Part shown: positions 1 through 56,087 of the stretch, in pieces
Numbering within the stretch: position 1 is the stretch's first letter
Layout: each line of letters opens with the position of its first letter
Assembly (NCBI GenBank): GCA_017634475.1
Contig: JAGBNH010000057.1
Location: forward strand, 1 to 56,087
Source: Eubacterium sp.
Lineage (GTDB): Bacteria > Bacillota > Clostridia > Lachnospirales > Lachnospiraceae
Direction of reading: 5' to 3'
DNA length: 56,087 nt
Made by a program: the position numbers and the translations under genes
Notes under the pieces: model-generated
Databases searched by the model: none
What the model was told of the DNA's origin: nothing
What the model saw: only the letters and a program-made list of their open reading frames with translations

Positions 1-240
1 CGCGCCTGGTACAGAACCGGACCATTCGGAATCACAGAAACAATCACCGCCCCTTGCTTTCCGTTTACCCGGCCAAAGGTGAAATCAACATGCAGTATCG
101 GAGCAGTAGCCATCTGTCTAAATACCTCTCCCGTTTTTTTGTCTTCTGCGAGAACTGGCGGGCAAGATTACAGATCATTCCGCTGGAAATGTTCAGTTCA
201 CCTTGAGTAACATCAACATGAACTATATAAATGTCAATGA
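1..240 (-). pseudogene. IS66-like transposase remnant (frameshifted, cut by window edge)
   Basis: On the minus strand one frame reads ISSGMICNLARQFS and continues, after a +1 shift at a run of seven A (T run at about 133-139), as ATAPILHVDFTFGRVNGK and then QGAVIVSVIPNGPVLYQA up to the window edge. The pattern of an ISxGxI helix followed by an LHxDxT-like stretch and RVNGK resembles the catalytic region of IS66-family transposases, where the Asp would be a DDE residue. No start codon or upstream N-terminal half is present, so this is a truncated, frameshifted fragment rather than an active gene. The family assignment rests on motif memory only; the exact 5' boundary is uncertain. Confidence 0.5.
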
Positions 241-282
241 ATAGTTTATGACTTTTTGATAAATATACACTATGTGAGTCGC

Positions 283-310
283 AAATTAAAGGCACCCCCG
301 AAGGAGTGCC
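283..310 (-). terminator. Intrinsic terminator with UUCG loop, downstream of the AraC gene
   Basis: Read on the minus strand, GGCACTCC-TTCG-GGGGTGCC (positions 310-291) forms an 8-bp stem with one G-U pair closed by a UUCG tetraloop, followed by TTTAATTT. It lies 38 bp past the stop of the AraC-type gene and is well placed to end that transcript. Confidence 0.75.
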
Positions 311-348
311 TATAAATGGCTATCGGTTAACCCGTGAATAGTAACTTA

Positions 349-1095
349 TCACACGATCTTGATATACGCCTGCCTCTCCCGATATTCCGCCGGAGTATAG
401 CCCGTGTGTTTCTTAAATGCCGTAGTAAAGGCGCTCTGGGAGGAGAAGCCCAGAGACAGAGAGATATCCGAAATGGAATGCTCGGAGTTTCGCAGCATAT
501 TTCCCGCGGTATTCAGCTTCACCATGAGGATATAGACCTTGACCGTGGTTCCCACCTCCCGGGCAAAAAGCTTGGAAAAATACCCCGGAGACAGACCCTC
601 TGCTCTGGCCAGGTCCTCCATCCGAAGGGGCTGGTGCAGGTGATCGTAGATATAGTCGATGGCGTGGCGGACATACAGGGAATAGGCCCCCGCCTTCTTC
701 TGCAGGGTTCGCATACGAAGGGCAAAGTCCACCTGGAAATCCCCGATCAGATCCAGCACCTCATCCACCGTCTTCGCCTCGTCCGCCCGCTGGATGTAGA
801 TATCGCTGATGGTATAGGCCTCGGAATGGGGAAGTCCTGCCTCCACGCACATCCGGGCGATCACGCCGATGGAAACCACCAGATGATATATGCTGTTCCT
901 CAGCGGATTTTTGGAAAGCACTCCCTTTCCGGCAAAAAAGTCCGGCCGCACTTCCTCATAGTTTTTCTTCACCTGCTCAACATCTCCGCGGATGATCACC
1001 TCGTAACGGGAGAATTCCTTCCGGACATCCGTCCGGATGAATTCTTCCTCCCGCTGGAGATAGAGCCGGTAGTCCAGTTCTCTGTTCGTATTCAT
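349..1095 (-). CDS. AraC-family transcriptional regulator
   Basis: A 248-residue DNA-binding regulator. The C-terminal third carries the double helix-turn-helix typical of AraC/XylS proteins: first HTH around RMEDLARAEGLSPGYFSKLF, second around SISDISLSLGFSSQSAFTTA, then the family signature KKHTGYTPAEYR. The N-terminal about 140 residues match no domain I recognise and would hold the ligand or dimerisation region. The start is set at 1095 because GGGGA at 1101-1105 lies 5 nt upstream of it; an ATG at 1098 and a longer reading to 1140 have poorer spacing, and the longer one runs into a dispersed repeat. The target is unknown; the nearest genes are a two-component system in the same direction. 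No sugar-binding cupin is evident. Confidence 0.85.
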   Translation of the reverse strand: MNTNRELDYRLYLQREEEFIRTDVRKEFSRYEVIIRGDVEQVKKNYEEVRPDFFAGKGVLSKNPLRNSIYHLVVSIGVIARMCVEAGLPHSEAYTISDIYIQRADEAKTVDEVLDLIGDFQVDFALRMRTLQKKAGAYSLYVRHAIDYIYDHLHQPLRMEDLARAEGLSPGYFSKLFAREVGTTVKVYILMVKLNTAGNMLRNSEHSISDISLSLGFSSQSAFTTAFKKHTGYTPAEYRERQAYIKIV

Positions 1096-1125
1096 CATAT
1101 TCCCCTGTAAATCAATAACATGAAA

Positions 1126-1330
1126 AGATCCTTCGCACACAGGTTGCGTGCGCAGCCTTGCGGCTCAGGATGACACACATTTGTCATTCTGAGGACGAAG
1201 CATAGCTTTCCGGCACAAAACTCGCGTCAGCGAGATTTAGTGGCGGAAAGCGTTAGCTGGGCAGTCAAGGCCGAAGAATCCCCCGGGCTACCCACAGGAT
1301 CCTTCGTCGCTGTGCTCCTCAGGATGACAG
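1126..1330. repeat. Dispersed palindromic repeat cluster (several units)
   Basis: The interval between the AraC and histidine kinase genes is made of alternating units of the window's dispersed repeat: an AGATCCTTCG form, a TCAGGATGACA form, TGTCATTCTGAG, GAAGAATCCCCCGG, then GATCCTTCGTCGC and CTCAGGATGACAG. Opposite-orientation units can pair into long hairpins. No coding gene is supported here. The cluster starts 30 bp upstream of the AraC start codon, so it probably lies in that gene's 5' region. Confidence 0.75.
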
Positions 1331-1361
1331 CAGATGTCATATTCGTACTGACAGAAATCAC

Positions 1362-2732
1362 TCATGCCCACCGGATCCGGAAAGCCAGGCCTTCACCGAG
1401 CAGTTCGGCGGAAACCTTCCAGCCATGCAGCTCGATGATCTCCTTTGCCAGCGCCAGGCCGATGCCCGTATTTCCGTTGGGACCGGTGTAGAACCGGTCA
1501 AACAAATGGGCCAGATCCTTCTCGGAAAGCGGGAAGTCCTTCGGCAGATCATTCCAGATCATCAATTCTTCCGCAGAGGAAGTGATCCGTATCCTGCCTG
1601 CCGAATATTTGATGGCGTTGGTGAGCAGATTGGTGACGGCGTGCTCCAGCTGATCCGGATCTGCCGATACGGTACCGGCCCCCAACTGAAGCTCCACGGC
1701 AAGGCCACGGTTTCGTACCACACCCTCCAGGGGCATCAGACAGTCCTGGATAAAATCAGCTACACTTACCTCTTCCTTCTTTATGGGCAATGCCCCGCTT
1801 TCGATCTTTGCGATGCTGAGGATTCCCTCCACCATGGTGTTCATCTGCTCCACCTGGGCGTTGATCACCCGACCGGTCTTCTGATAATCGGTAATGACTC
1901 CGGTCTCGATTCCTTCTGCATAACCCCGGATCGCGGTAAGGGGCGTCTTCAGCTCGTGGGAAGTATTCTCGAAAAACTGCTTCTGTACCAGCTGTGTCTG
2001 TTCCAGCTTCCTGCCCATCAGATAACCGGCCAGACCACCCAGCAGACCGATCACGATGGCGGCTATGAGGAAGATCACATTGACCCGGCGGATCATTTCA
2101 TACTCTCCCGTCACATCCACATAGGCAACCGCCGTTCCGTAGTCCAGCTCCGTCCCCTGGATATAGTAGACCTTATCCAGGATCTTCTCCCGCTTCAGTT
2201 CATTTACGGTATGCTCCTTACACCAGTCATAGATCTGTTTTTCCTTCTCAGTGAGGAACCGTTCCAGATTCAGACTGCCCTTCTTATCGGGCAGGATCAG
2301 CAGCGTCTCCGCCGTATAAAGCGACCTCTCATCTGATGTCGTAAGGGAGGAAAACGAACTATCGGTCCATTTCGAGCTGCTGCCAACCCCCGGGAAGTAA
2401 TCGGAATCGGAGAGCAGCGAATTCAAAAGCGAAAGCAGATCCCCTGAGGAACCTTCCTCCAGCACGATGCTCAGCGAATCCTGCGAAAGACTCTTCAGGA
2501 GCAGATCCACCACCTCGTCTATATTTTCGCCGGTAACCAGAGCGGAAAGGATCCCCGTCATTTCCGACTCGGAAAGATAGCCGGAATCCTGCAGCTGCTG
2601 CTCGATGGCCGTTTCGGACTCCCTTTCGATCTGACTCCGCATGACCAGATTGAAGATCAGAAGGAACAGCAGCAGGATCGTCATTACCACGGCACCCACC
2701 AGCACCATGATCTTTATCTTCGTTCGTTTCAT
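1362..2732 (-). CDS. Membrane sensor histidine kinase of a two-component system
   Basis: A 456-residue sensor kinase that would phosphorylate the response regulator encoded just upstream. An N-terminal membrane segment (about residues 8-30) and a second one (about 218-240) flank a roughly 185-residue extracytoplasmic sensor region without a recognisable domain. The dimerisation/phosphoacceptor motif is ENTSHELKTPLTAIRGYAEG with His259. The ATPase domain shows an N box (NLLTNAIKYSAG) and a G box (GNTGIGLALAKEI). No HAMP domain is obvious. The start at 2732 is preferred over 2750 because AGGAGG lies 6 nt before it, inside the end of the regulator gene. The tight spacing indicates co-transcription with the regulator. 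Confidence 0.92.
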   Translation of the reverse strand: MKRTKIKIMVLVGAVVMTILLLFLLIFNLVMRSQIERESETAIEQQLQDSGYLSESEMTGILSALVTGENIDEVVDLLLKSLSQDSLSIVLEEGSSGDLLSLLNSLLSDSDYFPGVGSSSKWTDSSFSSLTTSDERSLYTAETLLILPDKKGSLNLERFLTEKEKQIYDWCKEHTVNELKREKILDKVYYIQGTELDYGTAVAYVDVTGEYEMIRRVNVIFLIAAIVIGLLGGLAGYLMGRKLEQTQLVQKQFFENTSHELKTPLTAIRGYAEGIETGVITDYQKTGRVINAQVEQMNTMVEGILSIAKIESGALPIKKEEVSVADFIQDCLMPLEGVVRNRGLAVELQLGAGTVSADPDQLEHAVTNLLTNAIKYSAGRIRITSSAEELMIWNDLPKDFPLSEKDLAHLFDRFYTGPNGNTGIGLALAKEIIELHGWKVSAELLGEGLAFRIRWA

Positions 2733-2746
2733 CGAAAACCTCCTGC

Positions 2747-3430
2747 TCATCCCTGTTCCAGTTTATAGCCATAGCCCCAGACCGCGGAGATTTTCACGGT
2801 GCTGCCGACCTTCTTCAGCTTCTGCCGGATCCGCCGCACGGTTTCATCTGTAACCCGGGTCTCCACGTCCTCTGTATCGATGCCCCAGACCCGGTTCAGA
2901 AGATCATCCCGGGATACGGCAGTTCCCGGATGCTCCATCAGACATTCCAGCAGGGCAAACTCCGTTACGGTAAGCTCCAGACTCTTCACTCCGCAGAAGG
3001 CCGCATGCTCTCCCGGTGAAAATGTAATGTCGCCGAAGCTCTGTTCTCTGCGGGGCGATCCGCTCATTTTTGCCCGACGGAGCAGTGCATTTACACGGAC
3101 CACCAGAAGCGACGGGGAGAAGGGCTTGGTGAGATAATCATCTCCACCCAGCATCAGCCCCCGCATCTGGTCCGCCTCACTTTCCTTTGCCGTAAGGATC
3201 AGGATCGGCACCTCCGAGATCTCCCGCAGCATCCGGCAGATGGTAAGGCCGTCCCGCCCGGGCATCATCACGTCCAGGATCACCAGATCCGCCGGACGCT
3301 TCTGAAATTCGTCATATAACTGATCACCGGTGGGAAAGGTCACCACTTCATAGCCTGCATTGGTGAGAAATCCCTCCAGCACGTCCAGGATATCCTGTTC
3401 ATCATCCGCTGCATAGATCCGCTGTCCCAT
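2747..3430 (-). CDS. OmpR/PhoB-family response regulator
   Basis: A 227-residue regulator with a receiver domain (1-120) and a C-terminal winged-helix DNA-binding domain (about 130-225). Receiver landmarks are the acidic pair at residues 9-10, phosphoacceptor Asp53 in LVILDVMMPG, Thr80 and Lys102 in YLTKPFSP. The winged helix contains the ETRVTDETVRRIRQKL recognition-helix region and ends in the family-typical VWGYGYKLE. A GGGGG ribosome binding site precedes ATG at 3430. It is followed by the kinase gene and preceded by a secreted acidic protein gene; three 11-bp-period direct repeats upstream of that gene are good candidates for its binding site. Confidence 0.95.
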   Translation of the reverse strand: MGQRIYAADDEQDILDVLEGFLTNAGYEVVTFPTGDQLYDEFQKRPADLVILDVMMPGRDGLTICRMLREISEVPILILTAKESEADQMRGLMLGGDDYLTKPFSPSLLVVRVNALLRRAKMSGSPRREQSFGDITFSPGEHAAFCGVKSLELTVTEFALLECLMEHPGTAVSRDDLLNRVWGIDTEDVETRVTDETVRRIRQKLKKVGSTVKISAVWGYGYKLEQG

Positions 3431-3467
3431 TACGCCCCCTTGTCCGTCCCATGACGACAGGTAAGGA

Positions 3468-3491
3468 CTGCCTGCTGTGGAAAGCAGGCAG
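3468..3491 (-). terminator. Intergenic hairpin between the acidic protein and the response regulator
   Basis: A perfect 9-bp stem (CTGCCTGCT / AGCAGGCAG) with a 6-nt loop sits between the stop of the secreted acidic protein gene and the regulator gene. No U-tract follows on the minus strand, so it is more likely a partial attenuator or mRNA-stabilising structure than a full terminator. It would favour expression of the upstream secreted protein. Confidence 0.45.
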
Positions 3492-3518
3492 CCCTGTGGT
3501 GTCGTTCAGGTGTTTATA

Positions 3519-4388
3519 TTAGTTCTCTCCAAGGATATCCGCCAGAAGGTCAATGGCATCCTCTGCCAGATCAGCCAGTTCCCCGGAGTGCTCGGTCACA
3601 TATTTCTCAATGGACTCATCCGTCGTATCCTTATCGGTAATGATGTCGATCAGGCCCAGATCCTTTGCCTTATCCCAGATGCCCTTCGCCTTCTCCACAT
3701 TTTCGTCGGAAATGTTGAGCGACTTCTCCAGATCATCCAGATCGATATCCCAACTGAAGGATGCGATGGGGTTTCCGTCCTCATCCGTGATGTCGAAATC
3801 CCAGCCGGCCTTCTTCTCCAGCTCTTCCTGGCGCTTTTCCAGCTCTTCCAGTTCCTTCTCGTACTTCTTAAAGCCTTCTTCCAGCTTCTTATCCAGATCC
3901 GGATCCGTCAGATCGATACCGAAATCTTCCTTTCCCGAGAACAGGCTGTCTATGGCCTCATCCAGGTCTACGCCCAGTACATCCTCCAGGATCTCATCAT
4001 ACCGGCTGTAGATCCCTTTCAGCTCCTTGATCTCATCCTCGGTGAGATCACCGTAATCCTCTTCCCACTGCGGGTCATCCCAGTCGAGTTCTCCCAGGTC
4101 GATGTCTCCCGTACCCCAGTCGATGTCCGTCCATTCATAGGACTTCCATTCATCCTTCAGCTTATCCCAGTCAAGATCCTTCAACTCATCCTTCAGCTCA
4201 TCCTTCAGGTCTTCCCCGTCAACGCTGGAAGGATCTCCCTCCAGTGTGGAATCGGAAACCCGGATAGATGCTACCTTGGAGATACCGGACGTCCCCATGT
4301 TCTCCTCCGCGGCAAAAACCGGAATGCTGGCCAGTGCCAGTGCGGATACTGCTGTTGCTGCAACTGCAAGCTTACCAAATCGTTTCAT
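3519..4388 (-). CDS. Secreted, highly acidic helical protein of unknown function
   Basis: A 289-residue protein with a clear signal peptide (MKRFGKLAVAATAVSALALA, cleavage likely after PVFA). The mature part is extremely rich in Asp, Glu and Lys, with short tandem heptad-like repeats (LKDELKDELKDLDWDKLKDE) and a Trp/Asp-rich stretch, then long predicted helices (KYEKELEELEKRQEELEKK). There is no Cys, lipobox or sortase motif. I do not recognise a domain. An AAGGAGG ribosome binding site lies 8 nt before the ATG. The gene leads the two-component operon and is preceded by regularly spaced direct repeats, so it may be the main output of that system or a periplasm-like partner of the sensor; both are inference. 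Confidence 0.8.
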   Translation of the reverse strand: MKRFGKLAVAATAVSALALASIPVFAAEENMGTSGISKVASIRVSDSTLEGDPSSVDGEDLKDELKDELKDLDWDKLKDEWKSYEWTDIDWGTGDIDLGELDWDDPQWEEDYGDLTEDEIKELKGIYSRYDEILEDVLGVDLDEAIDSLFSGKEDFGIDLTDPDLDKKLEEGFKKYEKELEELEKRQEELEKKAGWDFDITDEDGNPIASFSWDIDLDDLEKSLNISDENVEKAKGIWDKAKDLGLIDIITDKDTTDESIEKYVTEHSGELADLAEDAIDLLADILGEN

Positions 4389-4441
4389 GTTCTTATCCTC
4401 CTTATCTTAGATCGGTATATTCCTTACCGTGTCCCGGCTTG

Positions 4442-4511
4442 CTTATATCCTATCAGCCTCCCGGAGAAAAATACCCGAAAAAGTGTAAGAAGAATGTCAC
4501 AAAAGTGTCAC
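4442..4511 (-). promoter_or_regulatory. Putative activator-dependent promoter with three 11-bp-period direct repeats
   Basis: Upstream of the acidic protein gene, the plus strand shows TGTAAG, TGTCAC and TGTCAC starting at 4484, 4495 and 4506, exactly 11 bp apart (minus strand GTGACA, GTGACA, CTTACA). OmpR-family regulators typically bind such head-to-tail sites spaced by one helical turn. A TATAAG -10 lies at 4442-4447, with only a weak -35 (TTTTCT, 4465-4470), as expected for an activated promoter. The link to the neighbouring regulator is inferred from position. Confidence 0.55.
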
Positions 4512-4571
4512 AGCCCCTGTCCCCATCTTAGCAGAACCAAAAGAAATATACTATAGAATTATAAAAAATAG

Positions 4572-4656
4572 GGTATCCCTGATCAGCTTCCTGCTCCTGG
4601 GAAGCGTGATGCAAGTTATCAGGAAGCATGACACCCTCCCGCAGGGTAGAGATACC
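4572..4656. ncRNA. Possible structured RNA element (three-helix junction)
   Basis: An 85-bp segment closed by GGTATC (4572-4577) and GATACC (4651-4656) contains two further helices: GCTTCCTG (4586-4593) with CAGGAAGC (4620-4627), and ACCCT (4633-4637) with AGGGT (4643-4647). On the minus strand it is followed by CCTATTTTTTAT. This could be a folded leader, a small RNA, or the remnant of a palindromic element. I recognise no known riboswitch family. No coding gene is seen here. Confidence 0.35.
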
Positions 4657-4683
4657 TGGCGGTTTTCCCGCAGTAATTGAAAA

Positions 4684-4995
4684 GCCTGTCATTCTGAGGG
4701 CGCCGCAGGCGACCGAAGAATCCTGTCATTTGATTCGACGATGGGATTCTTCACTCGCTAACGCTCGTTCAGAATGACAGGCATGTTTTATTTCCTGCAA
4801 TGTTTTAAAAAGGCCTGTCATTCTGAGGGCGCCGCAGGCGACCGAAGAATCCTGTCGTTTGATTCGACGATGGGATTCTTCACTCGCTGACGCTCGTTCA
4901 GAATGACAGGCTTTTTTAGATTCTTCACTCGCTGGCGCTCGTTCAGAATGACAGGCTTTTTTTCAGAATGACAGGCTTTTTTCAGAATGGCAGGC
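4684..4995. repeat. Two 99-bp tandem palindromic repeats plus three truncated copies
   Basis: Copies at 4684-4782 and 4813-4911 are both 99 bp and differ at two positions I can see. Each begins GCCTGTCATTCTGA and ends with its exact reverse complement TCAGAATGACAGGC, with inner GAAGAATC/GATTCTTC arms, so each copy can fold into one long hairpin. Truncated right halves follow at 4919-4956, 4962-4976 and 4981-4995, the last reaching the stop codon of the DUF3592 gene. This is the best preserved instance of the dispersed repeat family in the window. Confidence 0.9.
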
Positions 4996-5402
4996 TAGAA
5001 GAAGAAGCTCAGACCTGCGATGCAGCCGATCAGTACCAGCATGGGGATCAGGCCCCAGAACAGCTCTTTTCTTCCCTTGGCATCTACCCGGTTGTTTCCC
5101 AGGAACCGGTGATAGCCGTCCTTCTCCATCAGATCTACTTCTTCCCCTTCTTCGTAGATACAGAACATATTTCCCACCCGGGCATAAACGGTCTGTCCGT
5201 TTGCCGCCTCGATGGTAAGCTCCGTATAGGACTTTCGGCTGGCGCCTACATTGTCCTGTTTCTTTTCGATGCTCCGGATGACGCCCTTTGTCGGGTTCCA
5301 GCCCTTCAGCAGTTTTTTCTTCTTATGCTGGCTTCCTGCAGAGGCAAGATAGAGCTCTGCCAGCAGGGCCAGGGTCATGATGACCGCCGCTATATTTTTC
5401 AT
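4995..5402 (-). CDS. Small membrane protein, DUF3592-like
   Basis: A 135-residue protein with an N-terminal membrane segment (about 4-22), a central beta-rich soluble domain (residues about 35-105, GVIRSIEKKQDN onward, with YEEGEEVDLM), and a C-terminal membrane segment (GLIPMLVLIGCIAGLSFFF). Two membrane segments flanking a small beta domain recall DUF3592 proteins, whose function is unknown. The start has an AGG seven nt upstream. Its stop codon is formed at the edge of the repeat array downstream, so the transcript tail consists of palindromic repeats. No operon partner is evident. Confidence 0.65.
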   Translation of the reverse strand: MKNIAAVIMTLALLAELYLASAGSQHKKKKLLKGWNPTKGVIRSIEKKQDNVGASRKSYTELTIEAANGQTVYARVGNMFCIYEEGEEVDLMEKDGYHRFLGNNRVDAKGRKELFWGLIPMLVLIGCIAGLSFFF

Positions 5403-5618
5403 GGGATATCCTGCCCTTTCTTTGTTTCAGAGCTTTCATTTTACGCTAAACAAATATTCCGTGTCAAGAACCCTTATCGCGATGTCTCTGTCAAGTAATC
5501 GTTGGCGCGATCGATCAGGAGGAGGATCATCCCTCTTCTCCTGCTTGATTGTCGCATCGGGTCCCAAAGGGGCTTCCTTGCAGACATGATGCACGCCCGG
5601 TACCCATATGGCATAGAG

Positions 5619-5654
5619 AACGGCGGAGCCGCCCCGAAGGACTGCTCCGCCGTT
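5619..5654 (-). terminator. Hairpin downstream of the BCCT transporter gene
   Basis: AACGGCGGAGC at 5619-5629 pairs perfectly with GCTCCGCCGTT at 5644-5654, an 11-bp GC-rich stem 28 bp past the transporter stop codon. The following minus-strand sequence (CTCTATG) is only weakly U-rich. It most likely ends the licCA-transporter transcript. Confidence 0.65.
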
Positions 5655-5681
5655 ATGTATATGAGATATTCCCACATTTCC

Positions 5682-7382
5682 TTATACAGGGATCTTGATC
5701 TCATTTGCGTATTTCTTTGCATCCTTGACAAATGCCGCAACGATCAGAATGATGACCAGACCGATGGGGAATGCAGCGATGATACTTACGGACTGCATAT
5801 TTGCCATGGAGCTCTCACTGAAGATCAGCGCGATGGGAAGGAGGATCAGAAGCATAGCCCAGAAGAGCTTGGTCTTCTTGCTGGGTTCCTCATCTCCCTT
5901 GAATTCCTTGTAGCTGTACTGAGAAGCAACCAGCGTGATACTGTCGAAGCTGGTGGAGTAGAAAGCGATCATGGATACGATCAGCACGATCAGTACGATC
6001 TGCGGAACCGGAAGAGTATGGATGATTCCGATCACGGTCTGATACAGATCGCCGCATGCCTCATACAGTCCCACTGCATCGAAGCCGCCGGTAAGCTGCT
6101 GTCCCATACCGTAGTTTCCAAGGATGATAAAGGAGATAAATGTACTGAGCAGACCGAAGATGTAGGTTCCCATGATGATCTGCTTAACGGTTCTACCCTT
6201 GCTGATGCTGCCCATGAAGAACGGTGATGCTACACACCATACCATCCAGTATGCCCAATAGAAAATGGTCCAGTTCTGCGGGAAGCTGTTTTCACGCAGC
6301 GCATCGGTATAGGTGGAAAGACCGAAGAAATTCTGTACCATATTTCCGAGAGAAGAAAGACCTGTCTCTACGATGTAACGTGTCTGTCCGCCGAAGAGGA
6401 AGACATAGGACAGAAGACCGATGAAGAGGTACATGCAGATCTGCGCTGACATGGAAATACCCTTCAGGCCCTTCATTACGGAGAAGGTATACAGGCAGCA
6501 GGTTACTGCCAGAATAGCGATGGTGATGTACTTGGAGCTCTCGATACCGAACAGGTCGGAAAGCGCTGCGGAAAGAAGCGGTGTAGCTACGGAGAAGGTG
6601 GTTGCCGTACCGGCGATCAGCGCAACTACTGCGATAACGTCGATAGCCTTACCGGGTGCCTTGTCGGTGTATTTTCCAAGGATCGGACGGCATGCTTCCG
6701 AAAACTTCTGCTTCTTCTTACCTCTTACATGCAGCATGAAACCGAAGGCGGCTGCAAGTACGGCGTAGAAGGCCCAGGGGATCGGTCCCCAGTGGAACAG
6801 GGTAAAGGTCTGCGCCCACTCCTGTGTAGCGCCCAGATCCTGTACGTGGGATTCCTGTGAATAATAGATCCATTCGCAGAAGGAATAGAACAGGATATCA
6901 GCTGCAAGACCGCAGGTGAATACCATTGCACCCCAGGTCCAGAACTTGAATTTCGGCTTGGCGTTCTGTCCGCCCAGACGGATCTTGCCGATCCGGGAGA
7001 AAGAAATCCAGAGGGAAATGAGGAATATTCCCAGACCGATGACCAGATAATAGGATCCGAAGGAATCTCCCAGGAATCCTCTGACATTTCCAAGCACCTC
7101 AGTGGATTCCTCCGGCTTGGTGATAAAGAATATACAGAGCACCGCGATGGCGATAAAGGGAACCAGTGTGGTCCACGGATCGAGCCTTCTCAAGCCTCCC
7201 TTCGCTTCTGTTGCAGCGCCCGGCTTAACGATCCGAAGCGACGGCTCCTTTTCTTCACTGAAATCATTCACGATCTTGTCGTCCACTTCAGTTGTTACCT
7301 CCTGCTCTTCCGTTTGCGCGGAAGTAAGAATTGCTGTTGAACCATGGGTTTTGGGTTGATTCCCCTGTTTCTTGCCGCTCAT
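5682..7382 (-). CDS. BCCT-family betaine/carnitine/choline transporter
   Basis: A 566-residue secondary transporter with about 12 membrane segments. BCCT hallmarks are the tryptophan-rich segment WTIFYWAYWMVWCVASPFFM followed by SISKGRT, and the FHWGPIPWAFYA region. It has an unusually long hydrophilic N-terminus (about 70 residues, acidic, Thr/Glu-rich) before the first membrane segment. It begins 39 bp after the stop of the fused LicC/LicA gene, with GGAGGAGCATGCTCT before ATG. This context makes choline (or a related amine) the likely substrate, filling the place LicB takes in lic loci of other bacteria; that substrate assignment is inference. Confidence 0.9.
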   Translation of the reverse strand: MSGKKQGNQPKTHGSTAILTSAQTEEQEVTTEVDDKIVNDFSEEKEPSLRIVKPGAATEAKGGLRRLDPWTTLVPFIAIAVLCIFFITKPEESTEVLGNVRGFLGDSFGSYYLVIGLGIFLISLWISFSRIGKIRLGGQNAKPKFKFWTWGAMVFTCGLAADILFYSFCEWIYYSQESHVQDLGATQEWAQTFTLFHWGPIPWAFYAVLAAAFGFMLHVRGKKKQKFSEACRPILGKYTDKAPGKAIDVIAVVALIAGTATTFSVATPLLSAALSDLFGIESSKYITIAILAVTCCLYTFSVMKGLKGISMSAQICMYLFIGLLSYVFLFGGQTRYIVETGLSSLGNMVQNFFGLSTYTDALRENSFPQNWTIFYWAYWMVWCVASPFFMGSISKGRTVKQIIMGTYIFGLLSTFISFIILGNYGMGQQLTGGFDAVGLYEACGDLYQTVIGIIHTLPVPQIVLIVLIVSMIAFYSTSFDSITLVASQYSYKEFKGDEEPSKKTKLFWAMLLILLPIALIFSESSMANMQSVSIIAAFPIGLVIILIVAAFVKDAKKYANEIKIPV

Positions 7383-7421
7383 AGAGCATGCTCCTCCTTT
7401 TTAACCTTAACTCTTCTATGA

Positions 7422-9173
7422 TCAGATACGCTCTTTTGCGTATCGATAGAATTCCTTTGCGTATCGGTACTGTCTCAGACTGTACTCACCGAATTCCACC
7501 CCCAGCTGGCGCTTGTATTCGCACCAGTTGCTCCAGAGCAGTCCGATGATGGCTTCGTAACAGTAGATCTTGGTGCGGACCTCCTCGGGACAACGTCCCT
7601 CAAAATAAATGTCGATCAGCCGGTCGATCTCTGCCTTCGTATACAGGCTGTAATTGGCAAACATGACGATGTCCACATGCGGATCCTGCATTCCTGCGTA
7701 CTCCCAGTCGGTGAGCTGCAGCTCCTCCTTCCCGTTCCTCTGATAGAACAGGAAATTGTCCGGCACCGCATCGATATGCGAGAGGCAGAATTCCCTGGGC
7801 TGTGCATCCACATAGGCCTTCAGCTCCAGGACCTTGCTCTTCGTCTGCTCGTAATCCCGGTAAATGGAAGGCTTGCCGTTCCACAGCTTCTCGTAATACT
7901 CGATCTTGCCAAAGAGATCAAAGGTGTGCGGAACCTGAAGCTTCATCTCGTGACATTTCCGAAGCAGCTTCATACATTTTTGAAGATCTGCTTCATTCGC
8001 CGGATCACAGGTTCTTACGCCCTCCAGGAACGCGGTGATCTTGTAACCGCTGTCCGGGTCGATGTAGACCGGATCGTCGCAGATCCCCTTGCCGCTGATG
8101 GTCTTAAATACCTCCGCCTCTTCCCGCCGGTTGATCATCAGATCCGTACCTTCCCCCGGAATGCGCATGATGTAACGCCCGCCCTTTGCGGTAAAAAGGA
8201 AGGACCGGTTGGTCATTCCCTTCTTCAGTACGGATATCTCCGTAACCTCCTGAGGCTGGATACCGAAGACCTTTGCAATGGTATCAATGGCGACCGAGGA
8301 TAAATGTCCCGACCCGGAATCCAGGTCTCTCAGCTGCTCGTAGGTGTTGATCTCCACATATCTGCTGTCGGAAACCACTCTTGCGGGGATGGACATCCTG
8401 TCGCTGCCCGCCTCAAACAGTGCTGCTTCCCAGAACATGCCGTCATAACGGTTATCCTGATCCATACTCCGGATCCGGTCACAGAGGATATCCCAGTCCT
8501 TATCCAGGATGTAAGCGATACCCACCATCCGCTGTCCGCTCTCGCCGGATACCCGGACGATCTCTTCCTTCCGGTTAACCCGGAAGCCGGATTCCGGATC
8601 CTCCGAATCCGCCATCATGTACCAGGAGCTCACCTCCGTCTTTCGGAAGGGGTTCTCCTCGCACCAGAGATCACAGGGAACGATGTACAGATTTCCGGGA
8701 GGCTGTGCGGCAAGGGCCATGGAATGCATATTGTTCTTTGCCGCATATTCATCATTGACCACAAGCTTTATGCCGAAATCATCGATCAGATACTCAAATT
8801 CATCTACCATGAAGCCCGCGACTACGGTGATGTCTTCCACATCCGCTTCCCGAAGCTGACGGATCAGCCGTTCGATCAGCCGCTCACCCTTAACCTCAAG
8901 CATGGCCTTCGGTGTGGTAAGATTGATGGGAACCATCCGCATTCCGAAGCCTGCTGCCAGGATCACTGCCCTTTTCGGCCGGCTCTTCTGGATCAGCCTC
9001 TTCGCTTTCGCGGTAAGATCATTCTTCTCACCCAGGAAACCGTCTTCCTTCAGCTGCTTCAGCGCCTTATTGATGAGTCCCAGCGACCGTCCGGATTCCT
9101 CCGACAGTGCCCGCTGGTTCAGGGAAGGACGCTCAGCCAGTATATTCAGGATGTCTGCCTCCTGTTTGTTCAT
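7422..9173 (-). CDS. Fused winged-helix / CTP:phosphocholine cytidylyltransferase (LicC-like) / choline kinase (LicA-like)
   Basis: A 583-residue three-domain protein. Residues 1-60 form a winged helix (SLNQRALSEESGRSLGLINK). Residues 68-290 are a nucleotidyltransferase with ILAAGFGMRMVPINLTTPKA (71-90), the LicC/GlmU-type loop. Residues 295-583 are an aminoglycoside/choline kinase fold with HxDxxxxN (His466, Asp468, Asn473) and DWEYAG (Asp489). It would phosphorylate choline and activate it to CDP-choline in the cytoplasm for decorating surface polymers. The adjacent transporter supports choline. No LicD transferase is seen in the window. The N-terminal winged helix suggests autoregulation, and TTTCRTGAAC repeats flank its promoter. 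The start follows AGGAGG. Confidence 0.9.
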   Translation of the reverse strand: MNKQEADILNILAERPSLNQRALSEESGRSLGLINKALKQLKEDGFLGEKNDLTAKAKRLIQKSRPKRAVILAAGFGMRMVPINLTTPKAMLEVKGERLIERLIRQLREADVEDITVVAGFMVDEFEYLIDDFGIKLVVNDEYAAKNNMHSMALAAQPPGNLYIVPCDLWCEENPFRKTEVSSWYMMADSEDPESGFRVNRKEEIVRVSGESGQRMVGIAYILDKDWDILCDRIRSMDQDNRYDGMFWEAALFEAGSDRMSIPARVVSDSRYVEINTYEQLRDLDSGSGHLSSVAIDTIAKVFGIQPQEVTEISVLKKGMTNRSFLFTAKGGRYIMRIPGEGTDLMINRREEAEVFKTISGKGICDDPVYIDPDSGYKITAFLEGVRTCDPANEADLQKCMKLLRKCHEMKLQVPHTFDLFGKIEYYEKLWNGKPSIYRDYEQTKSKVLELKAYVDAQPREFCLSHIDAVPDNFLFYQRNGKEELQLTDWEYAGMQDPHVDIVMFANYSLYTKAEIDRLIDIYFEGRCPEEVRTKIYCYEAIIGLLWSNWCEYKRQLGVEFGEYSLRQYRYAKEFYRYAKERI

Positions 9174-9192
9174 AAAGAATAACCTCCTGCCG

Positions 9193-9282
9193 TTTCGTGA
9201 ACTCCAGTTGACATTATACTCATGTTCATATAAATGTCAAGAAGAAATTTTCGTGAACGCAGTATTTTATTCTTTCATGAAC
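9193..9282 (-). promoter_or_regulatory. licCA promoter with three TTTCRTGAAC operator-like sites
   Basis: On the minus strand a perfect -35 TTGACA (9235-9240) and perfect -10 TATAAT (9213-9218) are separated by 16 bp. The 10-mer TTTCGTGAAC occurs at 9193-9202 (transcript leader) and 9249-9258 (just upstream of -35), and TTTCATGAAC occurs at 9273-9282; a related TGAAC half-site lies within the spacer. The sites contain an inverted TTC-NN-GAA core. They are good candidates for a repressor binding array, possibly for the winged helix of the downstream enzyme itself. Confidence 0.75.
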
Positions 9283-9288
9283 ACACCC

Positions 9289-9439
9289 TTGTCATCCTGA
9301 GCGAAGCGAAGGATCTTAATACAAACCATGTCACCCTGAGGAGCGTAGCGACGAAGGATCCTTATTCCTGCAAGCCATAAGATTCTTCGCCTGCAGGCTG
9401 CGCGCAAGGATGCGCTTGCCTTACGGCTCAGAATGACAC
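9289..9439. repeat. Dispersed palindromic repeat units
   Basis: Three adjacent degenerate units: TGTCATCCTGAGCGAAGC, TGTCACCCTGAGGAGCG and a converging unit ending GGCTCAGAATGACAC. They fill the region between the licCA promoter and the terminator of the epimerase operon. No coding gene is seen here. Confidence 0.75.
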
Positions 9440-9472
9440 AAAAAAGGATGGTACTCATCCGATACCATCCTT
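9439..9472 (-). terminator. Intrinsic terminator of the epimerase operon
   Basis: AAGGATGGTA (9444-9453) pairs with TACCATCCTT (9463-9472) around a 9-nt loop. On the minus strand the stem is followed directly by TTTTTTGTG. The stretch 9473-9588 between this hairpin and the epimerase stop codon holds nothing I can identify. Confidence 0.85.
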
Positions 9473-9588
9473 CTATATCTACCCATACTATGATGCTGGG
9501 GTCAAACAGTCCGTCTTCCTGAATCCCATTTTCTTGAATTCCAATTCCTTACGAACCACTCTCGGGATCACATCTCCCCCGGCTTCTC

Positions 9589-10644
9589 CTACAGCACCTC
9601 CCGCAGCACCTCCACGGTTTCCGCAAAGCCCGAGGGGGCATCGAAGACCCCCTTCCAGCCCAGAGCCTCCAGACCTGTACTGTCCAGGGAGGAATTGCTC
9701 ATGGGGTTGAATTGCTTTCTTTCTTCCTCCGTGGGGAGCTCCAGCTTCAGCTCCACACCGGCAGAGCCGGCAAGGAATTCGCCCATTTCCCGGATGCTGA
9801 CAATGGCCTTCGGGTTGGAAATGTTGTATGCATGCACATTTTCACCCTTAAGGAGCACCGTAAGGATCGCGGATGCACAGTCCAGGCAATGGCAATAGCT
9901 TCTCAGCTGCGCCCCGTCGCTCTTCATTACGATGGTCTCTCCCCTCGCTGCCGCATAGGACCAGGCGGAAGCAACCCGCTTGTCATAGGGAGATGCGGTG
10001 GGGCCATAGATATGCCCCGGCCGGACAATGACGGATTCCACCCCGTACTCTGCCGCATAGGATGCGCACAGGGTCTCTGCCGCACGCTTACCCACGGAGT
10101 AGGAATTCCGGGCATTCAGCAGATCGATATAGCCGTATTCCCCCTCGCGGTAGGGCTGGTCTCCCTCCTTCTTTCCGTAGATCTCGCTGGAGCTGATATA
10201 GAGCAGACGTTTCGTCCCCTGCTCCTTCGCCACATCCAGCAGATATTTCATACCGGTAAAGTTACTCATCATGGTCTCCACCGGTTCCTTTACCACCATA
10301 TCCGGCGAAGCGTTGCTGGCCCCGTGGATCATATAGTCCGCATGAGCCGTGATCTGATTATCCGTCCGGGATGCGTCATACAGCACAAACTGAAACCAGG
10401 GCCTGTTGCAGTACTCCCCGAAACGATCTGTCATTTCCTTGAGCCAGCGGCCCGCAGCCAGGATCCGAATGGGAGTATCATGGGTTTCGTTGTAGCGGAT
10501 CAGGATGTCCACCACCGGTGAAAGCACCAGTCCCGCTGCCCCGGTGATCATCACCGAGCGCCCCTCCAGTTCATTAAGGAAGGGAAGGACCTCTGCCGTC
10601 ACCCGGTCGATATCCTGAAACCATCTGTTACTGTCGTAGATCAT
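9589..10644 (-). CDS. NAD-dependent epimerase/dehydratase family protein
   Basis: A 351-residue extended short-chain dehydrogenase/reductase, the family that epimerises, dehydrates or reduces nucleotide sugars in the cytoplasm. The nucleotide loop is MITGAAGLVLSP, where the last Gly of the usual GxxGxxG is replaced. The catalytic region has SSSEIYG and YSVGK (YxxxK), then RPGHIYGP. It begins after AGGAGG, 17 bp beyond the cytidylyltransferase stop, and is the last gene of the surface-polymer operon. The pairing with a TarI/IspD-type enzyme suggests a CDP-activated sugar or polyol as substrate; that is inference. Confidence 0.85.
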   Translation of the reverse strand: MIYDSNRWFQDIDRVTAEVLPFLNELEGRSVMITGAAGLVLSPVVDILIRYNETHDTPIRILAAGRWLKEMTDRFGEYCNRPWFQFVLYDASRTDNQITAHADYMIHGASNASPDMVVKEPVETMMSNFTGMKYLLDVAKEQGTKRLLYISSSEIYGKKEGDQPYREGEYGYIDLLNARNSYSVGKRAAETLCASYAAEYGVESVIVRPGHIYGPTASPYDKRVASAWSYAAARGETIVMKSDGAQLRSYCHCLDCASAILTVLLKGENVHAYNISNPKAIVSIREMGEFLAGSAGVELKLELPTEEERKQFNPMSNSSLDSTGLEALGWKGVFDAPSGFAETVEVLREVL

Positions 10645-10661
10645 GATAAGCCTCCTGCTCC

Positions 10662-11375
10662 CTACTTCAACCAGTCCGAGCGTTTTGCTGCCAGCAGTGC
10701 CTTGAAAATGTCCAGATCCTCCACCGTGGTCAGCTTGATATTCTTCTCCGAACCCACGGAGAAGAACACCTGCTCACCCATTTCGATCATCAGGGTACAG
10801 GATGCCACGGAATTGGTGATGCCTGCCTCCAGTGCTCTCCGGTGCAGGTCTGCGATATCTCCGATATGAAAGGCCTGGGGGGTCTGGGTACGCTTCAGCC
10901 GGTCACGGGGATAGCTTCCGGAGGAAGCCTGTCCGTCCTCGGTCTGCAGCATGGCCTCAGCACAGGGGATCACGGTAATGGCATTTCCATGCTCCATGGC
11001 CACACGGATATTGTCGGAAATGATCTCCGCGGATACCATGGGGCGGATGGCGTCATGGATCAGCACCAGATCCTCCCTGTTATAGAGCTTCTCCAGCTCA
11101 TATACGCCGTTTCGGATGGAACCCTGGCCGTTCTCCCCGCCGGGCACCACCGTCTTAAGCTTTGTGATATTAAACTGCTTTGCATAGGCCCAAAGCACCT
11201 GTTCCCAGCCGGAGATGCAGACCACCGCTATAGCGTCGATCTCCGGATGATTCTGAAACGCTTCCAATGTATAGACGATCACCGGTTTCTCATTTACGGT
11301 GAGAAACTGCTTCGGGATATCCTGATGCATACGATTGCCGGAACCTCCGGCGATAATGAGCGCAATGTTGCTCAT
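10662..11375 (-). CDS. IspD/TarI-family cytidylyltransferase
   Basis: A 237-residue nucleotidyltransferase that would join CTP to a phosphorylated sugar alcohol. Visible signatures are the N-terminal IIAGGSGNRM loop, PKQFLTVNEKPVIVYTLEAF, IHDAIRPMVS and RLKRTQTPQAF. These are shared by IspD (methylerythritol phosphate cytidylyltransferase) and TarI/Bcs1-type ribitol-5-phosphate cytidylyltransferases. Its place between a pyruvyl transferase and an epimerase in an envelope cluster favours the TarI-like role over isoprenoid synthesis, but the sequence alone cannot decide. The start at 11375 is chosen because AGGAGG lies 7 nt upstream; longer readings begin before that site. Confidence 0.85.
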   Translation of the reverse strand: MSNIALIIAGGSGNRMHQDIPKQFLTVNEKPVIVYTLEAFQNHPEIDAIAVVCISGWEQVLWAYAKQFNITKLKTVVPGGENGQGSIRNGVYELEKLYNREDLVLIHDAIRPMVSAEIISDNIRVAMEHGNAITVIPCAEAMLQTEDGQASSGSYPRDRLKRTQTPQAFHIGDIADLHRRALEAGITNSVASCTLMIEMGEQVFFSVGSEKNIKLTTVEDLDIFKALLAAKRSDWLK

Positions 11376-11441
11376 GGTCATTCCTCCTGAGGATACATTT
11401 TCCAGGATGCCTTTAACCCCGACATCCAATTCTATACAGAA

Positions 11442-12557
11442 CTACATAAGTCCCTTCAGATGCTCCATCATCCGGTCGAAATAGAACTCCATACGGGCAT
11501 AGGCCTGGTTCAGATCGATGAAGCCGGTGGTCTCCAGCTCGGAAAGCACGGATTCCAGCTCCCGGACCACATAGGGATTCTCCCGGTTATAATCAAATAC
11601 CTTATTATATGCCTTTACGAAGAAGGATGCGTTCATGCCCTTCTTCCGGGAGTAGGCCTTGATGCCCCACAGACCCAGGGGCTCATTTACCCCTGCACCC
11701 CGGGCATCCTCCTCGATCAGGATGGACGCCTTCCGTTCGGACAGATTGTAAATGTGGGCGTGTACCCGGTGACCTACATGCAGGTCGCAGTCATCATAAA
11801 GATGGAAGCCCTTGTAGCCGGAAGCGATATCGTGCACCGTGAAGCCCATGGCCAGAAGCCGGGTCTTCATTCCGTTGATGCGGTTCACGGTATCCTGATC
11901 CGTGTATCTGTCCACGGTGGTTCCCCGGTGGAACAGATATCTGAACTCTGCCCCGGGGTATTTCTGCTTCAGGAATTCACAGATCCTCATGCTCTGCTCT
12001 CCGTTATGACGTACGTCCGCGGGATCGGAAACCGCGATCCGGTGGATCTCCGGCGCCTTCTCCAGCCGCTTGCCGATCTTCTTCAGATCATACCATGCCG
12101 GACAGCCGGTCATGACCGGGGAGGAAAGTCCGTTGGACTGAAGCACCCGGGCCGCATAATAATCCCGGCAGCCCAGCTTCCGGGTATCCTCCTCCACACG
12201 ATGCAGCAGTCTGGTGGTGGATTCATTGAACCGGTAATTCCATACCTCGTCCTCATCCGTATTGCTGCCGTACCAGCCGCCGCCCACAATGGCCAGCTTT
12301 GGCTTCACCTCCTCCAGTGTTCCCGCCAGGGGGAGCCAACTCGGGTAAAGGTCCCATTTATATACCGGACCGCCGCCGATCACCGCCAGGTCGGCGGAAT
12401 TTAAGGTTGCGAACCGTTCCTCATTCATGGGGTTATTCCGGATCATTACCTTGATCTCCGCGTCCGGATATACGGTTTTCAGAAGCTCACGAGTCCTGTG
12501 GGTGATCAGGTAATCTCCTGCATTCTTCACTGCCCCGGATAATAATACGATCTTCAT
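11442..12557 (-). CDS. Polysaccharide pyruvyl transferase family protein
   Basis: A 371-residue protein of the polysaccharide pyruvyl transferase superfamily, which adds ketal pyruvate to cell-surface sugars. Family-like features are the N-terminal NAGDYLITH, the AVIGGGPVYKWD and AIVGGGWYGS loops, and the C-terminal DLHVGHRVHAHIYNLSERKA followed by an Asp/Gly-rich ARGAGVNEPLGL segment. It lacks membrane segments, so it should act in the cytoplasm. Its ATG overlaps the stop of the acetyltransferase gene by 4 bp (ATGA) and is preceded by AGGAGG, indicating translational coupling. The acceptor sugar is unknown. Confidence 0.8.
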   Translation of the reverse strand: MKIVLLSGAVKNAGDYLITHRTRELLKTVYPDAEIKVMIRNNPMNEERFATLNSADLAVIGGGPVYKWDLYPSWLPLAGTLEEVKPKLAIVGGGWYGSNTDEDEVWNYRFNESTTRLLHRVEEDTRKLGCRDYYAARVLQSNGLSSPVMTGCPAWYDLKKIGKRLEKAPEIHRIAVSDPADVRHNGEQSMRICEFLKQKYPGAEFRYLFHRGTTVDRYTDQDTVNRINGMKTRLLAMGFTVHDIASGYKGFHLYDDCDLHVGHRVHAHIYNLSERKASILIEEDARGAGVNEPLGLWGIKAYSRKKGMNASFFVKAYNKVFDYNRENPYVVRELESVLSELETTGFIDLNQAYARMEFYFDRMMEHLKGLM

Positions 12558-13228
12558 AAGGCCTCCTGTTTGATCTTTTCATACCATTTCAACAGCTTCT
12601 TCTCATTCTCCTCCAGATTCAGATCCACATCCGGAGCAAAAAGCTGGAGTCCGCTCTTTAACTTGTCATCCTCCAGATCCCACCAGGCGATCTTCTGCAG
12701 CAGCTCCACCAGTTCCTTCCGGAACCGCATGCGAAGGAGCTTTGCGGGACATCCTGCCACCACGGCATAATCCTCCACATCATGGGTGACCACGCTGCCG
12801 GCACCGATCACGGCCCCGTTGCCGATCTTCACCCCGGGCATGATGATGGTACCGCAGCCGATCCATACATCATTTCCGATGACTACTTCCTTATGGGGGA
12901 TCTGCACATCCTTGCTGCACAGGCCGAACTGCTTCCTGTAGGGAAATGCATGGGTGGAAATGGAATGAATCGGGTGCTCCAGTGCGCCGATGGTCACATC
13001 CCAGGAAATGGAACAGTATTTTCCGATCTTTGCATACTGGATCTTGGAATACCGGCCCACGGAGGTGCGAAGCCCGATCTTTGATCTGGAGATCTGGGCG
13101 TGATGCGCCACATTTGCATAATCCCCGAAGGTGGTTTCGGTGATGTCCGCGTCATGGCCCACCTGGATCCCGCGCTTTGCCAGCTTGTTCTTCAATTTGC
13201 GGCGCTTTAACATCGATTTTAATATCAT
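12554..13228 (-). CDS. Left-handed beta-helix (hexapeptide) O-acetyltransferase, CatB-like
   Basis: A 224-residue acyltransferase. Hexapeptide-repeat coils run through IGLRTSVGRYSKI, KIGKYCSISWDVTIG and VVIGNDVWIGCGTIIMPGVK, then the family-typical IGAGSVVTHDVEDYAVVAGC and PAKLLRMRF. A loop with HPIHSISTHAFPY probably supplies the catalytic His. The C-terminal about 45 residues are helical and hydrophilic (WWDLEDDKLKSG). It would transfer acetyl groups from acetyl-CoA to a sugar in the surface polymer being built here. It sits between the flippase and the pyruvyl transferase, overlapping the latter by 4 bp. Confidence 0.88.
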   Translation of the reverse strand: MILKSMLKRRKLKNKLAKRGIQVGHDADITETTFGDYANVAHHAQISRSKIGLRTSVGRYSKIQYAKIGKYCSISWDVTIGALEHPIHSISTHAFPYRKQFGLCSKDVQIPHKEVVIGNDVWIGCGTIIMPGVKIGNGAVIGAGSVVTHDVEDYAVVAGCPAKLLRMRFRKELVELLQKIAWWDLEDDKLKSGLQLFAPDVDLNLEENEKKLLKWYEKIKQEAL

Positions 13229-13245
13229 GTTTTTTTCCTTTCCAA

Positions 13246-13304
13246 AGATCCTTCGTCGCCGCAGGCTACGCTGCGCTTGCCATGCGTGCTCCTCAGGATG
13301 ACAC
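13246..13304. repeat. Dispersed palindromic repeat at the flippase 3' end
   Basis: One unit running AGATCCTTCGTCGCCGCAGG to CTCAGGATGACAC, ending 5 bp before the stop codon of the flippase gene at 13310. It lies inside the otherwise compact surface-polymer operon. Confidence 0.8.
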
Positions 13305-13309
13305 GTCGA

Positions 13310-14758
13310 TCACTTCATCAGATGGAAGACTCTGAGGAGTCCTTCCACGTCCTTCTTCTTCAGGCTCCGGATGAGTTCCTTCCTCTTTCGGACGATCAGC
13401 TGCAGGAAGTAAAGGACCGCAGCCCCGCCGATGGCCCAGCGGACATAATCGTAGGGATAGAGCAGACTGATGGCCGTGCCGAAGAGGATCGTTCCCGTCA
13501 GGATCAGGATGTTGAACTTCATATCATAGATCTTATGCATGTTCATCCTGCGAACGAAATAATAATGAATGAACAGCATGCAGACATACCCCACCAGGGT
13601 GGTATAGGCTGCGGCGATATAGCCGAAGATGGGGATGAAGATCAGGTTCAGCATCACGTTGATCACGGCAGCGATCAGCGTTCCGATCATGATCTGCTTC
13701 TGCTTCTTCATGAAATATTCGATATTTACATACAGGGTATACATCATCTGCGCCACGTAGCCCAGCATGACCGGCGGCAGCACATACTGTGCCTCCGCGT
13801 ACTTCTCACCGCCCATCAGGTACAAAAGCTCCGGTCCCAGAAGGATCACGATGAACACCAGTCCGGTGAAGAGCAGCATGATGGGCTTCGCCACCCGAAG
13901 GATATCTCCCTCCTTCTCATTGTGCATTTTCTCAAAGCACCAGGGAGACCAGGCCTGATTGACCGCCTGCCAGAGAATGGCCACCACCATGGAGCAGCTG
14001 TAGGCAACGGAATAATACGCCGTGTCCACCTCGCCGCAGATCCTTTTGATCATGACGCGGTCACAGGCGGAAAGCACCACATTTGCCAGAGTATGAATGA
14101 CCAGCGGGATGGCGATGGGCAGGGCAAAACGGATATATTCCTTTTTAAATGTGCGCCCCTTTGCCAGGATAAAGATATATACCGCCAGAGACGCTGCGAT
14201 CCACACGCCGTAATAGCCGGTGATCCTGCCGTTCAGCTTATCCTCGGGCTTCGAGATCCCCACCAGGAGCAACGCCGTGAGCACGGCACCCATGGAGGGG
14301 AGCAGCGAGGTCAGGATCGTGTATTTGTACTGCATATGGATCCGGAACTTCGCCTGCAGCGTGGAAATGGACGGCGTGATGATCAGATAAATAAACATCA
14401 CATGGAGCATGAAATCCGATATTCCCAGCCAGTCCGTCACCTGCTTATGGAAGATGCAGGCGATACCGTAGAAGCCGGCGGTGACCAGGGATCCGGCCAG
14501 CGTGATGCTGGACATATATTCATAGATCTTATCCTTATATTCATAGTGGGCCAGATTGATGGTGTTGAACAGGTCCAGCGTGAATACGCTGGTCAGGATC
14601 ACCACCCAGGAGGAGAAATTCGAATAATTACCTATATCACCCTCCGACATCACACGGTTAAAAATGGGCATGGTGATGAAGGTTAGGCCCTTTAAGATAA
14701 ATGTACAGATTGTATACCAGGTTCCGGCCTTCAGGGCCTTCTTCCCCACTGAATCCAT
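13310..14758 (-). CDS. Wzx-like polysaccharide/teichoic acid flippase (MATE/MVF superfamily)
   Basis: A 482-residue integral membrane protein with about 12-14 hydrophobic segments, starting with the family-typical KALKAGTWYTICTFILKGLT followed by FITMPIFNRVMSEGDIG. It would flip lipid-linked surface polymer units across the membrane. Later features include IKRICGEVDTAYYSVAYS and the NVMLNLIFIPIFGYIAAAYT segment common to Wzx/RfbX proteins. It opens the envelope operon; AAGGAG lies 8 nt upstream. A promoter with an inverted-repeat operator precedes it. No glycosyltransferase or polymerase gene accompanies it, so assembly enzymes must be encoded elsewhere. Confidence 0.9.
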   Translation of the reverse strand: MDSVGKKALKAGTWYTICTFILKGLTFITMPIFNRVMSEGDIGNYSNFSSWVVILTSVFTLDLFNTINLAHYEYKDKIYEYMSSITLAGSLVTAGFYGIACIFHKQVTDWLGISDFMLHVMFIYLIITPSISTLQAKFRIHMQYKYTILTSLLPSMGAVLTALLLVGISKPEDKLNGRITGYYGVWIAASLAVYIFILAKGRTFKKEYIRFALPIAIPLVIHTLANVVLSACDRVMIKRICGEVDTAYYSVAYSCSMVVAILWQAVNQAWSPWCFEKMHNEKEGDILRVAKPIMLLFTGLVFIVILLGPELLYLMGGEKYAEAQYVLPPVMLGYVAQMMYTLYVNIEYFMKKQKQIMIGTLIAAVINVMLNLIFIPIFGYIAAAYTTLVGYVCMLFIHYYFVRRMNMHKIYDMKFNILILTGTILFGTAISLLYPYDYVRWAIGGAAVLYFLQLIVRKRKELIRSLKKKDVEGLLRVFHLMK

Positions 14759-14787
14759 ATTTGTTCTCCTTAAAAATCCTGTGAACT

Positions 14788-14816
14788 ATCCTACCACATT
14801 TCACCGGAAATGTCAT
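14788..14816 (-). promoter_or_regulatory. Promoter of the surface-polymer operon with an operator in the spacer
   Basis: On the minus strand ATGACA (14811-14816) and TAGGAT (14788-14793) are 17 bp apart. A perfect inverted repeat, ACATTTC-N4-GAAATGT (14796-14813), fills the spacer and overlaps the -35, an arrangement typical of repressor control. A related ATTTC-N13-GAAAT element with the same TTTCCGGT core lies at 14858-14880, next to the divergent promoter. Confidence 0.6.
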
Positions 14817-14888
14817 TATATTCAGTATTCCGCGAAAAACATGGAATAATTAGGGCTATTTCCGGTCAAAAATGTGAAATAATTGATG

Positions 14889-14917
14889 TTGTTTCTTTCC
14901 GGCGCTTTCGCTAAAAT
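14889..14917 (+). promoter_or_regulatory. Promoter of the glycosidase-like gene
   Basis: TTGTTT (14889-14894) and TAAAAT (14912-14917) are separated by 17 bp, 38 bp before the start codon of the plus-strand gene. The -35 is weak. An inverted ATTTC/GAAAT element lies immediately upstream (14858-14880). Confidence 0.5.
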
Positions 14918-14954
14918 GAAGTAAATCCATGTTCTTTTTAAGGAGATTTAAGCT

Positions 14955-16460
14955 ATGCAGATCCATAATCTCTCTGTTGATTTTTCCCGCTTTAACCGGG
15001 AGGATATCCTTGCTGTCCGCAAGGTCAGACTCACTCCTGCAGGCTGCCCTGTTGATCTGGGCGATGGCAGTGAGCGGGGCGAATATGTAGATCAGGACTA
15101 TATCCTGCAGAAGCTGGGACGTCCCATGCGCCGGATCGCTCTGATGTATACCTACTATCCCCGGGATCCGGAATGGCCCTCCCGAAGCAGCGAAGCCTAT
15201 CCGGAGATGGAGGTTCACGGCCAGTGGGACTATCCGTATGATGATTATTTCCCCTATCACGGGGGAATCAACGGCATGCCGAATGCCAAGGTTTTTCAGG
15301 AGATCCGGAATATCCGCCGGCATGGTGAGGATGTGCTCCTTACCCTGACCTGCGACTGCAGGATCACCGATGAAGAGATCATTGCCATCGCAAAGGATCT
15401 TCGTCCCTTCGGCCGCCTGGCCCTCCGGGTAAATCACGAGTGCGCAGGAACCTGGTTCACCCACAACCGCCGTTACTCCTATGCCGAGATCGGACAGTTC
15501 TTCGTAAAGTTCTGCAAGATCGTCAAGGAATATGCGCCCAACGTATCCATGATCTTCTGCTCCGGCTTCATCGGCCAGGATGGGAAGATGGAACGGGAGG
15601 AGGACTTTGTTGAGGCTTTCCGCGCCGCAGACATCTGGTCCGGAGATAAATATTACGCACTGCATTTCGGCTGGCCCTTTGATGTGTGCGATGCCGGCGA
15701 TCCTACCTATGCCCTTGGCGGCGTTGATGAATATATCGATTCCATGGAGAAGACGGTAGCCCGTCTTACCCAGATCTGTGAGGGCGTGCAGAAGCCCTTC
15801 TCCGCGTCCGAGTTCAATATCGACGGTGATGTGACCGGTCCCGTGATGCAGGGTGAATCTCTGCTCCGCTTTGTGGATCATCTGGAGAAGAATCAGCCGG
15901 ATTGGAAATACAGCATGTCCCTGTACCAGTTCCGTGACCGCGGAAGACTGGGACTGGAGATCGAAGATCCCAATAATCCGGAGGTGGGTATCCCCCAGCC
16001 TCTCATGGAGGATTTCAAATCCTTCATCCACCGTCCGTATTTCCTGCCGGGTGTGGAGGACGCTGCGGAAACTCTCCCCACAGATGCTGCAAATGTTCCC
16101 CTTCGCTGGGGCGGCGCCGAGGATGCAGAGGGTATCGCCATGAAGATCCGGCTTAAGGATAAACCGATCTTCTTCGACATCCACCTTCCCCAGGAAGCAA
16201 ATGTGATCCTTCAGGTGAACGGCCGCTGGTTCTATAAGAAGCCCGGCGTTCGGATGATCGACGCTATGCCCGCCTTCTTCAGTCCTGACGCAAAGCCCGT
16301 GACCCCGGGAGAAGAGATCGAGGTTCTCCTCTTCGCTCCTCCGGCAGACGGTGAAAACCCGGAAACCGACGCAGAGGACTGGGCCGTAAACTATCGCACC
16401 ACCCTTTCCGAGCTTCCGAAATTCCGGATCCGGTATGCACCCTGTGCGAAGGTACGGTAA
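14955..16460 (+). CDS. Glycoside hydrolase-like protein, probable (beta/alpha)8 barrel, family not recognised
   Basis: A 501-residue cytoplasmic protein (no signal peptide). The first about 360 residues look like a clan GH-A barrel: LALRVNHECAGTWFTHN places Asn160-His161-Glu162 where the acid/base Glu is expected after strand 4, and PFSASEFNIDG places Glu286 as a candidate nucleophile near strand 7. LTLTCDC, MIFCSGFIG and YYALHFGWPFD look like other strand ends. The last about 130 residues form a separate beta-rich domain (MKIRLKDKPIFFDIHLPQ). AAGGAG lies 9 nt before ATG. It is the only well-supported plus-strand gene, is monocistronic, and stands apart from the mannan locus. I cannot assign a CAZy family; a substrate role is inference. 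Confidence 0.7.
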   Translation: MQIHNLSVDFSRFNREDILAVRKVRLTPAGCPVDLGDGSERGEYVDQDYILQKLGRPMRRIALMYTYYPRDPEWPSRSSEAYPEMEVHGQWDYPYDDYFPYHGGINGMPNAKVFQEIRNIRRHGEDVLLTLTCDCRITDEEIIAIAKDLRPFGRLALRVNHECAGTWFTHNRRYSYAEIGQFFVKFCKIVKEYAPNVSMIFCSGFIGQDGKMEREEDFVEAFRAADIWSGDKYYALHFGWPFDVCDAGDPTYALGGVDEYIDSMEKTVARLTQICEGVQKPFSASEFNIDGDVTGPVMQGESLLRFVDHLEKNQPDWKYSMSLYQFRDRGRLGLEIEDPNNPEVGIPQPLMEDFKSFIHRPYFLPGVEDAAETLPTDAANVPLRWGGAEDAEGIAMKIRLKDKPIFFDIHLPQEANVILQVNGRWFYKKPGVRMIDAMPAFFSPDAKPVTPGEEIEVLLFAPPADGENPETDAEDWAVNYRTTLSELPKFRIRYAPCAKVR

Positions 16461-16493
16461 AAAACATAAATAACCTGCTTTCATCAGCAGACC

Positions 16494-16521
16494 AAAAGAG
16501 GTGCCGGACGGCACCTCTTTT
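16494..16521. terminator. Bidirectional intrinsic terminator
   Basis: AAAAGAGGTGCC (16494-16505) pairs perfectly with GGCACCTCTTTT (16510-16521) around a 4-nt loop, with U-runs on both strands. It lies between two converging genes (stops at 16460 and 16531) and can end both transcripts. Confidence 0.92.
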
Positions 16522-16530
16522 ACTGTTTCT

Positions 16531-18042
16531 TTATTCACACAGCTTATACAGATCATGGAACAGTCTTCCCCGGATGATATAGATATCATGGGGATCATCC
16601 TCTCTTCTTGCGATAAAGTCTCCGGGATTTCCGGAATAGTACCGCTCCTCATCCCAGGCAGTGAACAGCTTCACATACCGGTCCAGAGGCCTGGCCAGGA
16701 TCCGCGATCCCCCGGAACTCACCACGCCCATGGCGTGTTCCATGAGCAGGATCTTCTCTCCCGTAACCGGGCTTTTCAGGGAAGGATCATAATCAAAGGA
16801 CCTGCTGTAGGGCCTGCCCGTACGGGTATAGCTCTTCTCCAGCTTCTCCCTCCGGATGGGATAAACCTCCCCCTCCATACCGATCATCAGGAAGAAATCC
16901 TCCTCTGCGGTGATCTCCACATCTCCCTCCAGGGTCCTTACCTCCACCATGCTTCCCACCGGCACAAGCTCCGTCAGCTTCACGCAGCCCAGCTCCTGCG
17001 GCTGCTTCTCGTAAGATTTAAGTCCCTCCGGGGACAGCTCGGCGGTCCTGGCATAGATCACCTCATACATGTCGAAATACTCATCCATCCGTGAGAGCAG
17101 CAGCCGGTCAGTGGCTTCCTCCAGTGTTTCACCCGGTTCTGCAAAATCCATAAGGCGCTCCGGGCGGACTGTTCCCCCGGCCTTATAGACATGCCCTCCG
17201 CCTCCGCCGATGCCGTCGGCCAGAAAAGCGGCCAGCTCATCCGCATGAACCTCCTTTACGCAGCTCCTTACGGACAGCTTGATCTCCCCCGGAGTCACAT
17301 AGTAGGCCAGACTTACATCCACGCCCTCTGTCTCCATCACGATATCACTGATCACTCCCAGGATATTGGGATCGCAGGGCTCCGACCGGAGCACCGCATA
17401 CCGGTTCCCCTCATGGTATTCATAGCCGGAGATGGTATTTCCCGTGATCCCAAGCTCCTCCAGGGAAATGTTGGAGTTGCTCATTTCCGTGATCAGACTC
17501 TTATTGATCCGGAGTTCATCCATCATGTCCCGATCCAGAGGATGGGACACCTCCGACAGCTTGTTGGTGTCGGTATAAAGCCCGTAATACAGCGCTGTGG
17601 AAAGGAGCCTTTCCTCATCCAGAGAAAGCCCTTCCTCCCGGATCATATCCCAGACCACCGTAGCACAGCTTCCCAGCCCGCTTCTCACCTCGGACAGCTC
17701 CGGCAGATCTTCGGTCACCTGATGATGATCGATCACCGCTACATGATCCGCCTCGGTCCGCGTAACATTCCGCTGACCATACTGACAGTCTGTGGTAATG
17801 AGAAGCTCCGGCACATAGAAGAAATCCGGTTCATAGGACACCGGTACAGCAAGCTTATCCACCATGATCCGGAGATTCGGCTTGGAGATGGCATGGTTCC
17901 CCCGGTAGATAAACCGGACGGGTTTCCCCATTTTATGAAAATACCACCAAAGGGCATAGCCCGAAGCCAGCGCATCCGCATCCGGATTGTCGTGACACTG
18001 GATCACGATGTCATTATACGTAAGCAATTCCGATAATTTCAT
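16531..18042 (-). CDS. DHH/DHHA1-family phosphoesterase with C-terminal extension
   Basis: A 503-residue cytoplasmic phosphoesterase of the NrnA/RecJ-like superfamily, whose members degrade short oligonucleotides or cyclic dinucleotides using Mn2+. Motif I is HDNPDADALASG (His17, Asp21, Asp23), the DHH signature is IDHHQVT (105-107), and the DHHA1 substrate loop is GIGGGGGHVYKAGG (277-290). The usual length is about 320 residues; here about 170 extra C-terminal residues follow, beta-rich (VEVRTLEGDVEITAEEDFF), of unknown role. The start at 18042 follows GGGGGAAGG; the reading that extends to 18060 would need a TTG start. It is a single gene closed by the convergent terminator. Confidence 0.85.
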   Translation of the reverse strand: MKLSELLTYNDIVIQCHDNPDADALASGYALWWYFHKMGKPVRFIYRGNHAISKPNLRIMVDKLAVPVSYEPDFFYVPELLITTDCQYGQRNVTRTEADHVAVIDHHQVTEDLPELSEVRSGLGSCATVVWDMIREEGLSLDEERLLSTALYYGLYTDTNKLSEVSHPLDRDMMDELRINKSLITEMSNSNISLEELGITGNTISGYEYHEGNRYAVLRSEPCDPNILGVISDIVMETEGVDVSLAYYVTPGEIKLSVRSCVKEVHADELAAFLADGIGGGGGHVYKAGGTVRPERLMDFAEPGETLEEATDRLLLSRMDEYFDMYEVIYARTAELSPEGLKSYEKQPQELGCVKLTELVPVGSMVEVRTLEGDVEITAEEDFFLMIGMEGEVYPIRREKLEKSYTRTGRPYSRSFDYDPSLKSPVTGEKILLMEHAMGVVSSGGSRILARPLDRYVKLFTAWDEERYYSGNPGDFIARREDDPHDIYIIRGRLFHDLYKLCE

Positions 18043-18103
18043 GCCTTCCCCCATATTCAAAAAACAGATACAACAGGATCCTCATATATCTGGATTATAC
18101 GAT

Positions 18104-18138
18104 AAAAACGGCTGAAGAGCAAACTCCTCAGCCGTTTC
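18104..18138 (-). terminator. Intrinsic terminator of the small lipoprotein gene
   Basis: AACGGCTGA(A)GAG pairs with CTC(C)TCAGCCGTT around a CAAA loop, followed on the minus strand by TTTTTATCG. It lies 28 bp past the lipoprotein stop codon. Confidence 0.88.
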
Positions 18139-18165
18139 TGATGCGAATTTAATGATCGCAGTTCA

Positions 18166-18546
18166 TTATTTCTTCTTGTAAACAATTGTCTGGCTGCCTT
18201 CGGTCATGGTGATCTTACCACCTGTAAAATCACACTCCTTTGTCTGGCCTCCGATAGTGATCTTGATCTTGTCTCCGCTTACCTCGCAGGTACCGGACTG
18301 CTCAATAGACTCCATAGCAGAAATGGTAATGTTCTTTCCGCTGATCACGACCTTGGAAATCTGCTCTGCTGTCATCTCTCCCTGTCCTGTTGCCTTATAA
18401 GCCTCAAGAAGAGTAGCTACATCCTGACCGTTAACGGTCTCCGGTACATAAGTACCATCTGCATTACTGCCGCCGCAGCTGCAAAGTACAAATGCCATAG
18501 CAGCCATCATCATTACTGCAACAATAAGTTTCTTCATCTTTTTCAT
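18166..18546 (-). CDS. Small surface lipoprotein of unknown function
   Basis: A 126-residue lipoprotein. The signal peptide (MKKMKKLIVAVMMMAAMAF) ends in LCSC, giving lipidated Cys at about residue 24. The mature part is a small domain with repeated short beta strands (ITISAMESIEQSGTCEVSGD, KIKITIGGQ, KITMTEGSQTIVYKK), reminiscent of lipocalin-like lipoproteins common in Lachnospiraceae. GGAGG lies 9 nt before ATG at 18546. It has its own perfect consensus promoter and terminator, so it is monocistronic and probably strongly expressed. No function is assigned. Confidence 0.8.
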   Translation of the reverse strand: MKKMKKLIVAVMMMAAMAFVLCSCGGSNADGTYVPETVNGQDVATLLEAYKATGQGEMTAEQISKVVISGKNITISAMESIEQSGTCEVSGDKIKITIGGQTKECDFTGGKITMTEGSQTIVYKKK

Positions 18547-18593
18547 CTCCAATATCCTCCTTTACCAAATCGAAAAAGACAATACAACGAGCC

Positions 18594-18622
18594 ATTATAT
18601 ATAGATAAAAAGAAAATGTCAA
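18594..18622 (-). promoter_or_regulatory. Perfect consensus sigma-A promoter of the small lipoprotein gene
   Basis: TTGACA (18617-18622) and TATAAT (18594-18599) are separated by exactly 17 bp, with an AT-rich spacer. The -35 begins 20 bp past the stop of the upstream esterase gene. Confidence 0.9.
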
Positions 18623-18642
18623 CGATAATTCAATGATCTTTC

Positions 18643-20277
18643 CTATTTTCTTTTCCAACAGAAGGGGGCCAGGGGATAATCATAGCCATTGTAAAGGTTA
18701 ACCTTACCGTAATTGAAGAAGCCGTAGCGTACCTCTTCTATCGTTCCTTCTGCAGACAGGATCACCGTATCGCCTTCGATCCGGGCGGTGGGTACCACCC
18801 AGTCATCCCTTCCGGATAGACGCACCTCAAAGCCGTAAATATGCTGCGGATCCAGCCTTACCGTATGGGGATCCGTCATCGCCCTCTTTTCCTCGGTAAC
18901 CTCCGGGTCAAGCTCCTGCCTTCTGTCCAGCAGCTCATTTTCACCCGTCTTCACTGTGCCGAAGGTATTGTTGAAATGCAGGACCAAAGCCTGATCCTTA
19001 TCCTCAGCGCGGCTAAGCTCCATATGACAGCCGAGGCCTTTATCGCCTCCCCCCAGACCATCCGGGTCTCCGTAGAGGGAATACAGGACTTCTCCGGCGG
19101 TATGTTCCCCGGGAGTCTTCTTATCCACCGGATGCACATTATCGAATTCCCCGCAGTCGATCAGCGGAATCATGAGGGTCCCCCGGGTTTCGGCCACCGC
19201 CTTCGCCTGGGCCTCTCTGAGGTATCCCCAGTCTCTTTGATCCTCGGTCTTCCGCCCGATGAACATGGGAAGCTGAAGGATCACTATGGGAAGCGCCGGA
19301 TCCCGGAAATCCGTCCGGAACTCATCCACCAGCTCCTTCAGAAGAACGGCGTAGCCTGAAGCCCTGCCGGAATCCTCTTCTCCCTGATAATAGATGATCC
19401 CCTTCGAGGTGAAGGGTGCGATCCGCTCCAGCATGGTATGGTAAAGACCGCTGGGGCGAAATGCGGACTGCAGTCCCTGTGGGGGCGGCCAGGGGTAATC
19501 CCCGGCTTCATTAGAGAGCTCCTCCGGCGTGATCTCCGGATTCCTGGACTTGGCGATCCGCTCCCTCTCCAGATATTCAGCCACCAGTTGATTATACTCC
19601 AGAAGCTTACGATTGAACTCTTCTTCCGTCTGCCCCTCGATGGCCTTATTAAAGACCTCCTGATAGATCCGGCCCTCGGGGTACTTCGAAAGTCTTTCCT
19701 CCGACAGCCAGCAGGAAATGGAGCTTCCTCCCTGATAGCAGTCCACGATGCCTATGGGGCAGTCCAGCTTCTTATGCAGCACCTTGGCAAAATACCAGGC
19801 TACGCCGGACATTTCAAAGAAAGCGCCTTCCCTGCAGAGCTTCCATTCCTGATACTGCTCATTCTTCAGCACCTCATCATCGATCACCGGCGTTTTAATG
19901 CTTTTAAATGTACGGATCAGCGGAAAATCTGCTTTCTTAAGCTCCTCAGCACCGCCCCGGGCGTTCCGGATCTCGAATTCGATATTGGACTGACCGTTAT
20001 CGATCCATACCTCACCATAATAGACATCCCCGATCTCCTTCACCGGCATCCAGTCCCCGCCTGTGGGAGCTGCCGAGAAGACCTTCATGGTGTATGGTCC
20101 GCCGGCCGGATGGGCCGGAAGCATGACCACAAAACGTCCGGCAGAAACAGCTTCTTCCACGGATATCCCGTCAATTTCCACCCGGATCCTTGCATCCGCT
20201 TCTGTTTCACCGAAAACCGCAGTTTCCCGTTCCCGCTGCAGGATCATATGCTCCGAAAAAATCGCCGCAAGCCTCAT
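18643..20277 (-). CDS. SGNH carbohydrate esterase, sialate O-acetylesterase (SASA) type
   Basis: A 544-residue esterase without a signal peptide, so probably cytoplasmic. The catalytic Ser97 lies in VWIDNGQSNIEF, the QGEED block at 298-302, and His382 in DNVHPVDKK. An N-terminal beta domain (1-85) precedes the SGNH core, and a C-terminal beta domain (about 410-544) follows. The family was named for sialate esterases, but the neighbours here (CE2, GH36, GH130) point to removing acetyl groups from imported manno-oligosaccharides, as CE17 and CE2 enzymes do in Roseburia. The exact CAZy family is not decidable by eye. It is the last gene of the catabolic operon; no terminator follows. Confidence 0.8.
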   Translation of the reverse strand: MRLAAIFSEHMILQRERETAVFGETEADARIRVEIDGISVEEAVSAGRFVVMLPAHPAGGPYTMKVFSAAPTGGDWMPVKEIGDVYYGEVWIDNGQSNIEFEIRNARGGAEELKKADFPLIRTFKSIKTPVIDDEVLKNEQYQEWKLCREGAFFEMSGVAWYFAKVLHKKLDCPIGIVDCYQGGSSISCWLSEERLSKYPEGRIYQEVFNKAIEGQTEEEFNRKLLEYNQLVAEYLERERIAKSRNPEITPEELSNEAGDYPWPPPQGLQSAFRPSGLYHTMLERIAPFTSKGIIYYQGEEDSGRASGYAVLLKELVDEFRTDFRDPALPIVILQLPMFIGRKTEDQRDWGYLREAQAKAVAETRGTLMIPLIDCGEFDNVHPVDKKTPGEHTAGEVLYSLYGDPDGLGGGDKGLGCHMELSRAEDKDQALVLHFNNTFGTVKTGENELLDRRQELDPEVTEEKRAMTDPHTVRLDPQHIYGFEVRLSGRDDWVVPTARIEGDTVILSAEGTIEEVRYGFFNYGKVNLYNGYDYPLAPFCWKRK

Positions 20278-20365
20278 CTCATGAATCCTCCCTCAATGTC
20301 ACCTTTTCCTCATTATCAGTCATATCCCGGCAGCTGCCCACCGGGAGCCACTATACCGACCTTCT

Positions 20366-21382
20366 TTACAGCTTCATCCTTCGGATAAACTCTTCGATCC
20401 GCTTCGCATCCTTCTCATGGGTGGCCTTCGACGGATGACCGCTGGCCATACCGTCATGCTCGACATCATGCTCCGGAAGCTCCACGCCATAGACCCCTTT
20501 CAGGCCCTCCATATTGACCTTGGCCACCACCTGCTCCACAAACTTGAACATTCCCGGTGCCACGGTTCCCAGCACACAGATGATCTTTGCCTCCGGATAA
20601 GCCTTTCTGAGAACATACAGGAATCGCTCATAGCTGGCCAGGAAGCCCCGTCTGGTATTCCCGGATTCATCCGCCCAGATCGGACCGGAATCGTTGGTCC
20701 CCAGGTTCACAATGATATATTCCGGCTGAAACCGGCTGAAATCCTCCCGGGTCTCCTTGTCATAAAACCAGTTGGTATAAGGAAATTCCCGCGGAAGCAC
20801 ATTTTCCGTATCATTCAGATAATCCACAAAGGTCCCGTGGCCGGAAGCAGATACCCACTCTGCATTCCAGTTCATGTTCCTGGCCAGAAATGCAGCATAG
20901 CAGAGCTCTCCGTCCTCTTCCCGGAGATCATACTCGCTGTCCGGCGCACCCAGCACGCCGTAGCCGCAGGTAATGGAATCCCCGATGAACAGGGCCTTCG
21001 TGCGGCGGTCTTCCGGAACGGGGAGCAGCTCGCCGTCCAGATCCAGGGCTGCAAATCCCACATAGGACATGGCCGCCTCCGTGATCTTCACCACCCGGAT
21101 GGTATGCTCCTCCGGTTCTGCGGACTCGAAAAGCATAACCTCCTGCTCCAGCTCGTTCATGACATGGGAAAACTTCTCCACATCATCCATATAGATCCGA
21201 AGTCCCGGGAGATTAATGGTATCCGTATGTCCCGTACGAAGGGACACCTTAAGCTTCGTTCCTTTAAAATGTATGGTCACGCTGCTGTTGGTATACCCCA
21301 GGACCGCCATATCCTCTTTCCAGACGATCCGGCCCCGGAAACAGAGCTTATCTGCGACATCTTTCGTGATCTTCATTTTCAT
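20366..21382 (-). CDS. Acetylxylan/acetylmannan esterase, CE2 family
   Basis: A 338-residue deacetylase with the two-domain CE2 layout: an N-terminal beta jelly roll (1-125) and a C-terminal SGNH hydrolase. Catalytic Ser136 is in LFIGDSITCGYG, the oxyanion Asn in IIVNLGTNDSG, and His316 in MASGHPSKATHEKDA. CE2 enzymes often use a Ser-His dyad. There is no signal peptide, so it would act on oligosaccharides after import. GAGGG lies 8 nt before ATG. It sits between the alpha-galactosidase and the second esterase, which fits a role in clearing side groups before phosphorolysis. Confidence 0.88.
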   Translation of the reverse strand: MKMKITKDVADKLCFRGRIVWKEDMAVLGYTNSSVTIHFKGTKLKVSLRTGHTDTINLPGLRIYMDDVEKFSHVMNELEQEVMLFESAEPEEHTIRVVKITEAAMSYVGFAALDLDGELLPVPEDRRTKALFIGDSITCGYGVLGAPDSEYDLREEDGELCYAAFLARNMNWNAEWVSASGHGTFVDYLNDTENVLPREFPYTNWFYDKETREDFSRFQPEYIIVNLGTNDSGPIWADESGNTRRGFLASYERFLYVLRKAYPEAKIICVLGTVAPGMFKFVEQVVAKVNMEGLKGVYGVELPEHDVEHDGMASGHPSKATHEKDAKRIEEFIRRMKL

Positions 21383-21409
21383 ATCCGTATCCCTCTTAAA
21401 ACTACCTGC

Positions 21410-23659
21410 TTACTTTCTGGTAAAATGGTACAGGGATGACGCGCCGTCACCCCAGATCTTATCGGTCACAAAGCCTGCCTGCATCAGCCAATCTCCGCCA
21501 AATACTCTTCCGTCGGGGAGTGTATAGACAGCCTCCGGATCCAGTCCCGCAAGATACAGAACCTCAGACCGCTCATTTGCACCGCCCCGGACCTGTACAT
21601 AGGATAACAGAGCTTCGCTCTTATCCCTTGCTACGCTCATCCAGGCATAGGACGGACGATCGTTCTTGTTCTTAGAAAGTGCGGACACACTCTTTATCCG
21701 GTAGAAATCCCCTTCCCGCACCAGATCGTTCACCTGATGGTAGAGCTGCACCTGCTCGCTGACCTGCCTAAGCTCCTCTTCCGAAAGACGGGTGATATCC
21801 AGCTCATAACCGAAGGTTCCGGCAAGGGCCACCACGCCTCTCGTGGAAAATGCCGTAGTCCGTCCCACCAGATGATTGGGGCAGATGCTGACATGAGCCC
21901 CGATGACACTGGGCGGATAGATCAGCGCCGTACCCTCCTGAATGGAGAGCCGCTCTATGGCATCCGTATCGTCCGAGCACCAGATCTGCGGGCTGTAATA
22001 CAGCATTCCCGGGTCAAACCGTGCACCGCCGCTGGAGCAGTTCTCCAGAAGCAGGTTCGGGAATTCCGCCAGAAGACGCTCCTGTAACTCATATACGCCC
22101 AGCATATATCTGTGCAGGATTTCTCCCCCTGCGGTAACGGCACTGCCCAGATCCGTCAGGGGCCGGTTCATGTCCCATTTTACGTATTCGATATTGGCGC
22201 TGTGCAGTACCTTCGCCACGGCCTGAACCACATAGTCTCGAACTTCCTTACGGGTGAGGTCCAGTACGAACTGGCTTCTGCACTCACTGTTTTTCCGCCC
22301 GGGGATGGCGATGGCCCAGTCGGGATGTTCCCTGTACAAATCCGAATCCGGACAGACCATTTCCGGCTCAAACCATACCCCCAGCTTAAGTCCGATCTCA
22401 TTCACCGCATCTGCCAGGGCCTTCATACCTCCCGGCAGCTTCTCCTCGTTCACCACCCAGTCTCCCAGGGAGGAATTATCCGAACTCCGGTGACCGAACC
22501 AGCCATCGTCCATGACCAGCATTTCTATGCCTGCAGATTTAGCTACCCTGGCAATCTCCAGAAGCTTTTCTTTGTTGAAATCAAAATAGGTGGCTTCCCA
22601 ATTGTTGATCAGCACCGGGCGCTTCTTATGCAGGAAGGGACTGCGGATCAGGTGCTCCCTGAACAGCTTATGGAAGGTTCCTGTCATCCCTCCGAAGCCC
22701 TCTCCGGAATAGCACAGCACCACCTCCGGTGCGGTAAAGCCTTCTCCCGGTGCCAGCCTCCAACGGAAATCATAGTCGGAAATGCCCATGCCCACGCGAA
22801 GTGCATCATGCTGTGTACGCTCCACCTCAGCCACGAAGCTGCCGGAGTATACGAAGGAAAGTCCCAGAACCTCACCTCTGGTCTCTCCCGCATCCTCTGT
22901 AACCACTGCCATAAAGGGATGCTCCTGATGACTGGATATCCCCCGTTTGGAGCCCACCTCGATCCTGCCATGACCGATGGGCCGACGATCGATAAAGCGC
23001 TCTCTTGCCCAGGATCCGGACAGGGTAACGATCTCACGGTTCTCCCAGGGCAGCTCGATACATGCACTGAGCACCTTCTCCAGAGTGACCTCTGCATTGC
23101 CCTTATTTTCCACCCGTACTGAACGGGCCACCACATCCAGTCCACGGAAGATGCTGTAGGAAAGCGTCACCACAAGTCCCAGCGCTCTGTCCTCCAGGTC
23201 GATCTCCAATGTAGCGGTATCCTCCTCGGTACCGAAGGTGGCCGGAAGTCCCTCCAGCTTTTTCTTCCCCGAAAGGATCCTGTATGTCTTATAGGTCAGT
23301 TCACAGCCCGTGAAACCATCCGCATTTCTGACCTCCAGGGAGTTCGGCCGGAAATCTCCTGTCCCGCCGAAGCTGTATTCAAAGGGAAAGCCGTCCATAA
23401 AGGTACATTTATCCTTCGGCATTCCCTCCATGTAGCTGTAATCCTTCTCGCGAAGCAGCCCGCGTCCCGCGCCGGACCGAAGCTTCTTCCCGTAATAAAT
23501 GTGACCCAGATAGTCCTTACGCTCTGCCGGGTCCTTGGGATCGCCGGTCTGACCTGTGATGTCCGCCCCGACTATCCCCATAATATATGTGGAATGCTCC
23601 ATCTGAAGAGTGAAGCATCTGTTTTCGTTGTTATATTCGATTCCGAAATCTTTGATCAT
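21410..23659 (-). CDS. Alpha-galactosidase, GH36
   Basis: A 749-residue cytoplasmic enzyme that would remove alpha-1,6-galactose from galactomanno-oligosaccharides. An N-terminal beta supersandwich (about 1-330) precedes the barrel. The barrel shows NNWEATYFDF, VMDDGWFGHR, the nucleophile in YVKWDMNR (Asp496) and the acid/base region CSDDTDAIERL (561-571), plus LLLENCSSGGARFDPGMLYY, all typical of bacterial GH36. The start at 23659 is supported by GGAG 6 nt upstream; a longer reading to 23710 has no ribosome binding site. The length matches tetrameric GH36 enzymes. It follows GH130 in the same operon. Confidence 0.95.
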   Translation of the reverse strand: MIKDFGIEYNNENRCFTLQMEHSTYIMGIVGADITGQTGDPKDPAERKDYLGHIYYGKKLRSGAGRGLLREKDYSYMEGMPKDKCTFMDGFPFEYSFGGTGDFRPNSLEVRNADGFTGCELTYKTYRILSGKKKLEGLPATFGTEEDTATLEIDLEDRALGLVVTLSYSIFRGLDVVARSVRVENKGNAEVTLEKVLSACIELPWENREIVTLSGSWARERFIDRRPIGHGRIEVGSKRGISSHQEHPFMAVVTEDAGETRGEVLGLSFVYSGSFVAEVERTQHDALRVGMGISDYDFRWRLAPGEGFTAPEVVLCYSGEGFGGMTGTFHKLFREHLIRSPFLHKKRPVLINNWEATYFDFNKEKLLEIARVAKSAGIEMLVMDDGWFGHRSSDNSSLGDWVVNEEKLPGGMKALADAVNEIGLKLGVWFEPEMVCPDSDLYREHPDWAIAIPGRKNSECRSQFVLDLTRKEVRDYVVQAVAKVLHSANIEYVKWDMNRPLTDLGSAVTAGGEILHRYMLGVYELQERLLAEFPNLLLENCSSGGARFDPGMLYYSPQIWCSDDTDAIERLSIQEGTALIYPPSVIGAHVSICPNHLVGRTTAFSTRGVVALAGTFGYELDITRLSEEELRQVSEQVQLYHQVNDLVREGDFYRIKSVSALSKNKNDRPSYAWMSVARDKSEALLSYVQVRGGANERSEVLYLAGLDPEAVYTLPDGRVFGGDWLMQAGFVTDKIWGDGASSLYHFTRK

Positions 23660-23715
23660 TTTCTTCTCCAAACGAAATCTATAAGCAGAAATAACCCCTA
23701 CAGTTAGCACCCATG

Positions 23716-23744
23716 GGGAGGGTTCCGGTAGCCTTCACCCTCCC
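23716..23744 (-). terminator. Hairpin between the GH130 and GH36 genes
   Basis: GGGAGGGT (23716-23723) pairs with ACCCTCCC (23737-23744) around a 13-nt loop. No U-tract follows on the minus strand, so it more likely tunes processing or expression between the two genes than stops transcription. Confidence 0.45.
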
Positions 23745-23771
23745 GTTGGCTGTTACTTATCCAGGGGTTAA

Positions 23772-24797
23772 TTAACGAATTCCTTCTTCTGTATCATCGT
23801 AGCGAACCACACTGTGTTCCTTGATATAAGCTACGATATCATCAACCTCAGTGAACGCCAGGCTGACATAGCTGTCTGCACAACCGTAGTACAGTGCGAT
23901 GCGTCCGGTCTCCGGATCATGCACGGTAGCGCAGGGGAATGTTACATTTCCTACGAAGCCTCTTTCCTCATACCACTCTTCCGGTGTAAGCAGGAAGTTC
24001 TCGCAGCGATACTTAACCACCGACGGATTGTCGATATCCAGGATCGCACCACCGATGGAATATACATATCCGTTGCAGGTTCCGGCTACGCCGTGGTAGA
24101 ACAGAAGCCAGCCTTCGGTTGTTTCGATGGGGGCTGCACCGCCGCCGATCTTCAGGCTCTCCCACCACTCGGAGCTGCGTCCCATAACATGACGATGCTT
24201 GCCCCAGTAGGTCAGATCCGGGCTCTGAGACAGGAAGATATCACCGAAGGGTGTATGTCCGCTGTCAGAAGGACGGCTCAGCATTACATAATTGCCATTG
24301 ATCTTCCGCGGGAAGAGCACTGCATTCCGGTTGAAGGGAATGAAGGGATTCTCCAGACGGGTAAAGGTCTTGAAATCTGTGGTCTTAGCCAGACCGATGG
24401 ATGCGCCGTAGAAATCCTGGCACCACATGGTGTAGTAGGTATCCTCTACCTTCACCAGACGGGGATCATATGCATAGATGGGCTGGAAGGGCTCACCTGC
24501 TTCATTTACGAACTGGATCTTCTCTTCTTCAAAATTCCAGTGGATACCATCCTCGCTGCGTCCGAAATAGATCATGGACACACCGTTTCTCTGCTCGCCG
24601 CGGAATACGCCCACGTACTTGCCCTCAAAGGGAACAACGGCACTGTTGAAGATCCGGGCTACATCCTTGATGGGGTTACGTCCAATGATGGGGTTTTCCT
24701 TATATCTCCAGATCGGAGCATCCTTGATTCCTTCCGGTCTCTCCTGCCAGGGAATATTCGGAAGCGGGTCACAATTCAGAATCTGTACCTTTGACAT
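23772..24797 (-). CDS. Beta-mannoside phosphorylase, GH130 (probably mannooligosaccharide type)
   Basis: A 341-residue five-bladed propeller enzyme of family GH130. It would split beta-1,4-mannosides with phosphate, releasing alpha-mannose-1-phosphate in the cytoplasm. Visible signatures are RIFNSAVVPFEGKYVGVFR, FGRSEDGIHW, the general-acid region PIYAYDPRLVKVED with Asp111, and LFYHGVAGTCNGYVYSIGGA. The short length fits subfamily 2 (mannooligosaccharide phosphorylases) better than the longer mannosylglucose phosphorylases; this subfamily call is tentative. AAAGGAG precedes ATG. Its product feeds the phosphomutase and mannose-6-phosphate isomerase encoded at 48.3-52.4 kb. Confidence 0.92.
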   Translation of the reverse strand: MSKVQILNCDPLPNIPWQERPEGIKDAPIWRYKENPIIGRNPIKDVARIFNSAVVPFEGKYVGVFRGEQRNGVSMIYFGRSEDGIHWNFEEEKIQFVNEAGEPFQPIYAYDPRLVKVEDTYYTMWCQDFYGASIGLAKTTDFKTFTRLENPFIPFNRNAVLFPRKINGNYVMLSRPSDSGHTPFGDIFLSQSPDLTYWGKHRHVMGRSSEWWESLKIGGGAAPIETTEGWLLFYHGVAGTCNGYVYSIGGAILDIDNPSVVKYRCENFLLTPEEWYEERGFVGNVTFPCATVHDPETGRIALYYGCADSYVSLAFTEVDDIVAYIKEHSVVRYDDTEEGIR

Positions 24798-24837
24798 TTT
24801 TATTCTCCTTTATCCTGTATATATTTTTTACTTAACC

Positions 24838-25656
24838 TTATGTTACTTTGAATCTGTTATCATCCTCCGAGGCTTCTTCTGCCGGTTCCTCATCCTCCGG
24901 CGTTTCATCTACCGGTGCCTCATCCTCCGGTGTTTCTACCACCCGTGTCGCAACCACCGGTGCTTCTATGCGCATCTTCAGAGGCGTCACTTCTTCATGT
25001 ACCGGAGTCTCATCATTCGTCTCTCCCCAGTACCAGGCGTCGTATCCGGGCTCGCCCTCTTTGGGACGCTTCATAAACCTTCGCATCACATATTCCATGG
25101 GATAGGTAAGAAGATACATGAACAGTCCCGGGAAGACCACGATGGCCCAGGGCAACAGGTAGATCCCGATCACCATCACCACGAATACCACAAGAATGAG
25201 CACCGTTATGGGAAGAAAGCGAAATGCACCATAGGCTGCCATTTTAAAAAGAGCAAAGTTCTTTTTTGTAAATCTGGACAGGAAGGGTCCGAAATAGGTG
25301 GCGCAGGCCAGAAACAGAAATGTCACTCCGGACAGGATGATGAACAGACTGTCATTCAGCTTGCTCCGGTTATTCCAGACATAATAGATATCCAGGACCA
25401 GTACAACGATCACCAGCTGGGTAATTATGCTGGGGATCAGAGACTGCTTGAAATTCGTCTTGAAACTCCGCCAGAATTCCTTGAATAGATATCCCGTTTT
25501 AAACCGAACAACCTTCGACATGGTGTAATACGCGGCTGTGGTGCCGGCTCCCACGGTGATCAGCGGAAGGCAACACAGAAACCACAGGATCCCGATCATC
25601 AGGATGTCGAAAAGGGTGCTCATGGTCTTATACAGATTTCCGTCCGGTGAGAACAT
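24838..25656 (-). CDS. DUF624 (YesL-like) membrane protein
   Basis: A 272-residue integral membrane protein with about five membrane segments. The N-terminus LFDILMIGILWFLCCLPLIT followed by VGAGTTAAYYTMSKV is the DUF624/YesL signature, a family often found beside sugar ABC transporters; function unknown. The C-terminal about 50 residues are an acidic, repetitive tail (VVETPEDEAPVDETPEDEE) likely exposed and disordered. AAGGAG precedes ATG. It lies between the solute-binding protein and GH130 genes. A second DUF624 gene occurs at 41575-42357. Confidence 0.85.
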   Translation of the reverse strand: MFSPDGNLYKTMSTLFDILMIGILWFLCCLPLITVGAGTTAAYYTMSKVVRFKTGYLFKEFWRSFKTNFKQSLIPSIITQLVIVVLVLDIYYVWNNRSKLNDSLFIILSGVTFLFLACATYFGPFLSRFTKKNFALFKMAAYGAFRFLPITVLILVVFVVMVIGIYLLPWAIVVFPGLFMYLLTYPMEYVMRRFMKRPKEGEPGYDAWYWGETNDETPVHEEVTPLKMRIEAPVVATRVVETPEDEAPVDETPEDEEPAEEASEDDNRFKVT

Positions 25657-25710
25657 GGCTGCTCCTTGTCAGTAAAATGATGCGTTTTCAGTTGATTTTT
25701 GGTAAAAGAA

Positions 25711-25886
25711 TAGCCTACGCCACACCTTTAGGCCAGCGTAGGCTATCCCTTCACTTCCTATAGATCAAATACGCCATGCCAACACCTCCGTCCGCTTCGC
25801 TTCCGTCGGTGTTACGGCTGCGCCGTATACATCCCTTTCGATTCCCTGGTGCCTGCGAGCAAGCTCGCGCACCGGGAATCGAAGGG
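25711..25886 (-). promoter_or_regulatory. Array of stacked hairpins downstream of the solute-binding protein gene
   Basis: Consecutive inverted repeats: TAGCCTACGC (25711-25720) with GCGTAGGCTA (25736-25745); AACACC (25781-25786) with GGTGTT (25808-25813); ACGGC/GCCGT (25814-25826); and a long stem, 25833-25852 with 25869-25886, holding two single-T bulges and an inner GCGAGC/GCTCGC. The long hairpin starts 13 bp past the solute-binding protein stop. Such structures often stabilise the abundant binding-protein mRNA and lower downstream expression. No gene is supported in 25657-25898. Confidence 0.7.
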
Positions 25887-25898
25887 TCTGTGCATGGC

Positions 25899-27356
25899 TT
25901 ATTTGAACATGTTATCAAGTGCTGTCTGTACCAGCTGCTTGTTGGTCTCCTGGAACTGAGCTGCTGTCTGCTCACCCTTCAGAAGAAGCGGGAACTGATA
26001 GTCAACACCGATTGCGTTCCACAGATCGATACCGGTCTTCTCGCCGCAGTAGTACATTACGTTGTAGTTGTCCTCGGTAAGAGCGTTGTTGTGCCACCAA
26101 TCATTTACATAGTCTCTGAGTTCGAAGTCATCACCGTAGTAATCCTTGTAGTCCTGGAATACAGAGTATACAAGATACGGATCCTCAACACCCTTTGCAA
26201 TGAAGTAAGCAGCGCCGGATGCGGCGTTCTTACGTGCGTTGGTTTCCTTGTTTCCGGACGGACCGATAGGCATCGGTGCCCAGATCTCCTCAAGACCTGC
26301 ATCAGCATCCTTGTTGGAGTCAACGATCCATGCCTGGCTGAACCAGCAAGCAACTTCACCGTTTACGTAAGCGTTCTGGTTGTAGTTCCAGTCATCCTCG
26401 TTCCAGGGGTTAGCTACATGATCAACATTGTACATATTGTAGATGAAATCAAGGGTTTCACCAACTTCCTTGCTGGACAGGTTCTCTGTCTGGTTGGAAG
26501 CTACTGCAGTACCATTACTCATGTTCAGGTACTCGAACAGCCAGTCATAACGAGAACCGAAACCATAAACGTCGGTTACGCCATCACCATCTGTATCCTT
26601 GGTCAGCTTGATGAGATACTCTCTCCACTTATCCCAGGTCCACTCGCCTCTGGCATAGAGATCGTTGGGGTTCTCAAGTCCTGCGTCGTCAAGCATCTTC
26701 TTGTTGAAGGAAAGTACGTAGGAAGATCCCGGTACGGACTCACCACCTACAGGAAGCATGAAGTAGGTTCCGTCGATACCATTGATATCGATAGAAGTCA
26801 GATAATTACGGTTGGTCAGGATATCTGCATCTGCCGGAAGAACCTCAGCCAGGTTGGTAGCATAGCCGTTTGCAACAGCCGGGATACCAAATGCGGGCTC
26901 GGTCAGGTAGATATCGCAGTCCGGCTTACCCGCAAGAACGGAAGTATTGATCGACTCCTGAACTCCATCATAGGTAAGGTTTACGTACTCGATCCGTACA
27001 TTGTACTTCTCTTCTACCTTCTTCAGCGCATCCCACATCTTTGTTGCAAGCTCCTCATCCGATACGGACGGGTCATCATGGATGTCCTTGTGTGTACTAT
27101 CATAGTAAATGTCGTACCATGTACCGATACGGATGGTTCTGGGCTCGGAACCTTCATGACGCGGAGTCTTGCTTCCGGAATTGGAAGTTGTACCCTCCGT
27201 CGTAGCTCCACCTTCGGTGGAGGTTGACGGAGCTTGTGTGGTGGCATCGCTGCCACCAGTAGATGTCGTACTCTTATTATCTGAACCACATGCAGCCATG
27301 CTGAGTGCCATTGCGCCGGTCAGGGCAAAGGCTGCCACTTTCTTCATCTTCTTCAT
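25899..27356 (-). CDS. Extracellular solute-binding lipoprotein of a sugar ABC transporter (family 1)
   Basis: A 485-residue binding protein. The signal peptide ends in LSMAACGS (lipidated Cys23), followed by a Ser/Thr/Gly-rich linker to about residue 70. The mature domain shows family 1 features: RIGTWYDIYY, EKYNVRIEYVNLTYDG, the aromatic/acid-rich DDAGLENPNDLYARGEWTWD followed by KWREYLIKLT, and VACWFSQAWIV. It would deliver oligosaccharides, probably manno-oligosaccharides, to a permease pair. GGAGG is 12 nt upstream of ATG. It is co-transcribed with the multi-CBM-like lipoprotein gene 37 bp upstream. Confidence 0.93.
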   Translation of the reverse strand: MKKMKKVAAFALTGAMALSMAACGSDNKSTTSTGGSDATTQAPSTSTEGGATTEGTTSNSGSKTPRHEGSEPRTIRIGTWYDIYYDSTHKDIHDDPSVSDEELATKMWDALKKVEEKYNVRIEYVNLTYDGVQESINTSVLAGKPDCDIYLTEPAFGIPAVANGYATNLAEVLPADADILTNRNYLTSIDINGIDGTYFMLPVGGESVPGSSYVLSFNKKMLDDAGLENPNDLYARGEWTWDKWREYLIKLTKDTDGDGVTDVYGFGSRYDWLFEYLNMSNGTAVASNQTENLSSKEVGETLDFIYNMYNVDHVANPWNEDDWNYNQNAYVNGEVACWFSQAWIVDSNKDADAGLEEIWAPMPIGPSGNKETNARKNAASGAAYFIAKGVEDPYLVYSVFQDYKDYYGDDFELRDYVNDWWHNNALTEDNYNVMYYCGEKTGIDLWNAIGVDYQFPLLLKGEQTAAQFQETNKQLVQTALDNMFK

Positions 27357-27393
27357 TTTGTTTCGTATCCTCCTTTTGGATATTCATTTGACA

Positions 27394-29307
27394 TTATTTT
27401 ACATTACCGATGGAAGCGCTGTTTACGGTCCAGTTGCTCGTAGCCTCGAACTGGATACGTCCGCCCCACTTGGAGACATCATCACCGCACTGCTCAGCGA
27501 TCATCTCATAGGAGATCTGGCAGTGAGATCCGTCGAACAGTGCATAACCCTGTCCGGAACCATCGAAGTCGCCAACGCCTACACGCTTCCAACCAGCTTC
27601 GGCATCCGGCATAACGATCCAGATCTCACCGGTCTCGGAAGTGTAATTAATATCGATCACGGAACCTGCAACAAGTGCTGCCTTCATTTCGTCGGTAAGC
27701 TCGATACCATCCTGAGCCCATCCGGCACCCTTGATGCCGTTAGCGCCAAGATCAACATGGCTGTTGCAAGCCTTGAACTCAGCTGCAGTACCAACGCGTA
27801 CGCCGTATACTTCCCACGGTCCGTCAGATTCACACTGGAATCCGGAGCCCCATGTAGATACATCATCGGAGCAGTACTGAGCGATCAGCTCAAACGGGAT
27901 ATATGCCTTGCTTCCGTCAGCAACGATGTAGCCCTGACCGGAACCGTCATAATCGCCAACACCTACACGCATCCAACCTGCTGCAGACTCATTCATAACG
28001 AGCCAGATGTGACCTGTGTCAGACTTGTAGGATACTTCTACTACAGAACCGGGTACCAGAGCAGCCTTAACTTCATCTGTAAATGCAGCACCTGCCTGTG
28101 CCCATCCATCGCCCTTAACAGCGAAGCCTTCAAAGTTAACTGCATGTGTCAGAGCGTAGCTCGGAGCTGCCATACCAACCTTAACGGAAGATACAGACCA
28201 GTCACCATCGGATTCACACTGGATCATGGAGCCCCATGTAGATACGTCCTCACCGCAAACTGCTGCGATCTGCTCGTATGTGATCTGGCAGGTATTTCCT
28301 GCGTTGTTGATCCGTGCATACTGCTGACCGGAACCATCCCAGTCACCAACACCTACGCGCATCCAGCCTGCTGCGGACTCGTTCATAACAACCCACAGAT
28401 GTCCTGTGGAGGACTGGAAGGTGATCTCAAGTACGGAACCCGGTACCAGAGCAGCCTTAACTTCATCTGTAAATGCAACACCTGCCTGTGCCCAGGCGCC
28501 TGCAGATACGGAATAACCTGCCCAGTCAACTGCCTTGGTGATACCAAGAAGATTTGCTCTGTCGCTGGAGGTAGAGAAGCCTGAGGGATCACCAAACTCT
28601 GCAGAAGAGTCAGCCTTGATGGTAGCGCCGTTCTTATCTACAAATGTGATGTTGTCCAGCCACATATGAGACGGTGTAGTCTTGGAGTTATCTGTCTCCT
28701 TGGAAAGAACTACGTAGTTATCCTTTCCTGCTACAAAACCGACATTGCTTACATCAAACTTAGCAACCTTCGGATTTGCGTTCTCCACATATACTGACCA
28801 GTTACCGGCCTTAACCTCTTTGTTGTCCTCGCCGGTGTAGCAGTACAGTGTACCACTGGAAGCTGCGAACTTGTCCGGATTCTCGGTACCCATCTCGATG
28901 CGGATCTCAGCGAGATCAGCGATCTTGTCACCCAGAAGTGCGGATACATTGATACCGACGAACATATTGCCGCCCTCAACATTTGTAACCTTAAGTGCCT
29001 TGGAGCCATTGAAGGTTCCTACGGAAAGCTCGGACTTATCAGCTCCGCCTCCGGTCTTAACCTTTACGAAACCGAACTTGTCATCCTCGAAATCGATACT
29101 CGGATCAAGCTTCGCCTCCTGCTTTTCCGTAACAGGCTCGGTGCTTGCCTCTGTGGTGGCTGCTTCACTTGTAGCTGCGGAAGTATTTGCCTGAGTCGTA
29201 GCTGCCGGAGCAGATGTCGTACTCGTATCGGAATTGCCGCATGCTGCGAAGGAAGTAACCATCATAGCTGATGCCAGTGCGATGGTTGCCAGTTTTCTTT
29301 TCTTCAC
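27394..29307 (-). CDS. Surface lipoprotein with a jelly-roll module and three tandem carbohydrate-binding-like repeats
   Basis: A 637-residue non-enzymatic lipoprotein. The start is GTG at 29307, with GAGGAGG 9 nt upstream; an ATG 78 bp earlier lacks a ribosome binding site and spoils the signal peptide. Lipidated Cys23 follows VTSFAAC. After a Thr/Ala linker comes a beta-sandwich module (about 69-232), then three repeats of about 125 residues (258-383, 388-512, 516-637), each with GWAQAG-like, FTDEVKAALVPGS, WMRVGVGD-DGSGQ and DDVSTWGS motifs. A 36-bp stretch is identical between repeats 1 and 2. No glycosidase residues are seen. A role in holding mannan at the cell surface for the adjacent importer is inferred. 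Confidence 0.8.
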   Translation of the reverse strand: MKKRKLATIALASAMMVTSFAACGNSDTSTTSAPAATTQANTSAATSEAATTEASTEPVTEKQEAKLDPSIDFEDDKFGFVKVKTGGGADKSELSVGTFNGSKALKVTNVEGGNMFVGINVSALLGDKIADLAEIRIEMGTENPDKFAASSGTLYCYTGEDNKEVKAGNWSVYVENANPKVAKFDVSNVGFVAGKDNYVVLSKETDNSKTTPSHMWLDNITFVDKNGATIKADSSAEFGDPSGFSTSSDRANLLGITKAVDWAGYSVSAGAWAQAGVAFTDEVKAALVPGSVLEITFQSSTGHLWVVMNESAAGWMRVGVGDWDGSGQQYARINNAGNTCQITYEQIAAVCGEDVSTWGSMIQCESDGDWSVSSVKVGMAAPSYALTHAVNFEGFAVKGDGWAQAGAAFTDEVKAALVPGSVVEVSYKSDTGHIWLVMNESAAGWMRVGVGDYDGSGQGYIVADGSKAYIPFELIAQYCSDDVSTWGSGFQCESDGPWEVYGVRVGTAAEFKACNSHVDLGANGIKGAGWAQDGIELTDEMKAALVAGSVIDINYTSETGEIWIVMPDAEAGWKRVGVGDFDGSGQGYALFDGSHCQISYEMIAEQCGDDVSKWGGRIQFEATSNWTVNSASIGNVK

Positions 29308-29356
29308 TTTTCTTTTCCTCCTCTTTTTGGAAATAGATTCGTCAGTTAGTGACTTA

Positions 29357-29385
29357 ATTTTATAATAAAACTTGCTAAAATGCAA
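29357..29385 (-). promoter_or_regulatory. Internal promoter for the CBM-like lipoprotein operon
   Basis: On the minus strand TTGCAT (29380-29385) and TAAAAT (29357-29362) are 17 bp apart, 50 bp before the GTG start, within a very AT-rich 213-bp intergenic region (29308-29520). It would allow the lipoprotein, solute-binding protein and intracellular enzymes to be transcribed apart from the GH26 operon. Confidence 0.6.
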
Positions 29386-29520
29386 CTTTACTATTGTATT
29401 TTTTTACTTAAATTATTGTTACAAATATGTATCAAAAATTAGATATTTTTACCATGATAATTCGATATTTTGAAATGTTTTTATCCATTTCATCTAAAAA
29501 TCCACTTCAAACAGCAGCTT

Positions 29521-30546
29521 TTAGCCGACGATACCGGAGCGTTCCACACCCTCGATGAACTGCTTCTGCAGAAGAACATAAATGATCACCAGCGGGAGCA
29601 TCACAAGGATGATACCTGCATCCATGTAGAGCTGCAGGATGTTGGGGTCATAGATCCGGTATACATTTCCGACGGTACTTCCCAGAGTGGCGATCCGCTT
29701 GGAAAGCAGCACCGAATCGCTGATGTTGAAGAGCTTCGCATAGAAGGTATCGTTGTACTGCCAAACCAGCGAGAAGATCGCTACCGTGATGGCCGCAGGG
29801 GTAGCATTCCGGAGCATGATCCGGAAGTAGGTATGCCATACGCCGCAGCCGTCCACATAAGCCGCCTCCTCGATCTCCTTCGGCAGGCCCCGGAAGAACT
29901 GGTTGAAAATGTAGATATACAGTCCCGACCTGAGGCCGCAGGCGAAGAAGGTCATGATGTACATGGGCCACACCGTACCCAGCAGGTTCGGGCTGTTGCC
30001 CATGATGAGACCAAGGATACCGAAGATATCGAAGTTCGCAAAGGTCATGTACAGCGGAAGCATGATGGTATGGGTCGGGATAACGATCATTACCACCACG
30101 AAGGCGAACAGCACCTTCTTCAGCGGGAAATCGTACCGCGCGAAACCATAACCTACCATGGAGCACATCAGCACCTGGATGATCATCAACGTAACAGAGT
30201 AGATGATGGTACTGATGGAGGTTGACGTATAGTTCAACGTCTTCCATGCGATCTCATACCGCTCCATCGTGGGATTCTGCGGGATCATATACACCATGGT
30301 GTTGTAATTATCCGCATCCGAGAAGAAGGATCTCGCCAGGATACCCAGCACCGGTCCCAGGATGACATAGGCGATACCGATCAGAACGACCCAACGGAAG
30401 AGGCCCAGGAGGAATCCCTTGAAGCCCTCGGTGATCTTGCTTTTTGTATTTACGTCCATCTTCTTCAGATGGAACCCTTTTGGATCAACCGGCACAAGCT
30501 CGCTGTTTTCCGGTTTTTTCTTTGTTGCTTCTGCAACCTTATCCAT
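29521..30546 (-). CDS. Carbohydrate ABC transporter permease (MalG-like)
   Basis: A 341-residue inner membrane permease with six membrane segments. The EAA loop that contacts the ATPase is FFRGLPKEIEEAAYVDGCG followed by VWHTYFRIMLRNA, near the C-terminus. The hydrophilic N-terminus of about 55 residues is longer than usual. The start at 30546 is chosen over a GTG at 30558 because GGAGG lies 11 nt upstream of it but overlaps the GTG region. It is 21 bp downstream of its partner permease. No ATPase gene is present, so a shared MsmK-like ATPase is expected. Confidence 0.92.
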   Translation of the reverse strand: MDKVAEATKKKPENSELVPVDPKGFHLKKMDVNTKSKITEGFKGFLLGLFRWVVLIGIAYVILGPVLGILARSFFSDADNYNTMVYMIPQNPTMERYEIAWKTLNYTSTSISTIIYSVTLMIIQVLMCSMVGYGFARYDFPLKKVLFAFVVVMIVIPTHTIMLPLYMTFANFDIFGILGLIMGNSPNLLGTVWPMYIMTFFACGLRSGLYIYIFNQFFRGLPKEIEEAAYVDGCGVWHTYFRIMLRNATPAAITVAIFSLVWQYNDTFYAKLFNISDSVLLSKRIATLGSTVGNVYRIYDPNILQLYMDAGIILVMLPLVIIYVLLQKQFIEGVERSGIVG

Positions 30547-30567
30547 ACTGTCGACCACCTCCTTCCG

Positions 30568-31491
30568 TTAGTTATAGTAGAACGTTCGTTTTTGTATAAA
30601 TCGCACCACGATGGCCAGGATCAGACACGTGATCACCGTAGATACAATGGACATGGTAGAACTCAGTCCATAGTTTTTCTCCGAGAACGCCGTGTTGTAG
30701 GCCAGGGTAACAACCTCCGAATTGACGAAGCTGTCCACCACCGTGTAGACCACAACCGTGATGATATGCGGCATTACCATGGGGAAGGTTACCTTCCAGA
30801 AGGTTTCATAGGCTGTGGCTCCCTCGATCTTCGCAACCTCATACATGGAGCTTGGTATGGATTGCAGTGCCGCGATGAAAATGATGATCTGTACGCCGGA
30901 AGCATTAATGATATCACTGATCCTTCCTACCGCACCAACCACGTATTCTACGAGTCCCATGGGAAGTCCCAGGTTCGAGAACATCTGAACATAATACTCT
31001 ATGCTGACACCTGCGCTTACCGATTCCGCAACCTCGGCACCGGCCGAAGAGAGACCGCCCATCATCATGCTGGCGGAAACCTTCATGGCTGCAAGGATCG
31101 CTTCGGAGTTCAGGATGACCGGCAGGAAGAAGATGGCACGCATCAGTGTTCTTCCCTTGAACTTCTTGTTCAGCAGCATAGCCACCATCAGAGAGAAGAA
31201 GGTGATCAGCGGAACGTCGATCAGCATATCTCCCACTGAGGAGGTAAGTATCTGCTTAAAGGAGCCGTGTGCCCGAAATGCATAGAGGAAATTATCAAAT
31301 CCCACATAGTCCAGTGTATAACCGCCGCCGGGCGCAACCGTCAGATCCGAAAGAGAGAACTGAACGGTCATGATCAGGCTCCGCAGATAGAACCACAGGA
31401 ACCCGATGAGCCAGGGAACGATAAAGAGGAAGCCCTTCATCGAGCGCTTGCGGGAAAGAGTAAGCTTAGATTTTTTCTTTTTTTCGCCCAT
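30568..31491 (-). CDS. Carbohydrate ABC transporter permease (MalF/UgpA-like)
   Basis: A 307-residue permease. After a Lys-rich N-terminus (MGEKKKKSKLTLSRKRS), six membrane segments follow, beginning FLFIVPWLIGFLWFYLRSLI. The EAA loop is PSSMYEVAKIEGATAYETFW followed by KVTFPMVMPHI. ATG at 31491 is preferred to a TTG at 31503, since GGAGG lies 5 nt before the ATG and within the last codons of the DUF5696 gene, showing tight translational coupling. It pairs with the MalG-like permease downstream. Confidence 0.93.
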   Translation of the reverse strand: MGEKKKKSKLTLSRKRSMKGFLFIVPWLIGFLWFYLRSLIMTVQFSLSDLTVAPGGGYTLDYVGFDNFLYAFRAHGSFKQILTSSVGDMLIDVPLITFFSLMVAMLLNKKFKGRTLMRAIFFLPVILNSEAILAAMKVSASMMMGGLSSAGAEVAESVSAGVSIEYYVQMFSNLGLPMGLVEYVVGAVGRISDIINASGVQIIIFIAALQSIPSSMYEVAKIEGATAYETFWKVTFPMVMPHIITVVVYTVVDSFVNSEVVTLAYNTAFSEKNYGLSSTMSIVSTVITCLILAIVVRFIQKRTFYYN

Positions 31492-31492
31492 C

Positions 31493-34132
31493 TTATCCTC
31501 CAATCACATAGCTCTTCGGCTGTACCTGAACGCCGTCAACCTCCACACTGTTTTCTGTGTGGTTTACATAAATCTTTACCCCGTTACTGTAGGTGGTAAC
31601 GGATACACCTCTCTGGATATTCTTAAAATCCGTGATATGTGCGCCGCTCACCTTGGACAATGCCGCATTGGTCTTGCTCCAGATCTCAACCGCGTTTTCC
31701 TTCCAGCTGTCGAAGTTGGTGGAATACATCTTGTTGAGACCGGTCATCTTCATTTCCGTTGCTGCATTCTTCGTAAAGGTGAAGTGTGGTGATGCGCCGC
31801 TTTCAATGAGGGAAAGCACGATCTCGTTGGAATCTGTGGTATTCCCCAGATTGATCACCGTTCCGGAATAATCGATGCATCCATGGATCAGCATCTCGTA
31901 GAACGGGATCGACTCATCGATCACATAGTAGTCATTATCGGAAAGCGGTGCATTCAGAATGTCATCCGCATAAGCGAAGCTGTAATCATTTCCGTCATTG
32001 ACCATAAGTTTCTTTCCGGTATCTTCCAGCTTCTGGAACTGGGAGGATACCACCTGAAGGGCATGCTCACGGTTGATCACGTTGGTCCGTCGCTTATCCG
32101 ACTGCAGGACACTGCCAAGATCCCGAAGGGAAATGCCGGCAACGTCATAATCCTGGATATCCTCGGCAAAATTCTCGGTATAACGAACCAGGAATTTCGG
32201 TGAAACCAGATAGTAGATATTCTCGTCATAGCCCAGACTTGCGGTCTGACGCAGGCTGACAGGATTGACCTCTCCGAACTCGCCGATATACCCTGTACCA
32301 TAGTATCTGGAGGTCTCATTGGATGCCGAGTAACGGCTTGCCACATCGGATACCTTCTGGAATGCGCAGTCCACATAGAGTGTACCGGACATGGAGGAAA
32401 GCTTCTTGGAGAGACTTTCCAAATCCGAGGATCCGCCCAGCTTGCCGGGCACCTTGATCTTGTTCAGTGCATCATGGTAATATCCGCCGCCGGACCAGCC
32501 CTGCAGGTTCATCACCTGATTGGTCACGCCCTTGTCTGCCAGCTCCTCAGCCATCTTTCCCGCCTCCTCGAAGGTGGTCATGGCTGCGATGCCGCGGTAC
32601 TGGGTTCCCAGGAAATACTTGGTCTCTTCCACGCCGGCAATGACATCATAGTAGAGCTTGATGTCACCGGTCTCGGAATTGGCAGGTTCCAGTCTGCCCT
32701 CGCTGATGAGACGGTTTCTGTAGTAGTTTGCCGCACCAGCATAGCCGTTATTCTCTTCCGTCAGGAAGGTGTAACGCATGGTCAGCGGGCAGTCATAGTA
32801 ATTCTTCTCTACGATGGGAAGCTCAGCCTCACTACCCGTTGTACCGAACATGGCAAGCGTATCATTACCACGTACGATGAATTTGGTGTAAACGTTATTA
32901 TACTCATTTACGTCACCGGCTACTCCTGCGGAAATGTTGGCCAGAGAAGCGCCGGATTCGATGGTGGCCAGGATACCGGATTTCTCACGGAAGATCCCGA
33001 AGAGAGCCATCTTGGTATTCTCGGTGATCTCACGGACCGTATAGTCCGCAACCATGGGGTCGATGCCGTAGACATACTCGGAGTAATCATCACCGGAACG
33101 GATGGATGCCTTACCGTTGTTAAAGTAGATCAGGGAACCGGAGCCGTTGGGAACCAGCATGTAACCGGTCTCGTCCTTACCTGCGGCACCCATGAAGTTC
33201 AGCATCTGGATGTCATGAATGGCACCGCCGCCGTTCTCCACTACCGACTTCATGGGAATGGTAGCTTCCAGATAATCATCCTTGATGACGTAATCAATGG
33301 GTACGGTGAAGGTAATGGGTACTGCATCCTCAACGTCTGCATTTTCCATTTCCCTTGCATAGTCATCCTTGGTCCAGCCTGCTTCCTCGAAATACTGGTT
33401 CAGGCGGCGAAGCTCTGCCACGCCCTTCCGGGTATTGTCAAGCATCTGCAGGATATCCTCACCCATTTCACTCTGGATGAATTTCTTTCTTGCGTACTTT
33501 GCATCCGCATCCTTCATCCTGGAAAGCACATCCTCCAGTACATCCTTCCGGATATAAATGGGGACGATACCTGTTGCCGCGGTAGTATCGCCGAAGGTGT
33601 AGATCACCCGGACGCCGTTGTCGATGGACTTTACTTCCATCTGGTCAAAACCTACCGCCTGGCTGAAGGAATCAAAGGTATTCTCCATACGCTGAGTGTT
33701 AAAGTAGTCAACAATCAGCTGACTCTTCAGATAGTTCTTGTTAACATTGTTGGCCATTCCGTCCTGATCCGCTCCCGGAGGATTGGAATAGATGGTCTCG
33801 CCGTTTCGCTTATCATAGATCGCGATATTTCCGTTCGACGGCATGATGTACAGCTTCAGCTTTTCATTCTCCGCTGCAAGCGTATATCCCTCCACCGATG
33901 GGGAAGCATCCGCGATGGCCTTGAAGTCTCTGTCTTCTGCAACAGAATAGTCTGAAATGTAGTCCCGGTAGTGATTGTAGAAGTTATAGCGGATCAGATG
34001 GATGGTGAAGTAGATTCCTGTCGCCAGAACGGCTGCCAGGATCAGGTAGATCACCCATTTGCTTACCTTTTTCCTTTTCTTCTTCAGATTCAGTTCCTTG
34101 AGGGCTTTTTTCTGTTCTTTTGTCTTTGCCAT
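31493..34132 (-). CDS. DUF5696-type membrane-anchored extracellular protein
   Basis: An 879-residue protein with a basic, Lys-rich cytoplasmic start, one membrane segment (about 26-46) and a very large extracellular part. The sequence (ESGASLANISAGVAGDVNEY, FGTQYR-like FLGTQYRGIAAMTTFEEAG, MNLQGWSGGGYYHDALNK, NDGNDYSFAYADDILNAPL) resembles DUF5696 proteins found in transporter clusters of Lachnospiraceae and Paenibacillus; their function is not established. Regions around GWSGGGYYHD and YVDCAF look like a TIM-barrel-type fold, which might bind or cut glycans, but I cannot name catalytic residues with confidence. AAGGAGG precedes ATG. It lies between the YIP1 and permease genes, overlapping neither. 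Confidence 0.75.
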   Translation of the reverse strand: MAKTKEQKKALKELNLKKKRKKVSKWVIYLILAAVLATGIYFTIHLIRYNFYNHYRDYISDYSVAEDRDFKAIADASPSVEGYTLAAENEKLKLYIMPSNGNIAIYDKRNGETIYSNPPGADQDGMANNVNKNYLKSQLIVDYFNTQRMENTFDSFSQAVGFDQMEVKSIDNGVRVIYTFGDTTAATGIVPIYIRKDVLEDVLSRMKDADAKYARKKFIQSEMGEDILQMLDNTRKGVAELRRLNQYFEEAGWTKDDYAREMENADVEDAVPITFTVPIDYVIKDDYLEATIPMKSVVENGGGAIHDIQMLNFMGAAGKDETGYMLVPNGSGSLIYFNNGKASIRSGDDYSEYVYGIDPMVADYTVREITENTKMALFGIFREKSGILATIESGASLANISAGVAGDVNEYNNVYTKFIVRGNDTLAMFGTTGSEAELPIVEKNYYDCPLTMRYTFLTEENNGYAGAANYYRNRLISEGRLEPANSETGDIKLYYDVIAGVEETKYFLGTQYRGIAAMTTFEEAGKMAEELADKGVTNQVMNLQGWSGGGYYHDALNKIKVPGKLGGSSDLESLSKKLSSMSGTLYVDCAFQKVSDVASRYSASNETSRYYGTGYIGEFGEVNPVSLRQTASLGYDENIYYLVSPKFLVRYTENFAEDIQDYDVAGISLRDLGSVLQSDKRRTNVINREHALQVVSSQFQKLEDTGKKLMVNDGNDYSFAYADDILNAPLSDNDYYVIDESIPFYEMLIHGCIDYSGTVINLGNTTDSNEIVLSLIESGASPHFTFTKNAATEMKMTGLNKMYSTNFDSWKENAVEIWSKTNAALSKVSGAHITDFKNIQRGVSVTTYSNGVKIYVNHTENSVEVDGVQVQPKSYVIGG

Positions 34133-34144
34133 GGTCGCCCTCCT

Positions 34145-34780
34145 TTACGCCCGGAACATCAGTTCCTGGTAGATACTGAACAGGAAACTGTATACCTGAT
34201 TGATAAGATCTACGAGAAGGAGAATGATGAACACAATGATCAGCAGTGCCACAAGGGTAAGGAATATGGTAATGATGGTCTTACCCAGGGTGAAATTATG
34301 CACCGTCATGATCCCGATCAGCATCATAAACAGTGTGTAGGCGATGCCGATGCCGCAGATCATGGTATAAAAAGCAGCTTCGTCATTGGAAACAAACTGA
34401 CTGACCAGTGTTCCGATCAGGATACATACCGTTGCCGGAACGGTGGAATAACCGATGGCAATGATGATATCCTTAAGTCTCCCCTTACCATCCATCAGAC
34501 AGGTGATGGACCAGTTGCTGACACAGATCAGGAAGAAGAACAGCAGTACAGTGATCAGCTCGCTGATGGAGTTAACCATTCTCGGATCTACGTCATTTAC
34601 AACAAAGCTTGCGGAAATCCGGTTGATGGACCAGACTACCGAGAAAAGCACCACAAGGATCAGGGCAACCAGTACGCTCCCCCTTTCCCGGTGACGAATC
34701 TCATAGAAACCATCAGCAGGATGACTGACTGTATGGAGCATGAATTTCCATTTATCTTTCGATAAAAGCATTTTTATCAC
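34145..34780 (-). CDS. YIP1-family membrane protein
   Basis: A 211-residue protein with a hydrophilic start (SHPADGFYEIRHRERGS, the typical YIP1 opening) and about five membrane segments (VLVALILVVLFSVVW, LITVLLFFFLICVSNWSITC, STVPATVCILIGTLV, LFMMLIGIMTVHNF, TIFLTLVALLIIVFIILLL). The start is GTG at 34780, giving a GTGA overlap with the NHL gene stop and a GGAGG 5-7 nt upstream; an ATG three codons later is too far from it. The bacterial YIP1 role is unknown. Strict coupling to the NHL and DUF5696 genes suggests a shared membrane complex. Confidence 0.82.
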   Translation of the reverse strand: MIKMLLSKDKWKFMLHTVSHPADGFYEIRHRERGSVLVALILVVLFSVVWSINRISASFVVNDVDPRMVNSISELITVLLFFFLICVSNWSITCLMDGKGRLKDIIIAIGYSTVPATVCILIGTLVSQFVSNDEAAFYTMICGIGIAYTLFMMLIGIMTVHNFTLGKTIITIFLTLVALLIIVFIILLLVDLINQVYSFLFSIYQELMFRA

Positions 34781-36258
34781 AGCAGCCCCTCCTCTCTGAC
34801 TTTTCCTTTCTTCTTGTCACGGAACCTCTTCCAGATGACAAGCACGACGATCAGCACGATCACTCCGGTCAGGATCCAGCCCAGATTCTCTTCCAGGATC
34901 TGGTTCCGATATCGCTTGAAGGCGATGGAATAATACTTCTTGTTCATGCCAAGCTCGAAATAATGCATGGCCTTCTTATTATCTCCGGCAGTAAGGTAAG
35001 CCTTGCCTATACCGTTATTGGCCAGCTCATTATTCTCATCCAGTCGAAGAACCGCTTCCCACTTCTCAATGGCCTGGGTCTCATCACCATCAAAACGGAG
35101 CCCCACAGCATCATTGATCAGCTGACCGTAATTGGTTTCCTTAAAGGTCAGGATCGCATTCCGGCCCGCATCCAGCACCAGGATCTCATCATCGATGGCT
35201 TCGATAGCTGCAGGAGTCTGGAAGGTTCCCTTCTGGAGACCGATACCACCGAAGATATACAGAAGATTTCCTTCCTTATCGTAGGTGAAGATACGTCCGC
35301 GCTTACGATCCAGCAGGGAATACTTTCCCTTGTCCCGGTAAACCACGTCCACGATCTCGGAAGGACCGCCGTAGTCACCGTACTTGGCGGTCTTGATGTC
35401 ACCGCCCACATTTCCGTTTTCCCCCTTCTGGATCACGTCCTTACCCTGGGGATTTAGCCGACGCACCGCCTGCACGCCGTCGGAATCGATATTGGATGCG
35501 TAGATGAATCCGCCGCTGTCCACGTCGATCCCCGTGAACTCCGTGGGGATGTACAGCTGGGTATTGGAACGTTCCTCCTTGGAGGCGAACCGCCGCCAGA
35601 ACTTCTCCCATACGGAGATCTTAACTTCGATGGTTCCGAAGTAACCGGAGAAGTCTCCATTGGCCTCGAAGACCAGGATACCCTCGAAGGCCCCCTTACT
35701 GATGACATAGATACGATCCGCATAATCCACGGTAACCTTCAACGGGATAAATGTGAAGTTGTCCTCCAGGATCTCGGAATCCGGTTCATTGATCAGCTTT
35801 ATAAACTCGCCCTCGGGGGTAAGCTCAACCACCCGGGCGTTGTTGGAATCTGCTACATACAGATGATTATTCTCGGATACGCACACACCGTAGGGGGCGT
35901 TGAAATGATCCTCCTCCCCGTCCCGGGTAAAGGAATCGATGACCCGGTTCACCTTCGTCATCTTATTGTCCATTACCACGACCCGGTTGTTTCCGGTATC
36001 TGCCACATAGATCTCGCCCGCATCGGAAACACAGATATCTCTGGGTTCCCTGAAGGCATCCGTTCCCACATCCAGGCCGGTAATGGTCCTGTCCGGCGTA
36101 TAGGCTGCGGGGGTTTTTACGATATCCTTCCAGTAATTGTAATTATAGGTATCGTAGGGAACATCCTCCTCTGCCCGGACTGCTGTACCGGAAAAGACCA
36201 CCGCTACGGACAGGGCAAGCGCACCGAGTATGTTTTTGATCTTGTTTTTCTTTTTCAT
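34777..36258 (-). CDS. Exported NHL-repeat beta-propeller with TPR and C-terminal membrane anchor
   Basis: A 493-residue protein. A signal peptide (IKNILGALALSVAVVFSGTA) is followed by an NHL-type six-bladed propeller (about 60-370) with blades such as FREPRDICVSDAGEIYVADT and NAPYGVCVSENNHLYVADSN. A TPR-like segment (about 395-450, ANNGIGKAYLTAGDNKKAMH) and a single membrane segment (about 460-478, GWILTGVIVLIVVLVIW) follow, ending in a basic cytoplasmic tail. The propeller faces outside and could bind protein or glycan. It lies between the permease pair and YIP1, overlapping the latter by 4 bp. No enzymatic residues are evident. Confidence 0.82.
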   Translation of the reverse strand: MKKKNKIKNILGALALSVAVVFSGTAVRAEEDVPYDTYNYNYWKDIVKTPAAYTPDRTITGLDVGTDAFREPRDICVSDAGEIYVADTGNNRVVVMDNKMTKVNRVIDSFTRDGEEDHFNAPYGVCVSENNHLYVADSNNARVVELTPEGEFIKLINEPDSEILEDNFTFIPLKVTVDYADRIYVISKGAFEGILVFEANGDFSGYFGTIEVKISVWEKFWRRFASKEERSNTQLYIPTEFTGIDVDSGGFIYASNIDSDGVQAVRRLNPQGKDVIQKGENGNVGGDIKTAKYGDYGGPSEIVDVVYRDKGKYSLLDRKRGRIFTYDKEGNLLYIFGGIGLQKGTFQTPAAIEAIDDEILVLDAGRNAILTFKETNYGQLINDAVGLRFDGDETQAIEKWEAVLRLDENNELANNGIGKAYLTAGDNKKAMHYFELGMNKKYYSIAFKRYRNQILEENLGWILTGVIVLIVVLVIWKRFRDKKKGKVREEGLL

Positions 36259-36289
36259 ACGCGTGTCTACTCCTATTAGCTCTCCGGTC

Positions 36290-37255
36290 CTACTCTTTCA
36301 TACCGGAGGTGGTCATGGTTTCCAATACGTTGCTCTGGCAGGCCAGGAAGAAAATGATGGGCACTGCCGCGATGATAAAGGTAACGGCTGCGGAAGCACC
36401 CGCTCTTGCGGTACCGCCGGCAGCGATCTGCTGCAGTGCGAACTGCAGAGGCTTCAACTGCTCGTCACGAAGGAACATGGAACCCGTATTGCCCCACATC
36501 TGCTGGAACTGGAAGATTGCCAGGGTCAGCCATGCAGGCTTTACATTCGGCATCACGATGGACCAGAAGATCCGGTACTCGGATGCACCGTCAAGTCGTG
36601 CGGACTCCATCAGGGAGGTGGGCAGCTGTTCCATGAACTGCTTCATCAGGTAGAGACCCATACCATACTGCCATGCCGGCAGGATCAGTGCCAGATAGGT
36701 GTTGTTGATATGCAGCCAGCTGATGATCATGTAGTTCGGGATCTGCGTAACGGTCCAGGAGAACATCATGGAAAGGACAACCATGTTGAACAGGATCTTC
36801 TTTCCCGGGAACTCGTGCTTTGCCAGAGGATAAGCGGCAAGGGATGCCACGATAACATGGCCAAAGGTTCCGAGTCCTGTAATGATGATCGTATTCAGGA
36901 TATATCTCGAAAAGGGCACCCAGGAATCACTCATGACATTGAACAGGTCCGTGAAGTTCTCCAGGGTAGGATTCTTTACGAAGATCGCCGGAGGATACTG
37001 GAAGATCTCATCCAGTGGCTTGAGCGCATTGTTTACGATCATGACCAGAGGCAGGGACATAAAAATACCGCAGATGATCATGATACCGAAGAGGATACCG
37101 TTTCCGGCTACGGAACGGTTCAGCTTCTTCTCCTTGTAGGTTTTCTTCATCAGCTCCTTTACCTTGGCATCCGGATCGGCATCCGGTACCGGAGGCGGGA
37201 TAACGACAGCTCCATGGGTAAGCGGTTGAATCACAATGTCTTTATTTCTTGCCAC
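36290..37255 (-). CDS. Carbohydrate ABC transporter permease (MalG-like), GTG start
   Basis: A 321-residue permease with six membrane segments and the EAA loop EQLPTSLMESARLDGASEYR followed by IFWSIVMPNVKPA. The start is GTG at 37255 with AGGTGA 6 nt upstream, two bases beyond the stop of the partner permease, so the two are translationally coupled. The N-terminus is a 55-residue hydrophilic arm. It belongs to the importer set led by the 985-residue binding protein. Confidence 0.92.
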   Translation of the reverse strand: MARNKDIVIQPLTHGAVVIPPPVPDADPDAKVKELMKKTYKEKKLNRSVAGNGILFGIMIICGIFMSLPLVMIVNNALKPLDEIFQYPPAIFVKNPTLENFTDLFNVMSDSWVPFSRYILNTIIITGLGTFGHVIVASLAAYPLAKHEFPGKKILFNMVVLSMMFSWTVTQIPNYMIISWLHINNTYLALILPAWQYGMGLYLMKQFMEQLPTSLMESARLDGASEYRIFWSIVMPNVKPAWLTLAIFQFQQMWGNTGSMFLRDEQLKPLQFALQQIAAGGTARAGASAAVTFIIAAVPIIFFLACQSNVLETMTTSGMKE

Positions 37256-37257
37256 GA

Positions 37258-38526
37258 TTATTCACCTACCCTTCTCAGCAGTCTCTGTACCAGCTTATTC
37301 GTACCGACCATCAGAAGGAACAGGACGGTCGCTATGGCTGATGCATAGCCCATATCAAATCTTGTGGAACCGTAGTCAAGAAGGTGTGTGACTACCGTTG
37401 CACCGGCGTAGTTAACGGACGGGTTACCTGCCAGCTGTATGGAGATATCCGCCACCGCAAAGGACTGGGTGATCTGCATGACCGCACCGAACATCAGCTG
37501 CGGCTTCATGGCAGGAAGAGTTACATACCAAAGCTCCTGCCAACGGTTCTTGACGCCGTCCAGAGCCGCCGCTTCATAAAGCGACTTGTCCACGGTCTGA
37601 AGACCGGCGATAAAAGAAAGGAAGCCGGTACCCAGGGACAGCCACAGCTGAACCACGATCAGACAGGGAAGGATCAGGTCTGCATCCTGCATCCATAGTT
37701 TTTGTTCATTGATAAATCCAAGCTTCATCAGCAAACCGTTCAGATAACCGTAACGGTCGGAAGAAAGGATCAGCTGCCATACCATAAACGCGTTACCGCA
37801 AATGGAGGGCGCATAGAAGATCAGTGTAAGGAAGGTACGTACCTTCGGACGGAACTCATTGATGATCCAGGCGAACAGGAGACACAGGATATAACTGATG
37901 GGTCCCGTAACAACCGCAAAGATCAGGGTGTTCTTCAGGGAGATCATGAAGATATCATCATTCAGGAACAGCTTTGTGTAATTCGACCAGCCGTTAAACT
38001 TCGGCATCTCCAGCATATTGAAGTAGGTGAAGCTGAGTGCGATGGACATCAGCACCGGCAGCACCGTAAAGCAGAAGAACAGGATGAAATAAGGCGCCAT
38101 CATGATATAGCTTGCTTTATTTCTCTTAATGCGGTAACGGAGTGTCCGCTGCCTCTTCGCAATGGCGTCGTTGGCCACTGCGGAAAGCGCCGCTTCTCTT
38201 GTGGTCCTGGACGGATCTGTGGCACGATAGGCCATGGTCGCTGCTACTTCCCTGGCTTCAGCTTCAAGCTTCTTTTCATCCTCTGCGATCTTCTTTCCGA
38301 CTACTACAGACAGAAGATCATCCACATCTTCCTCAGCTTCGGATGAAAGCTCTTCTGTATCCGGTCCGTAAGAAGCAGGTTCTTCTTCATCGTCTCCGAT
38401 CTCCGGCAGCTTGATCTCCTCGTCTTCGATCACGATATCGTCTATATCATAGTCGCCGGTCAGGGTTTCCGTTTCTGCATTTTTTGCATTTGCCAACGCA
38501 TCACGGATATCTTTCGGATTTGACAC
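37258..38526 (-). CDS. Carbohydrate ABC transporter permease (MalF-like) with long acidic N-terminal arm
   Basis: A 422-residue permease, about 110-120 residues longer than usual. Residues 1-140 form a cytoplasmic arm: a strongly acidic part (DIDDIVIEDEEIKLPEIGDD) and then a helical, basic part ending RTLRYRIKRNKASY. Six membrane segments follow from IMMAPYFILFFCFTVLPVLM, and the EAA loop is VDKSLYEAAALDGVKNRWQE followed by LWYVTLPAM. The start is GTG at 38526 with GGAGG 9 nt upstream. The arm could dock a partner protein or the ATPase; that is inference. It follows the binding-protein gene by 20 bp. Confidence 0.9.
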   Translation of the reverse strand: MSNPKDIRDALANAKNAETETLTGDYDIDDIVIEDEEIKLPEIGDDEEEPASYGPDTEELSSEAEEDVDDLLSVVVGKKIAEDEKKLEAEAREVAATMAYRATDPSRTTREAALSAVANDAIAKRQRTLRYRIKRNKASYIMMAPYFILFFCFTVLPVLMSIALSFTYFNMLEMPKFNGWSNYTKLFLNDDIFMISLKNTLIFAVVTGPISYILCLLFAWIINEFRPKVRTFLTLIFYAPSICGNAFMVWQLILSSDRYGYLNGLLMKLGFINEQKLWMQDADLILPCLIVVQLWLSLGTGFLSFIAGLQTVDKSLYEAAALDGVKNRWQELWYVTLPAMKPQLMFGAVMQITQSFAVADISIQLAGNPSVNYAGATVVTHLLDYGSTRFDMGYASAIATVLFLLMVGTNKLVQRLLRRVGE

Positions 38527-38546
38527 GTCTTCTTTCCTCCTTTCCC

Positions 38547-41504
38547 CTATTCTTCTTCAACCGGTAAATTGAATTCGATTCGCTTATACCGGATCTCTTC
38601 GTTGATATACAGCACTTTATCCATCAGCTCCTCACGGGGGGAAGCCGTATCGGTCTCGGTGGTAACCGTATAAAATGCGTTATTTACATTTCGCCAGGAG
38701 TAGTATCCGCCGGGAACCTGCGGGATACCCTTGACCCAGGTAAATGCTCCGGACAGATTGTGGTAGGTATCTACCGGCCAGGGAAGCATCTCAAAGGCTT
38801 CCTTATTGGCTGTTGCCACACGGGCTGCGGAACCCATAAGAGACTCCATCTCCCGGTCATACAATGCCTGAACGTCGGCGGAAGTCCACCACTTCAGGAA
38901 CTTCCAGCAGGCATCCGGATGCTTGGTATCCGCCATAATCATGGAGGCAAGTCCGGTGCAGCCTACGGAGTGATCTACGGTTCCGTCTTCCTTCCTCGTT
39001 CCGGGAACCATGGTGAAGTCCCAGAGACCTGCGATATCCGGAGCGGAAACCTCCAGGTTGTTATAAACCGTATAGTCTGCAATGATGATGGGGCACTCAC
39101 CTGTACGGAAACGTTCTTCCACGGAGGTGGTCTTGTCGAGACCGTAGTCGGTGTAGAATTCACAATACTGCTTAAAGGTATTGACTGCGATATCCGAATC
39201 CAGCGCGGAGGAGATACCGCCTTCGTTGTAATACTTTCCTCCGTTCTGGTAGAGCAGCATTGCGTAGATCTGCTCACTGGGGAGCATACCGAATTCCATC
39301 TGGTTCTTCGCAAGAACGGACATGATGACCTTAACGTCATCCCAGGTCTCCGGAATCTCCAGACCCAGCTGGTTCAGGATGTCCTTCCGGTAGAACATTA
39401 CCGGGAAGGTCTGGGTCTCGGGAAGTGCATACAGCTTTCCGTCAAAGGAAAATGCGGTAAGTGCGCTTTCATAGAAACGATCCTTTACTTCCGCCACATC
39501 ACTGAACTGGTTCAGATTCAGCACCGCATTACGAAGTCCGTAGTTCACCGGAGTATCGTTACCGGTATTCAGTACCGCACCGGCGATACCGTTGGTATTT
39601 GCCACCTGGATGGCCACATCCGGGCCCTCGCCGGCCAGCTCGGCACGAAGCAGGGTATTCATATCCACCAGCTGCACATTTACATTGACTCCGTAAACGC
39701 TGGTGAAGGATTCGTCGATCAGCGAACGGATAACGTTTGCCTGATCACGGCCGGTACCGACCCAGAGAGTAATGGTCTCGTTATTTGCGCCCTCTCCGCC
39801 GGTGGAACCCAGGGAGTTGTAGTCGATCACGAAGGAATTGTACAGGCGGGCAATCTCATTTCCAAAGTCACTGAAGAAGTTATTTCCGCTCACCTCGATA
39901 CTCTTTGAATCAGAGGTTACGAAGATACGGTCGATCTGCAGGGGCTGGCTGATGACCTGGGTGATCCAGGTACCGCAGGCACGTACATTTACCTTATAGG
40001 TACTGATGACACGTACAAAATGCTCCACGTCCTCGATCAGGTAGTCCAGCTGGTCGCGCATGGTGATCAGCACTGTCTCCTTGTCGGAGGTACGTCCCAC
40101 TGCCGTACGCAGGGAGTAAATGGCGTCGTTCAGCTCATCCCGGACTTCCGTCATCTCTGCAACGATGTTGGGCAGCGAAGCCTCGATCTGATAGTCACGG
40201 TAGGTATCCGGTGAAACGCCGATGATACGGATGACCTTACGATAGATCTCATTCAGCTTGCTCACGGAATCCTGTACCTCGGCGATGACCTCGGAGAATT
40301 CACCCAGAACCACTTCCATACGAAGGGTGTGGGTTCCCTTGGTCAGGTAGAACTTATAGGGGTTCTTATCCTTATCGGAAAGGGTTTCCAGACGCCAGTC
40401 GGATTCATAGTAGAAACCGTAGTTCTCCATCTCGGCGAAGGGAACATCACCGTCAATGGTGATCCGGCGTGACACGTAAATGCCTCGCATGAAATTCTGA
40501 AGATCGAAAAGGGAGATTTCGTAATAACCATCTTCGGGGATATCGAGGTTCCACTCGATCCACTGTCCGGCCTTGTCCCAGCTGGTTCCGCCGATGGTGT
40601 TGTTCAGAAGATATCTCGCGCTGTGATCGCTGACTGCTGCAGAGGACTGATCCTGCTTCGGATACAGTGTCTGGGAGGAGGTCTTTCTTGCATCCTCACC
40701 CTCGAGCACGAGAGAAACGCCGCTGGTATCCTTTGCTCCGGCCTTGTCCCATTCGGACTTCTGGTCAGCATAGGAAAGCTCGGCTTTCTGATTAGAGAAG
40801 GTCAGTCCGCCAAGGAGCATGGGCTCACGACGGGACTGGATCATAATGGTATGCTCTCCTTCCGTAAGATAGAAGGAAAGAGGACTGGTGATATAACCGT
40901 TGTTATCATAGAGATAGGAGGAGATCCATTCGGGGATCTCGATGGAGGTGGGCTTCATGTCATTGCCCTGATTATCCTTCTTCCATTCCACATGGTTACC
41001 GCCTGCCTTAAAGGTCTCTTCTGCGATATCCGTGGTCCAGATCCGGGAGAACTGAACGATGTTCAGCTCTTTATAGGGCTGGTCTCCGTCCAGGAAGAAT
41101 GCACGCTGGATCTCCGAGTTCTTGCCCTCTACCGGATAGTAATCCAGAGAAAGCGAATAGAGACCGGCCTTCTTTACGGTGAACTTATAGGAAACCTCAC
41201 CCAGCTCGGTGGTAAGAATGCTGTCCCCGTCATAGCCCTCAAAATTACTGCGGACCTCAGGCATCACATCCTTGCCTTCCTCCTGGTAGGCATCGTAGTC
41301 CTTTGCCGCGATCCTGATCACCTCGTCCGGGCGATTCTGATCCGGCACCTCCGAAAGGTAACGGCCGTAATCCGTACTGTACTTAATGTCTGCCGCACCC
41401 GGTACTACCGTGTCCTTGGCGAAGACGTTGCGCAGCACAAAAAACAGTACGATCGCCAGCAGTACCGCGCCCCATATGATCCGATTTCGAACCTTTTGTG
41501 ACAT
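38547..41504 (-). CDS. Membrane-anchored solute-binding protein fused to carbohydrate-binding-like modules
   Basis: A 985-residue extracellular protein anchored by an N-terminal membrane segment (about 8-27) instead of a lipobox. Two beta-sandwich, CBM35/CBM6-like regions follow (about 70-250, with KAGLYSLSLDYYPVEGKNSE and LTEGEHTIMIQSRREP; and about 270-430, with GQWIEWNLDIPEDGYYEISL and LTKGTHTLRMEV), then a helical linker. The last about 390 residues are a family 1 solute-binding domain (GPDVAIQVANTNGIAG, FSFDGKLYALPETQTFPVMF). Ordinary binding proteins are 400-500 residues. The start at 41504 follows AGGAAGAG; a longer reading upstream lacks a site. It leads a permease pair and the NHL/YIP1/DUF5696 set. 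Confidence 0.88.
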   Translation of the reverse strand: MSQKVRNRIIWGAVLLAIVLFFVLRNVFAKDTVVPGAADIKYSTDYGRYLSEVPDQNRPDEVIRIAAKDYDAYQEEGKDVMPEVRSNFEGYDGDSILTTELGEVSYKFTVKKAGLYSLSLDYYPVEGKNSEIQRAFFLDGDQPYKELNIVQFSRIWTTDIAEETFKAGGNHVEWKKDNQGNDMKPTSIEIPEWISSYLYDNNGYITSPLSFYLTEGEHTIMIQSRREPMLLGGLTFSNQKAELSYADQKSEWDKAGAKDTSGVSLVLEGEDARKTSSQTLYPKQDQSSAAVSDHSARYLLNNTIGGTSWDKAGQWIEWNLDIPEDGYYEISLFDLQNFMRGIYVSRRITIDGDVPFAEMENYGFYYESDWRLETLSDKDKNPYKFYLTKGTHTLRMEVVLGEFSEVIAEVQDSVSKLNEIYRKVIRIIGVSPDTYRDYQIEASLPNIVAEMTEVRDELNDAIYSLRTAVGRTSDKETVLITMRDQLDYLIEDVEHFVRVISTYKVNVRACGTWITQVISQPLQIDRIFVTSDSKSIEVSGNNFFSDFGNEIARLYNSFVIDYNSLGSTGGEGANNETITLWVGTGRDQANVIRSLIDESFTSVYGVNVNVQLVDMNTLLRAELAGEGPDVAIQVANTNGIAGAVLNTGNDTPVNYGLRNAVLNLNQFSDVAEVKDRFYESALTAFSFDGKLYALPETQTFPVMFYRKDILNQLGLEIPETWDDVKVIMSVLAKNQMEFGMLPSEQIYAMLLYQNGGKYYNEGGISSALDSDIAVNTFKQYCEFYTDYGLDKTTSVEERFRTGECPIIIADYTVYNNLEVSAPDIAGLWDFTMVPGTRKEDGTVDHSVGCTGLASMIMADTKHPDACWKFLKWWTSADVQALYDREMESLMGSAARVATANKEAFEMLPWPVDTYHNLSGAFTWVKGIPQVPGGYYSWRNVNNAFYTVTTETDTASPREELMDKVLYINEEIRYKRIEFNLPVEEE

Positions 41505-41574
41505 TTTCTCTTCCTTTCTCCTCTTCTCCCCGTTTTTGTCTTTCTCGGTTATTCCGTTTATTCCTGACCTGCAC

Positions 41575-42357
41575 TCATTCATACATCCAGAGATCCTCTG
41601 CAGGACCGTCCCTATAAGGAGCCTCCGGCATATAGCTCTTCAGCACCTTCTCCATCAGCAGGCTGGACAGGAACATCCAGAAGGACGGCAGGGCCAGCAG
41701 GGCAAGAATGGGAATGATGTAGATGACCAGGTAAACCAGTCCGCCCATGGCTGCCAGATGGATCAGTGTCACGATGAAATGTTGTCCGCTGATGATAAAG
41801 GCCATGTTGAAGGCCTGCCCCAGAGACACCCGAAACCGCGACATGATGGGAAACAGATACGTTGTGATGGACAGGGTAATGATCACCATGACCACCAGAG
41901 CCTTGGCGGAAAAGGATTTCAGCGAAACCTCGATATGCGCCACCTTCCAGTTGAAGATAACAAGGCCGGCAGTCCAAAGAAGAAGGATGAGCGTCGCTGC
42001 CGTCCCCTTCTTCAGATGCTGCCGAAAGGCTTTAAAATATTCCCGCACCGGATACCCCCGCTCGTGCCGTACGCTCTTCACGATGGCGTGGTACAGTGCG
42101 ATGGTTGATGTTCCTATGGTAAGAACCGGAAGACTGGTAAGAAGCCACACCAGACCCAGCAGGATCAGCTCGCCTGTCTTGGTAAGAAAGGTCACCACCG
42201 GTCCGTCCACATCCAGAAGGATATGCCGGAGAGAAAAGCCTTCCCGCTTCTCCAGGTTATCCCGCTCGGCCTCGCGCTTTACCTCCCGATTATGCTCTTC
42301 GCGGTAAAGCGTTCCGGGCTCATGCCCTTCCCGTTTTTCAATGTTCTGTTTTGTCAT
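41575..42357 (-). CDS. DUF624 (YesL-like) membrane protein
   Basis: A 260-residue membrane protein with the DUF624 pattern, including LILLGLVWLLTSLPVLTIGT followed by STIALYHAIVKSVRHERG, and about five membrane segments. A charged N-terminus of about 60 residues (EKREGHEPGTLYREEHNREV) is longer than in YesL. Its ribosome binding site (GGGGAAG) lies in the last codons of GH26, one base separating the two genes. It precedes the 985-residue binding protein, mirroring the other DUF624 gene next to the second binding protein. Function unknown. Confidence 0.85.
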   Translation of the reverse strand: MTKQNIEKREGHEPGTLYREEHNREVKREAERDNLEKREGFSLRHILLDVDGPVVTFLTKTGELILLGLVWLLTSLPVLTIGTSTIALYHAIVKSVRHERGYPVREYFKAFRQHLKKGTAATLILLLWTAGLVIFNWKVAHIEVSLKSFSAKALVVMVIITLSITTYLFPIMSRFRVSLGQAFNMAFIISGQHFIVTLIHLAAMGGLVYLVIYIIPILALLALPSFWMFLSSLLMEKVLKSYMPEAPYRDGPAEDLWMYE

Positions 42358-42358
42358 G

Positions 42359-43954
42359 CTACTTCCCCATGGGATAAGTCTTCAGATCCGGGAGTTCATC
42401 CCTTGTGATCACATGCTCATGGTTATACACCTTTTTCAGCATTTCCTTATCCGTATACTTCTCTGAAAATACATTCAGCGTGTCCGATTCGGTTACGAAT
42501 TCCCCACCCCAGGTTCCGAAATAGCTCCACATCGCGCCGTCCCGGATGGCCAGATCCGGATCGAAATGGCAGCCGTTCTCCGAAAGGGCAACGATCAGCC
42601 GGGTATCCGTAGCCTCTGTAACCTCGATATATCGCGGATACTGTGAGGTGTATATATGCTCACCGGGGTAAATGTCGGTTCCCATGATATCCACCACATC
42701 ATCTCCGGGATACCAGTCAGAGGACTGCCCGTTCCAAACCCAAATCAGGTTGTGCAGCTCATACTCCGTGGTAAACTTCTCATACATCAGGCGGTACAGC
42801 TTCTTGTAGGACTCTGCAGAGCAGTTGCCCCACCAGAACCACCCGCCGCTGGCCTCATGAAGCGGCCGCCAGAGCACCGGGATATCCTGATCCCGAAGCT
42901 TCGTCAGTTCCTTTGCGATAGCATCCATATCCGACATCAGAAGATCATATCCTTTAGTGTCCTTCTTCGCCGGATCATCACTCATGATCTTGTCCAGATC
43001 GATGTTCGTATGTTCCTTATAGAACCCGCTGTACCAGTTGCCCGTAAGGTAATCCTTCGGTGCGTTCCAATGCCAGCACATGGTGATAAGGCTGTTATTC
43101 TCCCAGGCTTCGATGGCGAAATCGATGCTCTTTCCGGAGCTTCCGTTAGCCACACGGGAGGGAGAATACTCGATCATGTCCAGTCCCACCATGGCAGGGA
43201 ACTTGCCTGTTGCCTTCCAGATCACCGCCATTTCGTGACCGAACATTCCCTTGTCGCAGTACTGACCGGAAATGATATTCTTTCCGTAATTATCCAGAAG
43301 ATACTGATACACCCGCTTCGCATTGTCCGATGCCTTCGGATCCGAAAGCGTCTTCCTGGCATCATAAAGAGAAGTATCGAAGGGTGCACCGGTCATTACA
43401 TCAAGCCTGTCTATCAGTGCATATCCCCAGTACTTCTCCACCAACACCTCGTGCTGTCCCGCTGTAAGATAGACATGCGGGATCGTTGACGTTTCAAAGC
43501 TTTTCTGTTCTCCTGCGATCGTTCCGATGGACTCACCGTCCACCCGCACATAGTTTTCTTTATATCCGCCGCTCATGGCAACGATAAAATCCAGGTCATA
43601 GAATCCGTCAGCCGGAACGGAAAAGGGGATCTTCACTCCGTCCCCATCCTTGGCCAGTCCGTCCACATAGCCTGTACCGGAGTAGCCGGAAACCTCTTTG
43701 GCCGCTTTCGCTCCGCCCACCGTTGTTCCGTCTTCCGCCTCAATGGAGGTGACTAATTCTCTTGTAAAGGTTTTTTCTGTATTCGTCATCTCAGAACTCT
43801 GGCCGATCCCATCGCCGGTGATCTGCTCGGAATTATCATTTACTTTACCACAGCCCGGACACTGACTGGATAACATAAGGGAAGCAGCAAGAACAAGGCC
43901 ATATCTGACTTGTTTTTTTAAGTTGTTTTTTAGTCCGGCTTTTGCTCGCTTCAT
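42359..43954 (-). CDS. Endo-beta-1,4-mannanase, GH26, with N-terminal CBM35-like module
   Basis: A 531-residue exported mannanase. After a signal sequence (YGLVLAASLMLSS), Cys32 or Cys35 might be lipidated, though neither fits the lipobox well. A CBM35-like module spans about 65-190 (IEAEDGTTVGG, GYSGTGYVDGLAKDGDGVKI). The GH26 barrel (about 200-530) shows the acid/base Glu367 in WRPLHEASGGWFWWG and the nucleophile Glu459 in VALSENG, plus MCWHWNAP and IWVWNGQSSDWYPGDDVVDI, all family hallmarks. It would cut mannan at the cell surface. It leads the import operon, with a palindrome-overlapped promoter upstream. Confidence 0.95.
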   Translation of the reverse strand: MKRAKAGLKNNLKKQVRYGLVLAASLMLSSQCPGCGKVNDNSEQITGDGIGQSSEMTNTEKTFTRELVTSIEAEDGTTVGGAKAAKEVSGYSGTGYVDGLAKDGDGVKIPFSVPADGFYDLDFIVAMSGGYKENYVRVDGESIGTIAGEQKSFETSTIPHVYLTAGQHEVLVEKYWGYALIDRLDVMTGAPFDTSLYDARKTLSDPKASDNAKRVYQYLLDNYGKNIISGQYCDKGMFGHEMAVIWKATGKFPAMVGLDMIEYSPSRVANGSSGKSIDFAIEAWENNSLITMCWHWNAPKDYLTGNWYSGFYKEHTNIDLDKIMSDDPAKKDTKGYDLLMSDMDAIAKELTKLRDQDIPVLWRPLHEASGGWFWWGNCSAESYKKLYRLMYEKFTTEYELHNLIWVWNGQSSDWYPGDDVVDIMGTDIYPGEHIYTSQYPRYIEVTEATDTRLIVALSENGCHFDPDLAIRDGAMWSYFGTWGGEFVTESDTLNVFSEKYTDKEMLKKVYNHEHVITRDELPDLKTYPMGK

Positions 43955-44056
43955 CTTCGGTTATCCAGCCCTTTCTTAATCAGAAGGATCGCTCAGTGTC
44001 AAAGCTTTTGGAGGGTTTGTATAAAATTGCCTTGCAGTGCACATTTTATATGTGTA

Positions 44057-44091
44057 AATATACCATAATCCCTAAAGGGTTACAACCCTTT
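44057..44091 (-). promoter_or_regulatory. GH26 operon promoter overlapped by a perfect 18-bp palindrome
   Basis: On the minus strand TTGTAA (44080-44085) and TATATT (44057-44062) are exactly 17 bp apart. The palindrome AAAGGGTT-AC-AACCCTTT (44074-44091) covers the whole -35, as a repressor operator would. A second palindrome, GCTAAATTTAGC (44095-44106), lies directly upstream. The LacI-family regulator encoded next door is the obvious candidate, though the core lacks the usual central CG. Confidence 0.7.
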
Positions 44092-44123
44092 TCTGCTAAA
44101 TTTAGCAAAAAAATGTTACTTTT

Positions 44124-44154
44124 TTAACTAAATGTTAATCAATAATTTAGTTAA
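44124..44154 (-). terminator. AT-only hairpin overlapping the deacetylase stop codon
   Basis: TTAACTAAAT (44124-44133) and ATTTAGTTAA (44145-44154) form a perfect 10-bp inverted repeat with an 11-nt loop; the stop TAA of the deacetylase gene lies within it. A T-rich run (44106-44113 on the opposite strand) follows. It could end the LacI-deacetylase transcript or serve as an operator for the GH26 promoter. Confidence 0.5.
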
Positions 44155-44839
44155 GTCCTGAAAATCCAGCCGGAACAAAGCTCCCGCCCACCTGAATGAG
44201 CTCATCAAGTATGATCCGGTAATACCCGGGCACCAGACGTTCCGTGTCATCATGGGAATGCAGCAGCACGATCTGGGTGCTGTCATCGGTAACAAAAGCG
44301 CCATTTCCCGGGTCGCCCTTATGGATCCTTTCCAGCACATCCTCCATGGTCATGGTCCCGGGAGGGATATTATATTCCTGACAATCAAAGGAACAGGCGA
44401 TGTCCTGATCCTCCTTGTGCAGCCGGTAGCCCTCTGCTGTTACCTCGTCGTCAGCAAGCCTCCGGTAGCCGTTATTCCTCAGGTATTCCTGATATTTTTC
44501 CTTATTTTCTCCGCCCTTATCAATATAAGGGAACCGGAACAGCCGGATCCTGTGGGGTACCCCCGCCATACTGTAGAGCCAGTCCAGCAGCTCCTCCGTC
44601 CGGCAGATCTCCTTCAGCCCCTCCGCAAAGGAGAGCTTCGAAAATGCGGGATGGCTGTAGGAATGATTACCGATGAGAAACCCTTTCTTCAGCGCGTGAA
44701 TGGCCGGTGCAGGATTCTTCTCGATATTGGACCCCACGGCAAAAAAGACTGCCGGGATCTTTTTCTCGTACAGATAATCCACCATCGGCACCGTTACGCT
44801 CTGGGGGATATCATCAATCGTAAGGATCAGTTTACTCAT
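44147..44839 (-). CDS. Polysaccharide deacetylase family protein (NodB-like, CE4)
   Basis: A 230-residue cytoplasmic protein with the metal-binding NodB fold. Motif 1 is LILTIDDIP (Asp9-Asp10), motif 2 NHSYSH (His59, His63), motif 3 LFRFPYIDKG, and a late LLHSHDD supplies the fourth motif. There is no signal peptide, so a cell-wall substrate is unlikely. Its ATG overlaps the stop of the LacI gene (ATGA), tying it to the locus regulator. It may deacetylate an imported oligosaccharide or signal sugar; that is inference, since CE4 enzymes usually act outside the cell. Confidence 0.82.
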   Translation of the reverse strand: MSKLILTIDDIPQSVTVPMVDYLYEKKIPAVFFAVGSNIEKNPAPAIHALKKGFLIGNHSYSHPAFSKLSFAEGLKEICRTEELLDWLYSMAGVPHRIRLFRFPYIDKGGENKEKYQEYLRNNGYRRLADDEVTAEGYRLHKEDQDIACSFDCQEYNIPPGTMTMEDVLERIHKGDPGNGAFVTDDSTQIVLLHSHDDTERLVPGYYRIILDELIQVGGSFVPAGFSGLN

Positions 44840-45840
44840 GCTTTTCTTTTCCCCGTCTTACGTTCCACCAGCCAGCCATAAGCGATCACGGTTCCATAAC
44901 GATACTCCGAATTCTCGCAATGGGACTCCAGGATATTCATGCACTGGGTGATCATTTCCTCGGTATTCACGTGATAGGTGGTAAGCTCCACGCCATCCAC
45001 CCTGTTGTCCGAATAATCATCATAGCCAACCACCGCGATGTCCTCCGGCACCTTATAGCCCTCTTCCCGGAGCTTCCGGATCAGACGGTAAGCCGTATGA
45101 TCGCAGGTGCAGACAAAGCCGTCCGGAAGCTTCGCCGGAAGCATGAGATCGATATCCTGTCCATGCTCGTCACGGTCACTGATCAGCGTAGTCTCATCAA
45201 AGGGAAGCCGGTTGGCGATGAGGTATTTCCGATACCCCATGAACCGGTCCAGATTGCTTCGGGTACTGAAGTAATTTCCCACAAAGCCAACGGTCTTGCA
45301 GCCGGACTTGATGAGATCCCTTGTCAGCAGATATCCGCCGTTCATGTTGTCGCTGATCACCGCATCCATGTCAAAATCTTCATTCTCGAAATCGAACAGG
45401 ATGCAGCCAATGCCTGTGCGTACGATGGACCTGAGATAGGCGTTGCTGATCTCGCCGATGACGATGATCTGATCGATGGACTTCAGGGATAAGAGCTTCG
45501 GCAGCTCTCCCTTCTCCTCGTCCTCTACCCGAACCGCCTCCAGGATCGCCACAAAGTTTCTCCGGGTCAGTTCCAGCAGGATCTTCTGATAGACCTTCTG
45601 GTAAAATGAATTTTCTCCGATAAACCGCTCGGAAATGACGATTGCCACATTTTTACTTTCACTTCGATCCAGATTCTTCTTGAAAACATAGCCCAGTTCA
45701 TGTGCACGTTCCACAATCTCCTGCCGAAGCTGTTCTCCAACGCCGTCCTTCCCTGCAAGTGCCTTTGATACAGTCACGATACTGACATCGAATTCCTGCG
45801 CGATGTCCTTCATAGTGATTTTCTTTTCTGTTGCTGCCAT
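44836..45840 (-). CDS. LacI-family transcriptional regulator
   Basis: A 334-residue repressor. The N-terminal HTH and hinge are ITMKDIAQEFDVSIVTVSKA followed by LAGKDGVGEQLRQEIVERAH and ELGYVFKKN. The periplasmic-binding-like sensor domain shows VAIVISERFIGENSFYQKVY, DQIIVIGEISNAYL, GCKTVGFVGNYFSTRSNLDR and DIAVVGYDDYSD. It would sense an oligosaccharide from mannan and control the surrounding operons. It sits between GH5 and the deacetylase, overlapping the latter by 4 bp. The 18-bp palindrome at 44074-44091 is the best candidate operator. Confidence 0.95.
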   Translation of the reverse strand: MAATEKKITMKDIAQEFDVSIVTVSKALAGKDGVGEQLRQEIVERAHELGYVFKKNLDRSESKNVAIVISERFIGENSFYQKVYQKILLELTRRNFVAILEAVRVEDEEKGELPKLLSLKSIDQIIVIGEISNAYLRSIVRTGIGCILFDFENEDFDMDAVISDNMNGGYLLTRDLIKSGCKTVGFVGNYFSTRSNLDRFMGYRKYLIANRLPFDETTLISDRDEHGQDIDLMLPAKLPDGFVCTCDHTAYRLIRKLREEGYKVPEDIAVVGYDDYSDNRVDGVELTTYHVNTEEMITQCMNILESHCENSEYRYGTVIAYGWLVERKTGKRKA

Positions 45841-45880
45841 CCCCGTCTCTCTTTCCTGTTACTGTATACATCCCATATAC

Positions 45881-47239
45881 CTATTCAGCATACTTCATCA
45901 GCGCGTTCACTATATCCTCATATATGAAATATCCGCCCATCCGATACAGAAGGCCGAAGTTTTCTCCGTTTCCGGAAAATGCATTGTTATCCCACCAGAG
46001 CGCGGTCATGCCTCTGGCCTTTGCCGCTGCGATATAATATGCGGAGAAGTCCACCCTCTCCTGAAGATTTCCTTTCTTGTCCAGGGCCCCGAATTCGCCG
46101 ATCACCACCGGGATCTCCTTCACCACGAACCGGTTATAGAGCCTGTCCATGAAGCTGTCGATATCCTTGGTGGAGGACTCCTTCTCCCAGCTGAAGTAGG
46201 AGGTTCCGTTCAGATCCAATGCAAAGCTGTAGGGCGTGTAGGCGTGAACGGAAACCATGATATGGTGTTTTCCTTCCATCTCCGCCGTGTCCTGAGGCAC
46301 CTTGTAATCCGGGTGAAGCGCTCCGTCGCAAGATGCATCATAGCCCGGGCACATGAGATACCGGGTGGCGTTATTTCCGCCGGTTCCGCGGACCGTATCC
46401 ACAAAAAGCTGGTTCAGCTCATTGATGCATTCCGTTGCTTCCTTCACCTCTGCATTTCCGGCAGGGAACCACCACTCGTACTGGTTGCCCACCAGACGAG
46501 GCTCGTTCAGGGATTCGAAGATCAGCTTGTCGTCGTAATCCTTGTAGCGCTCCGCCAGCTGCTCCCATATCCGCTTCACATATTTTCTTGACTGCTCAAG
46601 ATGTGCCTTATCCGGATAGAAGCCGTTCGCTTCCTCATGATTATCATGGTGAATGTTCAGGATGACGTGCATCCCGTCCTCGATGGCCCAGTCCACCACC
46701 TCATTGACTCTTGCCGCCCACTGCTCGGAAATGTTGTAATCCCCGTCCACGTGATTATGCCACGATACCGGGATCCGGATGGTTTCAAAGCCTGCCTTGT
46801 GGAAGGCCTGGATCATGGATCTGGAGGTCTTGATACTGACCCACGCAGTCTCCGTGTCCATCTCATTGGAAAGTCCCGTATCCTTGAAGGCGTCAAAGGT
46901 ATTTCCCAGGCTGACGCCGATCTTCATCCCCCTGACATACTGAAACGCCTCTGTATCCGGCACAGCCTTAGCTTCCATCTTGATCTCCGGTATGGTCACA
47001 TCCGGAAGCATCTTATCGCTCTTTCCGGTACTGGTCTCCGTAGTGGCCGTTTCTGTGGCAGTCTCCGTAGTCGCTGCCTCGGTGGTCACCGATTCCGTTG
47101 CCGCTGTGGGAGCCTCTGTTCCCGCCGCTGTGGTTCCTGCGCTATCCTTTCCGCAGCCCGTCAGCCCGGCGAAGAGGGACAGAGCAAGGACTGCCGCTGC
47201 CGCCCGTCTTTTTACTGTTCCAGATTTCATCAATCTCAT
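45881..47239 (-). CDS. Surface endo-glycanase lipoprotein, GH5 (subfamily 4-like)
   Basis: A 452-residue lipoprotein. The signal peptide ends LFAGLTGC (lipidated Cys29), then a Thr/Glu-rich linker of about 50 residues. The GH5 barrel shows GMKIGVSLGNTFDAF, IRIPVSWHNHV, ILNIHHDNHEE, acid/base Glu246 in FESLNEPRLVG and nucleophile Glu382 in VVIGEFGALDK. This pattern resembles GH5_4, a group active on beta-1,4-glucan, xyloglucan and glucomannan, which suits a (gluco)mannan locus; mannanase activity alone cannot be excluded. GAGG lies 7 nt before ATG. It lies between GH113 and LacI. Confidence 0.9.
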   Translation of the reverse strand: MRLMKSGTVKRRAAAAVLALSLFAGLTGCGKDSAGTTAAGTEAPTAATESVTTEAATTETATETATTETSTGKSDKMLPDVTIPEIKMEAKAVPDTEAFQYVRGMKIGVSLGNTFDAFKDTGLSNEMDTETAWVSIKTSRSMIQAFHKAGFETIRIPVSWHNHVDGDYNISEQWAARVNEVVDWAIEDGMHVILNIHHDNHEEANGFYPDKAHLEQSRKYVKRIWEQLAERYKDYDDKLIFESLNEPRLVGNQYEWWFPAGNAEVKEATECINELNQLFVDTVRGTGGNNATRYLMCPGYDASCDGALHPDYKVPQDTAEMEGKHHIMVSVHAYTPYSFALDLNGTSYFSWEKESSTKDIDSFMDRLYNRFVVKEIPVVIGEFGALDKKGNLQERVDFSAYYIAAAKARGMTALWWDNNAFSGNGENFGLLYRMGGYFIYEDIVNALMKYAE

Positions 47240-47277
47240 ACGATATCCTCATAAACAAAAACACATTTCCGTCCACA

Positions 47278-47307
47278 GGATTCTTCGCCTGCGGCTCAGA
47301 ATGACAC
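47278..47307. repeat. Short dispersed repeat between GH113 and GH5
   Basis: A 30-bp unit reading GGATTCTTCG to GCTCAGAATGACAC, ending 9 bp before the GH113 stop codon at 47317. Confidence 0.7.
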
Positions 47308-47316
47308 TATGTTATG

Positions 47317-48294
47317 TCACTTTGCGTTTCGCGTATACCACTTCTTCAGCGTCTTCTCCGCCAGCTTTCCGAAGACGGTGAAATCCCGGTTCTCGTGAGC
47401 CTTCTCCTCCGGCGGAAGGACTGCCTTCCAGTCCCACCAGAAATATCCCGCAAACCAGGGAAGATCCCAGGTGGCTTCCATGGCGGTCTCATAAAAATCA
47501 GCCTGCTCCTGTTCATCCGTGGGTTTCTCCGGACGATCGTGGAAATCCCAGGGATAAGCGGTACAGCCCTGCTCGCTCCGGGTTCCGATCTCGGCAAACA
47601 TGATAGGTCTCTCAAAATGCTCGTGACAGCGCCTCAGGCCTTCCACCCAATATTTCCACCGTTCCCGCATGGTTTCCGGACCGGTATGCTCTGCGTCGGC
47701 CACCGGATAATAACCGGACAGACCGATCACATCCACCGCATCCAGCCAGGGGAACCGCAGCTCATCGCCATGGTTGATGTTATGCATGACGATACCGCTG
47801 TAAACCTTACGCACTTCACCGATCATCTTCCGGCAGCGGTCAGCCTGACTGTCCATTCCCGCCATCTCGCATCCGGTACAGAGCATTTCCACGCCGAGAC
47901 GCTCTGCCATCCTGGCATAATACACCATGAAGGTGGTATAGGACTGAAACCAGGGATCCCAGTAATTGGCCCCTTCCTCCGTGGGGAAATTGATCCTTGC
48001 ACGCCAGCTCCGGTCCAGGCAGTTGACCATGGGCTTAAGACATACCTTAAGTCCAAGGCTTTTCGCCAGCCTGATGGCATGCTCCACCTCCGCATCCGTC
48101 TGTGTCCTCCCGTAGAGGGAGAAGATGCGGGTGCTGTAGAAGGTTTCCTGCCAGGCATTCACCGGAAGGCAGATCCAGTCCAGTCCATTGGATGCAAGGC
48201 GCCGCATGGATTCCTCCGCCGCTTCCGTGAGCCATTCGCCGTCCCGGCTGAAGAAACCCCAGGTATAGCCCTTGCAGAATAATCTGTTGTTCAT
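47317..48294 (-). CDS. Beta-1,4-mannanase/mannosidase, GH113
   Basis: A 325-residue cytoplasmic barrel enzyme (no signal peptide). The start KGYTWGFFSRDGEW is typical of GH113, and family residues are acid/base Glu143 in LCTGCEMAG and nucleophile Glu235 in IMFAEIGTRS. ICLPVNAWQETFYST, KVCLKPMVNCLD and YFWWDWKAVLPP mark other strand ends. It would act on imported manno-oligosaccharides from the end or within the chain, as reported for the Roseburia counterpart. AAAGGAAG precedes ATG. It lies between manA and GH5 in the phosphomutase-led operon. Confidence 0.92.
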   Translation of the reverse strand: MNNRLFCKGYTWGFFSRDGEWLTEAAEESMRRLASNGLDWICLPVNAWQETFYSTRIFSLYGRTQTDAEVEHAIRLAKSLGLKVCLKPMVNCLDRSWRARINFPTEEGANYWDPWFQSYTTFMVYYARMAERLGVEMLCTGCEMAGMDSQADRCRKMIGEVRKVYSGIVMHNINHGDELRFPWLDAVDVIGLSGYYPVADAEHTGPETMRERWKYWVEGLRRCHEHFERPIMFAEIGTRSEQGCTAYPWDFHDRPEKPTDEQEQADFYETAMEATWDLPWFAGYFWWDWKAVLPPEEKAHENRDFTVFGKLAEKTLKKWYTRNAK

Positions 48295-48337
48295 TTCATA
48301 CTTCCTTTTGTAACTTGTGTTTCTGTATCCGACGACA

Positions 48338-48372
48338 GGATTCTTCGCTCACTCCGTTTGCTCAGAATGACA
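48338..48372. repeat. Dispersed repeat forming the 3' end of manA
   Basis: A 35-bp unit reading GGATTCTTCG to CTCAGAATGACA. Positions 48352-48372 encode the last seven residues of ManA (CHSEQTE) and 48349-48351 its stop codon. Confidence 0.85.
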
Positions 48373-49296
48373 TACGGGTGCCGAGAAGATAAACTCAGCC
48401 TCTCCGGATACTTCAATGGGCGGGTGTCCGAAGGGAATGATGAAATGATCTCCCTTCTTAAACACATCTCCGTCAAATGTTGCTTCTCCCGAAAGTACGG
48501 AACCGATCATAAAGGGTTCGGTCTGTTCAAGGGTTACGGTCTGTCCGGTGAGATCCCCCTTCCAGACCTTATAATATTTGCAGGAATAAAGCAGCTTCAG
48601 CCAGGAATCTCCCTCTGCCGCCTTTGCCCGGCGTTCCACGAAGGGAACCTCGATGACATCCAGACTCTTCTCGATATGAAGCGGTCTCGGCTTACCGTTC
48701 TGCAGACGGTCATAATCATACAGTCGATAGGTGATGTCACTGCTCTGCTGGCTTTCCAGGATCAGGGTCCCTGCCTTGATGGCATGCACGGTACCCGGAT
48801 CGATCTGGAAGAAATCCCCCTTTTTAATGGGAACCTCCCGGATCAGCTCCTTCCACCTGCCTCCGTAAACCATGTCCTTAAGCTCTTCTCTGGTCTTTGC
48901 ATTATGCCCGATGATGATGGTGGCGTCCGGAACACAGTCGATGATATACCAGCATTCCATCTTCCCCAGAGATCCGTTCTCATTCACCGCCGCATAGGCG
49001 TCATCCGGATGCACCTGGATGGACAGATCCCCGTTTGCATCAATGATCTTCGTAAGGAGCGGGAAACGATCCAGCGAAAGATTCCCGAACAGTTCCGGAT
49101 GCTCTGCCCAGAGTCTGGAAAGGGGCGTTCCGTCATAGGTTCCGCCGGCAACAGAGCCCTCTCCGTCTGGATGGGCACTGACAGCCCAGCATTCGCCGGT
49201 ATGATCACTTGGGATGGTATACCCGAAATCCTCCCGAAGACGGGTACCTCCCCAGATCGCTTCCTTAAAAATCGGTTTCATGCGTAATATTTCCAT
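48349..49296 (-). CDS. manA: Mannose-6-phosphate isomerase, class I
   Basis: A 315-residue zinc enzyme converting mannose-6-phosphate to fructose-6-phosphate. Metal ligands are visible in IQVHPDD (Gln94, His96), GKMECWY (Glu114) and DPGTVHA (His171). The short, single-cupin-pair length matches the Bacillus-type enzyme. AAGGAG lies 5 nt before ATG. The final residues (CHSEQTE) come from a dispersed repeat that replaced the original 3' end. In this locus it links GH130 and the phosphomutase to glycolysis. It follows the epimerase gene by 10 bp. Confidence 0.95.
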   Translation of the reverse strand: MEILRMKPIFKEAIWGGTRLREDFGYTIPSDHTGECWAVSAHPDGEGSVAGGTYDGTPLSRLWAEHPELFGNLSLDRFPLLTKIIDANGDLSIQVHPDDAYAAVNENGSLGKMECWYIIDCVPDATIIIGHNAKTREELKDMVYGGRWKELIREVPIKKGDFFQIDPGTVHAIKAGTLILESQQSSDITYRLYDYDRLQNGKPRPLHIEKSLDVIEVPFVERRAKAAEGDSWLKLLYSCKYYKVWKGDLTGQTVTLEQTEPFMIGSVLSGEATFDGDVFKKGDHFIIPFGHPPIEVSGEAEFIFSAPVCHSEQTE

Positions 49297-49305
49297 AACA
49301 TCTCC

Positions 49306-50496
49306 TTATTGTTCTCCCAGCCGCTTCAGTACCTCGAAATACATACGCCCGTTGTGATAGGGGCAGGTCCAGGCATCCGCGATACATTTCTTCGGATCCG
49401 GCGTACCGTCCGCAGCAACCTCCGCGTACCAGCAGGAGCCCTCCCGCCGGTCAATGATATATTCCTTCGTATACTCCCAGACAGCCAGTGCCGCCTTCAG
49501 ATACTCTTCCTTTTTGACATCCTCCGCGCCGCTCTTCTGCCAGCCGTTCAGGAAGCCGATGATGGCTTCGCATTCCACCCACCATACACGGGTTTCCAGT
49601 ACCTTGCCCTTCTCACATTCCGCCGGAAGACTGTGCCCGTCAAATGCAGTATCATAGATCTTCCTGGTCAGGATCCCGGTGAGCCTGGACAGGTCGTAGA
49701 TCGTCCCCTCCGCTCCCAGAACCTCAACGGTCCGGTCGATGAGCCAGGCAGCCTCAATATCGTGTCCGTAGGAATGCAGATCGATGAGGCTGTTATACTC
49801 CGAATCGAAGAACACCTCCAGTCTGCCGAGCTCCGGGTTGAACAGCTTATTCTTAAAGAGCAGCAGGATCTCCTGCAGCCGGTCCCGGGTAGCATCCGTG
49901 GGTGCGACCCGATGTAATTCCGTATATGCTTCCATCACGTGAAGCAGGGTGTTCATGGTCCTGTCGGCCATGACGCCGTTTTCCGACAGCTTCTCATTGG
50001 ATTCCGGGCCAAAATCCCGGGTAAAGGCCTCGAGGTATCCGCCCTCGTCCCGGCATCTGGTCTCGATCACCTGCATCAGCTGTCTTGCCGTGGTCAGGGC
50101 TTCCTCATCCCCGGATGCTGCATAATAAGAAGACAGACCATAGATGGCAAAGGCCTGATTATAGGTATGCTTGGTCGTGTCCGAGGGCTGCCCCTTTGCA
50201 TCCACCGACCAGTAAACTCCGCCGTATTCCGGATCCAGGAAGGCGGACCGTAAGAAATCGTATGCCTGCTTTGCATAAGGCAGATACTTCTCATCCCCCA
50301 GGGTGAGATATGCATTTGAAAATGTCCAGAGGATGCGGCTGTTCAATATGCATCCCTTCACTGCGTCCTTCTTCAGATTAAGATTAAAGTCAACCTCGCC
50401 GTAATAGCCTCCCTGTTCCCGGTCCAGAAGGTTCATCCAGAAGGGGAACACATGGGATTTGAATTCTGTTTCCAATTCTTTGATTATTTCGTACAT
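49306..50496 (-). CDS. N-acylglucosamine/cellobiose 2-epimerase family enzyme
   Basis: A 396-residue (alpha/alpha)6-barrel epimerase. Conserved features include FPFWMNLLDREQGGYYGEVD, LNSRILWTFSNAY, YGGVYWSVDAKGQP, KHTYNQAFAIYGLSSYYAAS, SYGHDIEAAWLIDR and VWWVECEAIIGFLNGWQ, with paired His residues as in cellobiose 2-epimerases. It would convert mannobiose to mannosyl-glucose before phosphorolysis, as in Roseburia and Ruminococcus mannan pathways. A dedicated mannosylglucose phosphorylase is not seen in the window. The start at 50496 follows GAGG; the 11-codon longer reading has no clear site. Confidence 0.9.
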   Translation of the reverse strand: MYEIIKELETEFKSHVFPFWMNLLDREQGGYYGEVDFNLNLKKDAVKGCILNSRILWTFSNAYLTLGDEKYLPYAKQAYDFLRSAFLDPEYGGVYWSVDAKGQPSDTTKHTYNQAFAIYGLSSYYAASGDEEALTTARQLMQVIETRCRDEGGYLEAFTRDFGPESNEKLSENGVMADRTMNTLLHVMEAYTELHRVAPTDATRDRLQEILLLFKNKLFNPELGRLEVFFDSEYNSLIDLHSYGHDIEAAWLIDRTVEVLGAEGTIYDLSRLTGILTRKIYDTAFDGHSLPAECEKGKVLETRVWWVECEAIIGFLNGWQKSGAEDVKKEEYLKAALAVWEYTKEYIIDRREGSCWYAEVAADGTPDPKKCIADAWTCPYHNGRMYFEVLKRLGEQ

Positions 50497-50563
50497 TTCT
50501 TCCTCACTGAATACTGCGGAATAATGCAATCGCTCCGCAATTATTTAATCAATATATCTTTGT

Positions 50564-50656
50564 CTGTCATTCTGACTTTTTTATCTGTCATTCTGAGGGA
50601 ACGAAGTGACCGAAGAATCCCCCGGTCAGATTCATTGCGCTTTACTCAGGATGACA
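50564..50656. repeat. Dispersed palindromic repeat downstream of the phosphomutase gene
   Basis: A partial unit (CTGTCATTCTGA) and a full unit (TGTCATTCTGAG, GAAGAATCCCCCGG, CTCAGGATGACA) between the epimerase and phosphomutase genes. The unit ends 6 bp before the phosphomutase stop codon. Confidence 0.8.
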
Positions 50657-50662
50657 TCTGCT

Positions 50663-52381
50663 TTACGCGTAGCTCACCAGCTCCTGCCGCAGCTTTTCCA
50701 GATGCTCCTCGGAAGCCTCCAGCGATGCTTCCTTTACCCCATAGTAGAACTTGATCTTGGGTTCTGTTCCGGAGGGTCTTGCGCAGGCCCAGGCATTATC
50801 CGAAAGCTCAAAGTAAAGAACGTTGGACTTGGGCAATCCGGTGGATGTCTCCTCTCCCGTGATCAGATCCTTACGGATACCGGTGTTGTAGTCCCGGATA
50901 GCCAGGACCTGGAGACCTGCCAGTTCCTTCGGAGGATTGTTCCGGAAGGTTTCCATCTTGGCTTTTATCTCGGCTGCGCCGTCCTTTCCCTTACATACGA
51001 TGAAATCCAGACCTTCCTTAAAGTAGCCGTAACGCTCATAGAGCTCCACCATTGCATCCCACAGCGTCATGCCCTTCTTCTTATAGTAGGCAGCCACTTC
51101 GCAGAGCATCATGACGGAACCCACAGCATCCTTATCTCTTGCATAGGTTCCGGCAAGACAGCCGAAGCTCTCTTCCAGACCGAAGAGATAATCATAGGTT
51201 CCCTGCTCCTCGAAGAAACGGATCTGTTCGCCGATGTATTTGAACCCGGTCAGGGTCTCCATCAGCGCCACACCGTAATCTTCAGCCAGAAGCCTGGTCA
51301 TATCCGTAGTTACAATGGTATCGCAGAGTGCAGGGTTCGGGGGCATGGTGCCTGTAGCCTTACGTTCCTTTAAAATGTAGTCCGCAATGAGAATGCCGGA
51401 CATATTCCCGCTGAACTCGATGATTTTTCCTGTTTTGGTATCCTTGCAGCATACCCCCAGACGGTCAGCGTCTGGATCGGTGGCCAGGACGATATCCGCG
51501 TCCACCTTCTCTGCCAGGCGAAGTACGTATTCCCAGGCATCCGGATTCTCCGGATTGGGCTTCGGAACCGTGGGGAAATTGCCGTCGGCGATCTTCTGCT
51601 CCGGTTCTACATAGACCTGCGTGAAGCCAAGCTCCTTAAGCACACGGCGCACCGGTACATTTCCGGTGCCGTGAAGAGGGGTATAGGCAACCACGAAGTT
51701 CGGAGCCATTTCCCGAATGATCTCCGGATGGATGCTAAGGGACTTCACGGCCGCAATGAACTTGTCATCCAGCTCCTCCCCCACGATGTGGAATAGTCCG
51801 GCTACCCGGGCATCATCCTCGTCCATGGTGCGGACATCGGTGATATCCGTAAGCTTCTCCACTTCATCCATGATCCCCTTGTCATGCGGCGGCGTGATCT
51901 GTCCGCCATCCTCCCAGTAAACCTTATATCCGTTATATTCCCGCGGGTTGTGGCTGGCCGTGATCATGACCCCGGCGATGCAGCCCAGCTCTCTCACACC
52001 GAAGGACAGCTCCGGCGTGGGGCGAAGGGATTCCGTAAGATAAGTTTTGATGCCGTTGGCGTTCAGCACCAGTGCCGCTGCCCGGGCAAACTCGGGCGAA
52101 AAAAGGCGATTATCATGGGTCAGCATAACGCCCTTATCCTGTCCGCCTCTGGAAAGGATATAATTCGCCAGCCCCTGTGTAGCCTGACGAACGGTATACA
52201 CATTGATCCTGTTGGTTCCGGCACCGATCTCTCCCCGGAGACCTCCGGTCCCAAACTCCAGCGTACGATAAAACCGGTCCTCGATCTCTTTTTCGTCAGT
52301 AAGCGCCTTTAATTCGGCCTGTGTCGCCTGGTCAAAATAAGGATCCGTGCACCATTTCTCATATTCTTCTCTGTAATTCAT
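50663..52381 (-). CDS. Hexose phosphomutase (phosphoglucomutase/phosphomannomutase type)
   Basis: A 572-residue cytoplasmic enzyme of the alpha-D-phosphohexomutase family. The phosphoserine loop is MITASHNPREYNG (Ser143), the metal loop TDPDADRLG (302-309), the sugar loop GLEESFGCLAG, and the phosphate loop RPSGTEPKIKFYY. It would convert mannose-1-phosphate from GH130 to mannose-6-phosphate. The start at 52381 follows GAGGGAG by 5 nt; 32 extra upstream codons overlap the promoter region. It is first in an operon with the epimerase, manA, GH113, GH5, LacI and deacetylase genes. Confidence 0.95.
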   Translation of the reverse strand: MNYREEYEKWCTDPYFDQATQAELKALTDEKEIEDRFYRTLEFGTGGLRGEIGAGTNRINVYTVRQATQGLANYILSRGGQDKGVMLTHDNRLFSPEFARAAALVLNANGIKTYLTESLRPTPELSFGVRELGCIAGVMITASHNPREYNGYKVYWEDGGQITPPHDKGIMDEVEKLTDITDVRTMDEDDARVAGLFHIVGEELDDKFIAAVKSLSIHPEIIREMAPNFVVAYTPLHGTGNVPVRRVLKELGFTQVYVEPEQKIADGNFPTVPKPNPENPDAWEYVLRLAEKVDADIVLATDPDADRLGVCCKDTKTGKIIEFSGNMSGILIADYILKERKATGTMPPNPALCDTIVTTDMTRLLAEDYGVALMETLTGFKYIGEQIRFFEEQGTYDYLFGLEESFGCLAGTYARDKDAVGSVMMLCEVAAYYKKKGMTLWDAMVELYERYGYFKEGLDFIVCKGKDGAAEIKAKMETFRNNPPKELAGLQVLAIRDYNTGIRKDLITGEETSTGLPKSNVLYFELSDNAWACARPSGTEPKIKFYYGVKEASLEASEEHLEKLRQELVSYA

Positions 52382-52455
52382 GAATACTCCCTCGTTATGC
52401 GTAATTTTGAATCGCCAGTTTGATTTAGGTAATTTTAGACTAAAAACCAACTTAA

Positions 52456-52484
52456 ATTTTAGCCTTAATATTTGCATCTGTCAA
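52456..52484 (-). promoter_or_regulatory. Promoter of the phosphomutase-led operon
   Basis: TTGACA (52479-52484) and TAAAAT (52456-52461) are 17 bp apart on the minus strand, 74 bp before the start codon. Downstream of -10, GTTTGATTTAG and CTAAAAACCAAC (about 52429-52451) form an imperfect inverted repeat that could bind a repressor. Confidence 0.75.
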
Positions 52485-52561
52485 TCCTATATTTGCTGAT
52501 TTTTACCCCATTTTTACTCATTTTCCTACAGTAAAAAAAAAGTTTTTGGAAAAAATGCACG

Positions 52562-52598
52562 AAAAAAGGACCGGTTGGTTAAAAACCGGTCCTTTTTT
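52562..52598. terminator. Strong intrinsic terminator after the pyrophosphatase gene
   Basis: AAAAAAGGACCGGT (52562-52575) pairs perfectly with ACCGGTCCTTTTTT (52585-52598), so it can work on both strands. On the minus strand it starts at the pyrophosphatase stop codon and insulates the mannan locus. Confidence 0.95.
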
Positions 52599-53140
52599 TA
52601 GTTATGAATCTCTTTACCGTAATGCTCTTTATAATTCCTGATGCAGTACTCGATGACCCGGATCGCCTCTGTGGAATCCTCAATGTCGTCCACCTTGGTC
52701 TCCTTCCCCTCCAGGTTCTTGTAGATGGTGAAGAAGTGCTTGATCTCATCGAAAATGTGTTTCGGCAGCTCGGAAATATCCGTGTAGCCGTTGTAGGTGG
52801 GGTCACTGTAGGGCATGGCGATGATCTTCTCATCCCCCAGGCCGCCGTCCAGCATCTTCATCACACCGATGGGGTAACACCGCACCAGGGTTCCCGGCTG
52901 GATATTCTCGGTACACAGCACCAGCACATCCAGAGGATCGTGGTCATCTCCCAGCGTCCTGGGAATAAATCCGTAGTTTGCCGGATAATGGGTGGAGGTA
53001 TAGAGCACCCGGTCCAGGATCAGCATGCCCGTCTCCTTATCCAGCTCATATTTCATCTTGCTTCCCCTGCTGATCTCGATCACAGCGATAAAGTCCTTGG
53101 GGAATATCCGATCTTCTCTGATATCATGCCATATGTTCAT
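52598..53140 (-). CDS. ppa: Inorganic pyrophosphatase, family I
   Basis: A 180-residue soluble enzyme that splits pyrophosphate. The signature is LGDDHDPLDVLVL (Asp65, Asp66, Asp68, Asp71), with other family residues in VIEISRGSKMKYELDKETG and HYPANYGFIPRTLG, and EKIIAMPYSDP later on. AGGAG lies 8 nt before ATG. It is a single gene closed by a strong terminator; repeats occupy its upstream region. It is most likely a housekeeping gene marking the edge of the mannan locus. Confidence 0.95.
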   Translation of the reverse strand: MNIWHDIREDRIFPKDFIAVIEISRGSKMKYELDKETGMLILDRVLYTSTHYPANYGFIPRTLGDDHDPLDVLVLCTENIQPGTLVRCYPIGVMKMLDGGLGDEKIIAMPYSDPTYNGYTDISELPKHIFDEIKHFFTIYKNLEGKETKVDDIEDSTEAIRVIEYCIRNYKEHYGKEIHN

Positions 53141-53160
53141 CGATCATTCTCCTACTATAA

Positions 53161-53384
53161 AGATCCTTCGGGCTGCGCCCTCAGGATGACAACATCATTT
53201 CATGTCATTCTGAGCCGCAAGGCGAAGAATCTTTCGGCTTGCCGGGGTAAAGATCCTTCGGGCTACGCCCTCAGGATGACACGCTACGGATCCCGGGCTA
53301 CGCCCTCAGGATGACAACATCATTTCATGTCATTCTGAGCCGCAAGGCAAGCGCAGTCTTGCGCGAGCCTGAAGGCGAAGAATC
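53161..53384. repeat. Large dispersed repeat cluster
   Basis: The interval upstream of the pyrophosphatase gene is built from at least five units: AGATCCTTCGGGCTGCGCCC with TCAGGATGACA, and TGTCATTCTGAGCCGCAAGG with GAAGAATC, in alternating orientation; some stretches are repeated identically (ACAACATCATTTCATGTCAT twice). It ends 2 bp before the stop codon of the small membrane protein gene. No gene is seen here. Confidence 0.85.
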
Positions 53385-53386
53385 TT

Positions 53387-53884
53387 TTACACCTGCGGCT
53401 TTCCCGCTGCACGCTTACCAACCACCAGCCGCATGAACAGCGGTGCGAAGATAAAGATCAGCACATATCCCACCAGGAAGCATACCAGCAGGGACTTCAG
53501 CAGCATGGGAACATAGGGGATCTGGGCACCATTACTTGTGGCCATAAAATAAGCCACTGTAGACATGATCACCGTAATGATGGGGGTATAGATCAGATCC
53601 GAGACCAGCGTCTCCATAAGATGCGCCGGAAGACTTCCGGGCTTCAGGTTGAGAGCCCTGTCCACACCATCATTTACCTTCTTCATGGGAACGATCAGTC
53701 CGATGATCAGGCTGATGACCAGCGTGATACCGAAGCTGATGAAAAAGCTGCCGATCTTAAACTCATCTGCCAGAAACAGATTTGCCACAAGTGAGAGGCA
53801 CAGACTTAAGGTTACGCCCATTAAGATACTGATCCGTCTTCCAATTCGTTTCATGCGCAGTGCGCCGACTTGTCTTTCCTGCAT
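53387..53884 (-). CDS. Small polytopic membrane protein of unknown function
   Basis: A 165-residue protein with four membrane segments (SILMGVTLSLCLSLVANLFL, FFISFGITLVISLIIGLIVP, IYTPIITVIMSTVAYFMAT, LVCFLVGYVLIFIFAPLF). Positive residues flank the first segment. I recognise no family with confidence. AAGGAG lies 9 nt before ATG at 53884. It begins 25 bp after the stop of the EAL protein gene, so the two are probably co-transcribed and it might be a membrane partner of c-di-GMP control; that link is speculative. Confidence 0.75.
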   Translation of the reverse strand: MQERQVGALRMKRIGRRISILMGVTLSLCLSLVANLFLADEFKIGSFFISFGITLVISLIIGLIVPMKKVNDGVDRALNLKPGSLPAHLMETLVSDLIYTPIITVIMSTVAYFMATSNGAQIPYVPMLLKSLLVCFLVGYVLIFIFAPLFMRLVVGKRAAGKPQV

Positions 53885-53909
53885 TTACATTTACTCCTTG
53901 TTCATTTTT

Positions 53910-55622
53910 CTAGTACGTGTGCCGGTCCAGTCGCTCCTCGAAGCTTTCCAACGGCAGCGGACGATCAAAGAAGAAGCCCTGAGCCAGATCACAGTTATTC
54001 TTCTTCAGAAGCTCTACCTGCTGAGCGGTCTCCACACCCTCTGTTATACACTCCAGTCCCAGCGCCCTGGCCATACTCACAACATACCGGAACATAACGC
54101 TCCGGATACTGTCCTCACCATCCTCGTCGGTAGGAAGGAGGCTCTTATCTATCTTCAGTACATTCCAGGGGATCTCCCTCAGCAGATTCAAGGATGAATA
54201 ACCTACGCCGAAATCGTCCACCGCGGTACAGATCCCGGCCTGCTGCAGGCCGCTAACCACTCGCTTAAGATCACGGAATTCCACATCCGTGGTGGTCTCG
54301 GTAAGCTCGATCTCGATATATTGATGGGGAACTTCATTTCGATCCACGATCTCCAGGATATGCTCCAGCAGATCCACGTCCAGCATGTGCTTCCGGGATA
54401 GATTTACGGAGATCCGCACCACCTGTTTCCCTTCCATAAGCCACCGGTGAATGTCCCGGCAGACCATTTCCAGCATATAGAAATCCAGCTTGCAGATATC
54501 CGTATTCTGTTCCAGAACGGGGATAAATGCCACGGGCGGAATAATCTCATCCTCGTGGAACCACCGGCAGAGTGCCTCAGCACCCACCAGTTCCTTTCCC
54601 CACACATCAACCTTCGGCTGATAGAACACCCGAAATTCCTTCTTCCGGATGGCATTCGGGAACATCCGCTGGATCCGGGAATTCCGTTCCCTCTGTTCCT
54701 CCATCATTTCATCATAGAAAACGATCTCATCACCACCGGCATGTCTCGCAGCCTGTCCCGCATTCAGGATCTTATCCATCACATCTCCCGGATCCCGAAG
54801 GACAAAATCCTGAGGGATCGGAAATACACCTGCCGTAGCCTGGATATACACCTTCTCCTGCGTCGTCGGATCGAAGACCACGGTAGTCCCCTTCAGATAA
54901 TCCACTACCTGGTCCAGCACCTCCGCGCTGCAGAGCAGAAGATAATTATCTCCGCCCATTCGTCCCATCACACCGTCTTCCGCAATGATCTCCTGCAGAC
55001 GGTTAAAATGATTCCGCATGACCACCGTCCCGGCGATCCTTCCGATCTGCTGATTGACCAAAGAGAAATGTTTCAGGTTATAATGGATCGCCACCATACC
55101 GTTCAGCTGGTCCAGCATGGCAAACCGCTGCATTGCCCGGAAGAAATAGCGGATATTGTGATAACCGTCCGCATCGAAGTAGGTGAAATGGTCCACCTCC
55201 TTCCCCAACCTGAGCCGGCTGATATAAACCACCAGGGTATGCTGGATCAGATCGATCCTGGAAATCTCCTCATCCGTCCAGGGCGCTGCGTCCGGGGACT
55301 GAAAGATATGGATATGCACGATGGTAAATGCATCGACTGCCAATCGGTTCCGCATCCGTTCTTCGGAGGGATTGCCCGTGTCATAGCAGGTATAGGAATC
55401 GCCCTTATTGGCCTTCTCCTCCTTGTGCCCGCTATAGAACACGCCTGTCAGTTTTTCCACACGAAGAAAACGGCACAGCTCCGAAAGGGCTTCTCCAACC
55501 TGCCTGGAGACATCCTCTCCGTTCATCCCGTTCATCTCATTCATATCCCGCAGAAACTTCTCCAGCAGAGAATTGTACTGAGGGTTGTTCTGCGAGTTAT
55601 TTGCTGAAAAAAACTCCGCCAT
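53910..55622 (-). CDS. c-di-GMP phosphodiesterase (EAL) with degenerate GGDEF domain
   Basis: A 570-residue soluble signalling enzyme. Residues 1-140 resemble a GAF-like sensory region, 145-305 a GGDEF domain whose active site reads GRMGGDNY (221-227) instead of GG(D/E)EF and should be inactive, and 320-570 an EAL domain. The EAL domain keeps YQPKVD, GAEALCRW (EAL 349-351), SVNLS (Asn407), ELTETT, DDFGVGYSSL (Asp469-470), LKIDKSLL (Lys493) and TEGVET (Glu528), so hydrolysis of c-di-GMP to pGpG is expected. CGGAG lies 9 nt before ATG. It precedes a small membrane protein gene. No membrane segments are seen. Confidence 0.92.
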   Translation of the reverse strand: MAEFFSANNSQNNPQYNSLLEKFLRDMNEMNGMNGEDVSRQVGEALSELCRFLRVEKLTGVFYSGHKEEKANKGDSYTCYDTGNPSEERMRNRLAVDAFTIVHIHIFQSPDAAPWTDEEISRIDLIQHTLVVYISRLRLGKEVDHFTYFDADGYHNIRYFFRAMQRFAMLDQLNGMVAIHYNLKHFSLVNQQIGRIAGTVVMRNHFNRLQEIIAEDGVMGRMGGDNYLLLCSAEVLDQVVDYLKGTTVVFDPTTQEKVYIQATAGVFPIPQDFVLRDPGDVMDKILNAGQAARHAGGDEIVFYDEMMEEQRERNSRIQRMFPNAIRKKEFRVFYQPKVDVWGKELVGAEALCRWFHEDEIIPPVAFIPVLEQNTDICKLDFYMLEMVCRDIHRWLMEGKQVVRISVNLSRKHMLDVDLLEHILEIVDRNEVPHQYIEIELTETTTDVEFRDLKRVVSGLQQAGICTAVDDFGVGYSSLNLLREIPWNVLKIDKSLLPTDEDGEDSIRSVMFRYVVSMARALGLECITEGVETAQQVELLKKNNCDLAQGFFFDRPLPLESFEERLDRHTY

Positions 55623-55730
55623 TCACTCATTCTCCGGTTCAAATGATGCGTACTTAAGTTGATTTTACCATAAAGAAGGGGTTTATGCATTCCTTTTTTG
55701 TGAACTTTTCAGAGACCCGGCAAATACCGT

Positions 55731-55883
55731 TATTCACGGGTTATTATCCCCACAAATCAGCACCACCAGCTTAGCTGGTGGTTTGCTCTGCGGCTATAAG
55801 CCGCTGTTCCCTGCTTGCCTCTAAAGAGGCTCTGAAGATCCGCCTTCCGCACTGCGGTCACGGGCTGGCTCTAAAGAGCCTTT
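55731..55883. mobile_element. Right-end region of an IS200/IS605-type element with hairpins
   Basis: Downstream of the transposase gene, a series of small perfect hairpins: ACCACCAGC/GCTGGTGGT (55762-55782), GCGGCT/AGCCGC (55790-55804), GCCTCT/AGAGGC (55817-55830), CCGC/GCGG (55847-55857) and GGCTCT/AGAGCC (55867-55880). Subterminal hairpins are what IS200/IS605 transposases recognise at the element ends. The outer boundary is not certain; TATTCACGGGTTA at 55731-55743 recurs inverted at 328-340. Confidence 0.6.
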
Positions 55884-56087
55884 TTATTTGCCTTTTTTTA
55901 CCGGCTCACCCGTGAACGGGTCAACGTACTCTCTTAACGACATTTGATCATATTCCAAATCCTCTTGTAACTGATTTCGAATATACTCTTCTATCTTCTT
56001 TGCATTTTTGCCCACTGTATCAACATAGTAGCCTCTGCACCAGAAATGGCGATTCCCATATTTGTATTTCAGATTGGCATGCCTTTC
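55884..56087 (-). CDS. tnpA: IS200/IS605-family transposase TnpA, C-terminal part (runs off the window)
   Basis: The last 67 residues of a Y1 (HUH) transposase, reading KYKYGNRHFWCRGYYVDTVG and then NAKKIEEYIRNQLQEDLEYD before the stop. KYKYGNRxFWCxGYYVxTVG and EEYIRNQ (containing the presumed catalytic Tyr) are characteristic of the IS200-type TnpA end. The N-terminal part with the HUH motif lies beyond 56087. The reading frame is intact over the visible part. No accessory TnpB gene is visible here. Confidence 0.88.
   Translation of the reverse strand, partial: ERHANLKYKYGNRHFWCRGYYVDTVGKNAKKIEEYIRNQLQEDLEYDQMSLREYVDPFTGEPVKKGK

Follow-up and report, generated by a model that had tools for sequence, protein, structure and literature searches.

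Accounts of sugar uptake in Gram-positive gut and soil bacteria usually feature a binding protein with a pair of permeases and an ATPase. Why, then, does a Eubacterium sp. contig (JAGBNH010000057.1) carry two permease pairs and three further genes in one closely spaced run? The window considered here is the whole stretch of DNA that was analyzed (56,087 nucleotides), and its minus strand holds eight coupled genes at 41504–29521 that encode, in order, a solute-binding protein (SBP) fusion, MalF1, MalG1, an NHL/TPR protein, a YIP1-family protein, a DUF5696 protein, MalF2, and MalG2. A sequence-only reading had proposed this set; each of the eight genes lies at the position and on the strand it gave, and a domain profile scan recovered the domains it had called (SBP_bac_1, BPD_transp_1 in the four permeases, NHL and TPR, Yip1, and DUF5696). 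It had also known of no function for the set, in agreement with the open-access literature, in which no paper naming or testing this combination was found for DUF5696 or for NHL, YIP1, and ABC permeases together. The explanation that best fits the whole, and toward which we lean slightly, is a carbohydrate ABC importer of the CUT1 type to which conserved, non-standard subunits have been added.

The cassette consists of two modules. Module A opens with the SBP fusion (38547–41504; 985 residues), which has a membrane anchor, two CBM35/CBM6-like sandwiches, a helical stalk, and a solute-binding domain (SBP_bac_1 at residues 592–880 of 985, 3.5e-21). A purine-rich stretch precedes its start at 41504 and none precedes 41582. 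MalF1 (37258–38526; EAA-loop motif EAAALDG) and MalG1 (36290–37255; ESARLDG) complete the module. Module B begins with the NHL propeller and TPR protein (34777–36258), which, as read from the sequence, has a signal-peptide-like N-terminus, a C-terminal membrane helix, and a basic tail. The YIP1-family membrane protein (34145–34780) follows with a 4-base GTGA overlap and scores 59.3 bits for Yip1 (PF04893) against a Pfam gathering score of 28.6. The DUF5696 protein (31493–34132) starts with an N-terminal membrane helix and precedes MalF2 (30568–31491; EVAKIEG) and MalG2 (29521–30558; EAAYVDG). The seven gaps in the window are, in gene order, 20, 2, 31, −4, 12, 1, and 9 bp, with the 1 bp gap between DUF5696 and MalF2 applying to ATG 31491, the likely start, which is preceded by GGAG (the alternative, TTG 31503, gives −11). 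Across loci, the median gaps at these junctions are −4 to 13 bp (49–93 loci per junction), although each frame was taken to begin at its earliest start codon, which biases the values toward overlaps. The tight coupling noted earlier is thus a feature of the window and, in general, of its relatives. Neither promoter-like nor terminator-like sites exceeded their frequency in shuffles.

CUT1 carbohydrate ABC importers include MalEFGK2 and MsmEFGK, and the cassette resembles them in its SBP_bac_1 protein, its MalF/MalG pairs with EAA loops, and, probably, reliance on an ATPase gene that lies outside the operon. EAA-like motifs are present in 66/75 MalF1, 72/72 MalG1, 82/93 MalF2, and 73/89 MalG2 proteins. 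In the host genome (81% complete), one OB_MalK ATPase was found, on another contig, and in Paenibacillus cellulosilyticus a UgpC gene immediately precedes the cassette; all four permeases probably share an ATPase of the MsmX/UgpC type. Unlike CUT1 importers, the cassette has two permease pairs, an anchored SBP bearing CBM-like modules, and conserved NHL, YIP1, and DUF5696 genes. The 140-residue acidic N-terminal arm of MalF1 described earlier is real, but it is lineage-specific, with the MalF1 proteins of the window and of six near relatives measuring 422–432 residues against a median of 318 among all, and was rejected as a general part of the cassette.

The cassette is kept across distantly related bacteria and is no local curiosity. 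The complete eight-gene set was found in 67 of 96 DUF5696 loci. Among 291 genomes of the class, long-form DUF5696 was present in 65, the cassette NHL in 61, and the SBP N-terminus in 63, with all three markers together in 61 (61/65 of those with DUF5696). Both other markers also accompanied DUF5696 in 33/33 further Bacillota genomes, which were picked by DUF5696 and cannot reveal module A without it. The co-occurrence of the extra genes with the SBP fusion, proposed as a check on the sequence-only reading, is therefore near-exceptionless, and the separate occurrence in most genomes that would have counted against it was not found. Viral contigs, scanned three times with single proteins, yielded no relative. 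If the enlarged importer is real, many glycan importers would be larger than thought, given the share of class genomes with DUF5696 and the up to 17 matches to the NHL marker in one genome.

Whether the two modules form one system is a separate matter, as module B can stand alone. In the phylum sample, a look 8 kb either way on the same contig and strand turned up no module A marker for 40/96 NHL matches; 35 of these 40 came from five genomes with amplified module B, some others are contig breaks, and three lone loci (L121, L124, and L125) were inspected gene by gene. A single eight-part machine is therefore not required, and the obligatory stoichiometric complex suggested earlier is not supported as stated. 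The lone and amplified B loci would also suit the best-surviving rival, which we consider a serious though less probable account. It holds that two independent importers share an operon, B with a plain SBP and A beside it, and that NHL, YIP1, and DUF5696 serve B only while A is merely co-regulated. In 40/82 loci, one of the four same-strand frames that follow MalG2 encodes such a plain SBP; that of the window is SBP2 (minus strand, 25899–27356; SBP_bac_1 1.1e-14). The order of the modules can also swap, A coming first in 48 close pairs and B in eight. Against this separation stands a module A marker that was accompanied by DUF5696 in 63/63 class genomes and lay within 8 kb of module B in 56/65 matches. 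Pairwise-distance correlations between A and B genes (0.75–0.88) are also on par with those within B (0.73–0.85), as calculated from complete loci only and with no species-tree control.

DUF5696 is a relative of the GH129 glycosidases in which the catalytic pair is mostly absent, a relationship that the earlier reading missed. The window protein scores 619 bits for the DUF5696 domain, and the DUF5696 profile matches ZgGH129 (5opq, 8rzk) at E 6e-16 and NagBb (5wzn) at 5e-8. A Foldseek search with an AF2 model gave a GH129 match at 4.8e-15, which points to the same fold, and the title of a ZgGH129 structure among the matches names D486N. This model was built from the window sequence and those of 13 close relatives (14 in all) at pLDDT 53 and served for fold search only, not active-site geometry; its top matches agree with the sequence profile. 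The Pfam GH129 model had no match among 45 cassette proteins at E 0.01. Unlike GH129 glycosidases, cassette DUF5696 is membrane-anchored, has mostly not kept the catalytic Asp/Glu and His residues, and has a conserved segment of its own (GYxxPDGSG, VYGxD). Asp and Glu occupy the catalytic segments in 15/15 stand-alone relatives vs. 6/94 cassette forms when counted with tolerance (669–673 and 711–714); exact columns gave 5/94, and an error of alignment register was rejected as the cause of the loss. At NagBb positions 435 and 478, which we take to be the catalytic Asp and Glu and which were counted on HMMER alignment rows, the window has LRDLG and VNDG, an Asp without the Glu. Of the three conserved His, 91/94 cassette forms keep not one and no form keeps two. 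Because the Asp/Glu pair is kept in stand-alone forms and rarely in cassette forms, cassette DUF5696 has the look of a pseudo-glycosidase anchored in the membrane.

Some residual or changed activity may persist, since 23/94 cassette forms, the window included (Asp671, Asp713), keep an Asp in segment one and an Asp or Glu in segment two. A further rival makes DUF5696 an active hydrolase or transglycosidase whose active site has been rearranged and which cuts glycans back at the membrane ahead of their import. The GH129 homology, these carboxylates, and the wide conservation of Asp739, Glu777, and Arg688 speak for such an enzyme, but we consider it unlikely given that cassette forms share no common carboxylate pair at the GH129 positions and have almost all lost the His residues. 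The pseudo-glycosidase reading offers a functional hypothesis for DUF5696, a Pfam family without function, and suggests that the family lumps probable GH129-like enzymes with probable pseudo-enzymes.

NHL and YIP1 form a single protein in 25/67 complete loci, and these gene fusions argue for a physical association of the two. An apparent YIP1-DUF5696 fusion in locus L013 was rejected, as its extra 222 residues are unlike YIP1, which that DNA encodes in a separate frame; the L013 row was trimmed in alignment A3 but not in A1 or A2. It is quite improbable that NHL-YIP1 and DUF5696 sense glycans, gating the permeases or controlling expression, and are not a transport scaffold: NHL and TPR are interaction folds and the Butyrivibrio fibrisolvens cassette has a histidine kinase and a response regulator a short way upstream, but this pair was present in one of the two annotated records examined (B. 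fibrisolvens, not P. cellulosilyticus) and the window instead has a LacI-like regulator gene (44836–45840, read from the sequence).

In the enlarged CUT1-type importer, module B would be the core, comprising NHL-YIP1, DUF5696, MalF2, and MalG2, with a plain SBP after it in about half of loci. A scaffold beside the permeases may consist of the ectodomain of the NHL/TPR protein and the membrane portion contributed by YIP1, and the anchored DUF5696 may hold a glycan end or branch, cleavage having presumably been lost in most members. Module A would supply the other two permeases as well as a solute-binding domain that, mounted on a helical stalk and twin CBM-like modules, could keep glycan freed by secreted hydrolases near the membrane. 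A bolder and rather doubtful proposal is an unnamed, phylum-wide Gram-positive glycan importer in which the NHL/TPR-YIP1 scaffold bridges two MalFG-type channels, while a dead GH129-fold glycosidase and the CBM-armed SBP take hold of long or branched glycans and feed them in. Functionally it would correspond to SusCD, and its secreted enzymes would be interchangeable. SusCD-type polysaccharide utilization loci are Bacteroidota systems, and they share with the cassette a constant transporter core and variable neighboring glycan-active enzymes, an analogy of logic only. No SusC or SusD domain was found in ten proteins scanned from the window, which has ABC permeases instead.

The limits originally drawn around the set were too narrow, as the plain SBP, a protein with three CBM65 domains, two DUF624 proteins, and GH26, GH5, GH113, GH130, and GH36 enzymes flank the eight genes. 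On the minus strand, the exported triple-CBM65 protein (27394–29385) has strong matches confined to the window and near relatives, and the domain scan placed a DUF624 membrane protein at 24838–25656 and a mannanase-type GH26 protein with CBM35 at 42359–43954. The other, YesL-like DUF624 protein (41575–42357, minus strand) lies upstream. MusI, of the DUF624 type, serves the maltose importer of Corynebacterium as an accessory membrane protein, and the small window protein is similarly encoded beside sugar permeases; unlike MusI, it scores 84.5 bits for NCBIfam MusI_fam, under the cut-off of 160, and YIP1 belongs to a different family. The window neighbors point to beta-mannan as the glycan, and the mannan role suggested earlier fits this neighborhood only. 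The neighboring enzymes vary between loci, and mannan specificity of the cassette was therefore rejected. Elsewhere the cassette adjoins diverse enzymes for other glycans, and many other neighbors are not glycan enzymes. Flavin oxidoreductases flank it in P. cellulosilyticus, and because of these and the other non-glycan neighbors its substrate may in some cases be something other than a glycan.

The eight genes of the sequence-only reading were confirmed exactly as described, on the minus strand at 41504-29521, by gene calls and a domain scan: a CBM-armed solute-binding protein (SBP fusion), the permeases MalF1 and MalG1, an NHL/TPR protein, YIP1, DUF5696, and the permeases MalF2 and MalG2. 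The intergenic gaps are 20, 2, 31, -4, 12, 1, and 9 bp, taking ATG 31491 as the MalF2 start, and all eight start codons are preceded by purine-rich stretches, some located within the upstream gene. The cassette is likely a carbohydrate ABC importer extended by further subunits, one of which is probably a dead glycosidase. In the open-access literature we found no paper on DUF5696, no relevant paper (judged from listings) on NHL/YIP1/ABC permease gene combinations, and no established name for the gene set. The window spans the whole of contig C50, in a host genome of 2.18 Mb that is 81% complete. A DUF624 membrane protein is encoded on either side of the stretch made up by the cassette and its second SBP (41575-42357 and 24838-25656); these two may be further importer accessories.

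The gene set is real and widespread. The DUF5696 survey yielded 97 loci (the window, 16 named GTDB contigs, 60 from the class sample, and 20 from the phylum sample), of which one (L059) with an interrupted DUF5696 was left out; the complete set is present in 67 of the 96 counted. In L059, two opposite-strand frames split the DUF5696 gene in a pattern as after mobile-element insertion. Among 11 incomplete loci relisted, eight have a contig edge or a truncated gene as their starting point; the other three (L121, L124, L125) have different genes in the place of the SBP fusion and first permease pair. As these loci were picked via DUF5696, a reverse search was added across 291 class genomes using profiles of the cassette NHL (E ≤ 1e-25) and the SBP N-terminus (E ≤ 1e-15), alongside 84 hand-picked long-form DUF5696 matches, with the short form and weak matches excluded. 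Long DUF5696 was found in 65 genomes, cassette NHL in 61, and the SBP N-terminus in 63. The co-occurrence check proposed from sequence alone thus came out in favor of the set, with all three together in 61 of the 291 and neither NHL nor the SBP N-terminus found without DUF5696 in the same genome (hypergeometric p = 1.5e-58, which ignores relatedness and is not literal). For 77/80 class NHL matches, a same-strand DUF5696 lies no more than 3 kb away, the exceptions being an interrupted gene (G077) and parts on separate contigs (G200, G052). At phylum level, DUF5696 was detected in 37 of 398 genomes (E ≤ 1e-20), 33 of them new, and both other markers were present in 33/33. The same gene order, with a GH43 gene upstream, occurs on plasmid pNP243 of Butyrivibrio fibrisolvens D1.

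The cassette consists of a core, module B (NHL, YIP1, DUF5696, MalF2, and MalG2), and a partner, module A (SBP fusion, MalF1, and MalG1), because most A markers (SBP N-terminus) lie near a B marker (NHL), but many B markers stand without A. In the 33 phylum genomes, 56/65 A markers have a B marker no more than 8 kb away, whereas only 56/96 B markers are near an A marker; the remaining 40 speak against the single obligatory complex that had been proposed. Five genomes account for 35 of these 40, with A:B counts of 6:11, 4:10, 9:17, 4:10, and 4:8, which take in a few partial genes and one frame with an internal stop (in G407, a genome of 310 contigs with 5% estimated contamination). These genomes, G407 (locus L124), G366 (L125), G388 (L121), G460, and G489, each hold 8 to 17 NHL-marker matches in 2.2-3.0 Mb, about twice their SBP-fusion matches. 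Since DUF5696 was the criterion for picking the phylum genomes, A without B is testable in the class sample only, where DUF5696 is present in 63/63 genomes carrying module A. The module order is swapped in L127, L131, and L134, with NHL-YIP1, DUF5696, MalF2, and MalG2 preceding SBP fusion, MalF1, and MalG1 (MalG2 itself was not recognized in L131). A plain SBP follows MalG2 within four same-strand frames in 40 of the 82 loci that offered such frames, in the window at 25899-27356.

Both permease pairs could couple to an ATPase, because EAA-like motifs (pattern E.[ASGC]..[DENSHK]G) occur in all four permeases (MalF1 66/75, MalG1 72/72, MalF2 82/93, MalG2 73/89). One OB_MalK protein is encoded elsewhere in the host genome, and a UgpC gene lies upstream of the cassette in Paenibacillus cellulosilyticus. 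NHL and YIP1 share one open frame in 25 of the 67 complete loci, and the P. cellulosilyticus record has a single gene, named YIP1, that matches both profiles. Such a fusion would preserve a sensible topology, as the window NHL protein, read from its sequence, ends in a membrane helix and basic tail where YIP1 begins.

A profile of 45 cassette DUF5696 proteins matched ZgGH129, a GH129 3,6-anhydro-D-galactosidase (E 6e-16), and NagBb, an alpha-N-acetylgalactosaminidase (E 5e-8). GH129 structures were also the top Foldseek matches (4.8e-15), even with a poor AF2 model of the window protein (for GH129, see PMC8106489). The Pfam GH129 model was absent among matches of the 45 proteins at E 0.01. A second PF18952 group comprises 15 stand-alone proteins of 561-668 aa, near which no NHL, YIP1, or SBP-fusion match was found; a profile of these and three GH129 proteins gave E 1e-53 for NagBb and 6e-27 for ZgGH129. 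The stand-alone proteins (L140-L153 and L157, e.g., L140:1087-2790) are about 570 aa long with GH129-type catalytic positions. They are probably unrecognized GH129-like glycosidases under a domain of unknown function.

NagBb positions 435 (YLDV) and 478 (SSE), presumably the catalytic pair, align with the stand-alone motifs YIDV and SSE, and the ZgGH129 Asp in D486N (from the PDB title; it differs between two chains) aligns within the first catalytic segment. Asp and Glu occupy the two segments in every one of the 15 stand-alone forms, each of which also keeps two or more of the three conserved His. In the 94 cassette forms, the first-segment Asp is found in 46, a second-segment Glu in 16, and both in six (42, 16, and six of 86 once proteins at least 90% identical are removed); 23/94 combine the first Asp with a second-segment Asp or Glu, no form carries two of the three His, and all three are missing from 91. 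Other positions are strongly kept in the 86 (Gly332 1.00, Asn761 1.00, Tyr355 0.98, Glu777 0.92), and the cassette forms are therefore under selection for something. With the catalytic signature mostly gone while these positions stay conserved, cassette DUF5696 is a probable pseudo-glycosidase. We are less sure of this for the window's own clade; the window protein has one Asp per segment (LRDLG and VNDG) and no Glu.

The window flanks encode GH26-CBM35, GH5, GH113, GH130, GH36, and an epimerase-type protein, a set that fits beta-mannan. Three possible mannan hydrolase types lie close together (GH113 47317-48294, GH5 45881-47239, GH26 42359-43954). The mannan reading fits the window but not other loci, where glycan enzymes vary. 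Domain scans of 86 of 193 candidate neighbors matched 110 families; among the best 25 of these were GH10, GH29, GH43, alginate lyase, GH130, GH5, GH3, GH28, pectate lyase, GH9, GH18, a glucoamylase-like family, and chondroitinase B, each glycan family in one or two proteins, as well as ordinary genes, such as ribonucleotide reductase. Because neighbor enzymes elsewhere vary, the cassette is not bound to a single glycan. P. cellulosilyticus is a contrasting example: the neighbors there are LLM-class flavin oxidoreductases, and this locus (L160) suggests a substrate different from a plain polysaccharide. This cassette is carried on a plasmid, with the UgpC ATPase gene on one side and several of these oxidoreductase genes on the other.
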